A stretch of DNA of 64,000 nucleotides from an uncultured Chitinophaga sp. (lineage in GTDB: Bacteria > Bacteroidota > Bacteroidia > Cytophagales > Cyclobacteriaceae), in assembly GCA_902168205.1 (NCBI GenBank), contig CABHOK010000004.1, positions 62,001-126,000 of the forward strand, written 5' to 3'. The first letter of the stretch is position 1; each line of letters starts with the position of its first letter. Shown here in pieces: positions 1-64,000 of this stretch. The notes under the pieces are model-generated. The model ran no database searches, was not told where the DNA came from, and saw only the letters and a list, made by a program, of their open reading frames with translations. A program made the position numbers and the translations under genes.

Positions 1-2
1 CT

Positions 3-1769
3 GTTGCTTGCTTTCTCTATGGCTACAATAACGATGGTATACCGTTGGAATTATTTAAGTTTAATATCTCTACAGGTCAGGTTACATCGGATTTTGTTAT
101 ACCTACAGGGACTGAGGTTATTTATGGAGTTTCATTTTCTCCCAACGGCAGAGTACTATATACATCTTGCGCGTGGGGATGTTCAGGAAGTCTCATTCAA
201 CAGTATAATTTGGATGCAGGTACACCACAGCAAATATATGATCAACGCTATACCATTCGGGATACATATGTACAGGGAGGCATGCAATTGGCGAATGACG
301 GCAAACTTTATTTTTTCTCAACGAACTCCACAAAAGTGGAAGAGTATCTGGGAGTGATTATGTATCCTGATAAAACCGGTAATGCTTGCGAGCAGATATC
401 GAATTACGTTGAACTTCCTTGTTGGACCGGTGTGACATATGGCGTTCCTAATTTTATTGAATCATATTTCAGAGAGCAGGTAACTAATGGTAATTGTATG
501 CAAAAAAATGAAAGCTTTGTTGAGAATTTTGATTTTGGTATATCATCAGATTGTCATACCCGTAGTGTTTTCTTTGATAATAAATCTTCTGTTATAGACG
601 CGGAGTTATCCAGACCAACCTTGTTCTACTCGTGGCTTATTAATTTTGGTGACGGAGCAATACATTGGTCACGAGTACCTGAAGATGCTACACATACTTA
701 TGCTACACCTGGTACCTATACAGTAACATTGTCAGTTTCGAGTGCTGGTTGTGTGATATATTCTATGCAACAGCTTGTGACTATCGGAGCGCCCTCTCCT
801 AAATTTAGTTATAAGCAGGACTGTAAAACACTTGCTGTCAATTTTAACAATCTAACAAGTGAGCAAGGTGAGGCCTATACCTTGCATTGGGATTTTGGAG
901 ATAACAGTATTGATAACACTAGTGACGCAAAGAATCCAACACATAAGTATGCTATACCAGGGAAATATGCGGTTACACTGACAGCTACAAATGACTGCGG
1001 ATCATCATCAACCCAAATGGAATTTCAGGTGTACGAACCACTTTCGGTATCATTGGGACCAGATACCGCGTTTTGCTTTGAAACAGATTATATATTGAAG
1101 GTAGCTCGACAGCCTAAGGCTTCCTATCGATGGAGCACAGGTGATACGTGGATCGATATTAAAGTTACTACTCCTGGAGAATACTCAGTGATAGCGAGCC
1201 GAGATGGCTGTGTTGTTTCCGATGTAATCCAATTGAAGTATGAAGATTGCGATTTGTGCAGTACAGTTGTCAAGGATTTACAACTTGGCAGCGATACTAC
1301 TATCTGCGAAACGGATCTTATTCATCTTGGTGTGGATAAATCTGTTAAAGGAGAATTTTTATGGAGCAATAGTCAAACAGAGCATGGTATTGATGTAACC
1401 GAAGCAGGCAAATACTGGCTTACACTTATACAAGGAAATTGCCAGACATCGGACACTGTAACAGTTGATATACGGGACTGCACTGTATGTGATGTATTTA
1501 TACCGAACGTGTTTACGCCCAATATAGATAGTAAGAATGATGTTTTTGCTGTTGATGTTAGATGCGAGCACTATGCCTTTAGATTGACTATATATAACCG
1601 TTGGGGCGATAAATTAATTACTGTTTATGAGCCATCCTGGAACGGGCGCATCGGAAATGAATTTGTCTCCCCGGGTATATATTACTATGCCGTGCAGTAT
1701 TCGTTTACGGGGCCGCAATCACGGGTAATTACTCATCAGAAAAAGGGTTGGCTACATGTGGTCCGTTAA
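3..1769 (+). CDS. PKD-repeat T9SS-exported protein, 5' partial
   Basis: The frame is open to the left edge, so the N-terminus and any signal peptide lie outside the window. Two PKD-like repeats are visible, each with a WxxxFGD-type core followed by a YxxPGxYTVTL-type strand (near 640-770 and 880-1050). Two cysteine-rich repeats containing LGxDTxxC-like strings follow. The end, from about 1480, carries an IPNVFTPN...YNRWG...W(N)G...GIYYY pattern, which is the gliding-motility-associated C-terminal domain (CHU_C/TIGR04131 type). In the family this domain directs export through the type IX secretion system (type B sorting) to the cell surface or medium. The substrate is unknown; PKD domains suggest adhesion or polymer binding. 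Confidence 0.88.
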   Translation, partial: VACFLYGYNNDGIPLELFKFNISTGQVTSDFVIPTGTEVIYGVSFSPNGRVLYTSCAWGCSGSLIQQYNLDAGTPQQIYDQRYTIRDTYVQGGMQLANDGKLYFFSTNSTKVEEYLGVIMYPDKTGNACEQISNYVELPCWTGVTYGVPNFIESYFREQVTNGNCMQKNESFVENFDFGISSDCHTRSVFFDNKSSVIDAELSRPTLFYSWLINFGDGAIHWSRVPEDATHTYATPGTYTVTLSVSSAGCVIYSMQQLVTIGAPSPKFSYKQDCKTLAVNFNNLTSEQGEAYTLHWDFGDNSIDNTSDAKNPTHKYAIPGKYAVTLTATNDCGSSSTQMEFQVYEPLSVSLGPDTAFCFETDYILKVARQPKASYRWSTGDTWIDIKVTTPGEYSVIASRDGCVVSDVIQLKYEDCDLCSTVVKDLQLGSDTTICETDLIHLGVDKSVKGEFLWSNSQTEHGIDVTEAGKYWLTLIQGNCQTSDTVTVDIRDCTVCDVFIPNVFTPNIDSKNDVFAVDVRCEHYAFRLTIYNRWGDKLITVYEPSWNGRIGNEFVSPGIYYYAVQYSFTGPQSRVITHQKKGWLHVVR

Positions 1770-1791
1770 ACTTCAGCGAATGTTCAAAGAG

Positions 1792-2145
1792 TTAATCTCC
1801 TGGCAATAGATGTTGCCTGTTTGTAAAGCTGATATAGTTTGTTAGCAATCCTCTTATTTGTTCAGCAGCCACTGGGTTGGCGGAATGAACTTTGAATGTT
1901 AGTTTGCTCAAATCTAATCCTGATTCATAGACCAACCATTTGGCGGCAGCGTATCCATCGGGAGCCACTTCTCCATTTGCATCCAGTCCTAAATCGTTAT
2001 CAAAGCTGATGAATTCAGGTAGGCCATGCTTTTGTATATGGGTTACAAATTCATTAAAGCTTCTCACAACGTCAAAGGTGTGTACAACGGAATAGTCATA
2101 AACCATATCAACAGTTCGCAGGTCGTCCAGGAATAGCTTTTTCAT
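1792..2145 (-). CDS. cREC cyclic-phosphate-processing receiver-like protein
   Basis: A 117-residue single-domain protein. It begins MKKLFLDDLR with the acidic pair D7/D8, has SFDNDLG (D49, D51) at the end of a predicted strand, and PDGYAAAKWL after it. This is the pattern of the cREC receiver-like family, proposed by comparative genomics to act on cyclic phosphate ends of RNA rather than in phosphorelay. It is the last gene of a minus-strand run that starts with an RNA ligase and contains a CPBP-like membrane protein (gap of 9 nt to that gene). The ligase neighbour fits the RNA-repair idea, but the reaction itself is inference from family literature. Confidence 0.72.
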   Translation of the reverse strand: MKKLFLDDLRTVDMVYDYSVVHTFDVVRSFNEFVTHIQKHGLPEFISFDNDLGLDANGEVAPDGYAAAKWLVYESGLDLSKLTFKVHSANPVAAEQIRGLLTNYISFTNRQHLLPGD

Positions 2146-2154
2146 AATGATTAT

Positions 2155-2820
2155 TTATAGGAATCTGCCAAACACCTCAGCAAAGGGGTCGCGCCCTACT
2201 ATTGTATAGTAAAATAAACCACCGAGCCAACCGTGAAACAATCCTAATACGTATACATTTCGATGGCGCAGGTAAATATAGGTGTATAACAAGGCGAGAA
2301 CGAACGTGCCCGCAATCAACCAGTAGTCTGGATAATGTACCAATGCAAAAAGTACTGCGGTGATAGTTATGATGAAAGCCTCGCTCGTACGATTTACTTT
2401 CAGGTGTTGTAAATTGCCTGCCACCAGACCGACAACAAGGAATTGCTGGATCGTGCCCCATGCTGGATATAAAATAAGAATGGGAATAATATGCCAGCTA
2501 AAGTTTATACTGTGACGCTGATAACCTATGATGAAGAATATAGCAATCGCAATTACTCCAAAAGGCAAAAGCTTGCGTGCCACTGTTCCAAAGTTATCTG
2601 TACGAAAGCCCCAATAGGCGAGTATGCCTTTTACCCGTTTGCTCTGATTTATAACATAGATCGTCCAACCAATGATTGCTATCGCTATAAAGGGAAGTTG
2701 CCATTGCGATATATCCATGAAGATAATTTTGCCGATGCCCATCAGGAGTACGGCCGTTATTTCATATTTCCTTCGTTTATCCGAAATGAAGTGTTGAGGA
2801 TCAGAGAGATTTTGTTTCAT
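2155..2820 (-). CDS. CPBP-family (Abi-like) intramembrane protein, motif 1 altered
   Basis: 221 residues with about six to seven hydrophobic segments. Motif 2 of CPBP intramembrane proteases is present (F158-ALV-H162) and motif 3 as H196-GWLG. Motif 1, normally EExxxR, reads Q125-Q126-FLV-V130, so both glutamates and the arginine are replaced. Active CPBP proteases (Rce1, bacteriocin-immunity Abi proteins) use the motif 1 glutamate for catalysis, so this copy may be inactive or belong to a variant subfamily. It lies between an RNA ligase gene and a cREC gene on the same strand. Confidence 0.78.
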   Translation of the reverse strand: MKQNLSDPQHFISDKRRKYEITAVLLMGIGKIIFMDISQWQLPFIAIAIIGWTIYVINQSKRVKGILAYWGFRTDNFGTVARKLLPFGVIAIAIFFIIGYQRHSINFSWHIIPILILYPAWGTIQQFLVVGLVAGNLQHLKVNRTSEAFIITITAVLFALVHYPDYWLIAGTFVLALLYTYIYLRHRNVYVLGLFHGWLGGLFYYTIVGRDPFAEVFGRFL

Positions 2821-2917
2821 GGTGTTTGTCTATAGGCAACTATAGCAAATATAAATCTGAATCATTAATATCTAGCAGGGTATTAATTCCCCTGCTATTG
2901 ATAAAAATGAATACAAT

Positions 2918-3571
2918 CTACCTCTTAAAATCGCGGAATTTGATTTTCGCTACAATTCGCTGACCGTGACGATTAAACAAATCGACTTTAGGCTTCATGA
3001 TGAGACCTTCTGCGATGTGCTTTTTATCATGTGCAATGATAGAGGTGTAACCTTTCTTTACAAAATCTACTGCTTCTATCAGTGTACCGGTACCGATAAT
3101 TGGTACGATATCTATTTTAAATTTGTTAGCAATGTCTTCTACGTTTTCGCGGGACAGCCAGAAGTTACCGACTTTTACATCGAACAAAATAAAATCAGTA
3201 CCCTGAGTGATGTAACGACTACCATCCTTCTGGATTTTGTTACCGTAGCCTTCACCGTATATACATACTTCGGTTGCATCAGTAAAGATTTGTTTCATAG
3301 TTTCTGCGGTAAATTTCTGTTGCAGTACATTTAGCAGGAAGGTTGGTATATGTGCATCATCGGTTTTTCCTCCGAAGCGCACTTCACCACCATTCCACAT
3401 GATGCGAATGTTTGTACCATCAATTTTTTCGGTCCAGGTCCATGGAATATCTTTCAGTGTTTCAAATTCCGGTAACGCCCAGTGGCCTTCCATCAGTTGT
3501 TTAAAGTTGGTTTCAGGACTGCGCAAAAACACAGTCTGAATCTTGTGGTATTCTTTCATTAGTTTATTCAA
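2918..3571 (-). CDS. RNA ligase family protein (Rnl2/PF09414-like)
   Basis: 217 residues. Nucleotidyltransferase motif I is K49-IDGTNIR, with K49 as the expected AMP-accepting lysine. Motif III is DFILFDVKV, motif IV AEGLIMKP and motif V IVAKIKFRDF near the C-terminus. Ligases of this family seal or cap nicked RNA through a ligase-AMP and an RNA-adenylate intermediate. The protein is short, with little beyond the catalytic core, so no separate C-terminal specificity domain is apparent. It is first in a minus-strand run with the CPBP-like and cREC genes (97 nt gap to the CPBP start). Substrate (tRNA, stress-cleaved RNA) cannot be told from sequence. Confidence 0.85.
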   Translation of the reverse strand: MNKLMKEYHKIQTVFLRSPETNFKQLMEGHWALPEFETLKDIPWTWTEKIDGTNIRIMWNGGEVRFGGKTDDAHIPTFLLNVLQQKFTAETMKQIFTDATEVCIYGEGYGNKIQKDGSRYITQGTDFILFDVKVGNFWLSRENVEDIANKFKIDIVPIIGTGTLIEAVDFVKKGYTSIIAHDKKHIAEGLIMKPKVDLFNRHGQRIVAKIKFRDFKR

Positions 3572-3689
3572 TAAGAGTGTTAATAATTGTATTAGGTATA
3601 GCGAATGATATATGCGTTCAGAAAAGACATGGCAGCGCCACTCCGATGTGTTTTCATCAGACGATATATACTTTTACTATCGTGGAGAA

Positions 3690-3723
3690 TAAAAAAAGCC
3701 CCGGGTTGGTTTACCAGGGGCTT
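3690..3723 (-). terminator. intrinsic terminator of the small gene
   Basis: On the minus strand a 7-bp perfect stem (CAAGCCCC side at 3717-3724, GGGGCTT side at 3696-3702) with a 14-nt loop is followed by a run of seven T (3691-3697). It lies 23 nt after the stop of the 34-residue reading frame and before the RNA ligase start. Confidence 0.75.
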
Positions 3724-3746
3724 GTATGCATCAGCAGTGTGATGTT

Positions 3747-3851
3747 TTATCTATACATATACCCAGGGTAAATCCCAACAGCTCTTCCCGTTAAATACGA
3801 GGCGTATTTAGGGAGCGTATTTTGGTTTGCGATGTTTACTCCTGGTTTCAT
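3747..3851 (-). CDS. small protein, 34 residues, unknown
   Basis: A 35-codon frame starting MKPGVNIANQ and ending GIYPGYMYR, in the gap between the AraC gene and the RNA ligase. The leader is A-rich (ttaaaactaaaATG), as is usual in Bacteroidota. A TATATTTG element, matching the -7 consensus TAnnTTTG, lies about 34-41 nt before the ATG on the minus strand (3885-3892), and a strong terminator follows the stop. Promoter-like element, frame and terminator together look like a short independent transcript. The peptide is basic with glycine/tyrosine-rich end and no clear membrane helix. It could instead be a non-coding RNA with a chance frame. Confidence 0.45.
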   Translation of the reverse strand: MKPGVNIANQNTLPKYASYLTGRAVGIYPGYMYR

Positions 3852-3884
3852 TTTAGTTTTAATTTTTATCGTGTTGCAAATATA

Positions 3885-3892
3885 GTATGAGT
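3885..3892 (-). promoter_or_regulatory. Bacteroidota-type -7 element (TATATTTG)
   Basis: Minus-strand TATATTTG matches the primary-sigma -7 consensus TAnnTTTG known for Bacteroidota. No convincing -33 TTTG was found at the usual spacing, so this is a candidate only. Confidence 0.35.
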
Positions 3893-3943
3893 TTTTGATG
3901 TTGTGGTATAGTATTCCTGTATTTTTTTATGATGATTGTTTTG

Positions 3944-3972
3944 ATAAAGGCCCTGACACTCGGGGCTTTCTA
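3944..3972 (-). terminator. terminator after the AraC gene
   Basis: AAAGCCCC and GGGCCTTT arms on the minus strand pair with one mismatch around an 8-nt loop, 12 nt after the AraC stop. No long T-run follows beyond the TTT of the stem, so strength is uncertain. Confidence 0.5.
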
Positions 3973-3983
3973 TTTGTATAGGC

Positions 3984-4886
3984 TCAATTCAACCTAAACT
4001 CCTTCGGAGACTTTCCCATCTTCGCCTTGAAAATTTTTGTAAAGTAAGAAGGATGTTCAAAGCCGAGGTCGTAAGCGATTTCGCTTATTGATTTATCTGA
4101 ACCCCAGAGTAATGATTTGGCTTTCTCTATTAACTGAAGGTGTATATGCTCCTGCGTGGTTTTTCCGGTGTAGCGCTTTAGTAAATCTGACAAGTAATTA
4201 GGAGAGAGGTGTAACTGCTCAGCAAAATACTTTACATCGGGTAGACCTGTATTTATAAGTGTGTCTTGCGCGAAGTAAGCCAGGAGTGCATTTTCAAATT
4301 GTTGTACTATATCGTGGTTTACTTTGACGCGTGTAATGAACTGGCGGTCGTAAAAGCGATTACAGTAGTTTAGCAGTAGTTCGATGTTGCTTACAATAAG
4401 CGCATGCGAGTGTTTGTCGATATTCTGAGAGTATTCGCGTTTTATGTTTTCGCCACAAGTGCGTAGCATTGCTTTCTCATCGTCAGATACGTGCAGTGCT
4501 TCGTTGGCATCATATTGAAAGAATGAATACTGATGTATTTTTTTTCCGAGGTCGGTTTTGTGGAGCAGATCTGCGTGGAAGAATAATCCCCAGCCTTCGT
4601 TGTATGCAATATAGCGTTGTGTAGATATAGCCTGACCCGGAGCCGTAAATACGAGCGTACCTTCATCGAAATCGTATTGCGATTTGCCATACTTCATAGA
4701 GCCTTTTAACTGCTTGAGATATACTGAGTAGAAGTGAATGCGGAAAGGTGTTTCTTCCTCCGGAAAGTTGTTGCGATTTATTTCGTCTAAAGAAACAAAT
4801 GAGACCAGTGGATGCTTGGGTCCCGGACAGCTATACAGCTTGTGCAGGTCGCTGATGGTGTATATATCTACAAAAGTATTTGGCAT
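3984..4886 (-). CDS. AraC-family transcriptional regulator
   Basis: 300 residues. The last ~100 residues form the double helix-turn-helix: VKYFAEQLHLSPNYLSDLLK is the first recognition unit and ISEIAYDLGFEHPSYFTKIF the second, ending GKSPKEFRLN, all typical AraC signatures. The N-terminal ~190 residues are a probable cupin-like sensing domain (YDFDEGTLVFTAPGQ). It lies 65 nt behind an SDR gene on the same strand, the common Bacteroidota arrangement in which the regulator controls the oxidoreductase. Ligand unknown. Confidence 0.9.
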   Translation of the reverse strand: MPNTFVDIYTISDLHKLYSCPGPKHPLVSFVSLDEINRNNFPEEETPFRIHFYSVYLKQLKGSMKYGKSQYDFDEGTLVFTAPGQAISTQRYIAYNEGWGLFFHADLLHKTDLGKKIHQYSFFQYDANEALHVSDDEKAMLRTCGENIKREYSQNIDKHSHALIVSNIELLLNYCNRFYDRQFITRVKVNHDIVQQFENALLAYFAQDTLINTGLPDVKYFAEQLHLSPNYLSDLLKRYTGKTTQEHIHLQLIEKAKSLLWGSDKSISEIAYDLGFEHPSYFTKIFKAKMGKSPKEFRLN

Positions 4887-4951
4887 ATTGACATGTCAAA
4901 GATACGCAATAATGTTTCTGAATTTATTTACTGTTGTTGAGTATGCACTTC

Positions 4952-5722
4952 TTATAGGTACATACCCCCGGCTACTTCAATACGTTGTCCGTTTATCCAT
5001 TTAGCATCATTGGAACATAGAAATGCTACTACGCTTCCAATGTCGTCAGCTTGTCCAATCCGCGGCAGCGCTGTGATTGCTTTTATATGCTCTTGTACTT
5101 GAGGTGTTTCACGAAGTAGGCCGCCATTAAAATCGGTAGCGATGGCGCCTGGCGCTACTACATTAGCACGTATATAGCGTTGTCCTAATTCTTTAGCTAT
5201 ATACTTGGTGAGTGTTTCTACTCCTGATTTTACACTGGCGTATGCGCCACTGCCGGGATTTGTAAAGCGTGTTAAGCCGCTGGAGATGTTTACAATGGCA
5301 CCGCCATCGCCGATATAGGGCAGGGCTTTTTGTGTAAGGAAGAATACACCTTTTAAATGTACATTCACAAGTTCATCAAACTGCTCTTCTGTCGTGGCTG
5401 CAAGCGATGGTACAGTTATGCCATGTCCTGCGTTGTTGATAAGAAAATCGAAGCGTTCTGATTGGAATCTATTCTTTAAGGATGTCAGTAATGTAGCGTA
5501 AAAAGTATCGAAGCTTTTCGTGTCACCGGTGTTGAGTTGTAAAGCTGTGGCACGTTGTCCGGTTTGTTCGATAGCAGCTACAACAGAAAGTGCTTCGTCT
5601 TTCCTGGAATTGTAGGTTATGATTACATCGTTACCGCGTGCAGCCAGGTTTAAGGCTATATCTTTGCCAAGGCCGCGACTTCCGCCAGTTACCAAAGCGA
5701 TTTTTGTTATGTTCGTTTTCAT
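4952..5722 (-). CDS. SDR-family NAD(P)-dependent oxidoreductase
   Basis: 256 residues with the complete classical short-chain dehydrogenase set: TGGSRGLG cofactor loop near residue 13, NNAG at about 95, catalytic S in VNISSG, and Y-ASV-K (GAYASVKSG). The C-terminus GQRIEVAGGMYL is the usual substrate-side end. Substrate not predictable; the family reduces ketones or oxidises alcohols. It is the first gene of the pair with the AraC regulator and is probably co-transcribed with it. Confidence 0.9.
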   Translation of the reverse strand: MKTNITKIALVTGGSRGLGKDIALNLAARGNDVIITYNSRKDEALSVVAAIEQTGQRATALQLNTGDTKSFDTFYATLLTSLKNRFQSERFDFLINNAGHGITVPSLAATTEEQFDELVNVHLKGVFFLTQKALPYIGDGGAIVNISSGLTRFTNPGSGAYASVKSGVETLTKYIAKELGQRYIRANVVAPGAIATDFNGGLLRETPQVQEHIKAITALPRIGQADDIGSVVAFLCSNDAKWINGQRIEVAGGMYL

Positions 5723-5926
5723 ATTGTTTTGTTTTTAATTACGATGTAAAGGTGCACACACGCCTCGTGACGGATTTATATCTATCTACGCATTGCTTAT
5801 ACTTTTCCCGGTTTGGTTTGCGCGCAGATTTTGCAGGTTGACGCAGAGCTGGATTTGCAAAAAGATGCTATATTGGCTAGTGTAGGATGGTTAAATGTTG
5901 GCTTAAACTAATCGGAATTAGTACTT

Positions 5927-6619
5927 ATGAGCTATATAGAAGATATTCGGATTTATGATCGCAAGGAGGATAAATTTCGTTCCGTGTTAACGAATTGTGT
6001 TTCTCACATGTTCAAGCGTATTTTGAAAAGTAAACTCAGAACACCAAACGTCTTTATTTTTTCGATATATCTGACGGATGATGAAAGTAAACACTTAAGT
6101 TACTATCACTATGGAGGTTTTTTGACTATTGATTATTTCTTTGATCCAGATGTCTACCAGGAGAGTAAAGATGTTTTTGAAAGAAAGAAAATGATTCTCG
6201 ATATGATTCGTAATGCGCTGCTTCACGTGGCTTCTTGCGAAAACTGGGGAACTGATATTATTTTAGACACGTATAATACATGCTTAGCGAGCGAAATAAA
6301 AAATGAATGGTGGTTTAAAGGAAAACCGATTGCTTCACCTGATAGAAGACATTATATCGGTATGTATACCGTGTATGATTTTAGTCGGTTTGAATACTGG
6401 CTCGTACTGTTTGATAAGGCCAAAACAGAATTGATACGACACTTAGTATACAAGGATCGTGCAGAAATTTTTGTAATTTCTCATCTGTCATGGCAGGATC
6501 GTGAGCATATTGTATACAAATTTGGCGGGCCCCAAAAGTTGTTTATATATAGTATTGATGATCTGCTACAATCGCGTGTTGCCGAAATTCCTGAGAAGAT
6601 ACATTTGATGTTTAAGTAA
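5927..6619 (+). CDS. hypothetical protein, 230 residues
   Basis: Begins MSYIEDIRIYDRKED and ends IPEKIHLMFK. I do not recognise a family. It is rich in aromatic and charged residues and has no signal peptide or membrane segment, so it is probably cytoplasmic. An Arg/Lys-rich stretch (HMFKRILKSKLR) lies near residue 25. It is a single plus-strand gene between two minus-strand genes. The frame is long and uninterrupted with normal codon use, so a real gene is likely. Confidence 0.7.
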   Translation: MSYIEDIRIYDRKEDKFRSVLTNCVSHMFKRILKSKLRTPNVFIFSIYLTDDESKHLSYYHYGGFLTIDYFFDPDVYQESKDVFERKKMILDMIRNALLHVASCENWGTDIILDTYNTCLASEIKNEWWFKGKPIASPDRRHYIGMYTVYDFSRFEYWLVLFDKAKTELIRHLVYKDRAEIFVISHLSWQDREHIVYKFGGPQKLFIYSIDDLLQSRVAEIPEKIHLMFK

Positions 6620-6668
6620 ACAATAGGACACGCAAATGTAGCTATCAGGTCAAGTGTAAAACACAATG

Positions 6669-9029
6669 TTACTCATTCCTTAAACTCTTCACCGGGTTCT
6701 CCAATGCCGCTTTAATAGATTGGTAGCCTACCGTAACCAGTGCAAGTGTAATGCATAGCGTTCCTGCGAGTATAAATATCCACCATTCTATGTTGGTTCT
6801 ATAGGTATAGCCTTGAAGCCATTGATCCATAGCATACCATGCGATGGGTGTACCAATCAATATCGCGATAGCTACGAGTGTTGCAAAATCTTTGGAGAGA
6901 AGCGCGGTAATGCGAAGTACAGATGCTCCCAAAGTTTTTCGGATGCCAATCTCTTTTATTCTGACTTCAGCCATATAGCTGGCGAGTCCGAATAGTCCAA
7001 GACATGAGATGAAGATCGTTAGTATAGTGAATACCGAAGTGAGTGATGCGGTGCGTTCGGTGTCTTCAAATTTCTGTGCGTAGTCATCATCTGAAAAATG
7101 AAACTCAAAGGGATATTCAGGATTATACTTTTGAAAGAGTGCTTGTATACCTGAAATGGCTTGCTGTGGAGCTATATCTTCTCTCAGTTTGATGTGGATT
7201 ACATTAAATCCGCTTCCTTTTTCTCCTTCAATAACGAGGGGCTTTATAGTTTGATAAGGTGATCCGGTGATAAAATCTTTTACTACGCCAACGATATGAT
7301 ACTCGGTACCATCCGTTTCGGTTACTCGTTGACCAATCGGGTCTTTAAAGCCAAATGCCTTCGCTGCCGCTTCGTTGATGAGCATGGCCGTTGAATCGGT
7401 CGGGTATTTTTGAAGATCCATATCGCGACCTTGTATCAATTGAAGTGATGCAGTTTCCACCAATCCTTCGTCAGCCGACATTCGGTCAAAGTCGGTTTTG
7501 TCTTCCGGATTTTTACCTTGCCATTGCAGGTCCCACGTGTCACTCATAATCATGCTCATGGGCGACAGCGTTTTGGTTACGCTTGAAGCTATACCGGAAT
7601 TGATGAGCTCATTTTTTAACGGTGTATAGTTCTCGTAGAGATCGCCTGTCATCCAATGATATACCAGTGGTGTCGCATTATAGCCGCGATCGCGTGTTTG
7701 CGTATAGCGTATCTGTTGCACCACTACCATGGTCGCTATAATCAGCACGATTGCAAATGTGAACTGTGTAACGACCAGTATCTTTCTCGGGTTGATGCGT
7801 GCAAAACTTTTTTTGAATGTGCCCTTTAGCACCGTAACAGGTTTAAAAGACGAAAGGAAGAATGCCGGGTAACTGCCAGCAATAATACCCGTGATAATCG
7901 TGAAGGCAATCAATGCTATCCAGAAATATAGTTGTGTAAAAGGTACTGAAACGATTTGGCCAACGAGTGTATTAAAGTAAGGTAACATGAACTGCACCAA
8001 CACAACGGCTATAGCTGCCGATATACCGGCCAGCAAAATTGACTCGATTAAAAATTGTCCTATCAGCAATGTTTTATCAGCACCGGCTACTTTTCGTACA
8101 CCAACTTCTTTTGCCCGTTTTTCACTCCGCGCGGTGCTTAAGTTCATGAAGTTAATGCAGGCTACCAGTAGAACGAATCCACCAATAATGGCGAATAGCC
8201 GTACCGTTTCTATTCGTCCTCCGGCAGATTTTCCATTTTCAAATCGTGAGTATAAATGCCACTGACTGATCGGGTGAAGTATAATTTCTTCTTTAACAAG
8301 CCCTTCGCTGTGACGAATGGTGACGTCTTTTATCTTTTCGCTTACGGATGCAAAGGAGTGCCCGGGCTTGAGTTGGACATACGTAAATATACCATTGTTC
8401 GCCCAGTTTACTTCGTCATCGTTTGTGCGTTTCATGTACCCCCACGACAATATATACTCAAAGTCGAAATCGGTATTGGGCGGCAGGTCTTTCATAACAC
8501 CGGTTACACGGTATAGCTCATTATCGATTTTAATCTCTTTTCCCAATGCATGAATGTCGTCAAACATTTTGAGCGCCATTTTCTCTGTTACAATAATGGA
8601 GTAACTATCGTTGAGTGCTGTGCCGGGATTACCTTCTAATAGTGGAAAGGTAAATATCTTCAGGAAGGAAGGATCTGCAATAAGTGCTTTTGTTGATATT
8701 TTACGATCGTCTACAACCGTAACAAACCACCGGCTAAAGGTTCGTGCTACATCTGCTACATCTTCATACTCTGCTTTGAGTGTTGGGCCAAGAACCTTTG
8801 GTGTATACGGCCAACACTCAATCTTGTCGTTCATCCGGCCTTTGTTCCAGGCCTGGTATATATCTGGGCGATTTACATGAAAGGTATCGAAACTTACTTC
8901 ATGGTCTATCCATATAAAAATTATGATCGCTGTTGCCATTCCCACGGCAAGCCCGGAAATATTAATGAACGAGAAGCCTTTGCTTCTGATGAGATTCCGG
9001 AGTGCGACCTTAAAATAATTTCTGAGCAT
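6669..9029 (-). CDS. MacB/FtsX-family ABC transporter permease
   Basis: 786 residues with the duplicated Bacteroidota architecture: a first membrane helix (GLAVGMATAIIIFIWIDHEVSFD), MacB-like periplasmic core domain, three helices around residues 285-385 with AEKRAKEVGVRKVAGA-type coupling helix, a helix near 425, a second periplasmic domain and three terminal helices with EVRIKEIGIRKTLGAS. Members work with a separate LolD/MacB-type ATPase in export or lipoprotein release. No ATPase gene is adjacent, so its partner is encoded elsewhere. Begins MLRNYFKVALRNLIRSKGFS, the standard start of the family. Confidence 0.93.
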   Translation of the reverse strand: MLRNYFKVALRNLIRSKGFSFINISGLAVGMATAIIIFIWIDHEVSFDTFHVNRPDIYQAWNKGRMNDKIECWPYTPKVLGPTLKAEYEDVADVARTFSRWFVTVVDDRKISTKALIADPSFLKIFTFPLLEGNPGTALNDSYSIIVTEKMALKMFDDIHALGKEIKIDNELYRVTGVMKDLPPNTDFDFEYILSWGYMKRTNDDEVNWANNGIFTYVQLKPGHSFASVSEKIKDVTIRHSEGLVKEEIILHPISQWHLYSRFENGKSAGGRIETVRLFAIIGGFVLLVACINFMNLSTARSEKRAKEVGVRKVAGADKTLLIGQFLIESILLAGISAAIAVVLVQFMLPYFNTLVGQIVSVPFTQLYFWIALIAFTIITGIIAGSYPAFFLSSFKPVTVLKGTFKKSFARINPRKILVVTQFTFAIVLIIATMVVVQQIRYTQTRDRGYNATPLVYHWMTGDLYENYTPLKNELINSGIASSVTKTLSPMSMIMSDTWDLQWQGKNPEDKTDFDRMSADEGLVETASLQLIQGRDMDLQKYPTDSTAMLINEAAAKAFGFKDPIGQRVTETDGTEYHIVGVVKDFITGSPYQTIKPLVIEGEKGSGFNVIHIKLREDIAPQQAISGIQALFQKYNPEYPFEFHFSDDDYAQKFEDTERTASLTSVFTILTIFISCLGLFGLASYMAEVRIKEIGIRKTLGASVLRITALLSKDFATLVAIAILIGTPIAWYAMDQWLQGYTYRTNIEWWIFILAGTLCITLALVTVGYQSIKAALENPVKSLRNE

Positions 9030-9124
9030 GCGTGAAAGTTTATGACCTATTCAGGAATGCACTTGCAAAGCATATTCCAGAATGAAACCCATTTTCTTGC
9101 TTGCATTCCAAGAGTATAAACTTA

Positions 9125-9180
9125 TAACATGTCCGGAATTGAAATAATGTGAACGGAAATGGAGTTTAATAGACATGTTA
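9125..9180. repeat. inverted repeat upstream of the permease
   Basis: TAACATGTC at 9125-9133 and its exact complement GACATGTTA at 9172-9180, 38 nt apart, in the 260-nt gap before the permease start. It could be a pair of operator half-sites. No terminator T-run is attached. Confidence 0.35.
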
Positions 9181-9289
9181 GGACTGGCTTTCTCGGCATT
9201 GCCTGCTTATTGATTCCGCCTGATTATTCAGCCATCAATACGTTGCAACGGTGGGGTACACTAAATGTATTGCTTGTGGATAAATAGTA

Positions 9290-10369
9290 TTATTTTTCCA
9301 GCCGATATTTGCTGTTCTTGAGTTTTAAAAATCTCTTTTCAAAGATCTCGTACGACATCATTGCACTTACAATACAAAACGCCAATCCTAACAAATTGTT
9401 TATATAGTAATTGTCCGTTGGCCGAATGTGATAAACCACCAATAGCGCTAAAAGATGAAATATATACAACCCGTATGAGATCTTTCCCAGATAACATATT
9501 GGCTTGAGAAATAGTAGTTTTTGCAGCCATTTCAATTCGCTGTTAATTGCCAATGTTACTACTGAAAAAGAAAACAACCCCGCACTGGTATAGGAGATGA
9601 AAAAGAGAATGTTGCTCGTGCTTACGTGGGGCGTCATAATTATTCCGCACAGACTTACAGCAAATATTGCTAAGAGAAGTATAGTCGGTATATCTTTTAA
9701 TCGGTTATAGTAATATGCCATTAAGGTTCCTGCAATAACAGACTCAAAGTGTGTTACCGGCAGAACCCATATTGCCGGGTGACTTGCTTGCGCGTGTATA
9801 AAAAGAAATCTGGAAAGTAAGCCTGTCGCAATAATGCTGATGAGTAGAGCTTTGCTCGTTGCCTTCTTTAGACGCGATGCAAACATTACGACAAAAGGAA
9901 GTACAAGATAAAATTGTTCTTCGTACGAAATAGTCCAAAGGTGGCCCGTTGCAGTGTGTGGATTGTAGCCATGTATAGCGGTAGCTATATTATCGGTGAA
10001 GGTAGTCAGCGTTACGAAGCGGAAAAGATTTTGCTCAGGTTTGAATACAAAAAACGAGATGGTAATTATAAAGATAAGGTATGCGAAGTATAGCGGCCAT
10101 ATTCGCAGCATCCTTCGCATGTAGAATTTAAAGAGACTGATTTGGTTGCGTGTTTGTATTTCGATAAGCAACAACCGCGTGAGAAGAAATGCCGACAGGC
10201 AAAGGAAGATATCGACACCTACCCACCCCATCTTTTGCAGACCCGACATGGCTGCAACACCGGCAACATTTGTATGGTGTATAAATATTAAAATGAATGC
10301 AAGAAACCGGACGGAGTCCAGTTGAGGTATGTATACAAATGAAGAGGCAGGTGATTTACTTTGATTCAT
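9290..10369 (-). CDS. acyltransferase 3 (OafA/YrhL-like) membrane protein
   Basis: 359 residues with about ten hydrophobic segments. The N-terminus LDSVRFLAFILIFIHHTN is the family hallmark (R in helix 1 and the HH pair), followed by GWVGVDIFLCLSAFLLTRLL and the FYMRRMLRIWPLYF motif; SYEEQFYLVLP is also present. These integral membrane enzymes O-acylate cell-surface glycans, exopolysaccharides or lipids. The gene stands alone, with no glycosyltransferases nearby, so its acceptor is unknown. Confidence 0.92.
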   Translation of the reverse strand: MNQSKSPASSFVYIPQLDSVRFLAFILIFIHHTNVAGVAAMSGLQKMGWVGVDIFLCLSAFLLTRLLLIEIQTRNQISLFKFYMRRMLRIWPLYFAYLIFIITISFFVFKPEQNLFRFVTLTTFTDNIATAIHGYNPHTATGHLWTISYEEQFYLVLPFVVMFASRLKKATSKALLISIIATGLLSRFLFIHAQASHPAIWVLPVTHFESVIAGTLMAYYYNRLKDIPTILLLAIFAVSLCGIIMTPHVSTSNILFFISYTSAGLFSFSVVTLAINSELKWLQKLLFLKPICYLGKISYGLYIFHLLALLVVYHIRPTDNYYINNLLGLAFCIVSAMMSYEIFEKRFLKLKNSKYRLEK

Positions 10370-10453
10370 CGGTCCATGTAAATGTACATATAGTCTCTAT
10401 ACTTTGGTTTGAGTTACAATGATTTAGCGCCCCAACGTTTTGAGATGTACATA

Positions 10454-11464
10454 TTAATGCACTTCATCCACCACTTCCTCCAACGTCTCAGCTTCAAATA
10501 GTTTCTCCCATCGGCCGTTTCGTTTGCCTTTTGCTTGTTTGCTATAGGGTGTAATTTCATCGTATTGCGTGTCGACAACCAGCTTGCCGCTTTTGTTGAT
10601 GAAGCCCCATTTGCCGTTGCGTTTTACAGCAGCGTGTCCGTTGTAAAATTCAGTGGCATCGTCCCATTCTATGGGTATAACTATTTTGCCGAGCTTGTTG
10701 ATGAAGCCGGCTTTATAGGCATCGGTATTTCCTTTTAATACCAGCGCATAACCCTCTGTGAATTTTCCGGGCATAAGGCCTACAGGAGCGCGAAGTATAG
10801 ATTTGCCGGTCTTGTCTATATATTCAAAAACTTCACTGCCCACGACCTGCACCAGCGCAAGGCCGTCACTGAAATCTTCAGCGTATGAAAACTTGATCGG
10901 TATAACAAGTTTTCGTGTTGCATTGATGTAGCCGAACTTCTCATCTTTCTTTACCCGCACCATTTCGTGTGGTGCAGAGATGTCACCGATAAAATCATAT
11001 ATGGCAGGACAAACCACCACGCCTTTGGTGTTGATTATACCGTAGTGATTATCTTTCATTACTTGTGCGAAACCTTTGTAAAAAGGACCTGCCTCCTGCC
11101 ACTGAATGGCGCTGATCATAACACCTGAATCGACATGCTTGTATCCAGTGAGCCCGTTGAGTGTTAGGCGAACAATTCCTTCGTCTGATACATTGGTAAT
11201 TTTATCGTACTCCAGCGAAATAACGTAGGCACCTTTGGCGTTAATCATGCCCCATTTCGATTTGTACTCTACACGCGCTTTGCCTGCAAAAAAATCATCG
11301 ACATAATCCCACTGCGCAGCTGCAACGGTATCCCTACTGCTGTTAATAAAACCATAGAGACTATTCTTCCTGAATCGTTGGAGGCGGTCGGTTTGTTGTT
11401 GCTGTGCGAAAGAAGTTGAGTGAATGATGAATACGAAGAGAAAAAGTAAAACGATCCGATACAT
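10454..11464 (-). CDS. WG-repeat secreted protein
   Basis: 336 residues. An N-terminal signal peptide (MYRIVLLFLFVFIIHSTSFAQ) is followed by about six WG repeats of roughly 40 residues. Typical copies read WGMINAKGAYVI, YGIINTKGVVV, FGYINATRKLVI and WGFINKSGKLVV. WG (KWG) proteins are exported, form beta-rich repeat structures and have no assigned activity. The protein ends with an acidic tail. No operon partner is seen. Confidence 0.9.
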   Translation of the reverse strand: MYRIVLLFLFVFIIHSTSFAQQQQTDRLQRFRKNSLYGFINSSRDTVAAAQWDYVDDFFAGKARVEYKSKWGMINAKGAYVISLEYDKITNVSDEGIVRLTLNGLTGYKHVDSGVMISAIQWQEAGPFYKGFAQVMKDNHYGIINTKGVVVCPAIYDFIGDISAPHEMVRVKKDEKFGYINATRKLVIPIKFSYAEDFSDGLALVQVVGSEVFEYIDKTGKSILRAPVGLMPGKFTEGYALVLKGNTDAYKAGFINKLGKIVIPIEWDDATEFYNGHAAVKRNGKWGFINKSGKLVVDTQYDEITPYSKQAKGKRNGRWEKLFEAETLEEVVDEVH

Positions 11465-11615
11465 GTTAAAAAATGGCTTGTGCTGAAGTTAAGTTGACGT
11501 TAAAGCAGTAAATATATCGTCTTGATAATTTGGCTGGTAAATTTTTATATGCCGAAGTCGGTGGGTTTTAAGTTCGGTCGTTTTCTAGTGCGAAAATTTA
11601 ATTTAAGCACAAGAA

Positions 11616-11646
11616 AAACAAAAAAAAGCCGCGCACTGTGTGGTCT
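11616..11646 (-). terminator. imperfect terminator-like hairpin after a pseudogene
   Basis: The minus strand reads AGACCACAC, a short loop, then GTGCGCGGCT and a run of eight T. Pairing contains a bulge and two A-C mismatches, as expected for a decaying terminator behind the decayed gene at 11672-11870. Confidence 0.4.
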
Positions 11647-11671
11647 TCTTCATGAAGGCAAATTAAACAGA

Positions 11672-11870
11672 CTATAACATATACTCAGAAGCAGAGGTAT
11701 TTCCAACATTGTCTGTAACCACTACTTTGATCCTGGCACCAGCCATAGTGGTAAGAGCTTGGATGGTAACGTAAGCTCCAGTTTACAGAACCTTTTAAGA
11801 GCGTAGCAGCGCCCGATTCCAGTATAGTGCCATCGGCTTGTGTGATGGTGGTAACAATATTGGCTTACAC
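11672..11870 (-). pseudogene. fragment of an Ig-like/surface repeat protein
   Basis: Two minus-strand frames give adjoining protein-like pieces: NIVTTITQADGTILESGAAT then, after a frameshift near 11780, GAYVTIQALTTMAGARIKVVVTDNVGNTSASEYML and a stop. The second piece has the strand pattern and VTDNxGN turn typical of bacterial Ig-like or fibronectin-type repeats in exported proteins. Upstream of the first piece a stop codon interrupts the frame. The segment is directly downstream of the 153-residue membrane-protein gene and is followed by a weak hairpin. It is a relic, probably the C-terminal repeat of a deleted large gene. Confidence 0.55.
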
Positions 11871-11886
11871 TCTGGTCTGATCGAAT

Positions 11887-12348
11887 CTATCCAGAATTCT
11901 TCACAATAATACCAATATCTCCGGCATACGTTCGAAACTGAAAGAGTTGATCGGAAAGGAGCCAGAATCTTTTCTTTTTGCCGTTCTTAAAATGAATTTT
12001 GAAATATTGTTCTTCTATTCTGTCGCTCGGGTGTATTTGAAATAATATGTAGTCTATGTTTGATAGTTTGTATATTCTGTTCTTCCGAAAAGATAATGCG
12101 GGGAATATAATCTTCAGCTTGTCGGGGTAAAGGTATATAGTTTTGTACATCGCCCGGAAGTACACGTAAAAACCAACGGTATATATCAGCTCTACATATA
12201 GGACTTCTTTGTAGAAGGAGTCGTGCGGAGCAACCAACCCAATGATGAAAGCATTAATGAAGTACCAGGCAAGCATTTGTCCCCAGGGAGATCTTACAAT
12301 TTTTACTTTGTACGAAGAGGGCCGGGGAGGATAATCTATTGTAGACAC
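11887..12348 (-). CDS. hypothetical membrane protein, PH-like
   Basis: 153 residues. Two hydrophobic segments (about residues 25-42 and 50-68) are followed by a cytosolic beta-rich half (YLYPDKLKIIFPALSFRKNRIYKLSNIDYILF) resembling the bacterial PH-like domain found after membrane hairpins. No catalytic motif. Function unknown. Confidence 0.6.
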   Translation of the reverse strand: MSTIDYPPRPSSYKVKIVRSPWGQMLAWYFINAFIIGLVAPHDSFYKEVLYVELIYTVGFYVYFRAMYKTIYLYPDKLKIIFPALSFRKNRIYKLSNIDYILFQIHPSDRIEEQYFKIHFKNGKKKRFWLLSDQLFQFRTYAGDIGIIVKNSG

Positions 12349-12423
12349 GACATCAGATAATTATAGTTGCTTTACCGGTTTGTTATATTGACGCTCACGG
12401 TTTTGCTCATACGACTATATTAG

Positions 12424-12888
12424 TCACTCCACCAGTTTCACCACTTCTTCTTCCTTCAATTTTCTGATGGCCATTTCGTGGGCAGAGAATTCTTTATTGC
12501 GTGGCCAGATGTGAAAGCCACCAGCGAACTGCTGTCTGAATTCAGACATAAGCTTGTTGAATGTATCTTCATCAATGCCCATGCCGGGATAGTAAACGTA
12601 ATACCATTTGCCCCATATACCATTTTCATCGATCTGTCCATGGTAATCGATTTGATGCGTGCTATAGTGTTTCATAAAACGACAAGTCATGGAGGTAAGA
12701 TCATAGTGACCTTCGAAGGTGAAAGCGCCAACGTCATCATGTCCGTTGCCTGAGATGTTACCGTTTATAAAGTCAAGCATCAGCAGCATTTCATGTCGCT
12801 CTTGGCTATGGTAATAAACGTAGAAGCCAGTCCAGTACCCGCTGGGGAGGTGTGGATGTTGCTCGTAACTATCGGGAGACTCGCGCAT
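12424..12888 (-). CDS. hypothetical protein, 154 residues
   Basis: Starts MRESPDSYEQHPHLPSGYW. Rich in aromatic residues and glycine with predicted beta strands (GYWTGFYVYYHSQERHEMLL, ISGNGHDDVGAFTFEGHYD), which suggests a small barrel. No signal peptide. The C-terminus is helical and charged. The first ~40 codons are duplicated, in decayed form, at 13388-13498 on the other side of a truncated RhuM gene. Function unknown. Confidence 0.65.
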   Translation of the reverse strand: MRESPDSYEQHPHLPSGYWTGFYVYYHSQERHEMLLMLDFINGNISGNGHDDVGAFTFEGHYDLTSMTCRFMKHYSTHQIDYHGQIDENGIWGKWYYVYYPGMGIDEDTFNKLMSEFRQQFAGGFHIWPRNKEFSAHEMAIRKLKEEEVVKLVE

Positions 12889-12912
12889 CGATGCTCTTTC
12901 GTTTAACTGGTT

Positions 12913-13290
12913 TTAAAAAATAACAGACTTCATTTGTGAGATAAACTCCCGCAGAATTTTAGTAGCCCAGATACGGAATTGCGTTGCCTGCAGGCTGTTA
13001 ACCCGATAACCTACCGCGATGATGGCATCGAGATTGTACAGCGCAGTAAGATAATTCTTGCCATCTGCAGCAGTTATTTCCATTTTGGAAACAACTGAAT
13101 CTTCACGCAGTTCACTACTATCAAAAATATTTTTTAAGTGTTTGCTTACGGCCGGAACTTCAACCCCGAAGAGTTCAGCCATTCTCTTCTGGGAAAGCCA
13201 GAAAGTTTCTCCGGCATAAAGCACTTCAATGCGCACGTTACCTTGAGGGGAACTATAAAAAATGATATCTGAACTTTGCGGTTTATCCAT
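12913..13290 (-). CDS. RhuM-family protein, C-terminally truncated
   Basis: 125 residues with the conserved RhuM/virulence-associated N-terminal domain: FWLSQKRMAELFGVEVPAVSKHLKNIF, ELREDSVVSKMEITAADGKNY, LYNLDAIIAVGYRVNSLQATQFRIWATKILREFI. Full-length relatives are around 300 residues and continue with a KGFxLDDERLK stretch that is replaced here by SQMKSVIF and a stop. The family is linked to mobile islands; the domain contains a helix-turn-helix. The gene is bracketed by an intact and a broken copy of the same neighbouring gene start, so it seems to have come with a small duplication. Confidence 0.7.
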   Translation of the reverse strand: MDKPQSSDIIFYSSPQGNVRIEVLYAGETFWLSQKRMAELFGVEVPAVSKHLKNIFDSSELREDSVVSKMEITAADGKNYLTALYNLDAIIAVGYRVNSLQATQFRIWATKILREFISQMKSVIF

Positions 13291-13387
13291 TTTGCGTAGT
13301 TAATTCTTTTTTGCATAAAAGACTATATCGTTGCTCTCCGCATCTCTGGATTGTAATTCTTTATGAAGTTTGCTTCCTAGGATAAAA

Positions 13388-13498
13388 AAATAGGCAACAT
13401 TTCGTTTCGCTCTTTGCTATTGTATAGATATTGAACCCAGTCCAGTACCCGCTGGGGAGGTTTGAATGTTGCTCGTAACTATCGGGAGATTCAGGCAT
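13388..13498 (-). pseudogene. duplicated, frameshifted start of the 12424-12888 gene
   Basis: The minus strand reads MPESPDSYEQHSNLPSGYW, nearly identical to the start of the protein at 12424-12888, over about 60 nt of high identity, then loses frame after TGFNIY: a shift is needed to recover SKERNEMLP matching SQERHEMLL. Similarity ends near 13388. Together with the intact copy it flanks the RhuM gene as a direct repeat. Confidence 0.75.
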
Positions 13499-13587
13499 AG
13501 TAGTAATTACATCTGTGTTTAATGACAGTAATTTTTATACTATACATATTATGTGAAGGGTGTGATAAATTCCAACGCTTCAATTCT

Positions 13588-13800
13588 TTATTGTTCAATC
13601 AACAGCGAAGATACTTTTACATCCAGGTATTTGGCAATTTCAAATAGTGTAGCAATGCTTGGCTGGCTATCATTAGTGCACCAGCGTGATACTGTGCCGG
13701 GTTGAACATTCAAATAATCTGCGAGCTCTTTATTGGTCTTTTTCTTTTCTGCCAGTACGACCTTGAGCCGGTTATATTCAGGACTTGCTGTTTTGCTCAT
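13588..13800 (-). CDS. small XRE-family regulator (module copy A)
   Basis: 70 residues, essentially one helix-turn-helix domain: NKELADYLNVQPGTVSRWC is the HTH core, followed by the short helix pair TLFEIAKYLDV. About 32 of 58 aligned residues match the regulator at 28094-28303. It faces, head to head across 163 nt, an unknown ~110-residue gene, exactly as the other copy does. Small XRE proteins of this type often sit next to restriction and other defence genes in Bacteroidota, where they act as local repressors or controllers. Regulation of the shared intergenic region is inferred. Confidence 0.85.
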   Translation of the reverse strand: MSKTASPEYNRLKVVLAEKKKTNKELADYLNVQPGTVSRWCTNDSQPSIATLFEIAKYLDVKVSSLLIEQ

Positions 13801-13842
13801 AGTTTCTTAAACGTTTCGAACAAAACTAAGTGTTTGAAAATT

Positions 13843-13867
13843 AGTGCTTTAAATGTGTTTTAAGCGC
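13843..13867. promoter_or_regulatory. palindromic operator candidate, module A
   Basis: GCTTTAAA (13846-13853) and TTTTAAGC (13858-13865) form an imperfect palindrome with a 4-nt centre in the divergent gap, close to the XRE start. The surrounding gap is very A+T rich. Confidence 0.4.
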
Positions 13868-13963
13868 ATATTATTATCATTAAAGTATTATTAATATCAT
13901 TTATTGTTATTTATATGCTTATTGATGTTATATTTATGACAGTAAAGCATCTAAAAATATTTT

Positions 13964-14299
13964 ATGACGACTAAATGTTGCCCATCAGAACTGCCTTATC
14001 AAAAGGAACTCATTCTTCAACTCCTCAAACAAGAGCTTAAGAGTTATAGATTCTTTAACGGCTTGCGCGAGGTTGGCCTTGATGATTCTTTCTATCATTC
14101 AGACTTCAGTTCGCTGGTTCTAACCTATATAGGCTTTGATGATGAAGAGAACGTAACCTATGATTTCTATTTCGCTTTACTTGAAAAGTATAGCACGTAC
14201 TTCCAACCTAATGAAGAAACTGTAACGAAACTCGCTCTAAGTGTATATTTAGAACTTGTGCTAGAATTAAAAAGTAGGAAAGAACTCAGCCGGGACTAA
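13964..14299 (+). CDS. unknown partner of XRE module A
   Basis: 111 residues, acidic, predicted mainly helical, no signal peptide. Key stretch: LTYIGFDDEENVTYDFYFAL, then LALSVYLELVLEL. It aligns along nearly its whole length with the protein at 27640-27936 (LILQLLK/LIISLIK, GLREVGL/GLNNLGL, YIGFDDEE/MIGLDTED, YDFYFAL/HDLYFQL, SVYLEL/SIYSEL). The two proteins are therefore paralogues and both face a small XRE gene. No known family recognised. A toxin, antitoxin or anti-repressor role is possible. Confidence 0.7.
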   Translation: MTTKCCPSELPYQKELILQLLKQELKSYRFFNGLREVGLDDSFYHSDFSSLVLTYIGFDDEENVTYDFYFALLEKYSTYFQPNEETVTKLALSVYLELVLELKSRKELSRD

Positions 14300-14319
14300 G
14301 GTTCACATATACGCTGCCA

Positions 14320-15057
14320 TCATTTCTTTCGTTTCTTTTTCTGTTTTTCAGCAAATTTCATCACCTCTTTTTGCTTTTCGTCAAGCAAAAAATGATAGTA
14401 TTGATCGAGATTGTTCAGTGAGCTTGTTACTAATTCAATATCACTCTTAAACTCTCTCGATAATTGCGATTGGTAAATGGATTGTTTGATGTTCAAGTAA
14501 TATCCGCGGAAATAAAGCCCATAAAGTCGTTGTAATTTTTCAATAAGAGTCATTTTCTCGTCATTGGAGAGGATAGAGTTTACCATTAACCTGGAAGCAA
14601 GAAACACAAACTGATCGTTTAAATATTTGATGAAAATATGTAAATCATTATAAAACGAATGTTGTGACGCATCCGCAATTACCTGCTGCATGAATGAATC
14701 TAAAATTGCTGGCTGTTGGTGTCTATTTCCATACACGCCTTGAATTTCCTTAAAGTCTTCCTTGAGCTCGGAATATAACTTGTAAACTATTTCTATTTCC
14801 GCTTGTTGATTTATAGCATTAAACTGAAGCTTGTTCGCTTTCACTTGCTCTTGAAAAGATACGTAGACTAAAATTGCCCCGACTATTGCAATAATTGGAG
14901 CTGTCATGCCATTAATGGCATCTCCAACTGCACCTTTTTCATGAAGATCCCAAGTAGTTGACCTTGCAGGCAACGAAAAGAGATAGACGGCAAGAAATAA
15001 GGAGCAGATGAACAGTAAAACCCCTGAGATTGTCTTCCACTTTAGTTCGTTTTTCAT
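14320..15057 (-). CDS. putative phage abortive infection (AbiC-like) membrane protein
   Basis: 245 residues. Two N-terminal membrane helices (about 8-28 and 48-67) flank WDLHEKGAVGDAINGMTAPI. The second helix leads into FQEQVKANKLQFNAINQQ and a long helical cytosolic domain, ending in a basic tail (KQKKKRKK). This layout, with G(D)xxNGxxxP between the helices and an FxxQ-type segment after helix 2, is that of the putAbiC/PF16872 group of phage-exclusion proteins. It lies downstream, on the same strand, of the truncated helicase and GHKL genes, in a defence-like context. Confidence 0.55.
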   Translation of the reverse strand: MKNELKWKTISGVLLFICSLFLAVYLFSLPARSTTWDLHEKGAVGDAINGMTAPIIAIVGAILVYVSFQEQVKANKLQFNAINQQAEIEIVYKLYSELKEDFKEIQGVYGNRHQQPAILDSFMQQVIADASQHSFYNDLHIFIKYLNDQFVFLASRLMVNSILSNDEKMTLIEKLQRLYGLYFRGYYLNIKQSIYQSQLSREFKSDIELVTSSLNNLDQYYHFLLDEKQKEVMKFAEKQKKKRKK

Positions 15058-15192
15058 ATTCCGATGCCTACAGATTTTGAGTCGAGGAAAATTTCTTTTT
15101 TGACATATTACTTTGCTGTTCTGCGCTTCAAATCTTTACAAAGCAACATGCAGACGAAAGAGGGCGTTAGTACCTAGTGGTTTCTAGAACTA

Positions 15193-15567
15193 TTATTTAT
15201 CAGGTTTCGATGATAAAAGATTTCTTAAACATAAAGAGAATGATATTAGTAAATTGTCAACCCTTCGTTGAAGATCTTGTTTACAAATTCGTAAATTGAA
15301 TGTATAACTACAAGCAATGAGAAAAGCATGGATAGTTTTAACCGTTACATTAGAAAGTCCTCTTTCGGCTAACTTCCCTGCAATTTCCTTTGCGATGCTT
15401 TTGTTGAAAGCACAAAATAAAACGTTAGCTGTGGACATTGGAATGTGACGAGCACATTCCATGATAGTAGTTGTTTTTCCTGCTCCGGCTACAGCGTCTA
15501 TGATCCCAATTCCATTACCTTGCTGAACAAATCTAAATATAGTTTGTTGCTCTGGAGTAAAGTTCAT
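15193..15567 (-). pseudogene. truncated UvrD/Rep-type helicase, N-terminal fragment
   Basis: 124 residues that contain only the start of an SF1 helicase: Q motif (FTPEQQTIFRFVQ), Walker A AVAGAGKTTTI, motif Ia (LFCAFNKSIAKEI) and TIHAF. Then the frame ends with non-helicase sequence (SFSLCLRNLLSSKPDK). Full-length members are 500 residues or more, and no motif II-VI is present in the 135 nt that follow. It sits 71 nt downstream of the GHKL-nuclease gene on the same strand, so the two were probably one operon. Confidence 0.75.
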
Positions 15568-15638
15568 ATTTATTATGATTTGCTAAACCAATCTTAGAGG
15601 TTTGACGTATTTCGTTTTATAAAAAACGAAATGGCTAC

Positions 15639-17606
15639 TTAAGCAAGATTCAATTTCTCAAACAGAATTCTATTTCTTTCCTTTGAATCTCTAAGGACCT
15701 TATCAAAACTAATTATTTCAATGTACATATTATAGTTATCATTGAAAGAAAAATACCCATCACTATTTGGCAAAATTTTATAGCCAGCATCATCAGCGAA
15801 TTCTTTTAATTTTTTAGTGAGATCACATACTATATATGCGTAGATAGGCGTGTTCTCTCTGAAATTAAATTCTCGCTCATTTTTGTCTTTTGCGTGACCC
15901 TCAATTATTTCTCTAGCGTATCGGTTTATCTGTAAAATTGGGTTTTCCAGATCGGTATAGTCATCTCGCATTGGCCTTTTAAATTCAATCAAAACAATTG
16001 AATGATATGGCTTATCATCATTAGTAAATGCGAAAGGTTTGTTAAATATTATTATGTCTGGTCGCTCAGCAGATTCCGACTTGGCGAGTTTAATTTTTTT
16101 AAACGATTTGTCTGACGCGAGATATTTATGATACGATAACTTTTCGTCCAACATCCATAGGTTATGGTCCTCGAATCCAATCTCGTCAGAAAGCTTTTGA
16201 AGTGGGAATATTAAACTATGGACAGCTTTTTCAGTGGCTTTCTTGTTTAAGAGTTTTTCAAAAAGATCAAGTACTAATTTTCTATGAACTACATACTCAG
16301 AAAGTTTTGCATTACCAACCTCTACGACTTTAGCGTAAAGTTCTTTGTGCTGTGCATTGAAAGCGTCTATATCGTCTTCGTTTTCAATAAATTTTAAAAC
16401 TGTGTTAGTTTCCTTTTTTACATCGAGTTCTAACTCTTGTTGAATTTTAAAAACCTCAATCTCCATCTTTTCTTCTGATAATGTAGACGGAATCTTTTTA
16501 AGTTTATCAGATTTATACTTAAGGAGCTGCTTGTAACGAGGATGTTGCGAAACAAACTCTTTGACTTTAGTTATTCTTACTTCCGATAGCTTGGTAATTT
16601 GATCTTCAAATTCAGTATGTAAAAGATCGGTTATTTTTTTTCTAAGCTCCTCTTGAGTGGTTTCTCCTGAATATTCCAGATCGCTTTTCGAAAAGTTTAT
16701 AGAAGTCCTCTCATCGTTGACATTTTCATCTAAGTATTTTCCCTCCACATAGACAGCGATAGAAAAATTCCCGTCTTTATCAACTAAGAAATTGTCGAGT
16801 TCAGGAATGTCTATTGACATTTTTTCTGATATCACTTCTCTATTATGTGCGCAGTAATGAATTTTGTTGTCGATCTTACTACTATAGAGTTTTACAATGC
16901 GTAGGGTAAATTTATTGTCGCGTATTGGAAGATTTTTATTTTTTACTTTGCCTCCGGTAAATACATTAAAAAGATCGTTCACTACTGTTGTTGTCCCCAA
17001 ATCATTAATACGGATGCGAGCACAATCCGTAGCCACAAAGTATATAAATGCATGTTCAATAATTTTGAAGGCAATGTCCTCAGTTTTGGAATTGCACCAC
17101 TTACGGTAATCGTCTTTAAGTCCTTTTAGTTTTACAATTGTATATCTATCAGTTGTCGAGTTGACTTTTTCCAGCGTGTGTTGTTCGATGCCTTTTTTAG
17201 TCGGTTCGAAACGGAACTTTCGAAGATTCCACTGATCATTCTCGTAGAATCGGCTTTCAATTTCTGCAGCTTGAAAAGCTCTTAACCAGGTAAAGCGACC
17301 TATGCCTTTACCTCCCTTTTTGTATGTCGAATGTGCGAAGTTAAATGACTCATAGTTAGCTTCCGTAAAGCCAATCCCATTATCGCGTACTACAAAGTCA
17401 ACAATTTCAGGTAGAAGCTCTTGACCATCTAGTTCCAAACCCTTCTGATTTAACCTTATGATGTCAACATCCACGATACCAGGTTTAGTGGAACTACCTT
17501 CTTCAATTGCCTGAATAGAATTTATAATAGCCTCGTAAAGTGGAAGAAGGGTGTTGTTGTAAGCTAGCTTTTTCTCGTTGATTTTCCCCTTAATATCTAT
17601 CTCCAT
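15639..17606 (-). CDS. GHKL (HSP90-like) ATPase fused to a PD-(D/E)XK-like domain
   Basis: 655 residues. The N-terminal ATPase has the N box EAIINSIQA (E25, N29), G1 box D75-NGIGF and G2 box GGKGIGRF (98-105). Residues ~110-340 fit the transducer domain, followed by a helical region. The last 140 residues contain PDIIIFN (D517) and IVLIEFKRP (E541, K543), then LQINRYA, the core pattern of a restriction-endonuclease fold. GHKL ATPases of the MutL/MORC-like type coupled to nucleases and UvrD helicases are known from predicted restriction-like systems. The next gene is a UvrD remnant. It is inferred to be a defence protein that may sense or loop DNA. Confidence 0.75.
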   Translation of the reverse strand: MEIDIKGKINEKKLAYNNTLLPLYEAIINSIQAIEEGSSTKPGIVDVDIIRLNQKGLELDGQELLPEIVDFVVRDNGIGFTEANYESFNFAHSTYKKGGKGIGRFTWLRAFQAAEIESRFYENDQWNLRKFRFEPTKKGIEQHTLEKVNSTTDRYTIVKLKGLKDDYRKWCNSKTEDIAFKIIEHAFIYFVATDCARIRINDLGTTTVVNDLFNVFTGGKVKNKNLPIRDNKFTLRIVKLYSSKIDNKIHYCAHNREVISEKMSIDIPELDNFLVDKDGNFSIAVYVEGKYLDENVNDERTSINFSKSDLEYSGETTQEELRKKITDLLHTEFEDQITKLSEVRITKVKEFVSQHPRYKQLLKYKSDKLKKIPSTLSEEKMEIEVFKIQQELELDVKKETNTVLKFIENEDDIDAFNAQHKELYAKVVEVGNAKLSEYVVHRKLVLDLFEKLLNKKATEKAVHSLIFPLQKLSDEIGFEDHNLWMLDEKLSYHKYLASDKSFKKIKLAKSESAERPDIIIFNKPFAFTNDDKPYHSIVLIEFKRPMRDDYTDLENPILQINRYAREIIEGHAKDKNEREFNFRENTPIYAYIVCDLTKKLKEFADDAGYKILPNSDGYFSFNDNYNMYIEIISFDKVLRDSKERNRILFEKLNLA

Positions 17607-17963
17607 GATTCTGTATTTTCAGAGTGCTATAAACTTATGCTAACCGAGAAGCCCAGTCGGGTTTAAGTGAATATTAGAACTAATATATTTCTTTGTAAAT
17701 GTTGATCAAACTCTACAAGGCCTATATTTTCCGAATGTCGGATATAAATTTCCGAACAACTAGATTTTGCCTCCCAACAGATTACTGGCCTTCAAATTTT
17801 ATTCCGTTCCCTGCCACAATAGCATGAAATAATCACGGGGTATAGGAAGCGTTAAGGAAGGCCTTAGGATCGCTATACCTAGCCTTTACCTTGCTTTTCG
17901 AAAAACAGCTCAAAAATCAGAAGTTTCTTTGGTGAGTCGGCAGTTTTGTTAGTACTTGGGCTC
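17607..17963. promoter_or_regulatory. 357-nt gap with paired TTTCCGAA repeats
   Basis: Holds the promoter regions of the GHKL gene (minus) and the VOC gene (plus). Two exact TTTCCGAA repeats at 17728-17735 and 17749-17756 are 21 nt apart, about two helical turns, which suits a dimeric regulator. A loose hairpin (AAGGCCTTAGG / CCTAGCCTT) lies at 17858-17886. No gene is seen. Confidence 0.35.
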
Positions 17964-18836
17964 ATGACTATAAAGGGCATTGTAACCGTATTTATACACC
18001 TGAGCGCAGGCTTTGCAGCCTGGTCGCAGCTGCTATGCGAAGAGGCGAATCTGCATAAGCTGATTATAGGTATAGATCATGTTCCTATAGTTGTGCGTGA
18101 TCTGAATGAAGCAAAGACTTTGTTTTCCGACCACCTGAAGTTTACGGTGAAAAACGGCAGAGAGCATGAAGGTATCAGTAACTTCTTCGTAAAATTTCAA
18201 GACGGTACATATCTTGAGTTCATCACACCGTTGGATAGTTCATTCGCTATCGGCAACTACTATTCAAACTTTCTCAAGCACAGGGCGGGAGGAACCAGCC
18301 TTGCGCTATCCGTAAAGTCAGCAGACTCTGTAATGCTGTCGCTTCAACAATGCGCGGTGCCGTTCAAATCAAATGAGAATCCTGTGTGGCTAAGTGTTGA
18401 ACCTTCAGGTTACGATTTGTTCTATATCGAATACAGAAACAAGACTTGGAAAGAGCGTGAAGTATATACAACGCATGCCAATCAATCGCTGTCGTTGAAA
18501 TCTGTTTGGTGGATTTCAGAAGATCCTGCAAAGTATATATCAAATTTTACGAAGCTCGGTTTTGTCCATACAGGTGCGTCCACATATTTGGGTATTCGGG
18601 CACAGGTACTAAAAGCCGGGTCAAGCGAATTAATAGTGGTGAGTAGAAGAGACGGTGCCAGTATACTCGCCAACTTCAAGTCGGCTGCAGGGGAAGGTGT
18701 TTTTGGATTTACGGTTCAGGTAAAATCGTTGGCTACAATCAAGCAGTTACTCAAAGATCAAAACCTGGTCATTAAAGGTAACAGTATCATATACTATGTT
18801 AGGGATTACAATTTCTTCATTGTGTTTACTGAGTGA
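17964..18836 (+). CDS. VOC/glyoxalase-like domain protein, exported
   Basis: 290 residues from the ATG at 17964 (a TTG six codons earlier is less likely). A signal-peptide-like segment (MTIKGIVTVFIHLSAGFAAWSQ) comes first, then IGIDHVPIVVRDLNEAKTLF, which is the first beta-alpha unit of a glyoxalase-like (PF13468) domain, and YLEFITP. A second, weaker half follows (VWWISEDPAKYISNFTKLGF). VOC proteins bind metal through His/Glu and catalyse isomerisation or ring cleavage; here H45-region HV and E in YLEF fit metal ligands. Substrate unknown. Confidence 0.75.
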   Translation: MTIKGIVTVFIHLSAGFAAWSQLLCEEANLHKLIIGIDHVPIVVRDLNEAKTLFSDHLKFTVKNGREHEGISNFFVKFQDGTYLEFITPLDSSFAIGNYYSNFLKHRAGGTSLALSVKSADSVMLSLQQCAVPFKSNENPVWLSVEPSGYDLFYIEYRNKTWKEREVYTTHANQSLSLKSVWWISEDPAKYISNFTKLGFVHTGASTYLGIRAQVLKAGSSELIVVSRRDGASILANFKSAAGEGVFGFTVQVKSLATIKQLLKDQNLVIKGNSIIYYVRDYNFFIVFTE

Positions 18837-18901
18837 AATGAATGCTGTATCCTCCGGATAGATAGTTACGTTATTGGGGTAAAACTTAAACGATCATCCC
18901 C

Positions 18902-19600
18902 ATGAAACCCATCAACCCTGACCGGTATAGCACGAACGATCATCAACGTTATTATAGTCAGCTAACCATACTACCGGTTTTAATACTCTTTATTTCATTG
19001 TTATTCAGTTCGTGTGGAGGCGCCTCAAACGGAAATGATAGTCTTCATGCCAATAGCAAAGCAGAAGTTAAAATAGGCAACCAGGTTTGGATGGTTCATA
19101 ATTATGATGGCATCACCTTCAGCAATGGCGATTCTATACCACATGCAAAATCGGCTGAAGAATGGGAGCGAGCTGGTCGGGAAGGAAAGTCAGCTTGGTG
19201 TTACTATAAAAATGATGCAGGCATGGGAGGTAAATATGGACGTATCTATAACTGGTATGCCATCAACGATGCGCGCGGTTTTAGTCCGGAAGGGTGGCAT
19301 GTGCCCACCAATGATGAATGGATAGCCTTGGAGGAGTTTGTAGGTACAGCAGAGGCTGGCCAGCGATTGAAATGTAGTGGCGATACTACCAGCGGATTCT
19401 GTGCGCTTCTCGGTGGGTATCGAAGTAAAGAAGGAGGCTTTTCGGGCGTTGATGAATTTACCTATATGGCCAGCGCCACCGAGCGCGATCAACAGGCAAA
19501 TGATGCTTGGGGACGCGGTATACATAACACCAACAATTCCATCATGCGCTGCGGTCTATATAAAGCGCACGGCATGTATGTGCGACTTATTAAAGACTAA
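18902..19600 (+). CDS. FISUMP-domain lipoprotein
   Basis: 232 residues. A hydrophobic signal ends in LFSSCGG, a lipobox with the acylated cysteine. The rest is the Fibrobacter succinogenes major paralogous domain: KIGNQVWMVHNYD, GRIYNWYAINDARGFSPEGWHVPTNDEW, then GGYRSKEGGF and YVRLIKD at the end. These C-type-lectin-fold proteins sit on the outer membrane surface of Bacteroidota and are of unknown binding role. The N-terminal ~30 residues before the signal are unusually polar, so translation may begin at a later codon. Confidence 0.9.
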   Translation: MKPINPDRYSTNDHQRYYSQLTILPVLILFISLLFSSCGGASNGNDSLHANSKAEVKIGNQVWMVHNYDGITFSNGDSIPHAKSAEEWERAGREGKSAWCYYKNDAGMGGKYGRIYNWYAINDARGFSPEGWHVPTNDEWIALEEFVGTAEAGQRLKCSGDTTSGFCALLGGYRSKEGGFSGVDEFTYMASATERDQQANDAWGRGIHNTNNSIMRCGLYKAHGMYVRLIKD

Positions 19601-19722
19601 TTAAAGTATATATATACTGATGATTACGATATCGATACTATAGCTAAAATGCTGTACACAATGCTGTGCGATCAACGCAGAACGAAATTTTTTAAACTAC
19701 GTTAAAATGGTTATTTTTGAAT

Positions 19723-19980
19723 ATGGCCAAGAGGAAATCTAATAGCGACTTCCAATATTCTCATAATCCATTGGAAATGGAGCGCACGCTCGTTGCCAAA
19801 ATTTCTGAGACGGGCAAAGAGCAACTGAAAAAGCGCAGAAAGGCAGGGTTGTCGTCATTTTATGCTAAAGAGGGAAAAATCGTTGAAGTATTGCCCAACA
19901 ACTCTGAACTTGTACGACACACAATAAAATCCAAGTGGGTTGTTTTAAAGAAGGAAAAAAGATCTTTAAAACTTAAATGA
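19723..19980 (+). CDS. putative antitoxin of the zeta-like toxin
   Basis: 85 residues from the ATG at 19723. Basic, with a likely helical middle (MERTLVAKISETGKEQLKKRRKAG is split by polar residues). Its stop overlaps the next start as ATGA (19977-19980), so the two are translationally coupled. Position and size fit an antitoxin, but it does not resemble classical epsilon or the PezA HTH antitoxin. Confidence 0.55.
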   Translation: MAKRKSNSDFQYSHNPLEMERTLVAKISETGKEQLKKRRKAGLSSFYAKEGKIVEVLPNNSELVRHTIKSKWVVLKKEKRSLKLK

Positions 19981-20714
19981 GTCGGCTCCGTCTTATTGCC
20001 GGCCCAAATGGCTCAGGTAAATCTTCCATCTTTCAGCTTATTAAGGAGTTTAAAGAAAAGCAGAAGGTCATCCCCACAGGTCCATTTATCAACTCCGATC
20101 AGATCGAAAAGGAATTTAAAGACAAGGGCTATATTGAGCTTAGACTTTTTGGTATTGAATCTCCTCCGGCCTCGCTAATTTCCGATTACCTGAAAATATC
20201 AACGTTTAAAGATCCTTATGATGCAAAGGTAATCGTTGATCTTGTTGTGTTAAAAGATGGATATTTAAAACTAAAAGCAGAAAAGTCTTCACCATTAATT
20301 GGAATGATTGTGTCGGATTTGATAAGGGAATATCTTTTATCAAACGGTATTTCATTTACAATGGAAACAGTTTTCTCTCATCCAGACAAGCTTGAACTTA
20401 TTCGAAAAGCTATTGCCAAAGGCTATAAGGTATATCTATATTTCGTATCTACAGAAGATCCGCTTATCAACGTGAAACGTGTTGAGGGACGTGTAGCTGC
20501 CGGAGGTCATGATGTACCTTATAATAAGATTATCGAGCGATATGAGCGAACAATGAATAATCTGTATGAAGCCGTGAAGCTTTCTTACCGCGCCTATATT
20601 TTTGATAACTCAGGAAAGACAACCGTTAAAATTGCCGAGAAGGATAAAGATGGAACGGTATATATCGAAGAATCTGTTCCTGAGTGGCTACTTAAATATC
20701 TCAAAATCTCCTAA
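19977..20714 (+). CDS. zeta-toxin-like P-loop kinase
   Basis: 245 residues. Walker A GPNGSGKSS lies at residues 8-16, FINSD follows as the zeta-type acidic motif, then FTMETVFSHPDKLELIRKA, YKVYLYFVSTEDP, NVKRVEGRVAAGGHDVP and IIERYERTMNNL, the standard zeta/PezT-like series. Zeta toxins phosphorylate UDP-amino sugars and stop cell-wall synthesis. This copy has an insertion of about 60 residues between the P-loop region and the ETVFS motif. It is coupled to the small gene upstream. It may be a toxin or a related nucleotide kinase. Confidence 0.8.
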   Translation: MSRLRLIAGPNGSGKSSIFQLIKEFKEKQKVIPTGPFINSDQIEKEFKDKGYIELRLFGIESPPASLISDYLKISTFKDPYDAKVIVDLVVLKDGYLKLKAEKSSPLIGMIVSDLIREYLLSNGISFTMETVFSHPDKLELIRKAIAKGYKVYLYFVSTEDPLINVKRVEGRVAAGGHDVPYNKIIERYERTMNNLYEAVKLSYRAYIFDNSGKTTVKIAEKDKDGTVYIEESVPEWLLKYLKIS

Positions 20715-20799
20715 GGAAAATTATTAGTCTAAAATTTAAATATGCTATGAAGCAGCACGATGATTTAAGTCGAACTAAGCGATCTTAACTTTGTCTGTG

Positions 20800-21534
20800 T
20801 TAGTCTGTCGGTTCCATCGGAGTATAATTAATTTCTAACGCTGCAGGGTTATCGAACCAACTCCGGCCAAATACATCAAATATCACTACCGCGAGAAGTT
20901 GTTTGATTTTTTGAGCATCCTTCAAATTACTGGCTTCAATACTTTTCACAAACCTTCTCTGTTCATCAACTTTGGAAAATCCAATTCTGCGAAGCCTCTT
21001 CTTCATGTACGGAAAAAGCGATCCCTTCTTATAGGACAGTCCAATACGTAGCAGATTATTTATGCATGCAAAATCAAAAACTAAAGCTTCGCTCTTGTTA
21101 AGGTGCAACCTGAAGCTTTCGATTGAGCCATCCAACAGAAGAAAAATGGCATCATCTATATGCTGAGTATCAAGGAGAGTATATTTTGAGTCTTCGAGTT
21201 TATCGAGTGCCTCATTTGTCTTCTTTATCTCTTCTGTAAGATGTCTGATGAGTTGTGGGGCATTGGTATACTTCTCCAATTGTTCTTCGAGAAAGACCAA
21301 CTTTCGATAGTAGCCTGCACGTTCATCAAACCCGGGATCTCTTAAATTCTTAAGTGTGTGTAATCTGCCAGCAATATGACTATGTGCCTTTGCAAAGGCC
21401 TTCGCTTCCGAAAACTCCCATTGCTCAGCGGCTGTCTCCACGCATTTTTTTAAACGGTCCTTCTCCTTTTCGAGGTAACGAATGAGATCATCAAGATTAT
21501 CAAGTTGGTCTTCAATGTTATCATCAGCTGTCAT
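20800..21534 (-). CDS. coiled-coil protein of unknown function
   Basis: 244 residues with long heptad-like helices (DNLDDLIRYLEKEKDRLKK, LEEQLEKYTNAPQLIRHLTE) and a more globular C-terminal half with IDDAIFLLLDGSIESFRLHL. No signal or membrane segment. It is convergent with the zeta-like gene and does not appear to be in an operon. No family recognised. Confidence 0.65.
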   Translation of the reverse strand: MTADDNIEDQLDNLDDLIRYLEKEKDRLKKCVETAAEQWEFSEAKAFAKAHSHIAGRLHTLKNLRDPGFDERAGYYRKLVFLEEQLEKYTNAPQLIRHLTEEIKKTNEALDKLEDSKYTLLDTQHIDDAIFLLLDGSIESFRLHLNKSEALVFDFACINNLLRIGLSYKKGSLFPYMKKRLRRIGFSKVDEQRRFVKSIEASNLKDAQKIKQLLAVVIFDVFGRSWFDNPAALEINYTPMEPTD

Positions 21535-21632
21535 GGATATGAAGATATATAATTCTTACAAACAAAAGATAAGAAGCTGTGGAAAGACATTGTTCAGAGA
21601 TTTATCCGAGTTGAATTACAGGATGTACTTTC

Positions 21633-22673
21633 TTATTTCTGTAAGAATAACTTTATTGATTCCACTTTTGCGTTTAAGCCGCTATACTTTTTGTTGTCGT
21701 CTATAAATTCAATTTCTACAAAGGGGTCCTTTTTTACCTTTTTCCAGGTGCCTGCTATAGTGTTGTTGAATAGTACCAGCGGCTTGAATATACCGTTGCC
21801 TATAAATGATTTGTCGATGTCGGCAGGGAATGCAACGTCTCGGCCTTCCGTATAGCCAACCATATATTCATCGTAAGGAGGAAGTAGTGCTGTTACTTTC
21901 TTCTTTTGATGTTGTGTGTTTTCGAAGTATAAATAATTCAACCCATCCACGGAAGTGCTCTTGAGGTCCGAGCCTAATCCTGATATTCCGAATGCTGCAT
22001 CCGTCATGCTCAAACCGCTCCACCATGCAAAATCTTTTGCAGTAGCAGGACCTCTCGACTTGAAATATACCGATGCGAGTTTTACAAGTGCATCTTTACG
22101 GGATATATTCTCGGAAGGCGGAACTCGTCTGTCGAGGAGTGCATAGGTAACTTTGTTGTTCTTTCTTTCGCCATTGCAGATACGCATTTCCAACTCGGCC
22201 CGTATTAATATCTGTGTTATAAGTAAACTTTCTGCGTTGATTTTCTTTCTGGCGAGCCGATCGGTGAGATCTTCCTTTGTAAGGTTGTGGTCGCGGTTCA
22301 ATTCAGCCTCTATAACCTTCCATGCTTTTTTAAACACACTGTCCGTAAGACCAACTTGTTTATCTATATACTGCGTTGCTTTCTTTACATTGGGTGACGA
22401 CAGTTCCATCATCCAACGGATATCGTTAGCATGAACAAAGTGCCACGTTGGTCTGAGTATATGCGTGCGGATAATTTCGCCAGCGTTTATGCTCTTCTCT
22501 ATAGCAGTATCGGAAGGGTTTTGCATGCGCATACCAACGGCCCACTTTGCCATGGAATAATCCTGCGACTGCATGGCTCCGAAATGAGAGACAACATCTG
22601 CGCAAGTGTTAAACTCCGCAGATGTTAATCCCTGATTGGTCAATCGTAATTCTATCAATTCCTTTACCTTCAT
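21633..22673 (-). CDS. winged-helix DNA-binding protein (HTH_42, AlkZ/YcaQ-like)
   Basis: 346 residues from the ATG at 22673, which lies 1 nt after the TAG of the epoxide hydrolase; a TTG at 22694 would overlap it. The protein has the HTH_42 pattern: FGAMQSQDYSMAKWAVGMR, IIRTHILRPTWHFVHANDIRWMM, LLPPYDEYMVGY and a late GTWKK. YcaQ/AlkZ members are DNA glycosylases that unhook crosslinks; the catalytic QxQ-type motif of AlkZ is here LQ/QSQ-like, so glycosylase activity is possible but not certain. It is third in the Fnr-epoxide hydrolase operon. Confidence 0.82.
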   Translation of the reverse strand: MKVKELIELRLTNQGLTSAEFNTCADVVSHFGAMQSQDYSMAKWAVGMRMQNPSDTAIEKSINAGEIIRTHILRPTWHFVHANDIRWMMELSSPNVKKATQYIDKQVGLTDSVFKKAWKVIEAELNRDHNLTKEDLTDRLARKKINAESLLITQILIRAELEMRICNGERKNNKVTYALLDRRVPPSENISRKDALVKLASVYFKSRGPATAKDFAWWSGLSMTDAAFGISGLGSDLKSTSVDGLNYLYFENTQHQKKKVTALLPPYDEYMVGYTEGRDVAFPADIDKSFIGNGIFKPLVLFNNTIAGTWKKVKKDPFVEIEFIDDNKKYSGLNAKVESIKLFLQK

Positions 22674-22674
22674 A

Positions 22675-23856
22675 CTAAGCTGTCTGTTGAGCAAAAACTT
22701 GTCGGAGGTCGTTCACAAATAAATCCGGAACTTCCATGGCTGGGAAATGACCACCTTTATCGTGAAATATATAGTGATCAGGTTCACCCGTGAAAGACAT
22801 CAGTTTTTTAAAGAGCGATTTGTCTTCGTTCTTTGCATATACCGTCATAGCTGTGGGTACTTTGGGTGGAGTCCATTGGTTCGCTTCTTGTGAGGCACCA
22901 TCGTCAGATCCCCAGTTAAAAGCCATGCTCATATTTTCATATAGTATCTCGGCACTGGAAGCGCCAATTTTATTGAACCAATATAGCGATACATTGGTGA
23001 GAATCTGATCGACAGGGATTGCATCTTCCGGTAATTCCTTTTCTTCGTCAGTCCACTCTTTATACTTTTCAATCATCCAACCCAGTTGTGCCACCGGACT
23101 ATCAGACAACGCATAGGCTACTGTTTGTGGTCTTGTTGATTGTATTTCAAGATACGCTGTTCCGTTCTTTTTATACTCCTTCATGCGCTCGAGTCTTGGC
23201 TTTTCTTCCTCTGATAAAAACGAAGTGTCGGATGGAAACATACCCAGGCCTGCTACCGAGTAGAAGTCGGTATTCACGTGTGTGCCGATAAGTTTATGCG
23301 CTGCCAATGCCGACATGATACTGGTTATACCGGCACCCATATCACCACCGTGCACCGCGAACCTGGTGTAGCCTAATTGTTCCATCAAGGTGCTGAACGC
23401 TGCAGCAATGCGAAACATATTCCATCCTTTTTCTTTCACCGGTGTTGAAAAACCAAAGCCGGGAATGGAAGGTATAACTACATGAAAGCTCACTTCATTC
23501 TCGTTGCCCGGATTAGTAAGCGGTTCAATTACATTGATGAAGTCTGCGAAGGAACCCGGCCATCCGTGTATCAACATGAGTGGTGTAGCATTGGCATTGC
23601 CGGATTTTATATGAAGGAAGTGAATGTTCTGACCATCAATTTCGGTGATGAACTGCGGATACTTGTTGAGCAGTGCTTCCTGTTTTTTCCAATCAAATTT
23701 AGTGAGCCAGTAATCGGCCAGCTTTTTCAAATAATCTGTTGGTGCACCTTTTTTCCATCCTTCGTTGATCATTTCGTTGGGCCAACGGCTTTTGGTCAGT
23801 CTTTCGTTCAGATCGTTGATTTCGTTCTGGGAGATTTGAATTTTAAATTGTTTCAT
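22675..23856 (-). CDS. epoxide hydrolase (EHN-type alpha/beta hydrolase)
   Basis: 393 residues. The N-terminal EHN domain (FKIQISQNEINDLNERLTKSRWP, ending in the K-x-W-type cap) is followed by the hydrolase core with HGWPGSFADF (oxyanion hole) and the nucleophile elbow VHGGDMGAGI, where the aspartate is expected to attack the epoxide. GYAL-type SDSPVAQLGWMIEKY and the C-terminal GGHFPAMEVPDLF (catalytic histidine) complete the triad. It hydrolyses epoxides to diols, physiological substrate unknown. It follows the Fnr-like gene by 72 nt. Confidence 0.92.
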   Translation of the reverse strand: MKQFKIQISQNEINDLNERLTKSRWPNEMINEGWKKGAPTDYLKKLADYWLTKFDWKKQEALLNKYPQFITEIDGQNIHFLHIKSGNANATPLMLIHGWPGSFADFINVIEPLTNPGNENEVSFHVVIPSIPGFGFSTPVKEKGWNMFRIAAAFSTLMEQLGYTRFAVHGGDMGAGITSIMSALAAHKLIGTHVNTDFYSVAGLGMFPSDTSFLSEEEKPRLERMKEYKKNGTAYLEIQSTRPQTVAYALSDSPVAQLGWMIEKYKEWTDEEKELPEDAIPVDQILTNVSLYWFNKIGASSAEILYENMSMAFNWGSDDGASQEANQWTPPKVPTAMTVYAKNEDKSLFKKLMSFTGEPDHYIFHDKGGHFPAMEVPDLFVNDLRQVFAQQTA

Positions 23857-23928
23857 CGCTTTTGGGTTTTGTTAAGACAAAGTTGGTGCGAGATACCTCC
23901 GTGGAGCGATAACAATTGTTAATAAATA

Positions 23929-24471
23929 CTATCTCCGGTTCCTGATCCTGCTTAACGAAACAGAAGTAATTCCTAAAAACGATGCTATATAATGTTGAGG
24001 CACGCGTTGCAGTATATGCGGGCTCTGCTTTACCAACTCGTTATACCTTTCCTCAGGACTGTTTTTAATTCGGGAGAGAAACAGCTTTTGGTAATACATC
24101 AGTCGCTCGAATGTCTGTTGCTCCAGTTCCTGCTTGATAAGTGGTGAGCTTTCTATCATGGTGAAGTAATCCTTCTTGCTTAATATGTGGAGTATAGAAG
24201 GTTCGATTGTCTCAATGGAAAATAAACTCGGCTCTTCATTCCGAAAACTCTCGGCAGATGAGACACCTTCTCCTTCAAAGAAAAACTGGAATGTTATATC
24301 CTTTCCGTCTTTATTGAAGGACAATCTTATACAACCTTTTTCAATGTAAAACATTCGTTCTGAAGTCTGGCCCTCCTTTAATAGAATTGTTTTAGCGGGT
24401 AGCTCTTCGCGTTTAAAGAAGTGCCTGAACCGTTCCCATTCGGCATTAAGCTGTTCACGTTCCTTTACCAT
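23929..24471 (-). CDS. Crp/Fnr-family regulator
   Basis: 180 residues. The cyclic-nucleotide-binding-like barrel is seen as LLKEGQTSERMFYIEKGCIRLSF, GKDITFQFFFEGEGV. The C-terminal helix-turn-helix is short: VPQHYIASFLGITSVSLSRIRNRR, typical of the small Bacteroidota Crp/Fnr group with a one-helix wing. No [4Fe-4S] cysteine cluster is present, so it is not an oxygen-sensing FNR. It probably regulates the epoxide hydrolase and winged-helix genes immediately downstream. Confidence 0.88.
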   Translation of the reverse strand: MVKEREQLNAEWERFRHFFKREELPAKTILLKEGQTSERMFYIEKGCIRLSFNKDGKDITFQFFFEGEGVSSAESFRNEEPSLFSIETIEPSILHILSKKDYFTMIESSPLIKQELEQQTFERLMYYQKLFLSRIKNSPEERYNELVKQSPHILQRVPQHYIASFLGITSVSLSRIRNRR

Positions 24472-24659
24472 GGTGGAAATTATTAATTAAGTAGGGAAGT
24501 TGAAATAGCTGGGGAGTCGGGGAAGTCAGGAAGTCGGAAAGTGAAAAGCTTGTTTACTATACTCATCTGGCTGAATATATAGATGTATTTAAAAAATGAT
24601 TAATCAGGTATACATCTCTCAACCACTGTTCTAATACAAGAAGATCGTTATAGCATATA

Positions 24660-27194
24660 TTACTGCCTCCGCTTATACAATTTTACTATTTCGAACCAAA
24701 GCACCGACACAACGCCTGTTAACACAGCTCCGAACGCCTGGCTAATGGAAAGGGTTGTGAATTGAAAGAAGGCAGAAGCTGGTTCAATGAGTATGAAACA
24801 TATAGTCAATATTGCAGTTATAGCGATGATGGCAGGAACCATTGCATTCTTATACCGGATGGTTGTCACTACCGAGTAATAAAATGATCTATTCACAAGT
24901 GTCAGGAAAATATTCGCTGCTATCAATGTAACGAACACCATTGTGCGTGTAACGGCTTCGTTATTGAATTGGTGCCGGGAGTATTGGTATATAAATAGAA
25001 TGCCAATCGTTATTGCAAGGCCTTGTACAATACTTACGCTTAATTCGCGCCAACTAAAAAATGTATTGGTCAACGGTCGTGGCTTCTGTATCATTACATT
25101 TTTTTCCAGGGGTTCATTTTCGTAAATGATAGAACACGTTGGTCCCATGATCAATTCCAGGAATATGACATGAACAGGAGTGAAAATCGAAGGATAAGCC
25201 CATCCCAGAACGAGTGGAATGAAAACTGTTAGAATGATGGGTATATGAATCGAGATGATATATTGAATAGCTTTCTTTAAGTTCCCATATATCTTCCTTC
25301 CCATGGCAATGGCGTCAATCATTTTTGCCAGATCGTCATCAGTCAGTACCAGTGAAGATACCGCCTTGGCAATCTCCGAACCTTTTTTTCCCATCGCGAT
25401 GCTGATGTGTGCCGCTTTCAGGGCAGGCCCGTCATTTACACCATCACCTGTCATGGCTACTATATGACCATTCGCCTTCAACGCATCCACTATTCTAAGT
25501 TTGGCCTCGGGAAACATTCTTGTGAAGACGTTATATTCTAATACTTTCTTTTTTAATTGATCTGTTGAAAGATTCATTAGTTCATCACCACTCACAGCTT
25601 TTTCATAGCCGCGGAAATTTACCTGTCGCGCTATCGTTGCTGTAGTAGCTGCATTGTCGCCCGTAATTATTTTGATCTGTATACCAGCCTGATAAAATGA
25701 GTTGAAAACATCTTTGATATTTTCTTTCGGAGGATCGTAAAATGCCACCAGGCCAAGAAACGAAAATGACAATTGCTGCTGCTCTTGGGGAAATTGCAAT
25801 CCTGCAAAGTTACTGACACCTACACCAAGTACTCTGAAGCCCGCGCGAGTCAGTTGATCCAGGGCGGTTATGATACTAGTTTTTTCCTGAGTTGTGAGCG
25901 ATGATACTTTCATCATGGCTTCCGGTGCTCCTTTAGCTGCGATAATTCTTTTACCATTGGTATCCTCGAAAACATGCGTCATCATGGGTGGCCTGCCTCC
26001 CAACGGATATTCATGAATCATCTTAAAATTACCTCGCTCATCTGTTGCTGCAGTGTGTTGATAAGCGTCATGCAACGCCAGCTCCATCGGATCAAAAGGA
26101 ATAGGTTCACTAGCCCACATGGCTGCAGCAATGATCTCATGTACCTGAGGTTCATTCTCTATATCATGTATCAAACCTGTTGACAAGGAAAAAACCTTTG
26201 TGAGTTTCATCCTGTTTTCGGTAATGGTACCTGTTTTATCAAGGCAAATAATCGATGCACTTCCGAGTGTCTCAACCGTTGATGTATTCTTTACAACTAC
26301 GCCCAGCTTCATCAACCGCCATGCACCCAGCGCCATAAACGTTGCAAATGCAACCGGAATTTCCTCCGGAAGAATGCTCATGGCCAGTGTCAGTGCCTTC
26401 AGCAGACTTCCCAACAAATCATACGACTGAAAAAAATTAATTGACCAGATGATCATAAAAACAACAGTGCCTGCGACTGCCATTTTTTTCACGAAGCTGC
26501 CTATCTGTTTTTGAAGAGGTGTTTCTCCTTCCGCTATTCCTTCTATCGTCTTACCAATCTTGCCGAGAGCCGTGGCAGAACCAATTTCTGTCACTACACA
26601 AATGGCGAGTCCGCTTGTAACCAGACTTCCTTGTAATACTTTATCGTTGGTTGTATTGTCTTTTTCAATTGGAAGAGATTCACCTGTTAGTATAGATTCA
26701 TTTACAGCAAAGTCATTCGATTGAATAATTTTTCCATCGGCTGGTATCGAAGTTCCTTCTTCGATGATCATGTAGTCGCCCTGTACCAATTCCTCTTTCG
26801 GAATGATTGAAATTTTACGCTCACGTATAACCCGGCAAAGTGGCTGCGTTAATGCGCGAAGTTTATCCATCGCTTTTTTACTTCGCGATTCCTGAAAAAG
26901 AGAAATGCCCGTAACAACTACAATGGAAGAGACCATAAAGATTCCATCGCTTGTATTACCTGTCACGAAATAAATCACGGCCGCCACTATGAGAAGGATC
27001 AGCATAGGTTCTTTCAAGAGGTTGAGTAAGACGGCTATAAAATGATTCTTCTTTTCTTTGATTTCATTTCGCCCGGTTATAGCGCGAGACTTTATCACTT
27101 CAGCAGCTGTTAGTCCACTGATCCCGGAGTTTTCAACTATTATATCGGCCTGAGTTCTCAAATTAAATATCAGATTATGACTGAAGCTGTACAC
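24660..27194 (-). CDS. cation-translocating P-type ATPase (P2 type)
   Basis: 844 residues starting at GTG 27194 (a TTG 11 codons later is possible). Motifs in order: actuator loop LTGESLPIEK, membrane helix 4 ILPEEIPVAF, phosphorylation site CLDKTGT near residue 320, KGAPEAM, GDNAATT, MTGDGVNDGPALKAAHISIAMG, and C-terminal helices with NRSFYYS. The PEEIP in helix 4 and overall length fit the P2 (calcium/PMR1-like or mixed) group rather than heavy-metal P1 pumps; no N-terminal CxxC domain. It pumps a cation out of the cytosol at the cost of ATP. Ion not certain. Confidence 0.92.
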   Translation of the reverse strand: MYSFSHNLIFNLRTQADIIVENSGISGLTAAEVIKSRAITGRNEIKEKKNHFIAVLLNLLKEPMLILLIVAAVIYFVTGNTSDGIFMVSSIVVVTGISLFQESRSKKAMDKLRALTQPLCRVIRERKISIIPKEELVQGDYMIIEEGTSIPADGKIIQSNDFAVNESILTGESLPIEKDNTTNDKVLQGSLVTSGLAICVVTEIGSATALGKIGKTIEGIAEGETPLQKQIGSFVKKMAVAGTVVFMIIWSINFFQSYDLLGSLLKALTLAMSILPEEIPVAFATFMALGAWRLMKLGVVVKNTSTVETLGSASIICLDKTGTITENRMKLTKVFSLSTGLIHDIENEPQVHEIIAAAMWASEPIPFDPMELALHDAYQHTAATDERGNFKMIHEYPLGGRPPMMTHVFEDTNGKRIIAAKGAPEAMMKVSSLTTQEKTSIITALDQLTRAGFRVLGVGVSNFAGLQFPQEQQQLSFSFLGLVAFYDPPKENIKDVFNSFYQAGIQIKIITGDNAATTATIARQVNFRGYEKAVSGDELMNLSTDQLKKKVLEYNVFTRMFPEAKLRIVDALKANGHIVAMTGDGVNDGPALKAAHISIAMGKKGSEIAKAVSSLVLTDDDLAKMIDAIAMGRKIYGNLKKAIQYIISIHIPIILTVFIPLVLGWAYPSIFTPVHVIFLELIMGPTCSIIYENEPLEKNVMIQKPRPLTNTFFSWRELSVSIVQGLAITIGILFIYQYSRHQFNNEAVTRTMVFVTLIAANIFLTLVNRSFYYSVVTTIRYKNAMVPAIIAITAILTICFILIEPASAFFQFTTLSISQAFGAVLTGVVSVLWFEIVKLYKRRQ

Positions 27195-27639
27195 TTCATA
27201 GTCTCAAAATAGAGAAAAATCAGGGGGAATCTATACTTCTTTAACTAAATCAAAGAACCTCGTACTAGAGTGAGCTGTCACTTCGTGCCTCACAAATAAA
27301 AGGTAATGGTGTCTGCCTGGAAATGATGGCGCCTACATATAGTAATTTTTCATTATGAATGATACTTATTTGTAGGATGCAAAAACAAAAATACATTTTA
27401 GAACAGTTCTTCATCGCCCGCAACTTATTATACCGGACGCTTTAATCATTCTGGTGGCAGTAAATTTTCACATTACATCAGTAGAAGAACAAATACTTAA
27501 ACAGATAAAAGAAAATCGTAAGCATGAAAGGAGAATAAATCATAAGGTTGAAAAGACTTCTCATTCATCTTAAGCCGAAGAAGAACTTCAACTATATAAC
27601 TCTATATGGCGAATACAGATATTTATTCAATCATGCTGT
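27195..27639. other. 445-nt gap, no supported gene
   Basis: Contains the upstream region of the P-type ATPase. On the plus strand there are two short protein-like stretches (from an ATG at 27378 and a polar run near 27480-27570), but neither has a family signature or a start with a convincing leader. No terminator is evident. Confidence 0.4.
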
Positions 27640-27936
27640 TCAATGCTCTTTTATTCGTGACAGCTCGCTATATATAGATTGCGCCATAGCATTCAACTGC
27701 TGCTCTCGCGTGCCGATGTTCGAAAGATCAAGCGATTCACTCTGTTGTGTGAGTTGAAAATATAGGTCGTGGATGGAATCGTCCTCGGTATCCAGGCCGA
27801 TCATTGTAAGGATGGTTTCACTTAATTGTAAGTGGTAATCGCCTGCGCTTAGGCCCAGATTATTAAGGCCGCTTACAAGTTTGTTGTTAGTTAAATCATC
27901 TTTGATTAAAGAAATGATGAGATTTTTGTCCTGCAT
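27640..27936 (-). CDS. unknown partner of XRE module B
   Basis: 98 residues from the ATG at 27936 (a GTG seven codons earlier gives a longer form). Paralogue of the protein at 13964-14299 over nearly its whole length, with matching LIISLIK, GLNNLGL, MIGLDTEDD, LYFQL and SIYSEL elements. Acidic and helical, cytosolic. Head to head with the XRE gene at 28094, with 157 nt between the starts. Confidence 0.68.
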   Translation of the reverse strand: MQDKNLIISLIKDDLTNNKLVSGLNNLGLSAGDYHLQLSETILTMIGLDTEDDSIHDLYFQLTQQSESLDLSNIGTREQQLNAMAQSIYSELSRIKEH

Positions 27937-27952
27937 AACAGATGTATTTAAG

Positions 27953-28022
27953 TGCACAATTGTAATTTAAAAATGCATAATATGCATTATAAAATGCACT
28001 AAAAACTTTTAGTGGTGCATTT
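27953..28022. promoter_or_regulatory. operator array in the divergent gap, module B
   Basis: Several TGCA-centred sites: TGCAC at 27953-27957, the near-palindrome AATGCATAATATGCATT at 27972-27988, and a larger inverted repeat AAATGCACTAAAA (27992-28004) with TTTTAGTGGTGCATTT (28007-28022). This is what is expected of binding sites for the XRE protein controlling both divergent genes. Confidence 0.55.
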
Positions 28023-28093
28023 GGAGTACTGTTTCTGTTTGATTGCCAAATCCTAAATTTGATTGAAACGATTCACTGCTAGGATAAAAACGA

Positions 28094-28303
28094 ATGGCTT
28101 TTAAGGAAATAAATCGCATCAAGGTTGTATTGGTTGAGAAAAGAAGAACGAATAAATGGTTAGCAGAAGAGCTCGGCATGAACACGACAACTATATCGCG
28201 ATGGTGCCGTAATGACGTTCAACCTCCGCTGGAAACTCTTGTTGAAGTTGCACGATTACTTGACGTTGATATCAGGGAGTTGTTGGTGCCTACGAAGAAG
28301 TAA
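28094..28303 (+). CDS. small XRE-family regulator (module copy B)
   Basis: 69 residues, a single HTH: NKWLAEELGMNTTTISRWC then TLVEVARLLDVDIRELL. The RIKVVLVEKRRTNKWLAEEL start is the hallmark of a widespread Bacteroidota group found beside restriction and toxin-antitoxin genes. Paralogue of 13588-13800. It probably represses itself and its divergent partner through the TGCA-repeat array. Confidence 0.87.
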   Translation: MAFKEINRIKVVLVEKRRTNKWLAEELGMNTTTISRWCRNDVQPPLETLVEVARLLDVDIRELLVPTKK

Positions 28304-28398
28304 ATATATACTTTGAACAAAGCTCTAAAAAAGATAAATAAGGCTTAACCCGGATTTGGCTATATATACTATGAAAAATATTAAATACACCATCAAAG

Positions 28399-28431
28399 GA
28401 GCTCTGCATTAGGTTTAACCTAATCAAGCTC
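28399..28431. repeat. palindrome before the 75-residue gene
   Basis: ATTAGGTT (28408-28415), one centre base, AACCTAAT (28417-28424) is an exact 8-bp palindrome. GAGCT (28399-28403) and AGCTC (28427-28431) extend it outward past short bulges. It ends 3 nt before the start codon at 28435, so it could be an operator or an RNA hairpin that hides the start. Confidence 0.5.
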
Positions 28432-28434
28432 TTT

Positions 28435-28662
28435 ATGAAAAGACAAAGGCAAATGCAGAAGGCATTTGGAGTTAATGAATTCGGACTTGTTGATTTTCCT
28501 GTGAAGATTTCAAATATCCGGATATCAAGAATCATTTATGGTAATGAAAGAGGTTGCTCTTGGTGCTTCCCTCATGGATGGGAAACAGATAACTCAACCA
28601 TGTTTATCAACAGTCAGCGAAACTGGAAATGCTTCAGAAGAACAAAATGGAAATCCCTGTAG
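28435..28662 (+). CDS. small CxxCFPHGWE protein
   Basis: 75 residues. The conserved-looking core is RGCSWCFPHGWETDNS followed by a basic, aromatic tail (NWKCFRRTKWKSL). I have an impression of similar small Bacteroidota proteins with a C-x2-CFPHG(F/W)E core, but no assigned function. A strong terminator follows 7 nt after the stop and a palindrome precedes the start, so it is a self-contained unit. Confidence 0.6.
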   Translation: MKRQRQMQKAFGVNEFGLVDFPVKISNIRISRIIYGNERGCSWCFPHGWETDNSTMFINSQRNWKCFRRTKWKSL

Positions 28663-28665
28663 AAG

Positions 28666-28695
28666 AAAGGCCGGATTACTCCCGGCCTTTTCTTG
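28666..28695 (+). terminator. terminator after the small CxxC gene
   Basis: AAAGGCCGG, a 6-nt loop, then CCGGCCTTTTCTT. An eight-bp G+C-rich stem with a T-rich tail directly behind the stop at 28662. Confidence 0.85.
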
Positions 28696-28841
28696 ATTTT
28701 CAACTCAATAGTAAATTATCAGACGCCCGTTAACGTTGGGTTAATTGTCCTCACTGTGTCATGAATAAAGTTTGTACATTTCTCCACCCAATGCAGCAGG
28801 CGTTAAATATAGATTTTCTGGCTGCTAACGTACGGCTCCAA

Positions 28842-29267
28842 TTACCTCGCAGATTCTTTTTTAACTAACGAGGCCCAGGCACCCGTTGACCATAGCGCCC
28901 ATACAATAAGCACAGGTTGAAAGAATAATCGTATCAATCGTTTTTGATCGGTATCTAATCCAAAAGCATCGATGCCATTGGTGTATTGGGAAATGTTTCC
29001 AGGGAATACAAGGATAAAAAAAATGGCTAATGCAACCCCCACTTTATGTTTGTACTTAACCAAGAAGATCATACTTAAACCGAGTACTATCTCAACTATA
29101 CCCGATGACAGCACGACAAAATCCATAAAGGATTCATTGTTCGGTAGCCAACGCGGAACCTGTGCCTGAAATTCTTTACGTTGAAAGGTAAGATGTCCTA
29201 CACCGGCGAGCACCATAAATGCGCCAAGCAAGATTCTCATTACATTTTGAATTGTGGTGGTTTTCAT
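28842..29267 (-). CDS. DoxX-like membrane protein
   Basis: 141 residues from the ATG at 29267; the frame is open further upstream but without a plausible start. Four hydrophobic segments: VMRILLGAFMVLAGVGHL, VVLSSGIVEIVLGLSMIFL, VALAIFFILVFPGNI and LIRLFFQPVLIVWALW. DoxX/TQO-like small membrane proteins are of varied or unknown role, some in quinone or thiol oxidation. Single gene, left of the defence operon. Confidence 0.8.
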   Translation of the reverse strand: MKTTTIQNVMRILLGAFMVLAGVGHLTFQRKEFQAQVPRWLPNNESFMDFVVLSSGIVEIVLGLSMIFLVKYKHKVGVALAIFFILVFPGNISQYTNGIDAFGLDTDQKRLIRLFFQPVLIVWALWSTGAWASLVKKESAR

Positions 29268-29419
29268 GCCTATAAAAGAGAAATAATTTTCCGATAGGTA
29301 AGGTCGCCCCGATCCCTGAATTGGCAAAATGGTAATTTTAATTTTTAGAAATTTTCAGTGATGCATTGTTCTGATTTTTTCGTTAATGCCATGTCACTAA
29401 ATGAAAAAAAAGTTCATAA

Positions 29420-31231
29420 TCATATGGAGGCAGCACTTGACTTTTCAGTTATACTTTCGGCTAGTTTATTCCTCTTGTTAGCACTTAAATCAATTTCAAG
29501 GATCCCCTGGGCTTCATCGCAAAACCAATTCCATCGATCATTGATAGCTTTCACAGTCCAGGATTTCTGGTAAGTGTTCGATTTATAATCGTTGACAATT
29601 TTTTGTGTTATTAGGAATGAGGTGACTTTATCATCGTCATTCCGGTGAAACCCTCGACCATCGTAAGCAATCATCTTCTGATCTAACCCATAATTACGGG
29701 CATCTATATTTTTGGGGCCGCTCAGTAGAGTTAGATTTGCGCCTGAATTTATCCAATCTTCGATCCCCTCAATTTCCTCAACATAGCGCCATTCTTTGGT
29801 TTTCTCATAACCAACGGGTATAACATGTTCCACATGAATACTCTTATCTCCAATGGGCAGGTATTTAGGATTATCTTGCTGGTTGTACTCAATTAGATAC
29901 AAAAGGGGTTTACACCACGGTTCATTGTAAAGATCGTAGTTGAGCGCCTCTATCGCACGGTTCATCGTGTTATTTGAAACATCGAGCATATTATTTTCAA
30001 GCTCCTTTCTAATATATGGCAGAGGTCGATTTTCTTTCAGCCATTTAATTATGTTAAAGGACGTTTGCTTGATCTTTGACAGGGTGTTGCCTGCAATCCA
30101 ATTTATATAGTAGTATCGTCTGAAAACACTCAGGAACTCTTCATATTCCGGATAACCATTATGAAGAGCTGTCAGCACAATTGTGCGCCAATACATACTC
30201 CATTTGATATACCAGAACCCAAACATTAATGCGTCTTTGCGATTGTAAACATCGTCTCTATATCTCGTCACAAAGGCTTTAAAATCCGATATGACCGAGT
30301 TCGGGTCTCTGTCTTTAAACAGAATCACAAGTTCCTCGTACAACGATTGTCTAGGATTATCGCCAAGGAGATAGTATTCGTACATTACAAACAATTCATT
30401 CAAGCTTTCTTCAGTATCGATGGCAACTTGTTCGCAGTATTTCCAGTCATCCATAAACTGGTCTTCTTTCTGCTTCTTCAACTCCTGATCTGACTCGTAT
30501 TTCGCGTGGATCTTTCCGATTAAATAACTCTTGATCAAATCAGAATTGGAAAGATCTAACCCTCGTGCATTTAACACTTGGAACAATTTAATAGCAAAAT
30601 TTACCGACTGGCAGTCAATTCGTATGATCTTAACTTTATTAAACAAATAATTGATAAAACGACCAGCCTCGTCTTCTCCAATCTCATCTAGCTTTTCGTT
30701 GAAGAACGCAGCAGTGTTCATAAACTTATACTTCGGCTCCTCTTCAATTCGGACTTGTTTCTTGTATGGTCGCCTATTCTTGATGGAAGACTTCTCTTCA
30801 ATTACCAGATTTTGAAAATCAGTTTCATGATTTGAATGAGTTCTGAGCCTTAACCGTTCAAACTTATCCTTATACTTAATAGAATCTTTAATGATATCCG
30901 AATCCACAGACTCTGGATCTTCAATATCGCTATTAATGTTTGGAAAAAGGTCTCTATAAACACAAAGCATAATTACTAGAGTTGTCAAGCGCTGCTGACC
31001 ATCAACGACATCAAGGTAGCTTGATTTTTCCTCTGGCTTTGCCGTGATCACGGATCCTAGAAAATAGTTTTGATCTGCGTGATACGCCTCCATCAAATCT
31101 TCCCATAATTTTTCTAGTTGGTCATCTGACCATGAGTATGGGCGTTGATAACGAGGTATTTGATAAAGGGCATCTGTGTTGCCTAGTAATTGCTTAATGG
31201 TTAAGCTGAGGGGTTTAAAAATATCTTCCAT
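29420..31231 (-). CDS. DUF262-DUF1524 (GmrSD-like) nuclease
   Basis: 603 residues. N-terminal DUF262: YQIPRYQRPYSW and DVVDGQQRLTTLVIML (residues ~73-88), the ParB-like NTPase/nucleotidase motif series. C-terminal DUF1524: HVEHVIPVGYEK near residue 467, then ANLTLLSGPKNIDARN, the HNH-type His-Asn core. This is the layout of type IV restriction enzyme GmrSD and of SspE, which cleave modified or phage DNA and use NTP hydrolysis as a switch. It is the last gene of the six-gene minus-strand operon, 5 nt behind its neighbour. Confidence 0.88.
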   Translation of the reverse strand: MEDIFKPLSLTIKQLLGNTDALYQIPRYQRPYSWSDDQLEKLWEDLMEAYHADQNYFLGSVITAKPEEKSSYLDVVDGQQRLTTLVIMLCVYRDLFPNINSDIEDPESVDSDIIKDSIKYKDKFERLRLRTHSNHETDFQNLVIEEKSSIKNRRPYKKQVRIEEEPKYKFMNTAAFFNEKLDEIGEDEAGRFINYLFNKVKIIRIDCQSVNFAIKLFQVLNARGLDLSNSDLIKSYLIGKIHAKYESDQELKKQKEDQFMDDWKYCEQVAIDTEESLNELFVMYEYYLLGDNPRQSLYEELVILFKDRDPNSVISDFKAFVTRYRDDVYNRKDALMFGFWYIKWSMYWRTIVLTALHNGYPEYEEFLSVFRRYYYINWIAGNTLSKIKQTSFNIIKWLKENRPLPYIRKELENNMLDVSNNTMNRAIEALNYDLYNEPWCKPLLYLIEYNQQDNPKYLPIGDKSIHVEHVIPVGYEKTKEWRYVEEIEGIEDWINSGANLTLLSGPKNIDARNYGLDQKMIAYDGRGFHRNDDDKVTSFLITQKIVNDYKSNTYQKSWTVKAINDRWNWFCDEAQGILEIDLSANKRNKLAESITEKSSAASI

Positions 31232-31236
31232 TATAA

Positions 31237-31554
31237 TTAGGCTTTTAAAAGAACATCAATTGCATATAAATTAAGCTCCTCCCATTTTCCATGATCGGGT
31301 TCAAAATGCTCTTCCAATATTTCAACCCGCTTGACGCCTGATATTTTTGGTCGTTTAATGTAGTTTACCTCTGGCGATGTATGATGCCTCTCAATTAGGC
31401 CAATTACTGACAGGCCGTCAAATGCATCTAACAGGGAGGCATATGGGTGGAACAAGATAAACTTGTCGTCAGGAGTGTCTTTCATTTGGAAATTCACTTT
31501 CAGTCGATTTCTGATTGCATGTTCGAATGCTGCCAACATTTCTTTTTCATTCAT
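31237..31554 (-). CDS. stand-alone WYL-like domain protein
   Basis: 105 residues. AFEHAIRNRLKVNFQM, ILFHPYASLLDAFDGLSVIGL, KRPKISGVKRVEILEEHFEP follow the WYL fold order (PYxL-like strand, R-containing strand, closing RI-V helix-strand). WYL domains bind ligands and regulate CRISPR, BREX and other defence loci. No DNA-binding part is attached. The start overlaps the stop of the preceding gene by 4 nt, so translation is coupled. The fold call is by pattern only. Confidence 0.5.
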   Translation of the reverse strand: MNEKEMLAAFEHAIRNRLKVNFQMKDTPDDKFILFHPYASLLDAFDGLSVIGLIERHHTSPEVNYIKRPKISGVKRVEILEEHFEPDHGKWEELNLYAIDVLLKA

Positions 31555-32018
31555 AAATAGTGGGTTTTTATATTTTTATTTTTGAGCAATTCGTCAATCT
31601 GCCCGCCTTCTTTTCTATACCCCACCACCACTTCATCCGCAATTTCAATCATCATCTCATTTCTCTTTCGTGCAGTTTCTTCTGTTACACGCGTAACAGT
31701 TTCATCGAACGGAGTGATGATGAGAAGGCGACCTGCGTCAAGTGGTTTCTTAAATTCTGGTTCTATCTTCTTTTTTATGCCTCGCGCGAGTGCTAGGATG
31801 ATAGGTTGCGTTCCTTTCAGCAAGTAGTGCAGAACGTCTTTTTCGAGCTGACTATGGAAACCGCTGATAACACACGTGCCGTTATTTCTCTGTTCAATAG
31901 CCCAATCGTAACATTTCAATACCGCAGAGGCAGGGATTATTCGACTACACAAGAACGTCTTCTTTTTGCATACCAAAAGACCAGGATCACCAATTTTTTG
32001 TTTAATGAAATCTGACAT
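31551..32018 (-). CDS. DprA/SLOG-like Rossmann protein
   Basis: 155 residues. VISGFHSQLEKDVLHYLLKG is the GS/GF-type nucleotide loop of the SMF/DprA-like SLOG superfamily, followed by QPIILALARGI and LLIITPFDE strands. DprA loads RecA on single-stranded DNA; SLOG proteins more widely sense or process nucleotides, and are encoded in many conflict systems. This short form lacks the extra domains of DprA. Overlaps the next gene by 4 nt and is 7 nt behind the nuclease gene. Confidence 0.7.
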   Translation of the reverse strand: MSDFIKQKIGDPGLLVCKKKTFLCSRIIPASAVLKCYDWAIEQRNNGTCVISGFHSQLEKDVLHYLLKGTQPIILALARGIKKKIEPEFKKPLDAGRLLIITPFDETVTRVTEETARKRNEMMIEIADEVVVGYRKEGGQIDELLKNKNIKTHYL

Positions 32019-32025
32019 TGATTAT

Positions 32026-33051
32026 TTATTGAAGGCTTAGAAAATCAAGAGATAATCTAGTGGCCGGGGTTCCGTAAAGTTGATCATCTCCATCCCAAAC
32101 CAAGTGAATACTTCGATCCTGTTCGATATACTCTTTATACCATTCGTCCGCACCGTCTAATGGTGACTCTATCACTAATACAAGCCGCGCATCTGGTTTG
32201 TTTTGTAAAAATCGATACTCATACAACTGACTTATTCCTTTTCTAATTTGTGTGCGAAGATTTGAGGCATCGGTAGATTTCATTTCAAATATAAAATCAT
32301 GGTCAATTGTCGTTGCAAGATCGATGAATTGATTTGCCTTAGGAATCCCGCCCGAATTTCTTATCCGGCTTGCTACTAAGTTGACCAGTCTTTTATGGCT
32401 GTTATGTGATCTTTCGGCCTTAGCCTGATTGCGATACACAGTTACAACATGATCAGCTTGCGATATTCTTTCAGATGCTTCTTGATACGCTTGAAGATTA
32501 TCATGTATGACGATGGGCTGACGAATATCCTTAAATTCAATGATTGGAATAGTCGTGACAGCTTCTTGTCGAATATAGTATCGGTTTTGATTATAGTTAA
32601 CGACTTCCAAACTTCTGAGCCAGGCTAATACAGTACTCACTCTTCTTGGTATGATCGATGAACCCATCTCAGGCGATGAAATTGAGCTTAGGAAATCAAT
32701 AATCTGCTGTTGTGTTAACCCTTCAGGATGATTCTCTAATTGAAACAAAAGCTTCTGATATAGGTTAAGATTAACGACAGACTCCAAGACGATCGGATTC
32801 GTAGGATGTGGATCGTTGGTTACGGATTGACCTCGCTCCGTGATGGTCGCGTGGTTTTTGTCGTTTCTGATAAAACCAAGCATTTCTGCTGCTTTTCTAT
32901 AATACCGGCCTTGTCTAGAATCCCCCTGGATTCCTTCAATTTGATTGGCAATATCAAGGTCGGTTGTAGCTCCATTTGCAACGGCTACCGTTGCCGCAAT
33001 AACAGAATCAAACCGATCTGCCTGGGGAAAATCTTTGGTGTGAAGCAACAT
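32026..33051 (-). CDS. winged-helix + PD-(D/E)XK-like restriction nuclease
   Basis: 341 residues. The N-terminal ~170 residues contain two winged-helix-like units (ATTDLDIANQIEGI, GLTQQQIIDFLSSI, RRVSTVLAWLRSLEVV). The C-terminal part has FIDLATTI, then FIFEMKS (E and K of the ExK pair near residue 255) and GISQLYEYRFLQ, the core of a restriction endonuclease fold. It probably cuts DNA for the system and may bind a site through the winged helices. 12 nt separate it from the methyltransferase gene. Confidence 0.75.
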   Translation of the reverse strand: MLLHTKDFPQADRFDSVIAATVAVANGATTDLDIANQIEGIQGDSRQGRYYRKAAEMLGFIRNDKNHATITERGQSVTNDPHPTNPIVLESVVNLNLYQKLLFQLENHPEGLTQQQIIDFLSSISSPEMGSSIIPRRVSTVLAWLRSLEVVNYNQNRYYIRQEAVTTIPIIEFKDIRQPIVIHDNLQAYQEASERISQADHVVTVYRNQAKAERSHNSHKRLVNLVASRIRNSGGIPKANQFIDLATTIDHDFIFEMKSTDASNLRTQIRKGISQLYEYRFLQNKPDARLVLVIESPLDGADEWYKEYIEQDRSIHLVWDGDDQLYGTPATRLSLDFLSLQ

Positions 33052-33063
33052 ACGAGCTTATTA

Positions 33064-36000
33064 TCATTCTACATTCGTTCTGTCAATTCGATATTTTATA
33101 TCATAATTTATAATATAGTCGACTTCTTTTTCGTCAAAGGTGTAGTGAGTCGCGAGTATCTTATCTATTTCATCGAGGATTGACTTCGACTTACCAACAA
33201 AAAAGTTTGTTTCTTCGACTGTTGAGCCATCCTTTCGCTTACGATCTACCTTAATTGCATTTTTTTCCAGGTCTTTTAAGAGTTTTTTTCCTAATCGCTT
33301 GAGCTCGTTATCTGTCATAATTGAATCAGGGAATGGAAAAAAGCTAATGTCTGATTTCGTGACGTGGTATGTGTCAGAAACTTCAATCCAGTACAGGTAA
33401 TACAGAGAGGATGAGAACAGGCTGATGAAATGATACTGTGTCGCGTTCGGCACTTTTAGTTGCTTATATTCATTAGATAGTGGCCTATCTAAGCACTTGC
33501 GAAAATAACGGCCACCACTATGATAATAGATTTCGTCCTTATATTCCGCAAAGGGATAGGTAGTAAGGTTTTTGAACTTCTCCAACTTTGTCCAGATACT
33601 CAACGAAATTTTGTCTTTTATTTTTGGTAACGTATTTAGCTTACTATCATAACTTGATCCAACGTACTCCAGATTGCGAAATACAAAATCTCTTGCCTCT
33701 GAATTCCATCTATTATAGCCTGTAGTGAACACTTTTGAACCAGGTTTAAGTGCTTTTTCGAAAATCAAAATTGACAAATTCATATCAGCACCAGTAAACA
33801 ACTTCCCTGGTCTTACAGCGAAATTTGATACATGAAGCTGACTTGATTGATTCGATATTAAGCGCATCAAAGGGTTCATACGAGGAGTTGATACAGAGCT
33901 GATTGGCACTATCATTCCGATTTGTGACTTGGGATGTGCAATTGATATTGATCTCTCTATCACATATGAAAATAAATTACCAGTGGACATCGTGACATAG
34001 TCCTTCAAAATGTAGCTTTTTTTGACATCACTGTACTCAACATATGGAGGGTTGCCTATGATGACATCGAAGCCATTTTTGTCATGTAAAATTTCGTAGA
34101 ACTCGGCAAACCAATGGAACGGTTGATGTGTGTCAAGCCATTTTGAATACTTAATACTTGGATTCTGCTTGTGAAACAATTGATTGAGTTCATGATTAAG
34201 TTCCTTAAGTCGAATAAGTAAATCATCTTTCGCGATTTTAAATTGGCTGTAGTCGTCCCCATGAGTTAGTTGAATTTCTTTATATCTTCTATACGAGCGA
34301 GAAACAATTTCACACTTCTCATCAATAGCAGGCTGCGCAAGCACTCCCTCGATTGTATATTCTAAACCTTTCCGAAGCTCAGTTTGATTACCAAATCCAA
34401 TCAACGTATTTCCCGATCGAATATTAAAATCAATATCCGGCAACGGTTCGAGCCCAAGATTGGGTTTGGAATAATCCGCATCAACAGTCGTAACTAGTTT
34501 TAAGAAAAGTCGAAGTTTTGCAATCTCCACTGCCTCTTTCATAATGTCTACACCGTAGAGGTTGCATAGAATAATGCTTTTGTAAATGAAGTACTGAAGA
34601 TTAGGGTGCTGCGGACTTTGAATGTTTTCAAGCACTTCACGGAAGTATTTGTACTTGTTGTTGCAGGTCGATTTCTTTTCCTTATTTACCCTGTCCTCGT
34701 CTTCAACGAATGCACGCATACGCATAATGCAAGCCTCATACAACGGCTCAAGAATATTCATGGCTGCAAAGAGAAACGCGCCTGAGCCACAGGTGGGATC
34801 AATGATAGTTACGTTATTTAACGCTTTGTAGAAAAGCCTGAGAAAGTCGGTATCGTTTGTTGATTGCGCCAGGTCTTGTACAAACTGACTGATATCCAGA
34901 TTATACGTGATAAAATCGTTAATGCATTTAACCTCGCCATTGGCAATCTTTGTTTTTATTTCCTGATACCGATTTCTTCTCTCAACGACTTCACGCCATA
35001 TTTCAGTAGGCAACGCAAATTCCGATGGCGCTGATTTGCTCCAATCAGTGCGTTTTGATACATCTTTTACTCCAGCCTCGATCCCGCGCGGCAACGGCAA
35101 TTCTACTCCCTTCTTTACTGCAGGATATATGTAAGCATCACCCGACTCGCGAATCATCGTCCAGATTTCCCCGTCATCTGCAAATGCTTTAGGATATTGA
35201 CGTTTTGTTTCATCAAACAGATACGGCAGGATGCAATTTTTACTGATGTAGTTGGTGATGTCTTCCTTCGTGTAGTACGCGCCCATCTGTGCGCGGTCGT
35301 TAATGTACTTTTCGAAAATATAGCCAATCACATCCGGGTTAATGTCTTTTCCGGAAGCTGTATGCCGGGTGTCGAGATGCCATTCCCAATCATCAAAGAA
35401 ATCAAAAATTCGTTCGAATGCTTTATCATCGATATCGATGTCTGGGTTCGTCTTCTCAATTTCATGTTCTTCGAACAATCCACCATTCAGGTACGGTATG
35501 CGCCCGATTTCCTTTTTAACATCATCCGAGTGATCGGCAGCACCCAGGCCTTTATGAAACAGCACGCGAAGAAAGTTTTTATAGAACGAGTAAAACTTGC
35601 CTTTGCCTTTTTTCTCCTGGCACAAGTCAAGCTTGTCGCGCAGATAGTTTTTGTTTTTGTCAAGAAAACCTTTCTTCTGAATGAAGTAACAGAACATCAA
35701 GCGGTTTAGCATGAGTGAAGCATACCACTCTTTATTCACTTTCTCCTCAATGCCTTTGATGAATTTGAGAAAGGCGGTATGTTCCTTACTAAACTTCTCG
35801 TAAAACTGTTTTGTAACACGTTCGTTGTTCTGCTGAAAGTTTTCTGTTACACGCTGGGTAACATCGACAATGGTAATGTTTTCCTCTTCGTCCAGTTCAA
35901 AGAAGATCCCAGCCGCGCGTTGAAAAAGCAATTCGGGTTCCTGCGAAACAAGGTATCGCGTCTCGCTGATCTTGGCAGGCTTGCCCATTTCGCGAACCAC

Positions 36001-36306
36001 CAGTTGCCAGATCTGTTCTGTACTTTTTGAATCAACAAAAATGATCAGGTGTTCCTGGAACAGCTTTGTAACTTTTGCTTCAATTTTTTTACGAATGGCA
36101 TATTCAGGAATGAGTCCTTCCTGATCAGGGCTGCACAATAATATCTTGAAACCATGCTTTTCGGCAATGCCTTTTAAAATGAATGTTTCAGAATCGATAA
36201 CAATGGGCTGGTTGGTTTTGTCCTTGTTCCAGCCCATTTCGTTAAATAACTCAGGGAACTTGAATTCTTTTACGTACGCAGAAAATGCTTTTTTATTTAG
36301 CGCCAT
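33064..36306 (-). CDS. Eco57I-like class I DNA adenine methyltransferase
   Basis: 1080 residues. SAM-binding motif I IDPTCGSGAFLFAA lies near residue 505 and catalytic motif IV NPPYVEYSD near residue 752, the gamma-class N6-adenine pattern. The ~500-residue N-terminal helical part (FVxEFKFPELFNEMGW onward) and the target-recognition-like C-terminus are typical of the large helicase-associated methylases. No nuclease motif is obvious in the protein, so cutting is likely done by neighbouring gene products. Start is 2 nt behind the helicase stop. In the operon it would mark self DNA. Confidence 0.9.
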   Translation of the reverse strand: MALNKKAFSAYVKEFKFPELFNEMGWNKDKTNQPIVIDSETFILKGIAEKHGFKILLCSPDQEGLIPEYAIRKKIEAKVTKLFQEHLIIFVDSKSTEQIWQLVVREMGKPAKISETRYLVSQEPELLFQRAAGIFFELDEEENITIVDVTQRVTENFQQNNERVTKQFYEKFSKEHTAFLKFIKGIEEKVNKEWYASLMLNRLMFCYFIQKKGFLDKNKNYLRDKLDLCQEKKGKGKFYSFYKNFLRVLFHKGLGAADHSDDVKKEIGRIPYLNGGLFEEHEIEKTNPDIDIDDKAFERIFDFFDDWEWHLDTRHTASGKDINPDVIGYIFEKYINDRAQMGAYYTKEDITNYISKNCILPYLFDETKRQYPKAFADDGEIWTMIRESGDAYIYPAVKKGVELPLPRGIEAGVKDVSKRTDWSKSAPSEFALPTEIWREVVERRNRYQEIKTKIANGEVKCINDFITYNLDISQFVQDLAQSTNDTDFLRLFYKALNNVTIIDPTCGSGAFLFAAMNILEPLYEACIMRMRAFVEDEDRVNKEKKSTCNNKYKYFREVLENIQSPQHPNLQYFIYKSIILCNLYGVDIMKEAVEIAKLRLFLKLVTTVDADYSKPNLGLEPLPDIDFNIRSGNTLIGFGNQTELRKGLEYTIEGVLAQPAIDEKCEIVSRSYRRYKEIQLTHGDDYSQFKIAKDDLLIRLKELNHELNQLFHKQNPSIKYSKWLDTHQPFHWFAEFYEILHDKNGFDVIIGNPPYVEYSDVKKSYILKDYVTMSTGNLFSYVIERSISIAHPKSQIGMIVPISSVSTPRMNPLMRLISNQSSQLHVSNFAVRPGKLFTGADMNLSILIFEKALKPGSKVFTTGYNRWNSEARDFVFRNLEYVGSSYDSKLNTLPKIKDKISLSIWTKLEKFKNLTTYPFAEYKDEIYYHSGGRYFRKCLDRPLSNEYKQLKVPNATQYHFISLFSSSLYYLYWIEVSDTYHVTKSDISFFPFPDSIMTDNELKRLGKKLLKDLEKNAIKVDRKRKDGSTVEETNFFVGKSKSILDEIDKILATHYTFDEKEVDYIINYDIKYRIDRTNVE

Positions 36307-36308
36307 GC

Positions 36309-39300
36309 TTATTGATTAGACAATCCAAGAGAACAAATAATTTGAGGCTCAAGCGAAGTTTGCTCATCCTCGTTGATGATTGAAAGCTTATCTTCTTCAC
36401 GCAGCGATACTACCAGGAACGCTAACTCATCATCTGAAATTCCAGCCTTCAACTGACGATTCAGCGTTTCGCGACCGAATTCTTTTAAGGGGAATTTGTA
36501 GATATCGTCAATAGCTTTCTTGAGGGCATCAGTAACAAAGAGCTGGCCGTCATATCGGTCGCAATAAGCCTTGAGCCTTGTATATGTTCTGTATTTAACA
36601 CCGTTCTTCTTGCCTAGCGATCCACCGGTTGATTTCTCCTCTTCTTTAATATGCTCGACCCCCGCCTTAACAAGCTCGTGATGGTTAGTTAGTTTAAATT
36701 TCGGTTCCGTATGAGGCGTACAATGGGCGGCTCGTAAAATTGTGAGCTGCGACTGTGTGACAAGCTTTCCTGAACTATCAATCCATGCCAACACATCATT
36801 TTCATGACTTGTACGCGTATATACGATTACACCTTCTTTGGCTGAATCTTCTTCATTTCGCTTCGTGGCATAGACCACTGGCGGTAGATCAGGAATCAGT
36901 TTCAATAGTGTCGGATCTGCATCAACTGCATTTTTCCAAATCTGATAAGCATAGGATGCTAGGTCAACTTCGCCATCATTGTCGTCATCATCCAGAATTC
37001 CGGATTTTTCATTATACAGATCGGCAATATTGATTGGATCACCTTCGAAGAACGTTTCGTCAGCACCAACTACCTCTGCATTTTGCCGTATCCGCTGTCC
37101 AAGTCGTCTACGCAATTGGATGATTTGTTCAATTCCATCTTCGGGTAAGAATGAATAACAAAGTATCTGCTCGGCCTTTTGACCGATCCGGTCTACACGA
37201 CCGGCACGTTGAATAAGCCTGATGATTGCCCACGGAAGGTCGTAGTTCACAATGATGTGCGCGTCTTGCAAGTTTTGACCTTCGCTCAGTACATCCGTTG
37301 CAATCAGAACCCGTAAATCATTTTTGTCTTTTACAATGTGCTGCTTTTTATTGCTGATCGGACTGAAGCGATGCGCGATGGATGTGGGATCTTCCGAATT
37401 ACCAGTCACACTTTCGAGCTTATCCACACCCCTCGTTTTGAGGTTTTTCGCGAGATAATTTGCTGTATCTGCAAACTGCGTGAATACTAAGACCTTTTCC
37501 TGTCGATGGGTATTTGATATCAGCATATGCAAGGCATTGAGCTTTCGATCTGCGACTTGATTCCAATCCTCACCAAGTTTCAGAATCGTGATAAGCTCTC
37601 GACCATCGCTGATTAGGTGTTTAACAAGGTCATTTGTAAACAACTGCGGATCAATCCAATCAAAGTGGCGTGCCATGCTTTCACCTGCAAAGAATTTGTA
37701 CAAGCTTCCTGCCCGATCCAAATACAATTTTTCATCGAGCAAAAGATTGAGCTGATTATCATCGTTGTCGTTGTCCGGATCGCTGTCGTCAATAAAATAA
37801 TCAAGATTATGAGATATATCTTTCCCGATAGGAAGTTTCAGCTTGTTCTGAATAGCATAAACAAAGACGAAGTTCCGCATAATGTGCCTGCTGATCGAAA
37901 GCAGGAATGAGCTTCCACTGCTTTCTAACCTTTTAAAAAGATTGGTTCTGCAAAAGCCCATTAGTCTGCGCCCCGCGCGTGAAAGATTTTGCATAATGAC
38001 CTCTTCTTTGTCGGATGCTTTTACCAAAGGTTTTTTCGCCAGGTAATTTCCGAGACCGTATCTGGGAAGCTCAAGGTGGTTGATAACATCAACCACCTTC
38101 GGTGTGTACAGTCTTGCATATTGATCTTTCGGATCATTCACGTTAAACTCATATTCTACCTTCTTAGGAATTCTGTCGGGAAACGGAAGCTTTGTACCAT
38201 CCTTCAATTGAAGGTATTTGCGACCATTCGTGTTGTCAATCAAAGCGTAGTTCTCCTTGATGAAGCTTCTTGTTCTACGAACAAGATAGAGTCGCATGAG
38301 TTCACGCCAGTCGTCAGCGTAGTCACTTCGTTCAAATGCTTTAATGCTCCTGATAAACGTTTCCGTATGCCTCGCCTCAAATTGAATGCGTCCGCCAATT
38401 GCTTCAATATATCTTTCGGGCATGATTCCCAAGTCACGATCGTCACTGATGAATAGCCTTAGCTGATTGGAAAGGTCAAGGTATGATTTGTTGTAAGGCG
38501 TAGCCGAAAGAAGAATCACCTTACTTTCGTTTTCCGTCAGATATTCTTTAATTGAATTGTATCGACTTCCCAAGTCATTCCTTAGATTGTGGCTTTCGTC
38601 AATGATAACAAGCTTAAAACGCTTCAATTCTGGAAGGCTTCTTTGTACTTCTCCAATGGAAATTACTTGCGCCTTCAAATCATAACGTTCGATATACTCA
38701 TACCACATTGATTTGAGGTTCGGAGGGCATATAATCAATGTTGACCAGAAATTACTTTCTTCGAACATCTTTGCAATGGCGCAGGCAGTAATTGTTTTTC
38801 CCAACCCAACCACATCTCCGATCAATACACCATCGCGTTTGTCCAACTTCTTTGCAGCAATCTTTACAGCAGCCTGTTGAAATTCAAAAAGCTCATCACG
38901 GAAGACTTTCGGGAGACGGTATTCATTGAGGCCTGCACGGGCCTCCTGTGATAGGTGATAAGCGATTTTCAAATATATATGAAAAGGCTGACGCAATTTG
39001 TCAGTTGCCCATGAGGTATCGATGATCTCAATCAGCTCCTGTGTGATGTCGATGCACCAACGATCATTCCATCGGTCGTCAAACCATTTCACAAGCTTAG
39101 CGGCTGCATCTTGCTCCAGGACATCAACATTAAGCTCGCCCTGCTTTGCGAGTCCAGCAAGAGTAAGGTTACTGCTACCCACAAAGCCTTCCACACGTTG
39201 ACGCTCTTTCAGGTGACACAAATAGAGTTTAGCGTGGAGGGGGTGGCGAAGATGTAGTTTGACAACAACTTTCTCCTCCTTCATTTGGCTACTTAATTTT

Positions 39301-39671
39301 CGTAGCGCACGCTCATCAGCCTCGGTAGGTACACCAATTGTGAGCTGATGCTTGAAGCTCTCGGCCAATTTCTTCTTGAGGCGAAGAGCTTCTGCCTGGT
39401 CAATGAAATAGTCTTCGCCATGCTTTGAATAATGGTGGAGAACGTCTTGAGGCATCTGTTGCATACCAACCAAAAGTCTGCATATCCTGTGTACACTCTC
39501 TTCTTTTTCGAGAACAGGAGCACCAGAGAGCAAATCAATTTTGTCGGTGACTTGTTTCCATCCTCGCAGGTTAAAATATCCTACGCAGAAATCTGTTCGT
39601 AATGAATGCTCAAGACATTCATTTAAGCCTTTGGTAAGGTGGTTCTCAATGTTGTCGTATATCTTCGGCAT
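36309..39671 (-). CDS. PLD-domain SNF2-family helicase
   Basis: 1120 residues, first gene of the operon. N-terminal phospholipase D-like nuclease half: LHAKLYLCH near residue 150 and GSSNLTLAG near 165 (H-K-and N-S residues of one HKD motif). The helicase core follows: GDVVGLGKT (Walker A, ~289), VIIDESHN (~357), SATPYNKS, and the C-terminal VLSEGQNLQDA / QRAGRVDRIGQ (~827). It is expected to translocate on double-stranded DNA. PLD-SNF2 proteins paired with large adenine methylases occur in several restriction-like systems related to, but distinct from, DISARM. Confidence 0.92.
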   Translation of the reverse strand: MPKIYDNIENHLTKGLNECLEHSLRTDFCVGYFNLRGWKQVTDKIDLLSGAPVLEKEESVHRICRLLVGMQQMPQDVLHHYSKHGEDYFIDQAEALRLKKKLAESFKHQLTIGVPTEADERALRKLSSQMKEEKVVVKLHLRHPLHAKLYLCHLKERQRVEGFVGSSNLTLAGLAKQGELNVDVLEQDAAAKLVKWFDDRWNDRWCIDITQELIEIIDTSWATDKLRQPFHIYLKIAYHLSQEARAGLNEYRLPKVFRDELFEFQQAAVKIAAKKLDKRDGVLIGDVVGLGKTITACAIAKMFEESNFWSTLIICPPNLKSMWYEYIERYDLKAQVISIGEVQRSLPELKRFKLVIIDESHNLRNDLGSRYNSIKEYLTENESKVILLSATPYNKSYLDLSNQLRLFISDDRDLGIMPERYIEAIGGRIQFEARHTETFIRSIKAFERSDYADDWRELMRLYLVRRTRSFIKENYALIDNTNGRKYLQLKDGTKLPFPDRIPKKVEYEFNVNDPKDQYARLYTPKVVDVINHLELPRYGLGNYLAKKPLVKASDKEEVIMQNLSRAGRRLMGFCRTNLFKRLESSGSSFLLSISRHIMRNFVFVYAIQNKLKLPIGKDISHNLDYFIDDSDPDNDNDDNQLNLLLDEKLYLDRAGSLYKFFAGESMARHFDWIDPQLFTNDLVKHLISDGRELITILKLGEDWNQVADRKLNALHMLISNTHRQEKVLVFTQFADTANYLAKNLKTRGVDKLESVTGNSEDPTSIAHRFSPISNKKQHIVKDKNDLRVLIATDVLSEGQNLQDAHIIVNYDLPWAIIRLIQRAGRVDRIGQKAEQILCYSFLPEDGIEQIIQLRRRLGQRIRQNAEVVGADETFFEGDPINIADLYNEKSGILDDDDNDGEVDLASYAYQIWKNAVDADPTLLKLIPDLPPVVYATKRNEEDSAKEGVIVYTRTSHENDVLAWIDSSGKLVTQSQLTILRAAHCTPHTEPKFKLTNHHELVKAGVEHIKEEEKSTGGSLGKKNGVKYRTYTRLKAYCDRYDGQLFVTDALKKAIDDIYKFPLKEFGRETLNRQLKAGISDDELAFLVVSLREEDKLSIINEDEQTSLEPQIICSLGLSNQ

Positions 39672-40084
39672 AAAGGACTTTTGAGTAAGCCCGAATCAAC
39701 TAACAATAAGCGACAACCAATGACAGTCAGTAACTTAGAATACAGGATCGGGATTTTAAGTCAAAGCCCATCCGCCATACCCATTGCTGAGTACATACGG
39801 ATGGGCTCCAAGCTCTAAAATATTGGGAATATGGCTTATTTAAAAGGATTTTAACCGGATTCTATCTTGAAATGCCTCTTTTCCTCATTTTTGTCTCTTT
39901 TAAACCTTTGGATTTAGTTGTTAATCACCGGCTTTATTGGTTTAACAAGAGCAATAGCTTTTAACTCACATCAAAATTCAGAGAGATAAACGCAGTTGAT
40001 TTCGGTGCACGTCATCTTTTCAATAATCTGCCCAAAGGATCTGATTACACGAATCCAACATCATCACCATCAGACTGGGTAACA
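39672..40084. other. 413-nt gap upstream of the operon with a long hairpin
   Basis: Contains an exact 10-bp inverted repeat AGCCCATCCG (39765-39774) / CGGATGGGCT (39798-39807) with a 23-nt loop. It could be the terminator of the SF1 helicase gene, whose stop is at 40085, though it lies 280 nt downstream and has a weak T tract. A plus-strand frame near 39965-40080 reads like protein (GARHLFNNLPKGSDY) but I cannot assign it. The promoter of the six-gene operon should lie here. Confidence 0.45.
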
Positions 40085-43075
40085 TCAATCATCAAACAAC
40101 GTTTTCTGGTAAACACCTCCCTTTACCTTGTTAACCAGTTCGCGGATATATTCGTAGTGCTTCACATACTGATTCGGAACACGAATCATTTTTACATCCT
40201 TCTTCTCGGCAAGCTCCATCTTGAGCTTGTCGGAGGTGATGCGTTTCTTATGGTAATAATGCTCTGCACCATCAATCTCAAATATCACCTTAGGTGCTTT
40301 CCCAATATATATTACTCCATCAAACTCCTTACGATTAACGGATGCATTTCCGATCTCTTCCGGAAATACGTCTGTTACTTTTACATTCCGTTCGAACCTG
40401 GTGCCCTGAACACTGCAATAGTGGCTCATGGTCTTATAAAATTCATCTTCAAACACCGAGTTGTTTGAAAGGCCGATCGTAAACTTACCGGCGGTGCTTT
40501 CACTAACTTTGGTCGTGCCATTTTGCTCCACGTATTCAATCAGTGCGTATAGATCATCGTCCTTTCTGGATAGTATATCTATAGCTCGTTTGTCGGCTAC
40601 AACTACCAGTCTCTCCCGTGCACGGGTAACACCTACATTGATCAGTTCGCTGTTATTCTTTACCCAATCGTATGTCTTCCCGGTGGTCTGGCTGGAGATC
40701 GCTGTTGATATGATGATGGTGCTGTTCTCCCGACCCTGAACTTTATGAATTGTTCCGCAGTCAACCGAGAGGTCAATTTTACCTTGTTCTTTGGCCGCCC
40801 GCAGATAATGATTCAACACCTCTTCCTGGTTTCTGAATGGAGTAAGGATAAAGACATCACGCAGTTGATTGCCTTCGATATACTTTACAATTTCCTGCGC
40901 CTCCTCGATGGCGGAATTTCTTCTCTTTACATTATGGTTATTTACATTCAGCAGTGTAACTTCTCCTATGGTGCTGATCATTGAAAGATTTAACCTGTTT
41001 TCATAAAATCGCATATTTGAGTAATTGATGATTTTACTTCCGCAGCGGTAGTGAAAACTCAGCAATATATCTCTGGAAATATTGTCGATCTGTTTATAGG
41101 TTGATAGAATCGAATTGTTGTAATAATTGTATGGCTCGCTGATTCCAAACCGCGCCATTAATTCATCGTTTCTCTTCTCCTCGAATGCAACAATGGGTTT
41201 TAGCTGATTGGTATCGCCAATCAGTACCATATTCTTGCACTTGGAAACCGGGATGAGACTGGTGGCGATATCACACTGCCCCGCTTCATCGATCGCGAGC
41301 AGATCGAATTTAAATTTTCTTCCGAGGTGTCGGGAGGATATGTTAGTGGTGAGTATTACGGGGAACACACGCGTGAATCTTTCCATGTTTTGGTCATCTC
41401 CGATCCACTTGTTGAACTCGGTGACTTGAGAGCGTTCGTCATCGATATGAGCGATGTCAATAAGTTGAGTGTAATCTTTCGTTTTAAGACGTTTCAGACA
41501 CCGCAGCGATTCAAAATAAAAAAACTGAAGCAATTGATGGTTGCCTTTAATAACGTCATAAATGTTATTCAGATCATCCGTTACAATTTCCGGGATTTCA
41601 TTGAGCCGTTGTTCGAGCTTCTGCTTTTCGCGCTCAAGCAGGTGGTTACTTCCTTTGGATAGTAACCCGTTGACAAACTCAAGATTCTGCGATAAGTCAA
41701 TTCTGTTTTCATAGTTGTTGAGCCGATCGACAAGGCGCTTATTATTTTCTTTCGATTTCTCTTTCAACTTCGATAACAGCTCTTCCTTTGGTGTGTCCTT
41801 CGTCTCAAATGCATATAGTGTTTTGATTGTTCTCAGTGCTTCTGTCACGTACTGAGCGTTGCCAAGCCTGATTACAGGGAGGATGATCTCCTTCTCTCTA
41901 TACTTGCCTAAAACCAGCTTATCGCGGACGCCATCAATAGGTACGTTATTGTTGGATGAGATCAACAGCGTTTTGCCATTAGCAAGACAATTCACAACAA
42001 TGTTTAATAGTGTTTGCGTTTTTCCTGTTCCCGGTGGCCCCTGCACATACGTAACCGGAAATTTCAACGCATTGTAGATCGTGCGAAACTGGTCGATGTT
42101 CACATTGCGATCATACAACACGATAAGCGGCTCTTTTCTGTTTTTTCGATCCAGCAAGGAAAGGTTTTGAAAAAAAGCTTTTAAAGGAATTTGAATGTCG
42201 TTGCTCTGATGATCAGAGGCAATGGAATCGTAAATCCCGGAGATATCTATCTGTCTATAACCGAGCACAACTATTTCGGGTCTTGTGTTGAGCAGTTCAC
42301 CGTGTCTGAAATTCTCACGTAAAAGCTGTATAGCTTCTTCTTTGTTCGCCTGGTACATCGCCTCAAAATGGGCAGGACTTATTTCTGAATAATACGACAA
42401 AGAATACCGGGCATTGTCAACATAAAAATTAGCATTGAACTGTGTCGCGGCTCCCAGATGCAGCGTTTTCCTGACTGGGTCAAACTCAAGTTTCCTGAAC
42501 GCAATCACAAATTTACCTTTCGACTCCAGGTCAATTGAAAATTCACTTAAGGCAAGTTGGTAATCATAGAAAGTCTTGTACTCGTTATGATAGATCTGCT
42601 TGATGATGGACCGATGCTGATCGTCCGACAGCTGATATTCTCTTCCTTTTTCAAATGTTGTTAAATCCAGGCCAGGGATTAGATAGGCCTTATGAAGAAA
42701 GGGGTCGTGGTTCGCCTTGTAGCATTCAAGGTAATAATTCAGAATACTATTGTCGTACCGGTTGAACGCGTAGGCTTGCAGACTGTCGTCATCAAGTTTC
42801 GTTACCAGCGCCTCCGGTACATCATAGCAAGAGAATCTCAGGATTTCAGCGGATTGAATTCCGGACATGAATATTTTCTTGTTGATGATGGGGGCGTCCT
42901 TTGTAACATTGAACATGTTTACCCACAACTCCCCATTTGCATTGATGTCAAGAATGCTTATCCAGAAAACCGTGATGTCTCCGCTTTTGTTTTTATAGGT
43001 GATGTTAAGATATTTTCCTTCGCGAATAGCCTTACCAATAAGAACTGTGATTTTCTTGTCGATCATCGCGTTCAA
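40085..43075 (-). CDS. SF1 helicase with Vsr-like (DUF2726/DUF559-type) nuclease end
   Basis: 996 residues. Walker A GPPGTGKTQTLLN lies near 347, Walker B LAIDEAGQCD near 596 and GDTNQLKP just after; TIHKVQGREN and NVGVTRARERL are SF1 (UPF1/DNA2-like) motifs V and VI. The last ~80 residues carry FEIDGAEHYYHKKRITSDKLK, the D-x-H pattern of Vsr-like endonuclease folds. Proteins of this build are common in defence islands. It is on the same strand and 413 nt upstream of the six-gene operon, so it may be a partner or a separate system. Confidence 0.85.
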   Translation of the reverse strand: MNAMIDKKITVLIGKAIREGKYLNITYKNKSGDITVFWISILDINANGELWVNMFNVTKDAPIINKKIFMSGIQSAEILRFSCYDVPEALVTKLDDDSLQAYAFNRYDNSILNYYLECYKANHDPFLHKAYLIPGLDLTTFEKGREYQLSDDQHRSIIKQIYHNEYKTFYDYQLALSEFSIDLESKGKFVIAFRKLEFDPVRKTLHLGAATQFNANFYVDNARYSLSYYSEISPAHFEAMYQANKEEAIQLLRENFRHGELLNTRPEIVVLGYRQIDISGIYDSIASDHQSNDIQIPLKAFFQNLSLLDRKNRKEPLIVLYDRNVNIDQFRTIYNALKFPVTYVQGPPGTGKTQTLLNIVVNCLANGKTLLISSNNNVPIDGVRDKLVLGKYREKEIILPVIRLGNAQYVTEALRTIKTLYAFETKDTPKEELLSKLKEKSKENNKRLVDRLNNYENRIDLSQNLEFVNGLLSKGSNHLLEREKQKLEQRLNEIPEIVTDDLNNIYDVIKGNHQLLQFFYFESLRCLKRLKTKDYTQLIDIAHIDDERSQVTEFNKWIGDDQNMERFTRVFPVILTTNISSRHLGRKFKFDLLAIDEAGQCDIATSLIPVSKCKNMVLIGDTNQLKPIVAFEEKRNDELMARFGISEPYNYYNNSILSTYKQIDNISRDILLSFHYRCGSKIINYSNMRFYENRLNLSMISTIGEVTLLNVNNHNVKRRNSAIEEAQEIVKYIEGNQLRDVFILTPFRNQEEVLNHYLRAAKEQGKIDLSVDCGTIHKVQGRENSTIIISTAISSQTTGKTYDWVKNNSELINVGVTRARERLVVVADKRAIDILSRKDDDLYALIEYVEQNGTTKVSESTAGKFTIGLSNNSVFEDEFYKTMSHYCSVQGTRFERNVKVTDVFPEEIGNASVNRKEFDGVIYIGKAPKVIFEIDGAEHYYHKKRITSDKLKMELAEKKDVKMIRVPNQYVKHYEYIRELVNKVKGGVYQKTLFDD

Positions 43076-43389
43076 TTTAATCTAAGTGATCCAACGTAGG
43101 GTATGCTGAAAGAAGTCTGATTGGTGAATATATGAAAACAGAAACAAATCAACTAAGATGACTGGATGCTGTTCTCATTATCTGCGGTCACTCAACAAAA
43201 TACAACAGGGGCGGATCAGAGATAGATCTGGATGTAAATGCTCTTCTCGCTTAGGCGGCTTCTCTTCTTTGATATCATAAAACAGAAGCGTCAATCTTCA
43301 GCGCAAGAGTATATATACCAAGTATAGAGATTTCGTCAATCCCAGCACAATATCAAGTTCAATTAACGAAAATATAAAATTACTTTGTG

Positions 43390-43590
43390 TCAAATGGAGG
43401 AGGCTCTTGCCGAACCGCATTACGAAACCAAAATCAAGAATAGTCGATATCTGGTGGAGGCATCCATAAATTATTGGTGCGTATGATATGGTCAAGCAAT
43501 TCTGGAATAACATACGCACCGGTAAAATGGTCAGCTAATTTTAACAAATTGAGTATATTCACTAATGTCTACGATGATAATGTCGCATGG
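43390..43590 (-). pseudogene. possible DUF2652-like (cyclase-fold) relic
   Basis: Minus-strand pieces in two frames: DIIIVVDISEYTQFVK (43531-43584) and, after a frameshift, FTGAYVIPELLDHIIRTNNL followed by a stop. The xxDISxYTxFV opening followed by (A)Y(V)IPELLDxII is the order seen in DUF2652, a nucleotide-cyclase-like family in Bacteroidota. The remainder is missing. The same segment contains the exact inverted repeat at 43476-43520. Assignment from short motifs only. Confidence 0.35.
43476..43520. repeat. 10-bp exact inverted repeat
   Basis: GGTGCGTATG (43476-43485) and CATACGCACC (43511-43520) with a 25-nt loop. No T-run follows on either strand. It overlaps a degenerate gene fragment, so it may be chance or the residue of a mobile element end. 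Confidence 0.4.
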
Positions 43591-43675
43591 ACTCCGATGT
43601 CGACATGCCTTCCTGATTCTCGTTTCCTGGAATTGTTGTGTTATTCGGCATGCACGGCTGCAACATTGGTGATTC

Positions 43676-43999
43676 TCAAGTTGTAATTGTCAATGATTGT
43701 ATCAATTGGCCAGTGATTTCCAAATTGTAAATCATGACAAGTGGGCTTCCCTTAAAATTTCCTGCGACTTCCGCAGTTAGAATGCTTCTCGTTTCAATTG
43801 CTTGATAACTGATTGGCTTAATAATGGCGTTGTAGCGCACATTGGCATCAGCAATCCAACGCTCTATTTCTTTTCTTCCTTTGTGTGTTTTGCCTTCGTC
43901 AAAAACTACGGCTGTTTCTGAAAAACAATTTGCGTAGCCAACACTGTCGAAGCTGTTCTGTGTGTTTACTAGTTCGGCTACTACTTTCGGTAAGTTCAT
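43676..43999 (-). CDS. SnoaL/NTF2-like protein
   Basis: 107 residues from the ATG at 43999, 19 nt behind the SDR stop; the longer frame would overlap the SDR gene. VAELVNTQNSFDSVGYANCFSETAVVFDEGKTHKGRKEIERWIADAN is the opening helix pair and sheet of the NTF2-like SnoaL fold, which may act as small isomerase, hydrolase or binding protein. Co-transcribed with the SDR gene. Confidence 0.8.
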   Translation of the reverse strand: MNLPKVVAELVNTQNSFDSVGYANCFSETAVVFDEGKTHKGRKEIERWIADANVRYNAIIKPISYQAIETRSILTAEVAGNFKGSPLVMIYNLEITGQLIQSLTITT

Positions 44000-44018
44000 C
44001 GTTTTGTTAGTTACGTTT

Positions 44019-44807
44019 TTAAATAGTTGGAATAGTCCCACCATCAATGACGAATTCTGTTCCGGTGAGATAGTTTGCTCGTGGCGAAACTAAAAAGCCG
44101 ACTAGTTCTGCGACCTCTTCGGGTTCTGCTGGTCTTCCGAACGGTATGCCTCCCAGTGCAGTCATAACACCTTCCTGGGCCTGCTCAATAGTAATGTTTG
44201 ATGCTTCGGCAATTCTTTCGAGCCATACATTGACATTTTCTGTACGGATCCATCCTGGCGAAACTGTGAGCACGCGAACACCTTTTGGCGTAACTTCTTT
44301 TGACAAACTTTTGCTGTAGTTGATCAATCCTGCTTTTGCCGCTGCATAAGGTAAAGTAGAATCAAACAGCGGTAGTCTTCCTTGAATTGAAGCGATGTGA
44401 ATAATGACACCACTTTTCTGCTCAATCATTTGAGGCAAAAAAACTCGGTCGAGTCGGACTGGTGCCAGTAGATTGGCTTGAAGAGTTGATTCCCAGTGTT
44501 CATCTGTCAGTACTGCAAAACCACCGGCAGGTGTTTCTGAAGAGCCCAGGTTGTTTACAAGAACGTCTAGTCTGCCATACTGGGTTAACACTTCGCTGAC
44601 TACTTTTTCTGCTCCTTCCGCCTTGCTTAAGTCGGCAGGGATGAAATGCAGCTTGTTGTTTTCTTTTTGGGGTGCGTTTCGCGCGGTGACAATAACGGTT
44701 GCACCGGCATTCAAAAGCCTGTCGGCAATCGCTTTGCCAGTACCTTTAGTGCCACCTGTAACTAAAGCAATCTTGCCCGATAGCTCATTGTTAAAATTAA
44801 ATTCCAT
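44019..44807 (-). CDS. SDR-family oxidoreductase
   Basis: 262 residues from the ATG at 44807 (longer frame open to 44876). The cofactor loop TGGTKGTG is near residue 15, VNNLGSSE takes the NNAG position with L-G, and YAAAKAG is the active site. FVIDGGTIPTI ends the chain. The altered NNLG is common in this SDR subgroup (glucose/ribitol dehydrogenase-like). Divergent from the HxlR gene, which probably controls it, with the NTF2-like gene downstream. Confidence 0.9.
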   Translation of the reverse strand: MEFNFNNELSGKIALVTGGTKGTGKAIADRLLNAGATVIVTARNAPQKENNKLHFIPADLSKAEGAEKVVSEVLTQYGRLDVLVNNLGSSETPAGGFAVLTDEHWESTLQANLLAPVRLDRVFLPQMIEQKSGVIIHIASIQGRLPLFDSTLPYAAAKAGLINYSKSLSKEVTPKGVRVLTVSPGWIRTENVNVWLERIAEASNITIEQAQEGVMTALGGIPFGRPAEPEEVAELVGFLVSPRANYLTGTEFVIDGGTIPTI

Positions 44808-44829
44808 GTTGAAAATGTTTATAGGGCAA

Positions 44830-44859
44830 AATTGGTGCGTAAAAGAAGTTTGCACAATT
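44830..44859. promoter_or_regulatory. operator candidate between SDR and HxlR genes
   Basis: AATTGGTGC (44830-44838) and GCACAATT (44852-44859) form an inverted repeat with a single-base bulge in the 126-nt divergent gap, as expected for the HxlR protein controlling both directions. Confidence 0.45.
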
Positions 44860-44933
44860 ACGGGGTTACGAATCACATAGGGATAAATTTATCACCTAGT
44901 ACACAAGAGAAGACATATGGTTACTTTTGAAGT

Positions 44934-45317
44934 ATGTACGAGCGAAAAACAATACCAAATTTGAATTGTGGTCTTGACCTGATTGGTGAAGTGCTTTACG
45001 GGAAATGGAAAATACGATTGCTTTGGTTTATCGATCGGGGACATAAAAGACCAAGTGAGTTGCAGCGTAAAATTCCAGATGCCACGCGCAGAGTTTTAAA
45101 TGTTCAGCTAAAAGAACTGGAGGACCATGAACTTGTCACAAAAACTATTTACCCGGTTGTTCCGCCAAAAGTTGAATATGAACTTACAGATTTCGGAAAA
45201 TCGCTTATACCGGTAATTGCTACACTTGGAGAATGGGCCGATGATCATGAAGACCGTTTGAGGAATGTGATCCTAAAACAGATTGTTACTTCCGACTTGG
45301 AACAAGCCTCAGATTAG
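44934..45317 (+). CDS. HxlR-family transcriptional regulator
   Basis: 127 residues. CGLDLIGEVLYGKWKIRLLW is the HxlR opening (with a cysteine), then RPSELQRKIPDATRRVLNVQLKELEDHELV as the winged helix, and VEYELTDFGKSLIPV as the wing. HxlR proteins respond to electrophiles or redox through the N-terminal cysteine in several members. Divergent from an SDR gene. Confidence 0.92.
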   Translation: MYERKTIPNLNCGLDLIGEVLYGKWKIRLLWFIDRGHKRPSELQRKIPDATRRVLNVQLKELEDHELVTKTIYPVVPPKVEYELTDFGKSLIPVIATLGEWADDHEDRLRNVILKQIVTSDLEQASD

Positions 45318-45374
45318 TCCAACGCCATTTGGAATTGGCGCGCGATGGAATTTCCGATTTGGCAATTGGATTTT

Positions 45375-45389
45375 TTTACCATTTGATAA
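45375..45389. promoter_or_regulatory. operator-like site TTTACCATTTGATAA
   Basis: Lies 33 nt before the Crp/Fnr start. It differs by one base from the reverse complement of the exact palindrome at 45996-46011, so both are probably bound by the same regulator. Confidence 0.45.
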
Positions 45390-45422
45390 CCGTTGAATGA
45401 GTGTAAATGTTAATCTTGAGTG

Positions 45423-45989
45423 ATGGACGGTTTTGTCGATTATATACTTCAGTTTGGTAATCTGAACAGGCAACAACTCGAGCTGATACTAAGTAAAGCA
45501 ACGGAATTGCGTTTGAAAAAAGAGGAGTACTTTTCCGAAGCTGGAAAGATTCCTAACCAGGTTGGCTTTATTGAGGAAGGCGTCATCCGCGGTTGTTATT
45601 ACAACAACAAGGCTGAAGAAATCACCCGGTGCCTGATAGCTGAAAATAGTATGGTTGTCGATTACTTAAACTTCGGCATGAGTTCTATTAGCACTGAATA
45701 TTTGCAAGCCTGTACTGATTGCAAGCTCATTGTATTTTCCAAAGCTGATTGGGAAGAGCTTTCGCAAATCATTATTGGTTGGGATGCAATCAAGGCAAAG
45801 ATGGTTCAGTTGTGTATGTATCAAAAGTCGCGTAAAGGACCTGTCATTTCGCAAGACGCTTCTACCCGTTACCTTGAGTTCTTAAAAAACTATCCCTCAC
45901 TGGTCAACCGAATTCCATTGGCACATGTTGCTTCTTATATTGGTGTAACGCAACAATCGTTGAGCAGGATCAGAAAGAATATCCATTAA
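45423..45989 (+). CDS. Crp/Fnr-family regulator
   Basis: 188 residues from the ATG at 45423. cNMP-binding-like barrel (FSEAGKIPNQVGFIEEGVIRGCYY) and HTH end IPLAHVASYIGVTQQSLSRIRKNIH, like the regulator at 23929-24471. No Fe-S cysteine set. Followed by an SDR gene and flanked by two related operator-like sites, so it probably autoregulates and controls the SDR gene. Confidence 0.9.
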   Translation: MDGFVDYILQFGNLNRQQLELILSKATELRLKKEEYFSEAGKIPNQVGFIEEGVIRGCYYNNKAEEITRCLIAENSMVVDYLNFGMSSISTEYLQACTDCKLIVFSKADWEELSQIIIGWDAIKAKMVQLCMYQKSRKGPVISQDASTRYLEFLKNYPSLVNRIPLAHVASYIGVTQQSLSRIRKNIH

Positions 45990-45995
45990 GTCATT

Positions 45996-46011
45996 TTTAC
46001 CAAATGGTAAA
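45996..46011. promoter_or_regulatory. palindromic operator TTTACCA-AA-TGGTAAA
   Basis: An exact 7-bp palindrome with a 2-nt centre, 56 nt before the start of the SDR gene and just past the Crp/Fnr stop. Confidence 0.5.
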
Positions 46012-46067
46012 CGTGTTAAGTATTGGTTCAATAAACTTTGCAGTGTTAATCTAAAAGCCAAGTGAAA

Positions 46068-46808
46068 ATGAAAACAGTACTTATAACAGGAGCCAATAAA
46101 GGTATTGGGCTAGCCACTGCGAAAGAACTATTGCAAAACCGATTCTATGTATACCTTGGAAGTCGCGACATAGAGAAAGGAAACAAGGCCGTAGAAGAAT
46201 TGAAAACAAACGGGCTTCAGAACGTAGAAGCAATTCCGCTAGATGTGACGGATGATGGTTCAGTCAAAAAAGCTTTCAACTTAATAGCCATGAAGACGGA
46301 CCACCTTGACGTGCTGATCAACAATGCAGGTATTAACGGGGGCACGCCACCTTATGCAGCACTCACAGCAACACCAGAGCAATTTATAGATGCGTTCGCA
46401 ACAAACATCATTGGTGTTGCAAGAGTCACAAACACTTTTATAAGCCTTCTGAAAAAATCAACACAGCCAAGAATTGTCAATGTAAGTACAAGCGTAGGGT
46501 CTTTATCGCTGCAAAGCGATCCAGCGTGGCCTGCTTACGAGTATGCGAAGTATGCTGTATACGCTTCCTCAAAGGCAGCGCTCAATATGTACACCATTCA
46601 CCTAGCGTTTGAGCTGAGAGACACATCATTTAAAGTGAACGCAGTGTGTCCCGGCTATACTAAAACTGATTTCACCGGTTACAACGGAGGTGAGGTAGAG
46701 GTAGCCGCGAAACGCATTGCCAGGTTTGCATTGCTTGACGAAAACGGACCCTCTGGAAAGTTCTTTAGCGAAGAATCAAATCCACAAACAGGTGAAATAC
46801 CCTGGTAA
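46068..46808 (+). CDS. SDR-family oxidoreductase
   Basis: 246 residues from the ATG at 46068 (a GTG two codons earlier is also in frame). TGANKGIG near residue 7, INNAGING, VNVSTSVGS, then YAVYASSKAALN as the YxxxK region and PGYTKTDFTG. It resembles carbonyl-reductase-type SDRs. Downstream of the Crp/Fnr gene with an operator palindrome between them. Confidence 0.9.
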   Translation: MKTVLITGANKGIGLATAKELLQNRFYVYLGSRDIEKGNKAVEELKTNGLQNVEAIPLDVTDDGSVKKAFNLIAMKTDHLDVLINNAGINGGTPPYAALTATPEQFIDAFATNIIGVARVTNTFISLLKKSTQPRIVNVSTSVGSLSLQSDPAWPAYEYAKYAVYASSKAALNMYTIHLAFELRDTSFKVNAVCPGYTKTDFTGYNGGEVEVAAKRIARFALLDENGPSGKFFSEESNPQTGEIPW

Positions 46809-47309
46809 AGTAAATCGCTGTTAAACAACATCTATTTGGTCAGTTACGTAAGTCGATCAATTTGCCATTAGCTTTAAAGCGCCGTTCCCTGATGGTGCAT
46901 TGTTCGTTGTTCTTTCCGGTCGGAGTTAACCCAAGCCTTGACATCTTCGAAAATGAAAGATTGTAATGATTCATTACAAATTGTATTTGACCAAGAACAA
47001 AAATGGCACAAGTCACAAATAAATTTGAAGATAGAAGATAAAGTATACGGAGCGGATAACTATTACACATTAGTTTTCATAGCCAGAGAGTGAAACACTT
47101 TCTGGCTATGTATATAGCCAATCGGTTGCAAGCCTCTATACATTGGAAATGCAAGGAACGATTTTTACTTTGAAAGTTAGGAAGCGCTCTAAACTGAAAT
47201 TAAAAGTCTTTCTCTTCTTCATTTGCTTAGTAGTATTTACCGCTGTACCGCACAACGAGATGTTGTTTTGGATCCATTCAATTATGATTCAGGCGTATGA
47301 AAGAGTAAG
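46809..47309. other. 500-nt gap, hairpin only
   Basis: Holds the downstream side of the SDR gene. A near-perfect 14-bp hairpin (ATAGCCAGAGAGTG at 47079-47092, loop AAA, CACTTTCTGGCTAT at 47096-47109) has one G-T wobble but no T-run. A minus-strand frame at 46840-46974 ends in KANGKLIDLRN and could be a gene fragment, but I cannot place it. Confidence 0.4.
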
Positions 47310-47580
47310 TATCAATTACACTATTTTAGAGGCCAAGGCAATACTGTTCTCATGTTTATTTACGCCTGGAATTCTCGACCAATCCTATTGGAAGCACCAA
47401 GTAGATTTCTTTACATGAAAGTACATTCACAGTCACAGTTGATCTCGCTGGTCATGGTAAATCGGGAAGGGACCGAAAAAAAGTGGAGCATTGAAGCTTT
47501 GCGAAGGACGTGACTCAAATCATAGCTTCGGAAGGTCAAGAATGTAATGCTCGTGGCGGCATTCAATGCTAGAAATGGAT
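47310..47580 (+). pseudogene. alpha/beta hydrolase relic
   Basis: Pieces in several plus-strand frames line up in hydrolase order: GNTVLMFIYAW (oxyanion strand), DQSYWKHQVDFFT, then a stop, FTVTVDLAGHGKSGRDRKK, a shift, WSIEA, another shift, FAKDVTQIIASEGQE. The nucleophile region GHSMGG is not found and the sequence ends in stops, so at least four lesions separate it from a working gene. Confidence 0.75.
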
Positions 47581-47648
47581 ATTTAAAAATGTACTCAAAT
47601 TAAAACGGAAAAATCCATCACTCAAAAATTGAATGATGGATTTTGGTG

Positions 47649-47733
47649 CAGAGGAGGAGGGATTCGAACCCCCGGACCTGTTACAGTCTCCGGTTTTCAA
47701 GACCGGTGCAATAAACCGCTCTACCACTCCTCT
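47649..47733 (-). tRNA. tRNA-Ser (UGA)
   Basis: An 85-nt cloverleaf: acceptor arms AGAGGAG / CTCCTCT, anticodon stem CCGGT / ACCGG around CTTGAAA (anticodon UGA), a long variable arm as in class II serine tRNAs, and T loop TTCGAAT with GGGGG / CCCTC stem. CCA is not encoded directly after the discriminator G. It marks the right edge of the accessory region. Confidence 0.95.
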
Positions 47734-47809
47734 GTGTTTGCTGGTTTATTTAAGGAGTGCAAATGTATAGCTTTCTTAAAAACCAGCAAAAAATCTTGAA
47801 AGAAGTTTT

Positions 47810-49348
47810 TTACTTCTGTTCGTCTGCGAAGTCAACAAACACTTTCTTGATGTCTTTGTTGTCGATTTTCGCGGCATTCTTGGAGTATGCGTCCAATTCC
47901 AGCAGTACAATGCGCTGGTCGTTGAGGTTGGCGCGTAGTTTTTCGATGTCCTTATCGAACTCCAGGTTTCTCCGCGCTGACTTCAAGGCATACTTGCGGG
48001 CAAAATCATCGCCCATGGATTGAATCTTGTTCCGGATGTCAATACCAATTTTGATCTTCTCCAGGATGTTTTCTTTCGAGCGACCAACAACTTCCGTTGC
48101 CTCCAGCGTACCCAGCGTAAGCACCGTTGTACCACCCACAGCCGAAACTACTTTCGACTGATCCGAATTGTCAACCACAGCCGGAGTAAAACCGGTAACA
48201 GCACCGAGCGATGCGTTTACAATCGAGCGGTTCTTTTTACCCTTCTTCGCTTTCTTATAGTCTGCATTTAATTTTTTCTGGTTGGCATCGAGTTGGTCTA
48301 TCAGCACCAACGCATCCACCAGGTTAGCTCTATATTTCTGGTAAAGGTGACCGTCTTTCTTGATCAGGTTTTCAGTGTCGGCAATCTTGATGCGTACTTT
48401 TCTTTGTGTACGATTGTTTGATTTATCTACTACAAAGAACACAATCTCGGCTATTAAGAAACTCTGCGTGTCGTCTACAAAATCATAACCCGGTGTCCAG
48501 GTAAACTCAGATTGAAGCGTTGTATTTTCTTTGAGACTTGCTGCCGGTATACGTTTATCAGCTGATACAAAACCAACGTTACGAACATTGTCATCACCGT
48601 TGGGGTCAGATATATATATCTTCAGGTTCAGTGTCTCATCTTCTTTAATGGTGAAGAGTGAATCACCGGGTACGATAAGGATCTCTGGTGGAAGATCAAG
48701 CTGCGTCTGCGCGATCTTTATTTTACCTTTTGATTCTGCTTTGTCGGGTTGATCCTGCACGATGAACTCCACCTGCAACGGACTATTCTTCAACGAAGAA
48801 AACTGTCCGCGTGAAGGTGTCCAGGTAAATTGTCCGAGTGATGAAAGCGCAGAGCCTTCCGGCATTTGTGATTGAATGGATTTGATTACGATCGGGTCGC
48901 CATCCGGATCATATACATAATCATTCGCGATTTGGTAGGTGTTCTGGTTTGATTGCTTTACGTAGAACACCGGGAGATCTTCTACTACCGGAGGACGATT
49001 GATGTGACGCACTGTAAACGTAACGGGTTTACGCTCGCGTTTTCCATCACGCAGTGTTGCCTGAAAAATTACCGTAACATCTTTTGTTAATGCTACACGA
49101 TCTACCAGGTCGTACGAAGGCTTCCAGTTGAAATTACCGAGTGTATCGAAATTTATATTGAGGCCTTCTGCTCCTTCAATGGAAAAGAATGCCGGCACCT
49201 CGGGTGCAATTTTTACTTTGAACGATACCTCTTGATTTTCATTGAGTACATTCCATCCTGTTGAATCAGGAAAAACTAAATGATGATTTTGGCCGATGGC
49301 TGTTAAGCAACTACAAAACAAAAAAATGAAAATATTTAAATGCTTCAC
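47810..49348 (-). CDS. exported protein with Ig/cadherin-like repeats
   Basis: 512 residues. Signal peptide MKHLNIFIFLFCSCLTAIGQ, then about three cadherin- or Ig-like domains with PPVVEDLPVFYV, YVYDPDGDPIVI and ISDPNGDDN calcium-type loops. The C-terminal third (from ~340) is helical with coiled-coil character and a hydrophobic, glycine-rich patch (VVSAVGGTTVLTLGTLEATEVVG). No sorting domain is visible. Divergent from the MGMT-like gene. Function unknown, perhaps envelope structural. Confidence 0.72.
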   Translation of the reverse strand: MKHLNIFIFLFCSCLTAIGQNHHLVFPDSTGWNVLNENQEVSFKVKIAPEVPAFFSIEGAEGLNINFDTLGNFNWKPSYDLVDRVALTKDVTVIFQATLRDGKRERKPVTFTVRHINRPPVVEDLPVFYVKQSNQNTYQIANDYVYDPDGDPIVIKSIQSQMPEGSALSSLGQFTWTPSRGQFSSLKNSPLQVEFIVQDQPDKAESKGKIKIAQTQLDLPPEILIVPGDSLFTIKEDETLNLKIYISDPNGDDNVRNVGFVSADKRIPAASLKENTTLQSEFTWTPGYDFVDDTQSFLIAEIVFFVVDKSNNRTQRKVRIKIADTENLIKKDGHLYQKYRANLVDALVLIDQLDANQKKLNADYKKAKKGKKNRSIVNASLGAVTGFTPAVVDNSDQSKVVSAVGGTTVLTLGTLEATEVVGRSKENILEKIKIGIDIRNKIQSMGDDFARKYALKSARRNLEFDKDIEKLRANLNDQRIVLLELDAYSKNAAKIDNKDIKKVFVDFADEQK

Positions 49349-49415
49349 GATTAAAGTTTAAGTTAGTTCTAATTCTAAGGAAGCCGTAAAGTTAATAAGA
49401 TCGAAAGTTTTAGAT

Positions 49416-49802
49416 ATGCCACGTACCAAAAAGAAACAAACTGATAAAAATTTCTTTACGGATGTGTTTGATGTAGCGCGGCTCATTCCCGTGGGTCGTG
49501 TAACCAGTTACGGTGCTATTGGACAATACCTTGGATTGAAATCGAGTGCGCGCATGGTAGGCTGGGCCATGCATGATTGCCCAAAAGATGTACCCGCACA
49601 TCGCGTTGTAAACAGTAAAGGTCTGCTTACCGGAAAGCATCATTTCAACCCACCGGAAAAAATGGAGCGACTTCTAAAGAAAGAAGGAGTGAAGGTGGTT
49701 AACGATAAAATCGTAGCGTTCAACGAAGTTTTCTGGAATCCTTCAACGGATTTGGAGTTGAATGAAACCAAACCGAGAAAAAGACGTCCCAAAACTGGAT
49801 AA
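49416..49802 (+). CDS. alkyltransferase-like (MGMT family) protein without the active cysteine
   Basis: 128 residues. IPVGRVTSYGAIGQYLGLKSSARMVGWAM is the winged-helix part with the arginine finger R46, and VPAHRVVNSKG takes the place of the (P)CHRV active site, with A61 instead of cysteine. Alkyltransferase-like proteins (ATL, with W there) bind O6-alkylguanine and recruit nucleotide excision repair without repairing it. An alanine version should bind but not transfer the alkyl group. C-terminal tail basic. Confidence 0.85.
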   Translation: MPRTKKKQTDKNFFTDVFDVARLIPVGRVTSYGAIGQYLGLKSSARMVGWAMHDCPKDVPAHRVVNSKGLLTGKHHFNPPEKMERLLKKEGVKVVNDKIVAFNEVFWNPSTDLELNETKPRKRRPKTG

Positions 49803-49894
49803 GATGTAAGGATTACCCCTCTAATTTAACTGTATTTGCGGCATTTGTCGCTGTGGCATAGGGTTGGCAATAGGTGGTTTCAAAACAACGACTT

Positions 49895-50200
49895 ATGAAG
49901 ACCCTTATCAAAGTTCTTGTTGCTGGTTGCTTTTTAATCTCTTCTTCTGCTTTTGCAGACGATGTAATACCAGTACCTGCTTACAAGCACAAAGATCTTT
50001 TCGTGCTGAAAGCTCATAAGAAATTTAAGGGAGCAAAAGTTGAAGTTTTCCATGCCAATGGTGAACTGATCACTTCGCATAATATGCAAAAGCGCAAGAT
50101 GATCATCGATTTTGGCAGCGTACAACGGGGTACCTATGTGATACGACTCACCAAGGGAAACGAAGTACAGGAATATCAATACACAAGCAAACACAAGTGA
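49895..50200 (+). CDS. small exported beta protein (DUF3244-like)
   Basis: 101 residues from the ATG at 49895. Signal peptide (MKTLIKVLVAGCFLISSSAFA), then a small beta-sandwich that looks like a T9SS-C-terminal or DUF3244-type domain: VEVFHANGELITSHN, MIIDFGSVQRGTYVIRLTKG. Exported, possibly cell-surface associated. Role unknown. Confidence 0.7.
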   Translation: MKTLIKVLVAGCFLISSSAFADDVIPVPAYKHKDLFVLKAHKKFKGAKVEVFHANGELITSHNMQKRKMIIDFGSVQRGTYVIRLTKGNEVQEYQYTSKHK

Positions 50201-50331
50201 TGCATCTACCGATGATGCACCTGTAAAAATATAGTGGGGTTGGTTTTAATCGGGTCTAGGCTGCTTCAGACGAGAGGTGGCCTTTTCCTTTTTATAGCTT
50301 CTGCAACTAACCCCGTGGCTACACGCAAACC

Positions 50332-51792
50332 TTAAATCTTCACGTGTGCGTGGTCTTTTCTCGAAATGAGCCACAAACCAAGAAATGTGATCATGCCGTT
50401 GATCAACAAAATTTCCAACCCGATTTTATAGCCTCCGAAGAGTTTTTCAGAATTGAGACTGAGCAGGTAAGAAATTGCCGGAGAAAGCACGCAAACAATG
50501 GGTACGAGCTTGTCGCGCACCTGCAGCTTGGTAAATAAGCCGAACGCGAATAGTCCCAATAAAGGTCCGTAGGTATAGCCGGCTATGTTCAGCACGGCAT
50601 CGATGACCGAGCGCTTGTTGATTTCTTTAAACACCAGAATGATGATGAGAAACAGGAACGAGAACCCTAAGTGCACCATAAATTTTTGTCTGCGCTTTAC
50701 GGCTTCAGGCTTGTCTTTGAAATTCAGGAAGTCGATGCAAAATGAAGTGGTGAGTCCTGCGAGGGCAGAGTCTGCACTGGCGTATGACGATGCTGTTATA
50801 CCGAGTAAGAAGAAGACACCAACGGCCAGGCCGAGTTCATTGATGGCGAGTCGTGGGAACAACTCATCTGACGCTGCAGGCAGTGGTATATTATTCTTGG
50901 AGCTATACATATATAGCAACGCACCGAGTGTAATGAACAACAGGTTTACAACCACCAGCAGCAAGCTGAACCAGAACATGTTTTTCTGAGCTTCGCCCAG
51001 GTTTTTACAAGTGAGATTTTTCTGCATGATCTCCTGGTCCATCCCGGTCATAGTAAGCGTGATGAACGCTCCCCCTAAGAATTGTTTCCAGAAGAATTGC
51101 GTGGAATTGGGATCATCGAAATAAAACATCTTCGAGTACTCGCTCGATTTTATCGTACTCACCATCTCGCCAAATGACATACCCAACTGACTGGCTATTT
51201 GCCAAACAGCAATGCACACGGCCGAGATCAGAAATATAGTCTGGAAGGAGTCCGTCCACACAATGGTTTTAACTCCGCCTTTGAAAGTATATATCCAGAT
51301 GAGGAGGATTGTTGTTGCTACCGTAACAAAGAAGGGAACGTTCCACGCATCAAATAAAAATAATTGCAATACAGTTGCCGCCAGGAACAAGCGGAGCGAT
51401 GAACCAATAGTACGCGACACCAGGAAAAAGAACGCACCCGTTTTGTAGGTCCAGAAATTAAAACGTTGTTCGAGGTAAGTATATATGGATATCAGGTTGA
51501 GTCGATAGTACAACGGCATGAGTATACCGATGATTAACCAGTATCCTACCAGGTAGCCGAGCACGACTTGAAAATAACCGAAGCCGATTTTGCCAACATT
51601 GCCGGGAACCGAAATGAATGTTACACCTGAAAGCGATGAGCCGATCATACCGAAAGCCACCAGGTACCAGGGCGACTGGCGGTTGGCGGTAAAAAATGTA
51701 TTGGTGTCGGCCCCGCGCGATGTGATCACGGAGATGAATATCAACGCACCAAAATAGACAATCATGATAATGGCAACCAGTGTGGGAGTCAT
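50332..51792 (-). CDS. sodium:solute symporter (SSS family)
   Basis: 486 residues with about 13 hydrophobic segments. N-terminal FFTANRQSPWYLVAFGMIGSSLSGVTFI and GYFQVVLGYLVGYWLI match the core first helices of LeuT-fold SSS transporters; RTIGSSLRLFLA and GMDQEIMQKNLTC follow. Sodium-coupled uptake of an organic solute (sugar, amino acid, iodide or similar). Substrate not predictable. Divergent from clpS. Confidence 0.92.
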   Translation of the reverse strand: MTPTLVAIIMIVYFGALIFISVITSRGADTNTFFTANRQSPWYLVAFGMIGSSLSGVTFISVPGNVGKIGFGYFQVVLGYLVGYWLIIGILMPLYYRLNLISIYTYLEQRFNFWTYKTGAFFFLVSRTIGSSLRLFLAATVLQLFLFDAWNVPFFVTVATTILLIWIYTFKGGVKTIVWTDSFQTIFLISAVCIAVWQIASQLGMSFGEMVSTIKSSEYSKMFYFDDPNSTQFFWKQFLGGAFITLTMTGMDQEIMQKNLTCKNLGEAQKNMFWFSLLLVVVNLLFITLGALLYMYSSKNNIPLPAASDELFPRLAINELGLAVGVFFLLGITASSYASADSALAGLTTSFCIDFLNFKDKPEAVKRRQKFMVHLGFSFLFLIIILVFKEINKRSVIDAVLNIAGYTYGPLLGLFAFGLFTKLQVRDKLVPIVCVLSPAISYLLSLNSEKLFGGYKIGLEILLINGMITFLGLWLISRKDHAHVKI

Positions 51793-51883
51793 GTTTATGA
51801 AGTTTGCAGCGCAAAGAATCAGGAAATCGGATCAAATCCAAATCGATCTTGAACGAGACCGTTTCGCAACGTATTTTTGTATT

Positions 51884-52171
51884 ATGAAACCCATGTATCA
51901 GGAAGAAGTATTGACCGATGTGGATGTGCTGGAAGCGGTGGAGACGATCGATCAGATGGATCTGGTAGTTTTCAACGATGACGTTAATACATTTGATCAT
52001 GTAATCGAAACTTTGATTCGCGTTTGCAAGCATACCCCTGAACAAGCGGAACAATGCACACTCATCATTCACTATAAAGGTAAGTGCGCTGTGAAAAAAG
52101 GAACGTTTGATTTTCTGCGTCCTATGCGTGAGGCGATCTGTGAGGTGGGTATTGATGCCCGCATTCTGTAA
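51884..52171 (+). CDS. clpS: ATP-dependent Clp protease adaptor ClpS
   Basis: 95 residues from the ATG at 51884; the longer upstream frame overlaps the symporter start and is unlikely. VVFNDDVNTFDHVIETLIRV is the ClpS N-end-rule binding pocket (D-D-V-N-T-F), followed by CTLIIHYKGKCAVKKG and MREAICEVGIDARI. ClpS delivers substrates with destabilising N-terminal residues to ClpAP/ClpCP. Confidence 0.93.
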   Translation: MKPMYQEEVLTDVDVLEAVETIDQMDLVVFNDDVNTFDHVIETLIRVCKHTPEQAEQCTLIIHYKGKCAVKKGTFDFLRPMREAICEVGIDARIL

Positions 52172-52226
52172 TCGCGTAGTCTTGCCTGTCTGAAATTTTA
52201 TACCTTAAATCTTTGTTGCGTTTACC

Positions 52227-52835
52227 GTGGAGTATCCTTCCAAACTTATTGAAGAAGCTGTAAATCAAATCGCGAAACTTCCCGGTATCGGTAAGAAGAC
52301 TGCTTTGCGTTTGGTGCTGCACCTCATCAAAGCGAAGGATGAAAATACCTATGCGTTAACGGATGCTCTGAATAAACTTCGTGCAAACATCAAGTTCTGC
52401 AAAGTTTGCCATACTATATGCGATGCCGAGATGTGCTCTATATGCTCGAGCCACAGACGCGACCGAAGTATAGTATGCATTGTGGAGGATGTAAAGGATG
52501 TGATGGCGATTGAAAACACAGCGCAGTTCAACGGGGTGTATCATGTGCTGGGTGGAGTTATCTCTCCGGTAAATGGTGTAGGACCTGCGGATCTGAAAAT
52601 AGAGTCGCTTGTAAATCGTTTAACCAACGGACAAGCCGAGATTAAAGAAGTAATTCTGGCACTGAGCCCCACCATGGAAGGCGATACCACGGCCTTCTAT
52701 ATAAACAAGCGCATTCGCGAGATCGCGGTTAAAGTAAGTGTTATTGCGCGTGGTGTACCCGTTGGCGGAGATCTGGAATATGCAGACGAAATAACGTTAG
52801 GTAGAAGTATAACGGGCCGTACGCTTTTCAATTAA
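52227..52835 (+). CDS. recR: recombination protein RecR
   Basis: 202 residues starting at GTG (52227). Helix-hairpin-helix KLPGIGKKTALRLVLHLI, a C4 zinc finger (CKVCHTICDAEMCSIC), and a Toprim domain (ICIVEDVKDVMAIE, GVISPVNGVGP, LALSPTMEGDTTAFYI). RecR works with RecF/RecO to load RecA at gaps. Confidence 0.95.
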   Translation: MEYPSKLIEEAVNQIAKLPGIGKKTALRLVLHLIKAKDENTYALTDALNKLRANIKFCKVCHTICDAEMCSICSSHRRDRSIVCIVEDVKDVMAIENTAQFNGVYHVLGGVISPVNGVGPADLKIESLVNRLTNGQAEIKEVILALSPTMEGDTTAFYINKRIREIAVKVSVIARGVPVGGDLEYADEITLGRSITGRTLFN

Positions 52836-52974
52836 TACCAATTGCTGATTTCAATTTTTAAAAATTCAGACACAGAAGTATAGTCTGAAATATGAAATCT
52901 TCAAATCTGTGGGCAAATCTTCCAACTTAAAGCGATAATGCCTTTCTTTGCTCGCTTTTTTTACAAACAAAATT

Positions 52975-54171
52975 ATGAGTACACTTTCCAACCGAATCAA
53001 CGCGATTGAAGAATCTGCAACCCTTGCAATGGCCGCGAAGGCTCGTGAGTTTAAAATGAAAGGTATAGATGTTATAGGTCTTAGCCTTGGTGAGCCTGAT
53101 TTCAAAACTCCTCAACACATTTGTGAGGCTGCCAAGAAAGCGATTGATGATGGAAAGTATTTTGCATACCCTCCGGTAGCCGGCTACCAGGACTTGCGCG
53201 AAGCCCTGGCTGCCAAGTATCAGAAAGAAAACAATGTTCCCTATAAAGCCGAAAATATAGTTGTATCAAACGGAGCGAAGCAATCTATAGCAAATGCTAT
53301 GCTTGCGTTGCTGAACCCGGGTGACGAAGTAATTGTATTCTCGCCATACTGGGTAAGTTACGATGCATTGGTTCGCCTCACGGAAGCAACCCCGGTAATT
53401 ATAAAAGGCGGTATAGAAAATGATTTCAAAGTTACTGCGAAGCAACTGGAAGCTGCCATTACTCCCAAGACAAAAGCAGTGATCTTCTCATCGCCATGCA
53501 ACCCTACCGGTTCTGTATTCTCACGCAAAGAACTTCAGGATATAGCGGATGTTGTATTGAAGCACCCGAACCTGTTGATCATCGCTGATGAAATATATGA
53601 GCACATCAACTTTACAGGCGAGCAGGTAAGCATAGCATCATTCCCCGGAATGTTTGAACGTACCATCACAGTAAACGGTTTTGCAAAAGGTTATGCCATG
53701 ACCGGCTGGAGAGTTGGATATATAGCAGCACCAAAATGGATTGCTGATGGTTGCAATAAAGTACAAGGACAAATTACATCCGCCAACTGCTCCATAGCAC
53801 AACGCGCTGCACTGGCCGCTGTAACAGGCGATATAGCACCTACTACTAAAATGGTGGAGGAATACCGCAAGCGCAGAGATATAGTATATAACCTGTTGAA
53901 AGAAATTCCAGGCGTAAAGGCAAACTATCCGGAAGGCGCCTTCTATTTCTTCCCGGACGTAAGCTCATTCTACGGAAAATCAGACGGAACAAGAACAATC
54001 AAGAACGGAGATGATCTTTGCCTGTTCCTGCTAGAGAAAGCACACGTTTCACTAGTCCCAGGCGGTGCGTTCGGAGATGAAGCCTGCATAAGACTTTCAT
54101 ACGCAGCTTCAGAAAGCGATCTGCGCGAGGCACTGAAGAGACTGAAGGAGACGTTGGCAACGCTGAAGTAA
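52975..54171 (+). CDS. aspC: PLP-dependent aminotransferase (aspartate type)
   Basis: 398 residues from the ATG at 52975. Class I/II signature: GEPDFKTPQHI, FAYPPVAGYQDLREA, SNGAKQSIANAML, PYWVSYDALV, SSPCNPTGSVFS, DEIYEHI, and PLP lysine K238 in NGFAKGYAMTGWR. VKANYPEGAFYFFPDV at the C-terminal side is typical of aspartate/prephenate-type aminotransferases. Exchanges the amino group between aspartate (or a related donor) and 2-oxoglutarate. The symbol is a functional guess within aspartate aminotransferases. Confidence 0.85.
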   Translation: MSTLSNRINAIEESATLAMAAKAREFKMKGIDVIGLSLGEPDFKTPQHICEAAKKAIDDGKYFAYPPVAGYQDLREALAAKYQKENNVPYKAENIVVSNGAKQSIANAMLALLNPGDEVIVFSPYWVSYDALVRLTEATPVIIKGGIENDFKVTAKQLEAAITPKTKAVIFSSPCNPTGSVFSRKELQDIADVVLKHPNLLIIADEIYEHINFTGEQVSIASFPGMFERTITVNGFAKGYAMTGWRVGYIAAPKWIADGCNKVQGQITSANCSIAQRAALAAVTGDIAPTTKMVEEYRKRRDIVYNLLKEIPGVKANYPEGAFYFFPDVSSFYGKSDGTRTIKNGDDLCLFLLEKAHVSLVPGGAFGDEACIRLSYAASESDLREALKRLKETLATLK

Positions 54172-54191
54172 GAAGTAAGAACTAAGTATAT

Positions 54192-54230
54192 AAAGAACCG
54201 TGAGCGTTGCTCAGGGTTCTTTGCTTTTTA
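54192..54230 (+). terminator. terminator after the aminotransferase gene
   Basis: AAAGAACCGTGAGC, loop GTT, GCTCAGGGTTCTTT: 14-bp stem with one mismatch, followed by TGCTTTTTAT. The symmetric stem could serve both this gene and the convergent one. Confidence 0.82.
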
Positions 54231-54330
54231 TAGGTATAAGCTAAGCCATTAATTTTTTGTAGCTACTACGTGGAAACGTTTCATAACGGCTCTCAATCTA
54301 GAAGCTTGTAGCCAGCAATTATTTCAACAG

Positions 54331-55530
54331 CTAATTCTCAAACTGCTCCTCCAGCGGTGCGTCCTTCTCCAAATCGCGGATCACTTGCCGATCCAGCGCA
54401 GTCTCTTTTATTACGTTGTAGCTTGCCCAGAATTCTTTGTTGTAGGGGTAGTCCTGGTATTGGAGGCCATAGTTGCGCATCTTTTCGGTTGATCGGATGC
54501 GCTCGGCAGTGTTGGTATATACCTGGTTGATGAGGAGATGTTGCACGAGTTCGGTGTCAAACTTCAGTGCCTTTGTGGTTATGTCGTTCCACTTCTCGTG
54601 TGTCACTACGGTAATGTAGTTGAGGTACATCTTGCCGCTATATTTCCGGAAATCAATTTTCTTTTTGTAGCCGATATAGGTGTTCACTAAATCTTTGCGC
54701 GAGTCGAGGTTATCGCCTGTATATTCTATTTCAAAATCAATGTGGATGACGGCGTAATCTTCTTTATCGATAAACACCTTCAGCTTGAAATCCTTTTCAT
54801 ACGACACTACAAAGATCTCGCGGTCGTTGTAATGAGAGTCTTCTTCGCGCTGCATGTTCTCGAATACTTCTTCCGCTATCTCATGGTGGTAGCGTATCGT
54901 ATTGTGAAGCAGCAGATCTTCCAGTAAATTTTTTTGATCGAAGTATGCAGCAAATTTATTTTCGTATCCTAAACTCTTACGCACTTCCACAAGTTTTACA
55001 TGTTCGCGTAGCTTGGATGGGTTTCTTGGTTTCGCATAGTTCTCGTCAAATATTTTTACGGCAGCTTCCAGTAATGCTATAGTGGTACCACTTACTTTTT
55101 TAATGTCGCGGTAGAAGCCGTCCATCAGAAATGGCTCCATCGGAAAGTTCTGTTCAATTTTTGAAAGCGCTATACGAAATATTTCCCCGCCTTTTGTTAC
55201 GGTGTCTGTCACAACAACTTCGTCCAGCATCGTTACAGATTTATTCAGCGCTATTGTTCCTGAGCTCATTGACCAGACAGGCGCTTCAAAATTCTCGTAG
55301 CCAAGCATGCTCACCACGATAATATCGTTTCGGTATTCGGAAGGAAAATGGAAATCGAACTCGCCATTAGCGTTGGCGATGGTGCCGATCGGCTTGCCCT
55401 TAATAACGACCGATGCAAAAGAAAGTGCCTCACCCGTTGCCTTGTCGGTAACTCTGCCTGAAAGTGTTATTTTCTGCGCAGAGACACTGAAAAAGCCAAT
55501 AAGGAGTATAAAAACAATGATAAATCGCAT
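54331..55530 (-). CDS. carboxypeptidase-regulatory-like domain protein
   Basis: 399 residues. Signal peptide MRFIIVFILLIGFFSVSAQ, then the CarboxypepD_reg-like domain (ITLSGRVTDKATGEALSFASVVIKG, NANGEFDFHFP, DIIVVSMLGYENFE). The remaining ~280 residues resemble the extracellular beta domain seen in DUF5686-like outer-membrane proteins but without the barrel. Exported, likely surface or periplasmic. Confidence 0.8.
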   Translation of the reverse strand: MRFIIVFILLIGFFSVSAQKITLSGRVTDKATGEALSFASVVIKGKPIGTIANANGEFDFHFPSEYRNDIIVVSMLGYENFEAPVWSMSSGTIALNKSVTMLDEVVVTDTVTKGGEIFRIALSKIEQNFPMEPFLMDGFYRDIKKVSGTTIALLEAAVKIFDENYAKPRNPSKLREHVKLVEVRKSLGYENKFAAYFDQKNLLEDLLLHNTIRYHHEIAEEVFENMQREEDSHYNDREIFVVSYEKDFKLKVFIDKEDYAVIHIDFEIEYTGDNLDSRKDLVNTYIGYKKKIDFRKYSGKMYLNYITVVTHEKWNDITTKALKFDTELVQHLLINQVYTNTAERIRSTEKMRNYGLQYQDYPYNKEFWASYNVIKETALDRQVIRDLEKDAPLEEQFEN

Positions 55531-55669
55531 TTATCGGGGGAAATAGACGGTCAAATTGGACATTAACTCCCGGCTTTCAAACAATGAGTAGGATATTCCT
55601 TTAAATTGAAGATTTATCGCCTTTAATCAAGCCTGATCGGTTTTGTATTTCATTGTGTAACTTTAAATT

Positions 55670-56785
55670 ATGAATTTGCCGGTCTTGAAGTCTATAGAAG
55701 AAATACCACGTGTCTGGAAAAAGGCTTACCTCTTACTCTGCCTTTGGTTTGCCGCCAATTACGGTGTGGGTACTTTTATAGAGTGGAAGCTGGAGAACCC
55801 CAATACCTACATTTTCTGGAATACCCTATATCTGTTTGAAGTTCTCTGCATTCTCATCATCGGTATCTTCTTTTACGCCAACTGGCTGTTCCGTTTCAGA
55901 ATATATTTCCAGGTAGCAGGCCATGCCGCAGGTGCTATGATTCACTTTATGATCATGGGTACGCTGTCCTATTACCTGGAAGATTATGTGGAAGGCTATA
56001 TCGGCTGGGACTTCTGGAAAGCACACATTATCGGGTTGCTCAAGTGGGAAGGACTTCATTTTCATGATCAGTATATAATTACTGTTGGAGTATACTATGT
56101 GATTGGCTACTTCCAGGGTTTGCAGAAACAGGAGCAAGAGAAAAGTGAGCTTGCCTTGAAGAACCGCGAGATGCAGATCTCGTTACTCAAGTCGCAGATT
56201 AACCCGCACTTCCTTTTTAATACACTGAATTCAATTAATACCCTCATTGGTTCCAGCAAAGAGCAGGCGCGTAAGGTAATTACACAGCTCTCGGATATAT
56301 TCCGGTATGCGCTTGATTCGCATGGCGACCAGATGGTAAAACTTATTCACGAGCTTGACTTTATCGACAACTATATACGCATTCAGCAGGTTCGTTTTGG
56401 AGATCGCCTGAAGTTTGTAAAACAAGTGGATTTCTCTTGTTTGAATGTTGAGATCCCTCCGATGATTCTTCAGCCCCTCGTTGAAAATTCTGTGAAGTAT
56501 GGAATTGCCCCGAAGGAAGATGGCGGAACGATCATCCTTACTGTAAAACGTTTTAACAACATGATCTTTTTTGAAGTAAAAGATGATGGACTCGGTTCAA
56601 AAGCGAAAAAGGTAATGGATGGAAGTTCCAGTGGTGTAGGTATGAAAAATACGGATCAGCGTTTGAAAAGTATTTTTGGTCCGGGCTCGGGTTTACGAAT
56701 TCACTCCAATGAGTGGGGGTATTCTGTCAGCTTCTTTATTCCGTACGAGGAAATAGTTGAAGAATTGAAAAGCAAAGCAATGTAA
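55670..56785 (+). CDS. LytS-like sensor histidine kinase (HisKA_5 type)
   Basis: 371 residues. About four membrane segments in the first 150 residues, then a coiled linker (QEQEKSELALKNREMQ) and H180 in QINPHFLFNTLNSI, the phosphoacceptor site of the 5TM-LytS/HisKA_5 group. The ATPase has NSVKYGI (N box), EVKDDGLGSK and GVGMKNTDQRL. Signals to the LytTR regulator just downstream (22 nt). Confidence 0.92.
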   Translation: MNLPVLKSIEEIPRVWKKAYLLLCLWFAANYGVGTFIEWKLENPNTYIFWNTLYLFEVLCILIIGIFFYANWLFRFRIYFQVAGHAAGAMIHFMIMGTLSYYLEDYVEGYIGWDFWKAHIIGLLKWEGLHFHDQYIITVGVYYVIGYFQGLQKQEQEKSELALKNREMQISLLKSQINPHFLFNTLNSINTLIGSSKEQARKVITQLSDIFRYALDSHGDQMVKLIHELDFIDNYIRIQQVRFGDRLKFVKQVDFSCLNVEIPPMILQPLVENSVKYGIAPKEDGGTIILTVKRFNNMIFFEVKDDGLGSKAKKVMDGSSSGVGMKNTDQRLKSIFGPGSGLRIHSNEWGYSVSFFIPYEEIVEELKSKAM

Positions 56786-56806
56786 CTTATTAAACTATAT
56801 CTATAC

Positions 56807-57550
56807 ATGAACATAACTTGTGTTATTGTCGATGATGAAAAATTAGCACGCGACCTTTTACAAGAGTATTTGCAACAGATGCCGAACATCCAGGTAATTG
56901 GTGAATGCTCGAAAGGAAAGGATGCTGTAGAGTTAATTGATAAGGAGAAACCAGATCTTGTTTTTCTGGATGTACAGATGCCTGGCATGACTGGCTTTGA
57001 TGTACTGGATGAAATCACACACGATCCATACGTGATATTTTGTACGGCATACGATCAGTATGCGCTGAAAGCATTCGAGAAAAATGCAGTTGACTATATT
57101 CTGAAACCTCTCGACCAGGAGCGTTTCAAACTCGCGGTTGAACGTGCTATAGCGCGTATGAAGATGGAGCAAAACAACGTAGGTGAACTGCTGCGCAACC
57201 TCAAAACTGAAAACAAGACTTCGTACGACTCGCATATATTTGTGCAGAAGTCTGAGAAGTTGTTGAATCTTCCTGTAGATGAAATAGTATACCTGGAAGC
57301 TTCCGGTGATTATACTATTCTTACTACCAAGAACGATCAGTTCGTGAGTTCATCCGGTATAGGTAAACTGGAAGAGATTCTGAATCCTGAGATTTTTATC
57401 CGTGTACACAGAAGTACGATCATCAACATCAACAGTCTGAAAGAAATTGAAAAACATTTCAATGGTGGCATGGTGGTGAAGATGCAGAACGGTAAGAGCT
57501 TCCCGGTTAGTAGAACGTATGCTAAGCTTATTCGTAAGAAGGTAGTATAA
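56807..57550 (+). CDS. LytTR-family response regulator
   Basis: 247 residues. Receiver domain with VDDEKLARDLL, phospho-accepting D55 in VFLDVQMPG, and the switch lysine in YILKPLD. The LytTR DNA-binding domain (residues ~145-247) has YLEASGDYTILTTKND, FIRVHRSTIININSL and FPVSRTYAKLIRKKV. Partner of the LytS-like kinase. Confidence 0.94.
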   Translation: MNITCVIVDDEKLARDLLQEYLQQMPNIQVIGECSKGKDAVELIDKEKPDLVFLDVQMPGMTGFDVLDEITHDPYVIFCTAYDQYALKAFEKNAVDYILKPLDQERFKLAVERAIARMKMEQNNVGELLRNLKTENKTSYDSHIFVQKSEKLLNLPVDEIVYLEASGDYTILTTKNDQFVSSSGIGKLEEILNPEIFIRVHRSTIININSLKEIEKHFNGGMVVKMQNGKSFPVSRTYAKLIRKKVV

Positions 57551-57571
57551 ATATACTTGCATTAATTTTGG

Positions 57572-57620
57572 ATTCCCGTGGGTTAGAAGTATTGCTAAAC
57601 TCACGGGAATTTTTTTTTGG
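57572..57620 (+). terminator. terminator after the LytS/LytTR operon
   Basis: ATTCCCGTG...CACGGGAAT stem with an inner GTTAG/CTAAAC extension, followed by eight T. Confidence 0.9.
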
Positions 57621-57772
57621 CCTGCAGAAGACGCAGGCAAATACAAATAATACAATTAATGCATTTGTGATTTGATGCAGTCACTTGCAGGTTACCTGCA
57701 CTATATATTTTGAAATGCTGTTAAAATATATCTGCGAAAATCAGCGTCCTCTGCGGGCAACAAAAAACGCAG

Positions 57773-58423
57773 CTATGGAAAAAGAATCTTTTCCCCACCC
57801 GAATACTCAATGGTAACATTCTTCCCATGCGCCTTCATGATCTCGCGAATTTTAGTTTCGAATGCTTGCTGAGCTTCCTTTACAAAGTCTGCCTGTGCAG
57901 CATATCGCTTTGCATCGTTGTTGAATGCGTTGATGGCCGCAGTTCGATCTTCTGCCTTGATCGGATTCCACCACCCATGTTCATCTTTGAATTTTATATC
58001 GCCCATTGACTCCAGCGAAAGTAGTTTTGGATGCGGGAGTATAATGGTTGCATTTTCTTCATTGATGTTTATAGTAAACTTCTGGTTGAGGTCAAAGCCA
58101 GCCTTTGCCTCAAAGGTGCCAGTGATCGAAATAGTCTTGGTACTCTTCAGCCAGGTGTTGGTCCACGCGTAGTTGTGCTGAAATTTTTGAGATATAGTGG
58201 CGAGTTCCAATATAGGCGTTTGCTGTTGCAAGACAACGGTGTTATTAACTGTTACCTCCGGTGTAAATTGAAAAACCTCTTTAAAATCGCGACCAAGTTG
58301 TTTGGCTCCTTCGTAACTGCGCTGTGCAACCTGTGTAGGTATATATACAATCAATACATAAGCCGAAATGCTTAACGTTACCAGCAGTAGAATGATGAGT
58401 ATGATTTTTCGGTTTGAGAACAT
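57773..58423 (-). CDS. DUF4230 protein
   Basis: 216 residues. A single N-terminal membrane anchor (KIILIILLLVTLSISAYVLIVY) is followed by the periplasmic DUF4230 pattern: PILELATISQKFQHNYAWTNTWLKSTKTISITGTFEAKAGFDL and a C-terminal helix. The family is of unknown role. Confidence 0.85.
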   Translation of the reverse strand: MFSNRKIILIILLLVTLSISAYVLIVYIPTQVAQRSYEGAKQLGRDFKEVFQFTPEVTVNNTVVLQQQTPILELATISQKFQHNYAWTNTWLKSTKTISITGTFEAKAGFDLNQKFTININEENATIILPHPKLLSLESMGDIKFKDEHGWWNPIKAEDRTAAINAFNNDAKRYAAQADFVKEAQQAFETKIREIMKAHGKNVTIEYSGGEKILFP

Positions 58424-58452
58424 TTCGCGTTGCTAATAAGCTATTCTATATA

Positions 58453-59064
58453 CTATTTAACCTGCTCTACCAGTTCAAGCCTCTTTACAATGGAATTGAC
58501 AGAAAGAATTGTGCCGGGTGACAACACTGCGTTGGCCCCAATCTTTGTTCCATCGCCAACCAATGCTCCGAACTTGGTAACGCCAGTGGCCATTTTTTTT
58601 CCATCAATCAATATACTAATCTCTTTGTCGGTTCGCTCGTTGTAATGATTGGCAATGACAGAGCCTGCTTCCATATTTACTTTTGATCCTACAATGGAGT
58701 CGCCTGCAAAATTAAAATGAGCCAGGGCTGCGTGAGGCATAATGAAACTCGATTTTATTTCGCAGCCTGGTCCGATGCTGCAGCCTTCTCCTAGAAATAC
58801 ACCACCTCGTAAATAAGCGTGCGCTCCTATAAAGCAGCCAGCGGAAATGATGGCAGGACTTTTTATAGTAACATGTTCTTCAATGCGCGCGTCCTTGTGA
58901 ATAGCAACATGGTCGCGTATAGTATATTCTCCGGAAAGCATCTTTATCTTTTCTAGAATATGTACGGATGCGGATGTGGTGATGTCCCACGGAGCGATGC
59001 CTTGCAGATGCGCGAAGATCTGTAGGAAATTTGGTGCATAGGACTGAAGGTTGATTGTATTCAT
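58453..59064 (-). CDS. left-handed beta-helix (hexapeptide) acyltransferase-like protein
   Basis: 203 residues of hexapeptide repeats (SPAIISAGCFIGAHAYLRGGVFLGEGCSIGPGCEIKSSFIMP), ending with AGSVIANHYNE and TKFGALVGDGTKIGANAVLSPGTIL. Resembles the acetyltransferase half of GlmU/sugar-1-phosphate transferases. The H and N residues fit catalysis in that family, but the uridylyltransferase half is absent. Six nt upstream of it on the same strand lies the VOC gene's stop. Confidence 0.82.
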   Translation of the reverse strand: MNTINLQSYAPNFLQIFAHLQGIAPWDITTSASVHILEKIKMLSGEYTIRDHVAIHKDARIEEHVTIKSPAIISAGCFIGAHAYLRGGVFLGEGCSIGPGCEIKSSFIMPHAALAHFNFAGDSIVGSKVNMEAGSVIANHYNERTDKEISILIDGKKMATGVTKFGALVGDGTKIGANAVLSPGTILSVNSIVKRLELVEQVK

Positions 59065-59070
59065 GATTGA

Positions 59071-59460
59071 CTATTGTTCATATAGTTCAAGTGGAAGGCC
59101 ATCAGGATCGGAGAAGAATGTAAAACGCTTGCCGGTATACTCATCCACGCGTATAGGTTCTGTTACTACGTTGTGTGCTGTTAGCTCCGCGACTGCGGAA
59201 TCGATATTGCGAACTGTAAATGCGAGATGGCGCAAGCCTCGTGCTTCTGGTCGCGATACACGCTGTGGTGGATCAGGAAAAGAAAACAGCTCAATGGTAT
59301 AGTGATCGCCAAGAGCCAGATCCAGTTTATAGGATCTACGTTCAGCCCGGTAATATTCTCCCAGCACGCGAAAGCCAAGTACCTCGGTATAGAATTTTTT
59401 AGACACTGCATAGTCAGAGCAGATTATGGCGATGTGGTGAACGTTTTCCAGTTGCAGCAT
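59071..59460 (-). CDS. VOC-family protein (SMU1112c/YaeR-like)
   Basis: 129 residues. NVHHIAIICSDYAVSKKFYTEVLGF opens the first module, HYTIELFSFPDPP and GLRHLAFTVRNIDSAVAEL the second, FFSDPDGLPLELYEQ closes it. Metal ligands H7/E-region and H and E at the later positions match the family. Likely a lyase or isomerase of small carbonyl compounds. Same strand as the hexapeptide gene. Confidence 0.88.
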   Translation of the reverse strand: MLQLENVHHIAIICSDYAVSKKFYTEVLGFRVLGEYYRAERRSYKLDLALGDHYTIELFSFPDPPQRVSRPEARGLRHLAFTVRNIDSAVAELTAHNVVTEPIRVDEYTGKRFTFFSDPDGLPLELYEQ

Positions 59461-59503
59461 GTGAAGTAATTATCAACTTAAATTTCATTATTTTTTGTTC
59501 ATC

Positions 59504-59980
59504 ATGGACATACTTTGCATCGTTCTCGGGATAATTTTCATGCTGGCGGGGTTGGCCGGTTGTATTCTTCCATTACTGCCAGGCCCACCGTTGTGTTTTG
59601 TCGGTATGGTGTTGCTGCAGTTAAGAACAGAGCCTCCATTCACAACAAAGTTTCTGATTATATGGGGAGTAATTACGGTTGTTATAACGGTGCTGGATTA
59701 TGTTATACCACTCTACGGAACCAAAAAGTTTGGCGGCAGCAAGTATGGTGTGTGGGGTTGTACACTCGGCTTGCTCGTAGGTATATTCACCGGACCGTGG
59801 GGTATAATTATAGGCCCGTTTATAGGTGCCTTTATAGGCGAGGTAATGGCCAACGCCAATTCATCGCAGGCCTTGCGTGCAGCCTTCGGGGCATTCATCG
59901 GTTTTCTGTTTGGCACGCTGCTGAAACTTGTTGTATGCTTTGTGATGTGCTGGTATTTTGTAGCAAGCCTGATAGGTTGA
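59504..59980 (+). CDS. DUF456 membrane protein
   Basis: 158 residues from the ATG at 59504. Four hydrophobic segments; GLAGCILPLLPGPPLCFVGMVLL at the start and GPWGIIIGPFIGAFIGEVMA later are DUF456 marks. Role unknown. It overlaps the following thioesterase reading frame by TGATG if the earliest start is used. Confidence 0.85.
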   Translation: MDILCIVLGIIFMLAGLAGCILPLLPGPPLCFVGMVLLQLRTEPPFTTKFLIIWGVITVVITVLDYVIPLYGTKKFGGSKYGVWGCTLGLLVGIFTGPWGIIIGPFIGAFIGEVMANANSSQALRAAFGAFIGFLFGTLLKLVVCFVMCWYFVASLIG

Positions 59981-60021
59981 TGAATAAATATATACCTTGC
60001 AACAATAGTGAAAATAACGAT

Positions 60022-60477
60022 ATGGCAAACTTTAGTCTCCCGATTCAAATCCGATGGGCTGATATAGATCAGAACCGTCACCTGCGCCACTCTGCGTATT
60101 ATGATTATGGAGCGATGGCGCGTATGATTTTTCTTTCAGAACACGGTATCACTACACAAAAACTGGAGTTACTTAAAATAGGTCCGATCTTGTTTCGTGA
60201 AGAAGCTGTTTTCAAAAGAGAAATTACACTGGACGACAAGCTCACGCTGGATGTAGAGTTGATTAAGGCTACAAAAGATTTCGCGCGTTGGAGCCTTCGT
60301 CATAATTTTTTGAAACTCGATAATACATTGGCGGCTAACGTTACCGTGGAAGGTGCCTGGCTCGATCTTGAAAAAAGAAAGCTTATAACGCCAGATGAGT
60401 ATATCCAGTCGATCTTCAGCGAATTTCCTCGCGCAGCCACATTCGAGTGGATTATTCGTGAAGAGAAGAAAGCCTAA
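60022..60477 (+). CDS. acyl-CoA thioesterase (4HBT)
   Basis: 151 residues from the ATG at 60022 (a coupled start at 59980 is possible). LPIQIRWADIDQNRHLRHSAYYDYG is the hot-dog opening with the catalytic D and the N/H pair. Single-domain thioesterase; substrate unspecified. Its end overlaps that of the convergent purN gene by 4 nt. Confidence 0.88.
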   Translation: MANFSLPIQIRWADIDQNRHLRHSAYYDYGAMARMIFLSEHGITTQKLELLKIGPILFREEAVFKREITLDDKLTLDVELIKATKDFARWSLRHNFLKLDNTLAANVTVEGAWLDLEKRKLITPDEYIQSIFSEFPRAATFEWIIREEKKA

Positions 60478-61052
60478 TTACCGAATACCCATCGCTCGAT
60501 TACTTCAGGATAATGCTTGTATTCGAGCTGATGTACTTTGTCGGCTATCTGCTCCGGTGTATCATCTGCGTGCACCGGGCATGTTGCCTGAAAAATGATC
60601 TCGCCTTCATCGTACTTGTCATCTACAGCATGAATCGTGATGCCCGTCTTAACATCACCGCTAAGCTTAACCGCTTCATGTACTTTCATGCCATACATTC
60701 CTTTACCACCATGGTTGGGTAAAAGAGCCGGATGTATATTGATGATGTGGTGAGGATAAGCTTGTATCAGGTACGATGGTATAAGCCAGAGGAACCCGGC
60801 CAGTACAACGTGAGTAACTTTCTTTTGGTGTAACCAGTCCAGTACAACAGTGCTTTCTTTGAACTGCGGTCTGTCGAATACTTTAGCATCAACACCAAAG
60901 TTGCGTGCCCGTTGTAATGCAAACGCCTGCGGATTGTTGCTCAACAAAAGAACAACTTCAATGGAGGGATGATTTTGAAAGTACTTAAAGATCTCTTCAG
61001 CATTGGTTCCGCTGCCGGAAGCAAAAATCGCCAGACGATATTTCTCAGACAT
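60474..61052 (-). CDS. purN: phosphoribosylglycinamide formyltransferase
   Basis: 192 residues from the ATG at 61052. FASGSGTNAEEIFKYF (phosphate loop), LLSNNPQAFALQRA, LAGFLWLIP, NIHPALLPNHGGKGMYG (catalytic N-H) and D in SGDVKTGITIHAVDDKYDEG match GART. Transfers a formyl group from 10-formyl-THF in purine synthesis. Confidence 0.95.
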   Translation of the reverse strand: MSEKYRLAIFASGSGTNAEEIFKYFQNHPSIEVVLLLSNNPQAFALQRARNFGVDAKVFDRPQFKESTVVLDWLHQKKVTHVVLAGFLWLIPSYLIQAYPHHIINIHPALLPNHGGKGMYGMKVHEAVKLSGDVKTGITIHAVDDKYDEGEIIFQATCPVHADDTPEQIADKVHQLEYKHYPEVIERWVFGN

Positions 61053-61177
61053 AGGTCGCAAAGATAACGCAGCGTTACCATTCGTTGCACCTGCTATAAA
61101 TAAAATTATGACTATAGCACATCGCGATTCACAGCGAAGCGATTAACTTTAACCTGTAAATCTACCTTGTTACTGTT

Positions 61178-61588
61178 ATGGAAACCTTTGGCGAAAAAGT
61201 AAAACGTACAACAAAAAAAGTGATCCGCGCTATAATCATCTTAGTGATACTGGGTGGTGTTATCACCTTTTCATTTTTATACTGGGGTACTTATGAAGAT
61301 GGCGTAATGGCCGGAAAGATTCTGCGCATTAGCGAGAAGGGCGTGATGTTTAAAACCTACGAAGGGAAAATCAACCTTGAAACGTTCGGTGCGCTAAAGG
61401 GGACCAGTCCTATAGCAGAGTCGTTTGACTTTTCGGTTGAGAAGAGCGATAAAGATCTGATCAAGCAATTGCAAACTGTAGCCCTTAGTGGCGAGCGGGT
61501 AAATCTATACTTTGTAAAACGATATGCGCGTTTCCCGTGGCGAGGTGATACTAAATATTTTGCTACCCGCATCGAGCGCTTGCAATAA
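61178..61588 (+). CDS. membrane-anchored small protein
   Basis: 136 residues with one N-terminal membrane helix (AIIILVILGGVITFSFLYWG), then a beta-rich domain (AGKILRISEKGVMFKTYEGKINLETFG). A related Bacteroidota family is often mislabelled as 6-phosphogluconate dehydrogenase; there is no dehydrogenase motif here. Function unknown. Confidence 0.78.
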   Translation: METFGEKVKRTTKKVIRAIIILVILGGVITFSFLYWGTYEDGVMAGKILRISEKGVMFKTYEGKINLETFGALKGTSPIAESFDFSVEKSDKDLIKQLQTVALSGERVNLYFVKRYARFPWRGDTKYFATRIERLQ

Positions 61589-61669
61589 CATTAAGGTAAA
61601 TATATACCTATATACTGAGGCTGTTCATGATGATGAGCAGCCTTTGTTATTGAATTCGCGTGTGTACCA

Positions 61670-62008
61670 TTAGCGAATCAATACAGATTTCTCTTCCATC
61701 AGTTTAATGATTCTGCGCAGGTAGTCGATTTCCTTGCGCGAGAGCTCGAGTTGCCGTTGGTATTCTGTTTCGGATGAATGGTTGCCGTTTTTGTCCGTTT
61801 GTGCAGGCTCATTTGAGTAGTACTGAAAGAAATCGTGGTTGAGCACCTGCGAAATGCGAAGCAGCAAACCTGTATCGAGATGGCGCTTGCGGAAAATGCG
61901 ATAGACATTCTGGCGTACCGTTCCCAGTTCATCGGCAAAATCGGTGAGCTTCATTTGGCGATGGTCAAATACTTCCTTGATTTTGGGGCCTATTTCAACA
62001 TATCCCAT
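61670..62008 (-). CDS. XRE-like regulator with coiled-coil tail
   Basis: 112 residues from the ATG at 62008. A helix-turn-helix (MKLTDFADELGTVRQNVYRIF) is followed by RISQVLNHDFFQYYS and a helical C-terminus (EYQRQLELSRKEIDYLRRI). The coiled coil may dimerise it. Divergent from the STAS-like gene across a short gap. Confidence 0.8.
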   Translation of the reverse strand: MGYVEIGPKIKEVFDHRQMKLTDFADELGTVRQNVYRIFRKRHLDTGLLLRISQVLNHDFFQYYSNEPAQTDKNGNHSSETEYQRQLELSRKEIDYLRRIIKLMEEKSVLIR

Positions 62009-62144
62009 GATCCAACTATTTTTTTTGTGAACGATCGGATGATAAAGTCTTAATATACGCTTTGTAATCAGTTGGGTTACAATTGTAACCAAGGGTTTTA
62101 CGTCTTCGTAAATTGTCGTTAAAATTACATAACCAAAGCAATAT

Positions 62145-62606
62145 ATGAGCTTTGCAGAATTTGCTTCGACCCTTAGTAGTTCTGAATGTATGGTAAAAGC
62201 TTTTTACCAAGATGAATACGCTACCATCGAATTGGACGACTCAATCCCATGCGTTCGTCTTACGTTAAATGGAGTACCGCGTTACAGCGAGCACTATAAC
62301 TTTGTCCAGAAAAAGCGGTTGGAGTTAATGCAGCGGGAGATCCGTAACTATCCTAAACTGCACATGCTCACGGATAGTCGCACAGCAGGACCGGTGCTGG
62401 ATGAAGATGTACATTACTTCAAAACGAACGTTATGCCCGCCATGGAGCGTGCAGGGGTTCGTTTTCTGGCCATTGTAATGCCCGCCAGCAAATTTACCCA
62501 GATGACCATTCGCGAGATGACGGAAGATCCGCGCCTTATGACTGTCCAATATTTTGATTCCATGCGTGAAGCACGGCACTGGCTTCGCAAGATGACAACG
62601 TTGTAA
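62145..62606 (+). CDS. SpoIIAA/STAS-like protein
   Basis: 153 residues. YATIELDDSIPCVRLTLNGVP, MLTDSRTAGPVLDEDVHYF and MREARHWLRKM fit the SpoIIAA-like STAS fold found in Bacteroidota and bind to lipids or act as signalling modules. Function unknown. Faces the XRE-like gene. Confidence 0.72.
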   Translation: MSFAEFASTLSSSECMVKAFYQDEYATIELDDSIPCVRLTLNGVPRYSEHYNFVQKKRLELMQREIRNYPKLHMLTDSRTAGPVLDEDVHYFKTNVMPAMERAGVRFLAIVMPASKFTQMTIREMTEDPRLMTVQYFDSMREARHWLRKMTTL

Positions 62607-62621
62607 AACTATTGTCTCAAA

Positions 62622-63110
62622 TTACTTTTCTGACGGATTCTTTTTACCTGCCAGTAATTTCTCTATCGTTGCTTCGAGGCGTTTGGTACGTGTTTCCTCT
62701 TTCTTTGCTTCGCTGACCCAGTGTGCATATTCCTTTCGGTTGGTATAGCTGAGTGTCTCAAAAAAATTAGCGGCTTTTTTATTCCGGGCAAGTACTTTTA
62801 TGAGCGGCTCAGGCATTTCAACAACACGCTCTTCCGTGTCTCGCTCAATTTCTACGCGTATTGTGTCACCAACGTTTTTACCAATAGCAGCACGAATATC
62901 TTTTCGTACCAGAATTACATGAAAGCCTGTTCCCATGTTGGCTAATACACCGCGATACGACACGCCATCGAACCATGCTTTTACCTTTACCTGGCCTTTG
63001 GTGCCGTATACTTTTTCGACATCAAACGGAATGGACACATAGGCCGCGTCCATCGAAGAATCCGGGTTTTCCAGTATTGCTTTAAACACTTGTTTAACAG
63101 ACGCACGCAT
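62622..63110 (-). CDS. DUF1905/YdeI-OmpD-associated-family protein
   Basis: 162 residues from the ATG at 63110 (11 codons inside the longest frame). DUF1905-like beta barrel (VSIPFDVEKVYGTKGQVKVKAWFDGV, GTGFHVILVRKDIRAAIGKNVGDTIRVEIERDTE) then the YdeI helical end (FFETLSYTNRKEYAHWVSEAKKEETRTKRLEATIEKL). The family is linked to bacteriocin/cell envelope resistance in some bacteria. Confidence 0.85.
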   Translation of the reverse strand: MRASVKQVFKAILENPDSSMDAAYVSIPFDVEKVYGTKGQVKVKAWFDGVSYRGVLANMGTGFHVILVRKDIRAAIGKNVGDTIRVEIERDTEERVVEMPEPLIKVLARNKKAANFFETLSYTNRKEYAHWVSEAKKEETRTKRLEATIEKLLAGKKNPSEK

Positions 63111-63332
63111 CGGTAAAAAATATATCGAAGTAAATTTATTCATTCTGCATCTGAAAAATCACGTTTTCAAAACAAAATGCCTCGTTTTGGACCTTTGTAC
63201 CACATAAAAGTTTGACAAACTAAAAACAGGCCGTTGTTTTGTTAGGCGTATAGAATTATCTTGCAAGGCTTGAACCCAAAGCCAAGACCCTGTCATTAAC
63301 CTATGTCAACGAGTTTGCCAGTATAAATATAT

Positions 63333-64000
63333 ATGCAGGATCTTATCAGGCATCTCCCCGCGGTCATTTACGAATACACAATCTACCCGGATGGTCAACC
63401 GAGATTCACTTATGTGAGTGAATCGAGTGAAAGCATTTTGGGACTCGCACCGGAAGTTATACTGGCCGATGCTTTTGTATTGGATTCTCTCATTCATGAA
63501 GATGACCGTGAGTCGCAGCAGGAAACTTCAGCACTCAGCATAGAAGAGGGCAGAGATTGGAATTGGGAAGGGCGTATGCGGGTAAAGGAAAATATAATCT
63601 GGGTGGAAGTAAAATCAAATCATGAATTAAGACCCGATGGTATCATCATCAGGCGTGGCGTAATACAAGATATAACGGAGCGTAAAGAACTTGCGCGTGA
63701 AAGCGAGCAACGCTATTTATCGCTTGTTGACAGATTGCCGATTGGTATAGTAGTGCACAAGCAGGGTAAACTTGTTTTTGCAAATTCGCAGGCATACCAG
63801 ATTCTGGCGTGCAAAAAATCTGATGAACTGATTGGTACCGATGTATTGAACTTCGTGCATCCCGATTATCATCAGCGTTTGGCGCGCAGAATGAAAGAGA
63901 CTGCTGGTCTGTTGGCTCCTATGGTAGAGCAACAGTATATACGCATGGATGGAAAAGTGATTGATGTGGAAACGATGTCATCACCCTTTACATTTCAGGG
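63333..64000 (+). CDS. PAS-domain sensor protein, 3' partial
   Basis: At least 222 residues; the frame runs off the right edge with no stop. Two PAS domains: first from YTIYPDGQPRFTYVSESSES with VIQDITERKEL at its PAC end, second from LVDRLPIGIVVHKQGKLVF with GTDVLNFVHPDY. Probably a sensor histidine kinase whose kinase part lies outside. A TTG/TATCTTGC promoter-like pair lies upstream around 63233-63263. The start ATG at 63333 follows a TATATAT leader. Confidence 0.85.
   Translation, partial: MQDLIRHLPAVIYEYTIYPDGQPRFTYVSESSESILGLAPEVILADAFVLDSLIHEDDRESQQETSALSIEEGRDWNWEGRMRVKENIIWVEVKSNHELRPDGIIIRRGVIQDITERKELARESEQRYLSLVDRLPIGIVVHKQGKLVFANSQAYQILACKKSDELIGTDVLNFVHPDYHQRLARRMKETAGLLAPMVEQQYIRMDGKVIDVETMSSPFTFQ

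Follow-up and report, generated by a model that had tools for sequence, protein, structure and literature searches.

Gene content of the locus

The window, by which we mean the whole 64,000-nt stretch of DNA analysed here with positions counted from its first letter, carries six genes on the minus strand in the order A-B-C-D-E-F. Their coordinates were re-checked and agree with the initial annotation, as do the intergenic gaps of 2, 12, 7, -4 and 5 nt from A through F. The tight spacing is compatible with the single transcript proposed there and is the one feature that speaks for it, promoter-like patterns (33 found vs 27.3 ± 5.9 in shuffles) and terminator-like patterns (11 found vs 8.2 ± 3.1) both being near chance.

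Gene A (36309-39671, minus strand; 1120 aa) encodes a PLD nuclease domain fused to an SNF2-type helicase, with SNF2, Helicase_C and PLDc_2 all above Pfam cut-offs. The motifs LHAKL, GSSN, GKT and IDESHN are identical in 24 of 24 aligned homologs, and the PLD motifs (HAKL at residue 146, GSSN at residue 165) map to 39168-39236 on the minus strand. The NgoFVII PLD family also matches A above its Pfam cut-off (30.7 bits). DrmD is among the best profiles of A, yet at 134.9 bits against a curated cut-off of 610, and at 89.2 bits against 950 in a second comparison; DrmA is cross-matched through the helicase domain (61.2 bits).

Gene B (33064-36306, minus strand; 1080 aa) is a predicted Eco57I/PglX-type adenine methylase, with a Pfam Eco57I match of 98.6 bits. 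Its best PADLOC profile, PDLC03628 (type IIG, REase_MTase_IIG), covers residues 1-1076, the full length, at 936.5 bits, and PglX models match far below their cut-off (65.9 vs 500 bits). TCGSGAF and NPP are invariant across 23 sequences. Residues 781-1020 (33247-33966, minus strand) are hypervariable, with a mean majority share of 0.39-0.52 per 60 residues vs 0.54-0.88 elsewhere in the alignment, and probably form the target-recognition domain. The N-terminus is modelled as a separate alpha/beta domain in which no D...ExK motif is conserved across 22 homologs; Foldseek returned nothing for it at E<=0.001, an empty result that proves little, and a PDB search with B gave no match. A homolog of B on the Synechocystis plasmid pSYSX corresponds to what we take to be locus slr6050. 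No paper on slr6050 was found in the open-licence literature, and therefore no activity was transferred to B. Identification of this homolog as slr6095, or as the GAm6AGGC enzyme, was rejected because slr6095 is published as part of a type I system whose motif is different (PMC7296061, PMC6560206).

Gene C (32026-33051, minus strand; 341 aa), with a winged helix, occupies the slot between B and D. DUF7226 is matched above the Pfam cut-off (44.9 bits); the PD-(D/E)XK-like half is a motif read by eye, matched by no nuclease model. Gene D (31551-32018, minus strand; 155 aa) has no Pfam match. Its predicted fold (AF2 pLDDT 95.6) is SLOG/DprA-like with the DprA-like Rossmann fold, and Foldseek with this model places ShosA at the top and DprA next, in agreement with the SLOG nature first proposed; a DprA match stands at E about 0.02 and a PsyrA match at 1.8e-7. 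Searches of Pfam, PADLOC and NCBIfam yielded neither a phosphoribosyltransferase nor a RecQ-like toxin partner for D in the window operon. Gene E (31237-31554, minus strand; 105 aa), which shares 4 nt with the end of D, is an orphan: at the limits used it has no match, WYL or other, in Pfam, PADLOC or NCBIfam and nothing notable in PDB, so its WYL-like label is unsupported. Its one BLASTP match, weak at E 0.002 and 25% identity, is to the N-terminus of an upstream helicase, H. Gene F (29420-31231, minus strand; 603 aa) retains its DUF262-DUF1524 identity, with GmrSD_N and GmrSD_C above Pfam cut-offs and an EHVIP motif (EHxxP) read in the sequence. Its best PADLOC profile is HEC-06 (163.7 bits), and it is predicted to be a GmrSD-family enzyme close to HEC-06, an Hma-embedded candidate with reported antiviral activity (PMC12988326).

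Distribution of the genes across genomes

Of 296 genomes sampled across the phylum, 9 carry B, and eight of these 9 also carry D; D was present in 13 genomes, 5 of them without B. A occurs in 10 of 292 genomes, and a methylase adjoins it in all 10, being a divergent one in the two genomes outside the B list. Among 66 loci, the window counted, A lies upstream of B on the same strand in 22; most of these loci were fetched with D as bait, and the presence of D there is by construction, and many are short. Gene calls came from a longest-ORF script, which may merge genes or miss starts. A-B(-D) in this order recurs in several phyla, with members of the family in Bacteroidota, Balneolota, Ignavibacteriota, Thermodesulfobacteriota and Fibrobacterota, on cyanobacterial plasmids and on one viral contig, where A-B-D is followed by an AAA_13 protein. 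Three plasmids carry A-B without an adjoining D, and a search for D in plasmids found none. D was likewise not found in G043, G247 and G288, in a search that had no positive control. Since B and D were not found in six other genomes of the same genus, the A-B-D locus was probably acquired by this genome. An empty site sought in those six genomes gave no insertion boundary, the flanking proteins being absent or scattered.

C and E are nearly private to the window's genome: among 292 genomes, C matches its own genome and, partially, G014, and E its own genome alone; neither was found in the viral contigs. By tblastn (1e-5) against 67 loci, both match only the locus of the window's own genome, and F has a single further match, a weak one in L011 that lies roughly 6 kb away from D and on the other strand. 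On the ground that the initial annotation itself had named, separate occurrence in relatives, the six-gene system is refuted for C, E and F and not for A-B(-D). As judged from these comparisons, only three of the six genes (A, B and usually D) make a recurring set.

Variable genes between B and D and their proposed exchange

B lies upstream of D in 25 of the fetched loci; 18 of these hold one to six intervening genes of at least 80 aa and 7 hold none. Genes assigned to this slot elsewhere by Pfam and PADLOC include DarT-macro, Fic, YhcG, NYN and deaminase genes. Variable defence or toxin genes thus lie inside a putative restriction-type operon in 18 of 25 B-D loci, restriction being the presumed activity of A-B. 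DarT-macro occupies the slot in two loci (L010 and L084), where DarT arrives with its macro-domain partner.

Cargo and D also occur without B in many loci, and ten proteins from six of these included no R-M genes. A joint scan of 32 of the 46 proteins further upstream in loci without B, with 14 short or edge proteins omitted, gave one match to the C-terminus of a type I restriction protein, that of HsdR in L029; D can also lie near a type I system. Other loci keep cargo and D beside remnants of the pair: residues 1-31 of A followed by residues 961-1078 of B in L006, residues 1-143 of A and no B in L043, and only the last 38-52 residues of B in L016 and L042. Loci with the same kind of cargo group together on the D tree, which needs 17 changes of cargo kind vs a shuffled mean of 22.9; none of 200 shuffles gave so low a number. 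The tree has strong support for 4 of 46 inner branches and left out D proteins shorter than 130 aa and those of L085, L091 and L094.

Stumps of D were recognised at 6 of 188 ORF starts, with scores of 31-86 (the next score being 15.5). They are limited to five loci other than the window and to three cargo kinds, and in these five loci a stump stands directly ahead of cargo. Comparison with those loci places the counterpart of the stump at codons 20-42 of the window's D (31893-31961, minus strand). The window itself has no clear stump; a start-like stretch, M-I-I-S-S (33053-33067, minus strand), overlaps the stop of B and is possibly a very small remnant of D, but its length does not allow it to be counted. 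Fragments with weaker similarity to D in L004, L025, L030, L040 and L047 were taken as leader or chance matches, and split D genes were seen in L048 and L050. The L043 array reads D piece, Fic gene, stump, deaminase-type gene, D.

The D genes that follow one type of cargo look like mosaics in three cases, each joining a cargo-associated 5' end to a resident-like body. These triples are not independent, and their breakpoints were picked after the pairwise D comparison had been viewed; the first 80 columns of D are more variable in other pairs too (58% vs 72-80% for L008-L016). Because stumps precede cargo and D genes look mosaic, recombination within the 5' part of D is the probable route of entry for cargo. 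A bolder proposal, which we hold tentatively and consider somewhat unlikely, is an integron-like mechanism in which immunity genes, as cassettes, dock at D. Each cassette, a gene for defence or for a toxin joined to a fresh D 5' end, would enter the 5' part of D, rebuild a whole D, leave the old start as a stump and keep translational coupling. Such cassettes could be stacked, as in the L043 array, and the D protein would control whichever cargo sits there.

Interpretation of the locus

Comparison of sequences establishes the recurrence of A-B(-D), the variation of cargo and, in five other loci, cargo behind a D stump. With reasonable rather than high confidence, we read the locus as a modular R-M-type locus, a DISARM/BREX-like pair with an exchangeable second defence line, rather than a fixed six-gene system. 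B would mark host DNA by adenine methylation at targets set by its hypervariable region, and A, driven by its SNF2 motor, would move along DNA that lacks the mark and cut it with its PLD domain, a methylase and helicase-nuclease logic on which the initial annotation was upheld. D, in most cases the next gene of the set after A-B, forms the far boundary of the B-D slot; by analogy with DprA-like antitoxins, it may sense DNA or a nucleotide and hold back or license the cargo. The slot and the site after D would accept interchangeable defence or toxin genes, exchanged through recombination in the 5' part of D, as the mosaic D genes suggest. Here C and F may target phage DNA not stopped by A-B, e.g. 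modified DNA.

The main rival, which we judge rather unlikely, is that cargo and D form an autonomous, self-spreading toxin-antitoxin-like module, with D in the role that DprA-like antitoxins have in ShosTA or PsyrTA and A-B no more than a frequent host. The predicted fold nearest to ShosA, the PsyrA match, the loci with cargo and D but no B, the survival of cargo and D where A-B is largely deleted or reduced to the end of B, and the clustering of cargo kind on the D tree all favour it. However, D is present in 8 of 9 B genomes and 7 of 25 B-D loci have no intervening gene, and D therefore accompanies A-B even without cargo; moreover, DarT brings its own macro-domain partner and D also lies near a type I system.

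Far less probable is a B acting as a self-sufficient type IIG restriction enzyme-methylase beside an unrelated A: the full-length REase_MTase_IIG profile and the modelled N-terminal domain are in its favour, but that domain lacks a D...ExK conserved in 22 homologs and, for what the empty search is worth, a Foldseek match, and A has an adjoining methylase in all 10 genomes in which it was found. We find it highly improbable that A-B(-D) represents DISARM or ARMADA in a degenerate or variant form; the SNF2-type helicase and PglX-like methylase do form a pair and DrmD ranks among the best profiles of A, but both proteins fall well below the curated cut-offs, and the reading fails on the neighbourhood, a YprA-family/DUF1998 gene being missing among the window proteins scanned. 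The dedicated six-gene system under SLOG and WYL control, as originally claimed, has the tight spacing of all six genes behind it and is barely credible: no recurrence of C, E or F together with A-B-D was seen (67 loci; 292 genomes for C and E), E has no WYL support in three profile libraries or PDB, and the six-gene unit was rejected because C, E and F are scarce or missing outside the window's own genome.

If the favoured modular reading is true, an R-M-like family of several phyla includes a DprA-like protein as its third gene and a site at which cargo can be swapped, and immunity genes could be found systematically by reading the B-D interval. It would offer a testable model for the exchange of second-line toxins and nucleases inside restriction operons, and one more tie between DprA-like proteins and defence.

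Relation to known systems

NgoAVII/CglI-type restriction enzymes consist of a helicase and a PLD nuclease. A resembles them in matching the NgoFVII PLD family, whereas here helicase and nuclease lie in one protein and the methylase is of another type. The pairing of an SNF2/BrxHII-like helicase with a PglX/DrmMI-like methylase is shared with class I DISARM and ARMADA (PMC12458937), and DISARM also includes a PLD nuclease. In the window, however, PLD is fused to the helicase, D and a cargo slot are added, and the DrmD and PglX cut-offs are missed. The likeness to DISARM without drmA and drmB noted at the outset was borne out: apart from the helicase cross-matches of A, neither gene (YprA helicase, DUF1998) is among the Pfam and PADLOC matches listed for 10 window proteins (24660-43075), and an ARMADA YprA-like helicase is likewise missing from the proteins scanned. 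B shares with BREX a PglX-like methylase (PglX/BrxX) with a variable region, but misses the PglX cut-off; PglZ and BrxC are not among the PADLOC matches listed for the window proteins scanned.

DprA-like antitoxins are described for ShosTA, SyrTA/PsyrTA and RqlHI (PMC9122126); D has the predicted DprA/ShosA fold, whereas the window operon is without their phosphoribosyltransferase or RecQ-like partner. Defence genes embedded in R-M operons are already known; in the open-licence literature consulted, we recognised no description of an A-B-D system whose slot is anchored on D. F has both domains of GmrSD, BrxU and HEC-06 (PMC12707154, PMC12988326), but lies in a different host operon. DarTG2 is embedded in the type I R-M locus of the RptR island (PMC12255303) and PrrC sits in EcoprrI (PMC12707154). 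Toxin or nuclease cargo amid restriction-system genes, such as the DarT-macro pairs described above, is common to these and to the present family; here, however, the host is A-B-D, and the proposed point of exchange is D rather than a restriction gene.

Genomic setting and protein content of the operon

Six minus-strand genes (window 29420-39671) lie where the initial annotation had placed them, and the intervals of 2, 12, 7, -4 and 5 nt between them were confirmed. A encodes a PLD domain fused to an SNF2-type helicase, and B an Eco57I/PglX-type methylase. C combines a DUF7226 match with a PD-(D/E)XK-like motif identified by eye, E matched no family, and F is a GmrSD (DUF262-DUF1524) protein with both domains above the Pfam cut-offs and HEC-06 as its top PADLOC profile (163.7 bits). 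D had no Pfam match; its AF2 model, built from 35 sequences (pLDDT 95.6), returned 14 Foldseek matches at E<=0.001, led by ShosA (2.5e-8), the remaining 13 being DprA chains.

Upstream of A, across a 413-nt gap, is H (40085-43075, minus strand, 996 aa), an SF1 helicase (AAA_11/AAA_12) with a weakly DUF2726-like C-terminus and an N-terminus weakly similar to E (E-value 0.002). No relative of H adjoined A-B in 67 loci, and H is probably a separate defence gene. Elsewhere in the window, GC content falls to 0.34-0.36 near 14-18 kb. A 655-aa protein resembling GHKL-type ATPases (15639-17606) and short UvrD-like (15193-15567) and RhuM-like (12913-13290) pieces, all on the minus strand and recognized by eye, may form a second conflict-gene cluster. 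Two small proteins also look alike by eye (13964-14299, plus strand, 111 aa; 27640-27957, minus strand, 105 aa), the latter matching no family, and a P-loop protein of 245 aa (19977-20714, plus strand) appears zeta-toxin-like by eye.

A, B and D recur while C, E and F do not

D occurs in 52 genome-contig loci and, phylum-wide, in 13 of 296 genomes. B (E<=1e-60) is present in nine of the 296, eight of which also carry D; the ninth, 84% complete, has B at a contig end. Five of the 13 D genomes lack B at this threshold. A (E<=1e-100) occurs in 10 of 292 genomes, eight of them shared with the B list; in the other two a divergent methylase adjoins A, and D was not found. A lies upstream of B on the same strand in 22 of 66 loci, the window included. 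Six further genomes from the same genus as the window have neither B nor D, which suggests that the A-B-D region was horizontally acquired.

Full-length B is also carried by plasmids. In the three that were opened (Pelobacter pPRO1, Synechocystis pSYSX and one from Picosynechococcus), A is upstream of B, and D was not found, other small genes being present; in both cyanobacterial plasmids VapC separates A from B, and DUF2513 follows B. Beside A-VapC-B, pSYSX carries multiubiquitin, E2/UBC, ThiF and DUF6527 annotations, a ubiquitin-like conjugation cluster (L096:12793-15414), and on the Picosynechococcus plasmid A has a neighbour on the opposite strand, a DUF262 protein with weak similarity to F (L098:2349-4484). 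D is present on three viral contigs, one of which, from IMG/VR, has A-B-D followed directly by a 741-aa AAA_13 protein (L131:3410-12756; 570 bits), a family that we take to be PrrC-type.

The remaining genes behave differently. Across 67 loci (tblastn, 1e-5), matches to C and E are confined to the window's own genome, and F has one further weak match (27% identity, 39% of the protein, opposite strand; L011). Among 292 genomes, C occurs in two, its own and a partial match in another, and E in one. C, E and F are therefore not part of a conserved six-gene set as first envisaged.

The interval between B and D holds variable cargo

In 25 of the fetched loci, B (>100 bits) lies upstream of D on the same strand. 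When genes of 80 aa and longer are counted, 18 of these B-D intervals hold one to six and seven hold none. Pfam (E<=1e-4) was run on 80 proteins, either from this slot or, in loci lacking B, the closest ones upstream of D. The best 25 of 54 families include HATPase_c_4 (11), Bro-N (8), YhcG nuclease and Fic (6 each), AlbA_2 and cytidine deaminase (4 each), and DarT, Macro, NYN and PDDEXK_3 (2 each). Up to 13, 11 and 8 of these 80 proteins match the PADLOC candidates PDC-S13, S04 and S02, respectively, and in two loci (L010, L084) DarT and a macro protein occupy the slot. When neighbour type is mapped onto a tree of 49 D proteins, at least 17 changes are required against a shuffled mean of 22.9, a value as low in 0 of 200 shuffles; one supported group contains eight close D proteins with B, Fic and deaminase-type neighbours. 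Judging from these sequences, inheritance accounts for part of the cargo, and replacement is frequent.

D as a candidate exchange point

In L006, L010 and L082, the B stop is followed by the first 33-42 codons of D, then cargo, then a whole D. These stumps start at an ATG overlapping or adjoining the B stop, as in intact B-D pairs; B is reduced to a 3' piece in L006, and the stump is frameshifted in L010. In L005 a GIY-YIG gene precedes a stump of 27 codons, and L043 presents a 15-codon inner D piece and a Fic gene, then a stump of 37 codons and a deaminase-type gene, then D. Among 188 ORF starts scored against the local D 5' segment, these six fragments reach 31-86 and the next 15.5. Since this GIY-YIG gene precedes a stump, and GIY-YIG-like frames seen by eye run into D at L002:780-1895, L021:77-850 and L041:9674-10465, such nucleases may also use the D-adjacent place. 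The window itself has an ATG overlapping the B stop before C; its reading, M-I-I-S-S, is D-start-like and too short to count. In L007 a whole D has a further, decayed copy downstream of it (L007:9441-9695).

The whole D genes behind deaminase-type cargo (L005, L043, L082) look mosaic. Over the first 80 columns these genes are 81-87% identical to one another and 64-73% identical to resident-type D (L004, L006, L011); over columns 80-350 the values are 86-93% and 86-96%. Site patterns were tested at breakpoints of 60, 70 or 80, picked after the identity comparison by column. Fisher p was 1.9e-4 for L005, L043 and L004 and 0.0004-0.04 for six further triples that overlap, whereas four control triples gave 0.23-1.0 (breakpoint 80). 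Stump and mosaic together are what would be left if cargo carrying a new D start inserted into D and crossing over took place where D is conserved. Against such insertion, other pairs also vary at the D start, and the mosaic was seen with one cargo kind only. The pattern is compatible with either ordinary homologous recombination or a dedicated mechanism.

Proposed roles of A, B and D

The motifs LHAKL, GSSN, GKT and IDESHN are identical in all 24 aligned A proteins, as are the SAM motif TCGSGAF and NPP in 23 B proteins. B is least conserved at residues 781-1020, as expected of a putative target-recognition domain. Its N-terminus has no conserved nuclease motif (22 sequences), and Foldseek matched nothing to the model of this region (mean pLDDT 78) at E<=0.001; A is therefore the likelier nuclease. 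B would self-mark DNA by adenine methylation, and A would cut unmarked DNA in an ATP-driven manner. No activity of a close homolog turned up in the literature search.

D could be a strict antitoxin of the cargo. Its predicted fold is nearest ShosA, and DprA homologs are termed antitoxins in ShosTA, SyrTA and RqlHI (PMC9122126). A strict antitoxin role, however, sits poorly with the seven of 25 B-D loci that lack cargo between the two genes and with DarT, which is accompanied by its macro partner. A tie between D and cargo is favoured by the gene content of two deleted loci, in both of which cargo and D survive whole or almost whole: L006 joins A residues 1-31 to B residues 961-1078, and L043 has A residues 1-143 followed by a D piece, its D being 134 aa. 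Cargo-D also occurs on its own, and none of ten proteins taken from six B-less loci is an R-M gene. L029, though, has a type I HsdR C-terminus upstream, and in L087 a type I HsdR lies downstream of D.

Comparison with known systems

Cargo embedded in restriction operons is already known from earlier reports, namely PrrC (PMC12707154), DarTG2 (PMC12255303) and embedding-based candidates (PMC12988326); neither A-B-D as a cargo-host family nor D as an exchange point was found in the open-licence literature. HEC-06 is one such embedded candidate, with reported antiviral activity (PMC12988326). According to PMC12707154, GmrSD enzymes target DNA with modified cytosines, BrxU is a GmrSD enzyme beside BREX, and Mrr joins a winged helix to a nuclease domain, a plan resembled by C with its winged helix and nuclease-like half. 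In the window, A-B might act against unmarked DNA and C with F against modified DNA, as a layered defence. DISARM and ARMADA include YprA-family helicases (PMC12458937), none of which was found among the ten window proteins scanned, and A and B fall below the curated DrmD and PglX cut-offs, respectively; what both systems have in common with A-B is the pairing of an SNF2 helicase with a PglX methylase.
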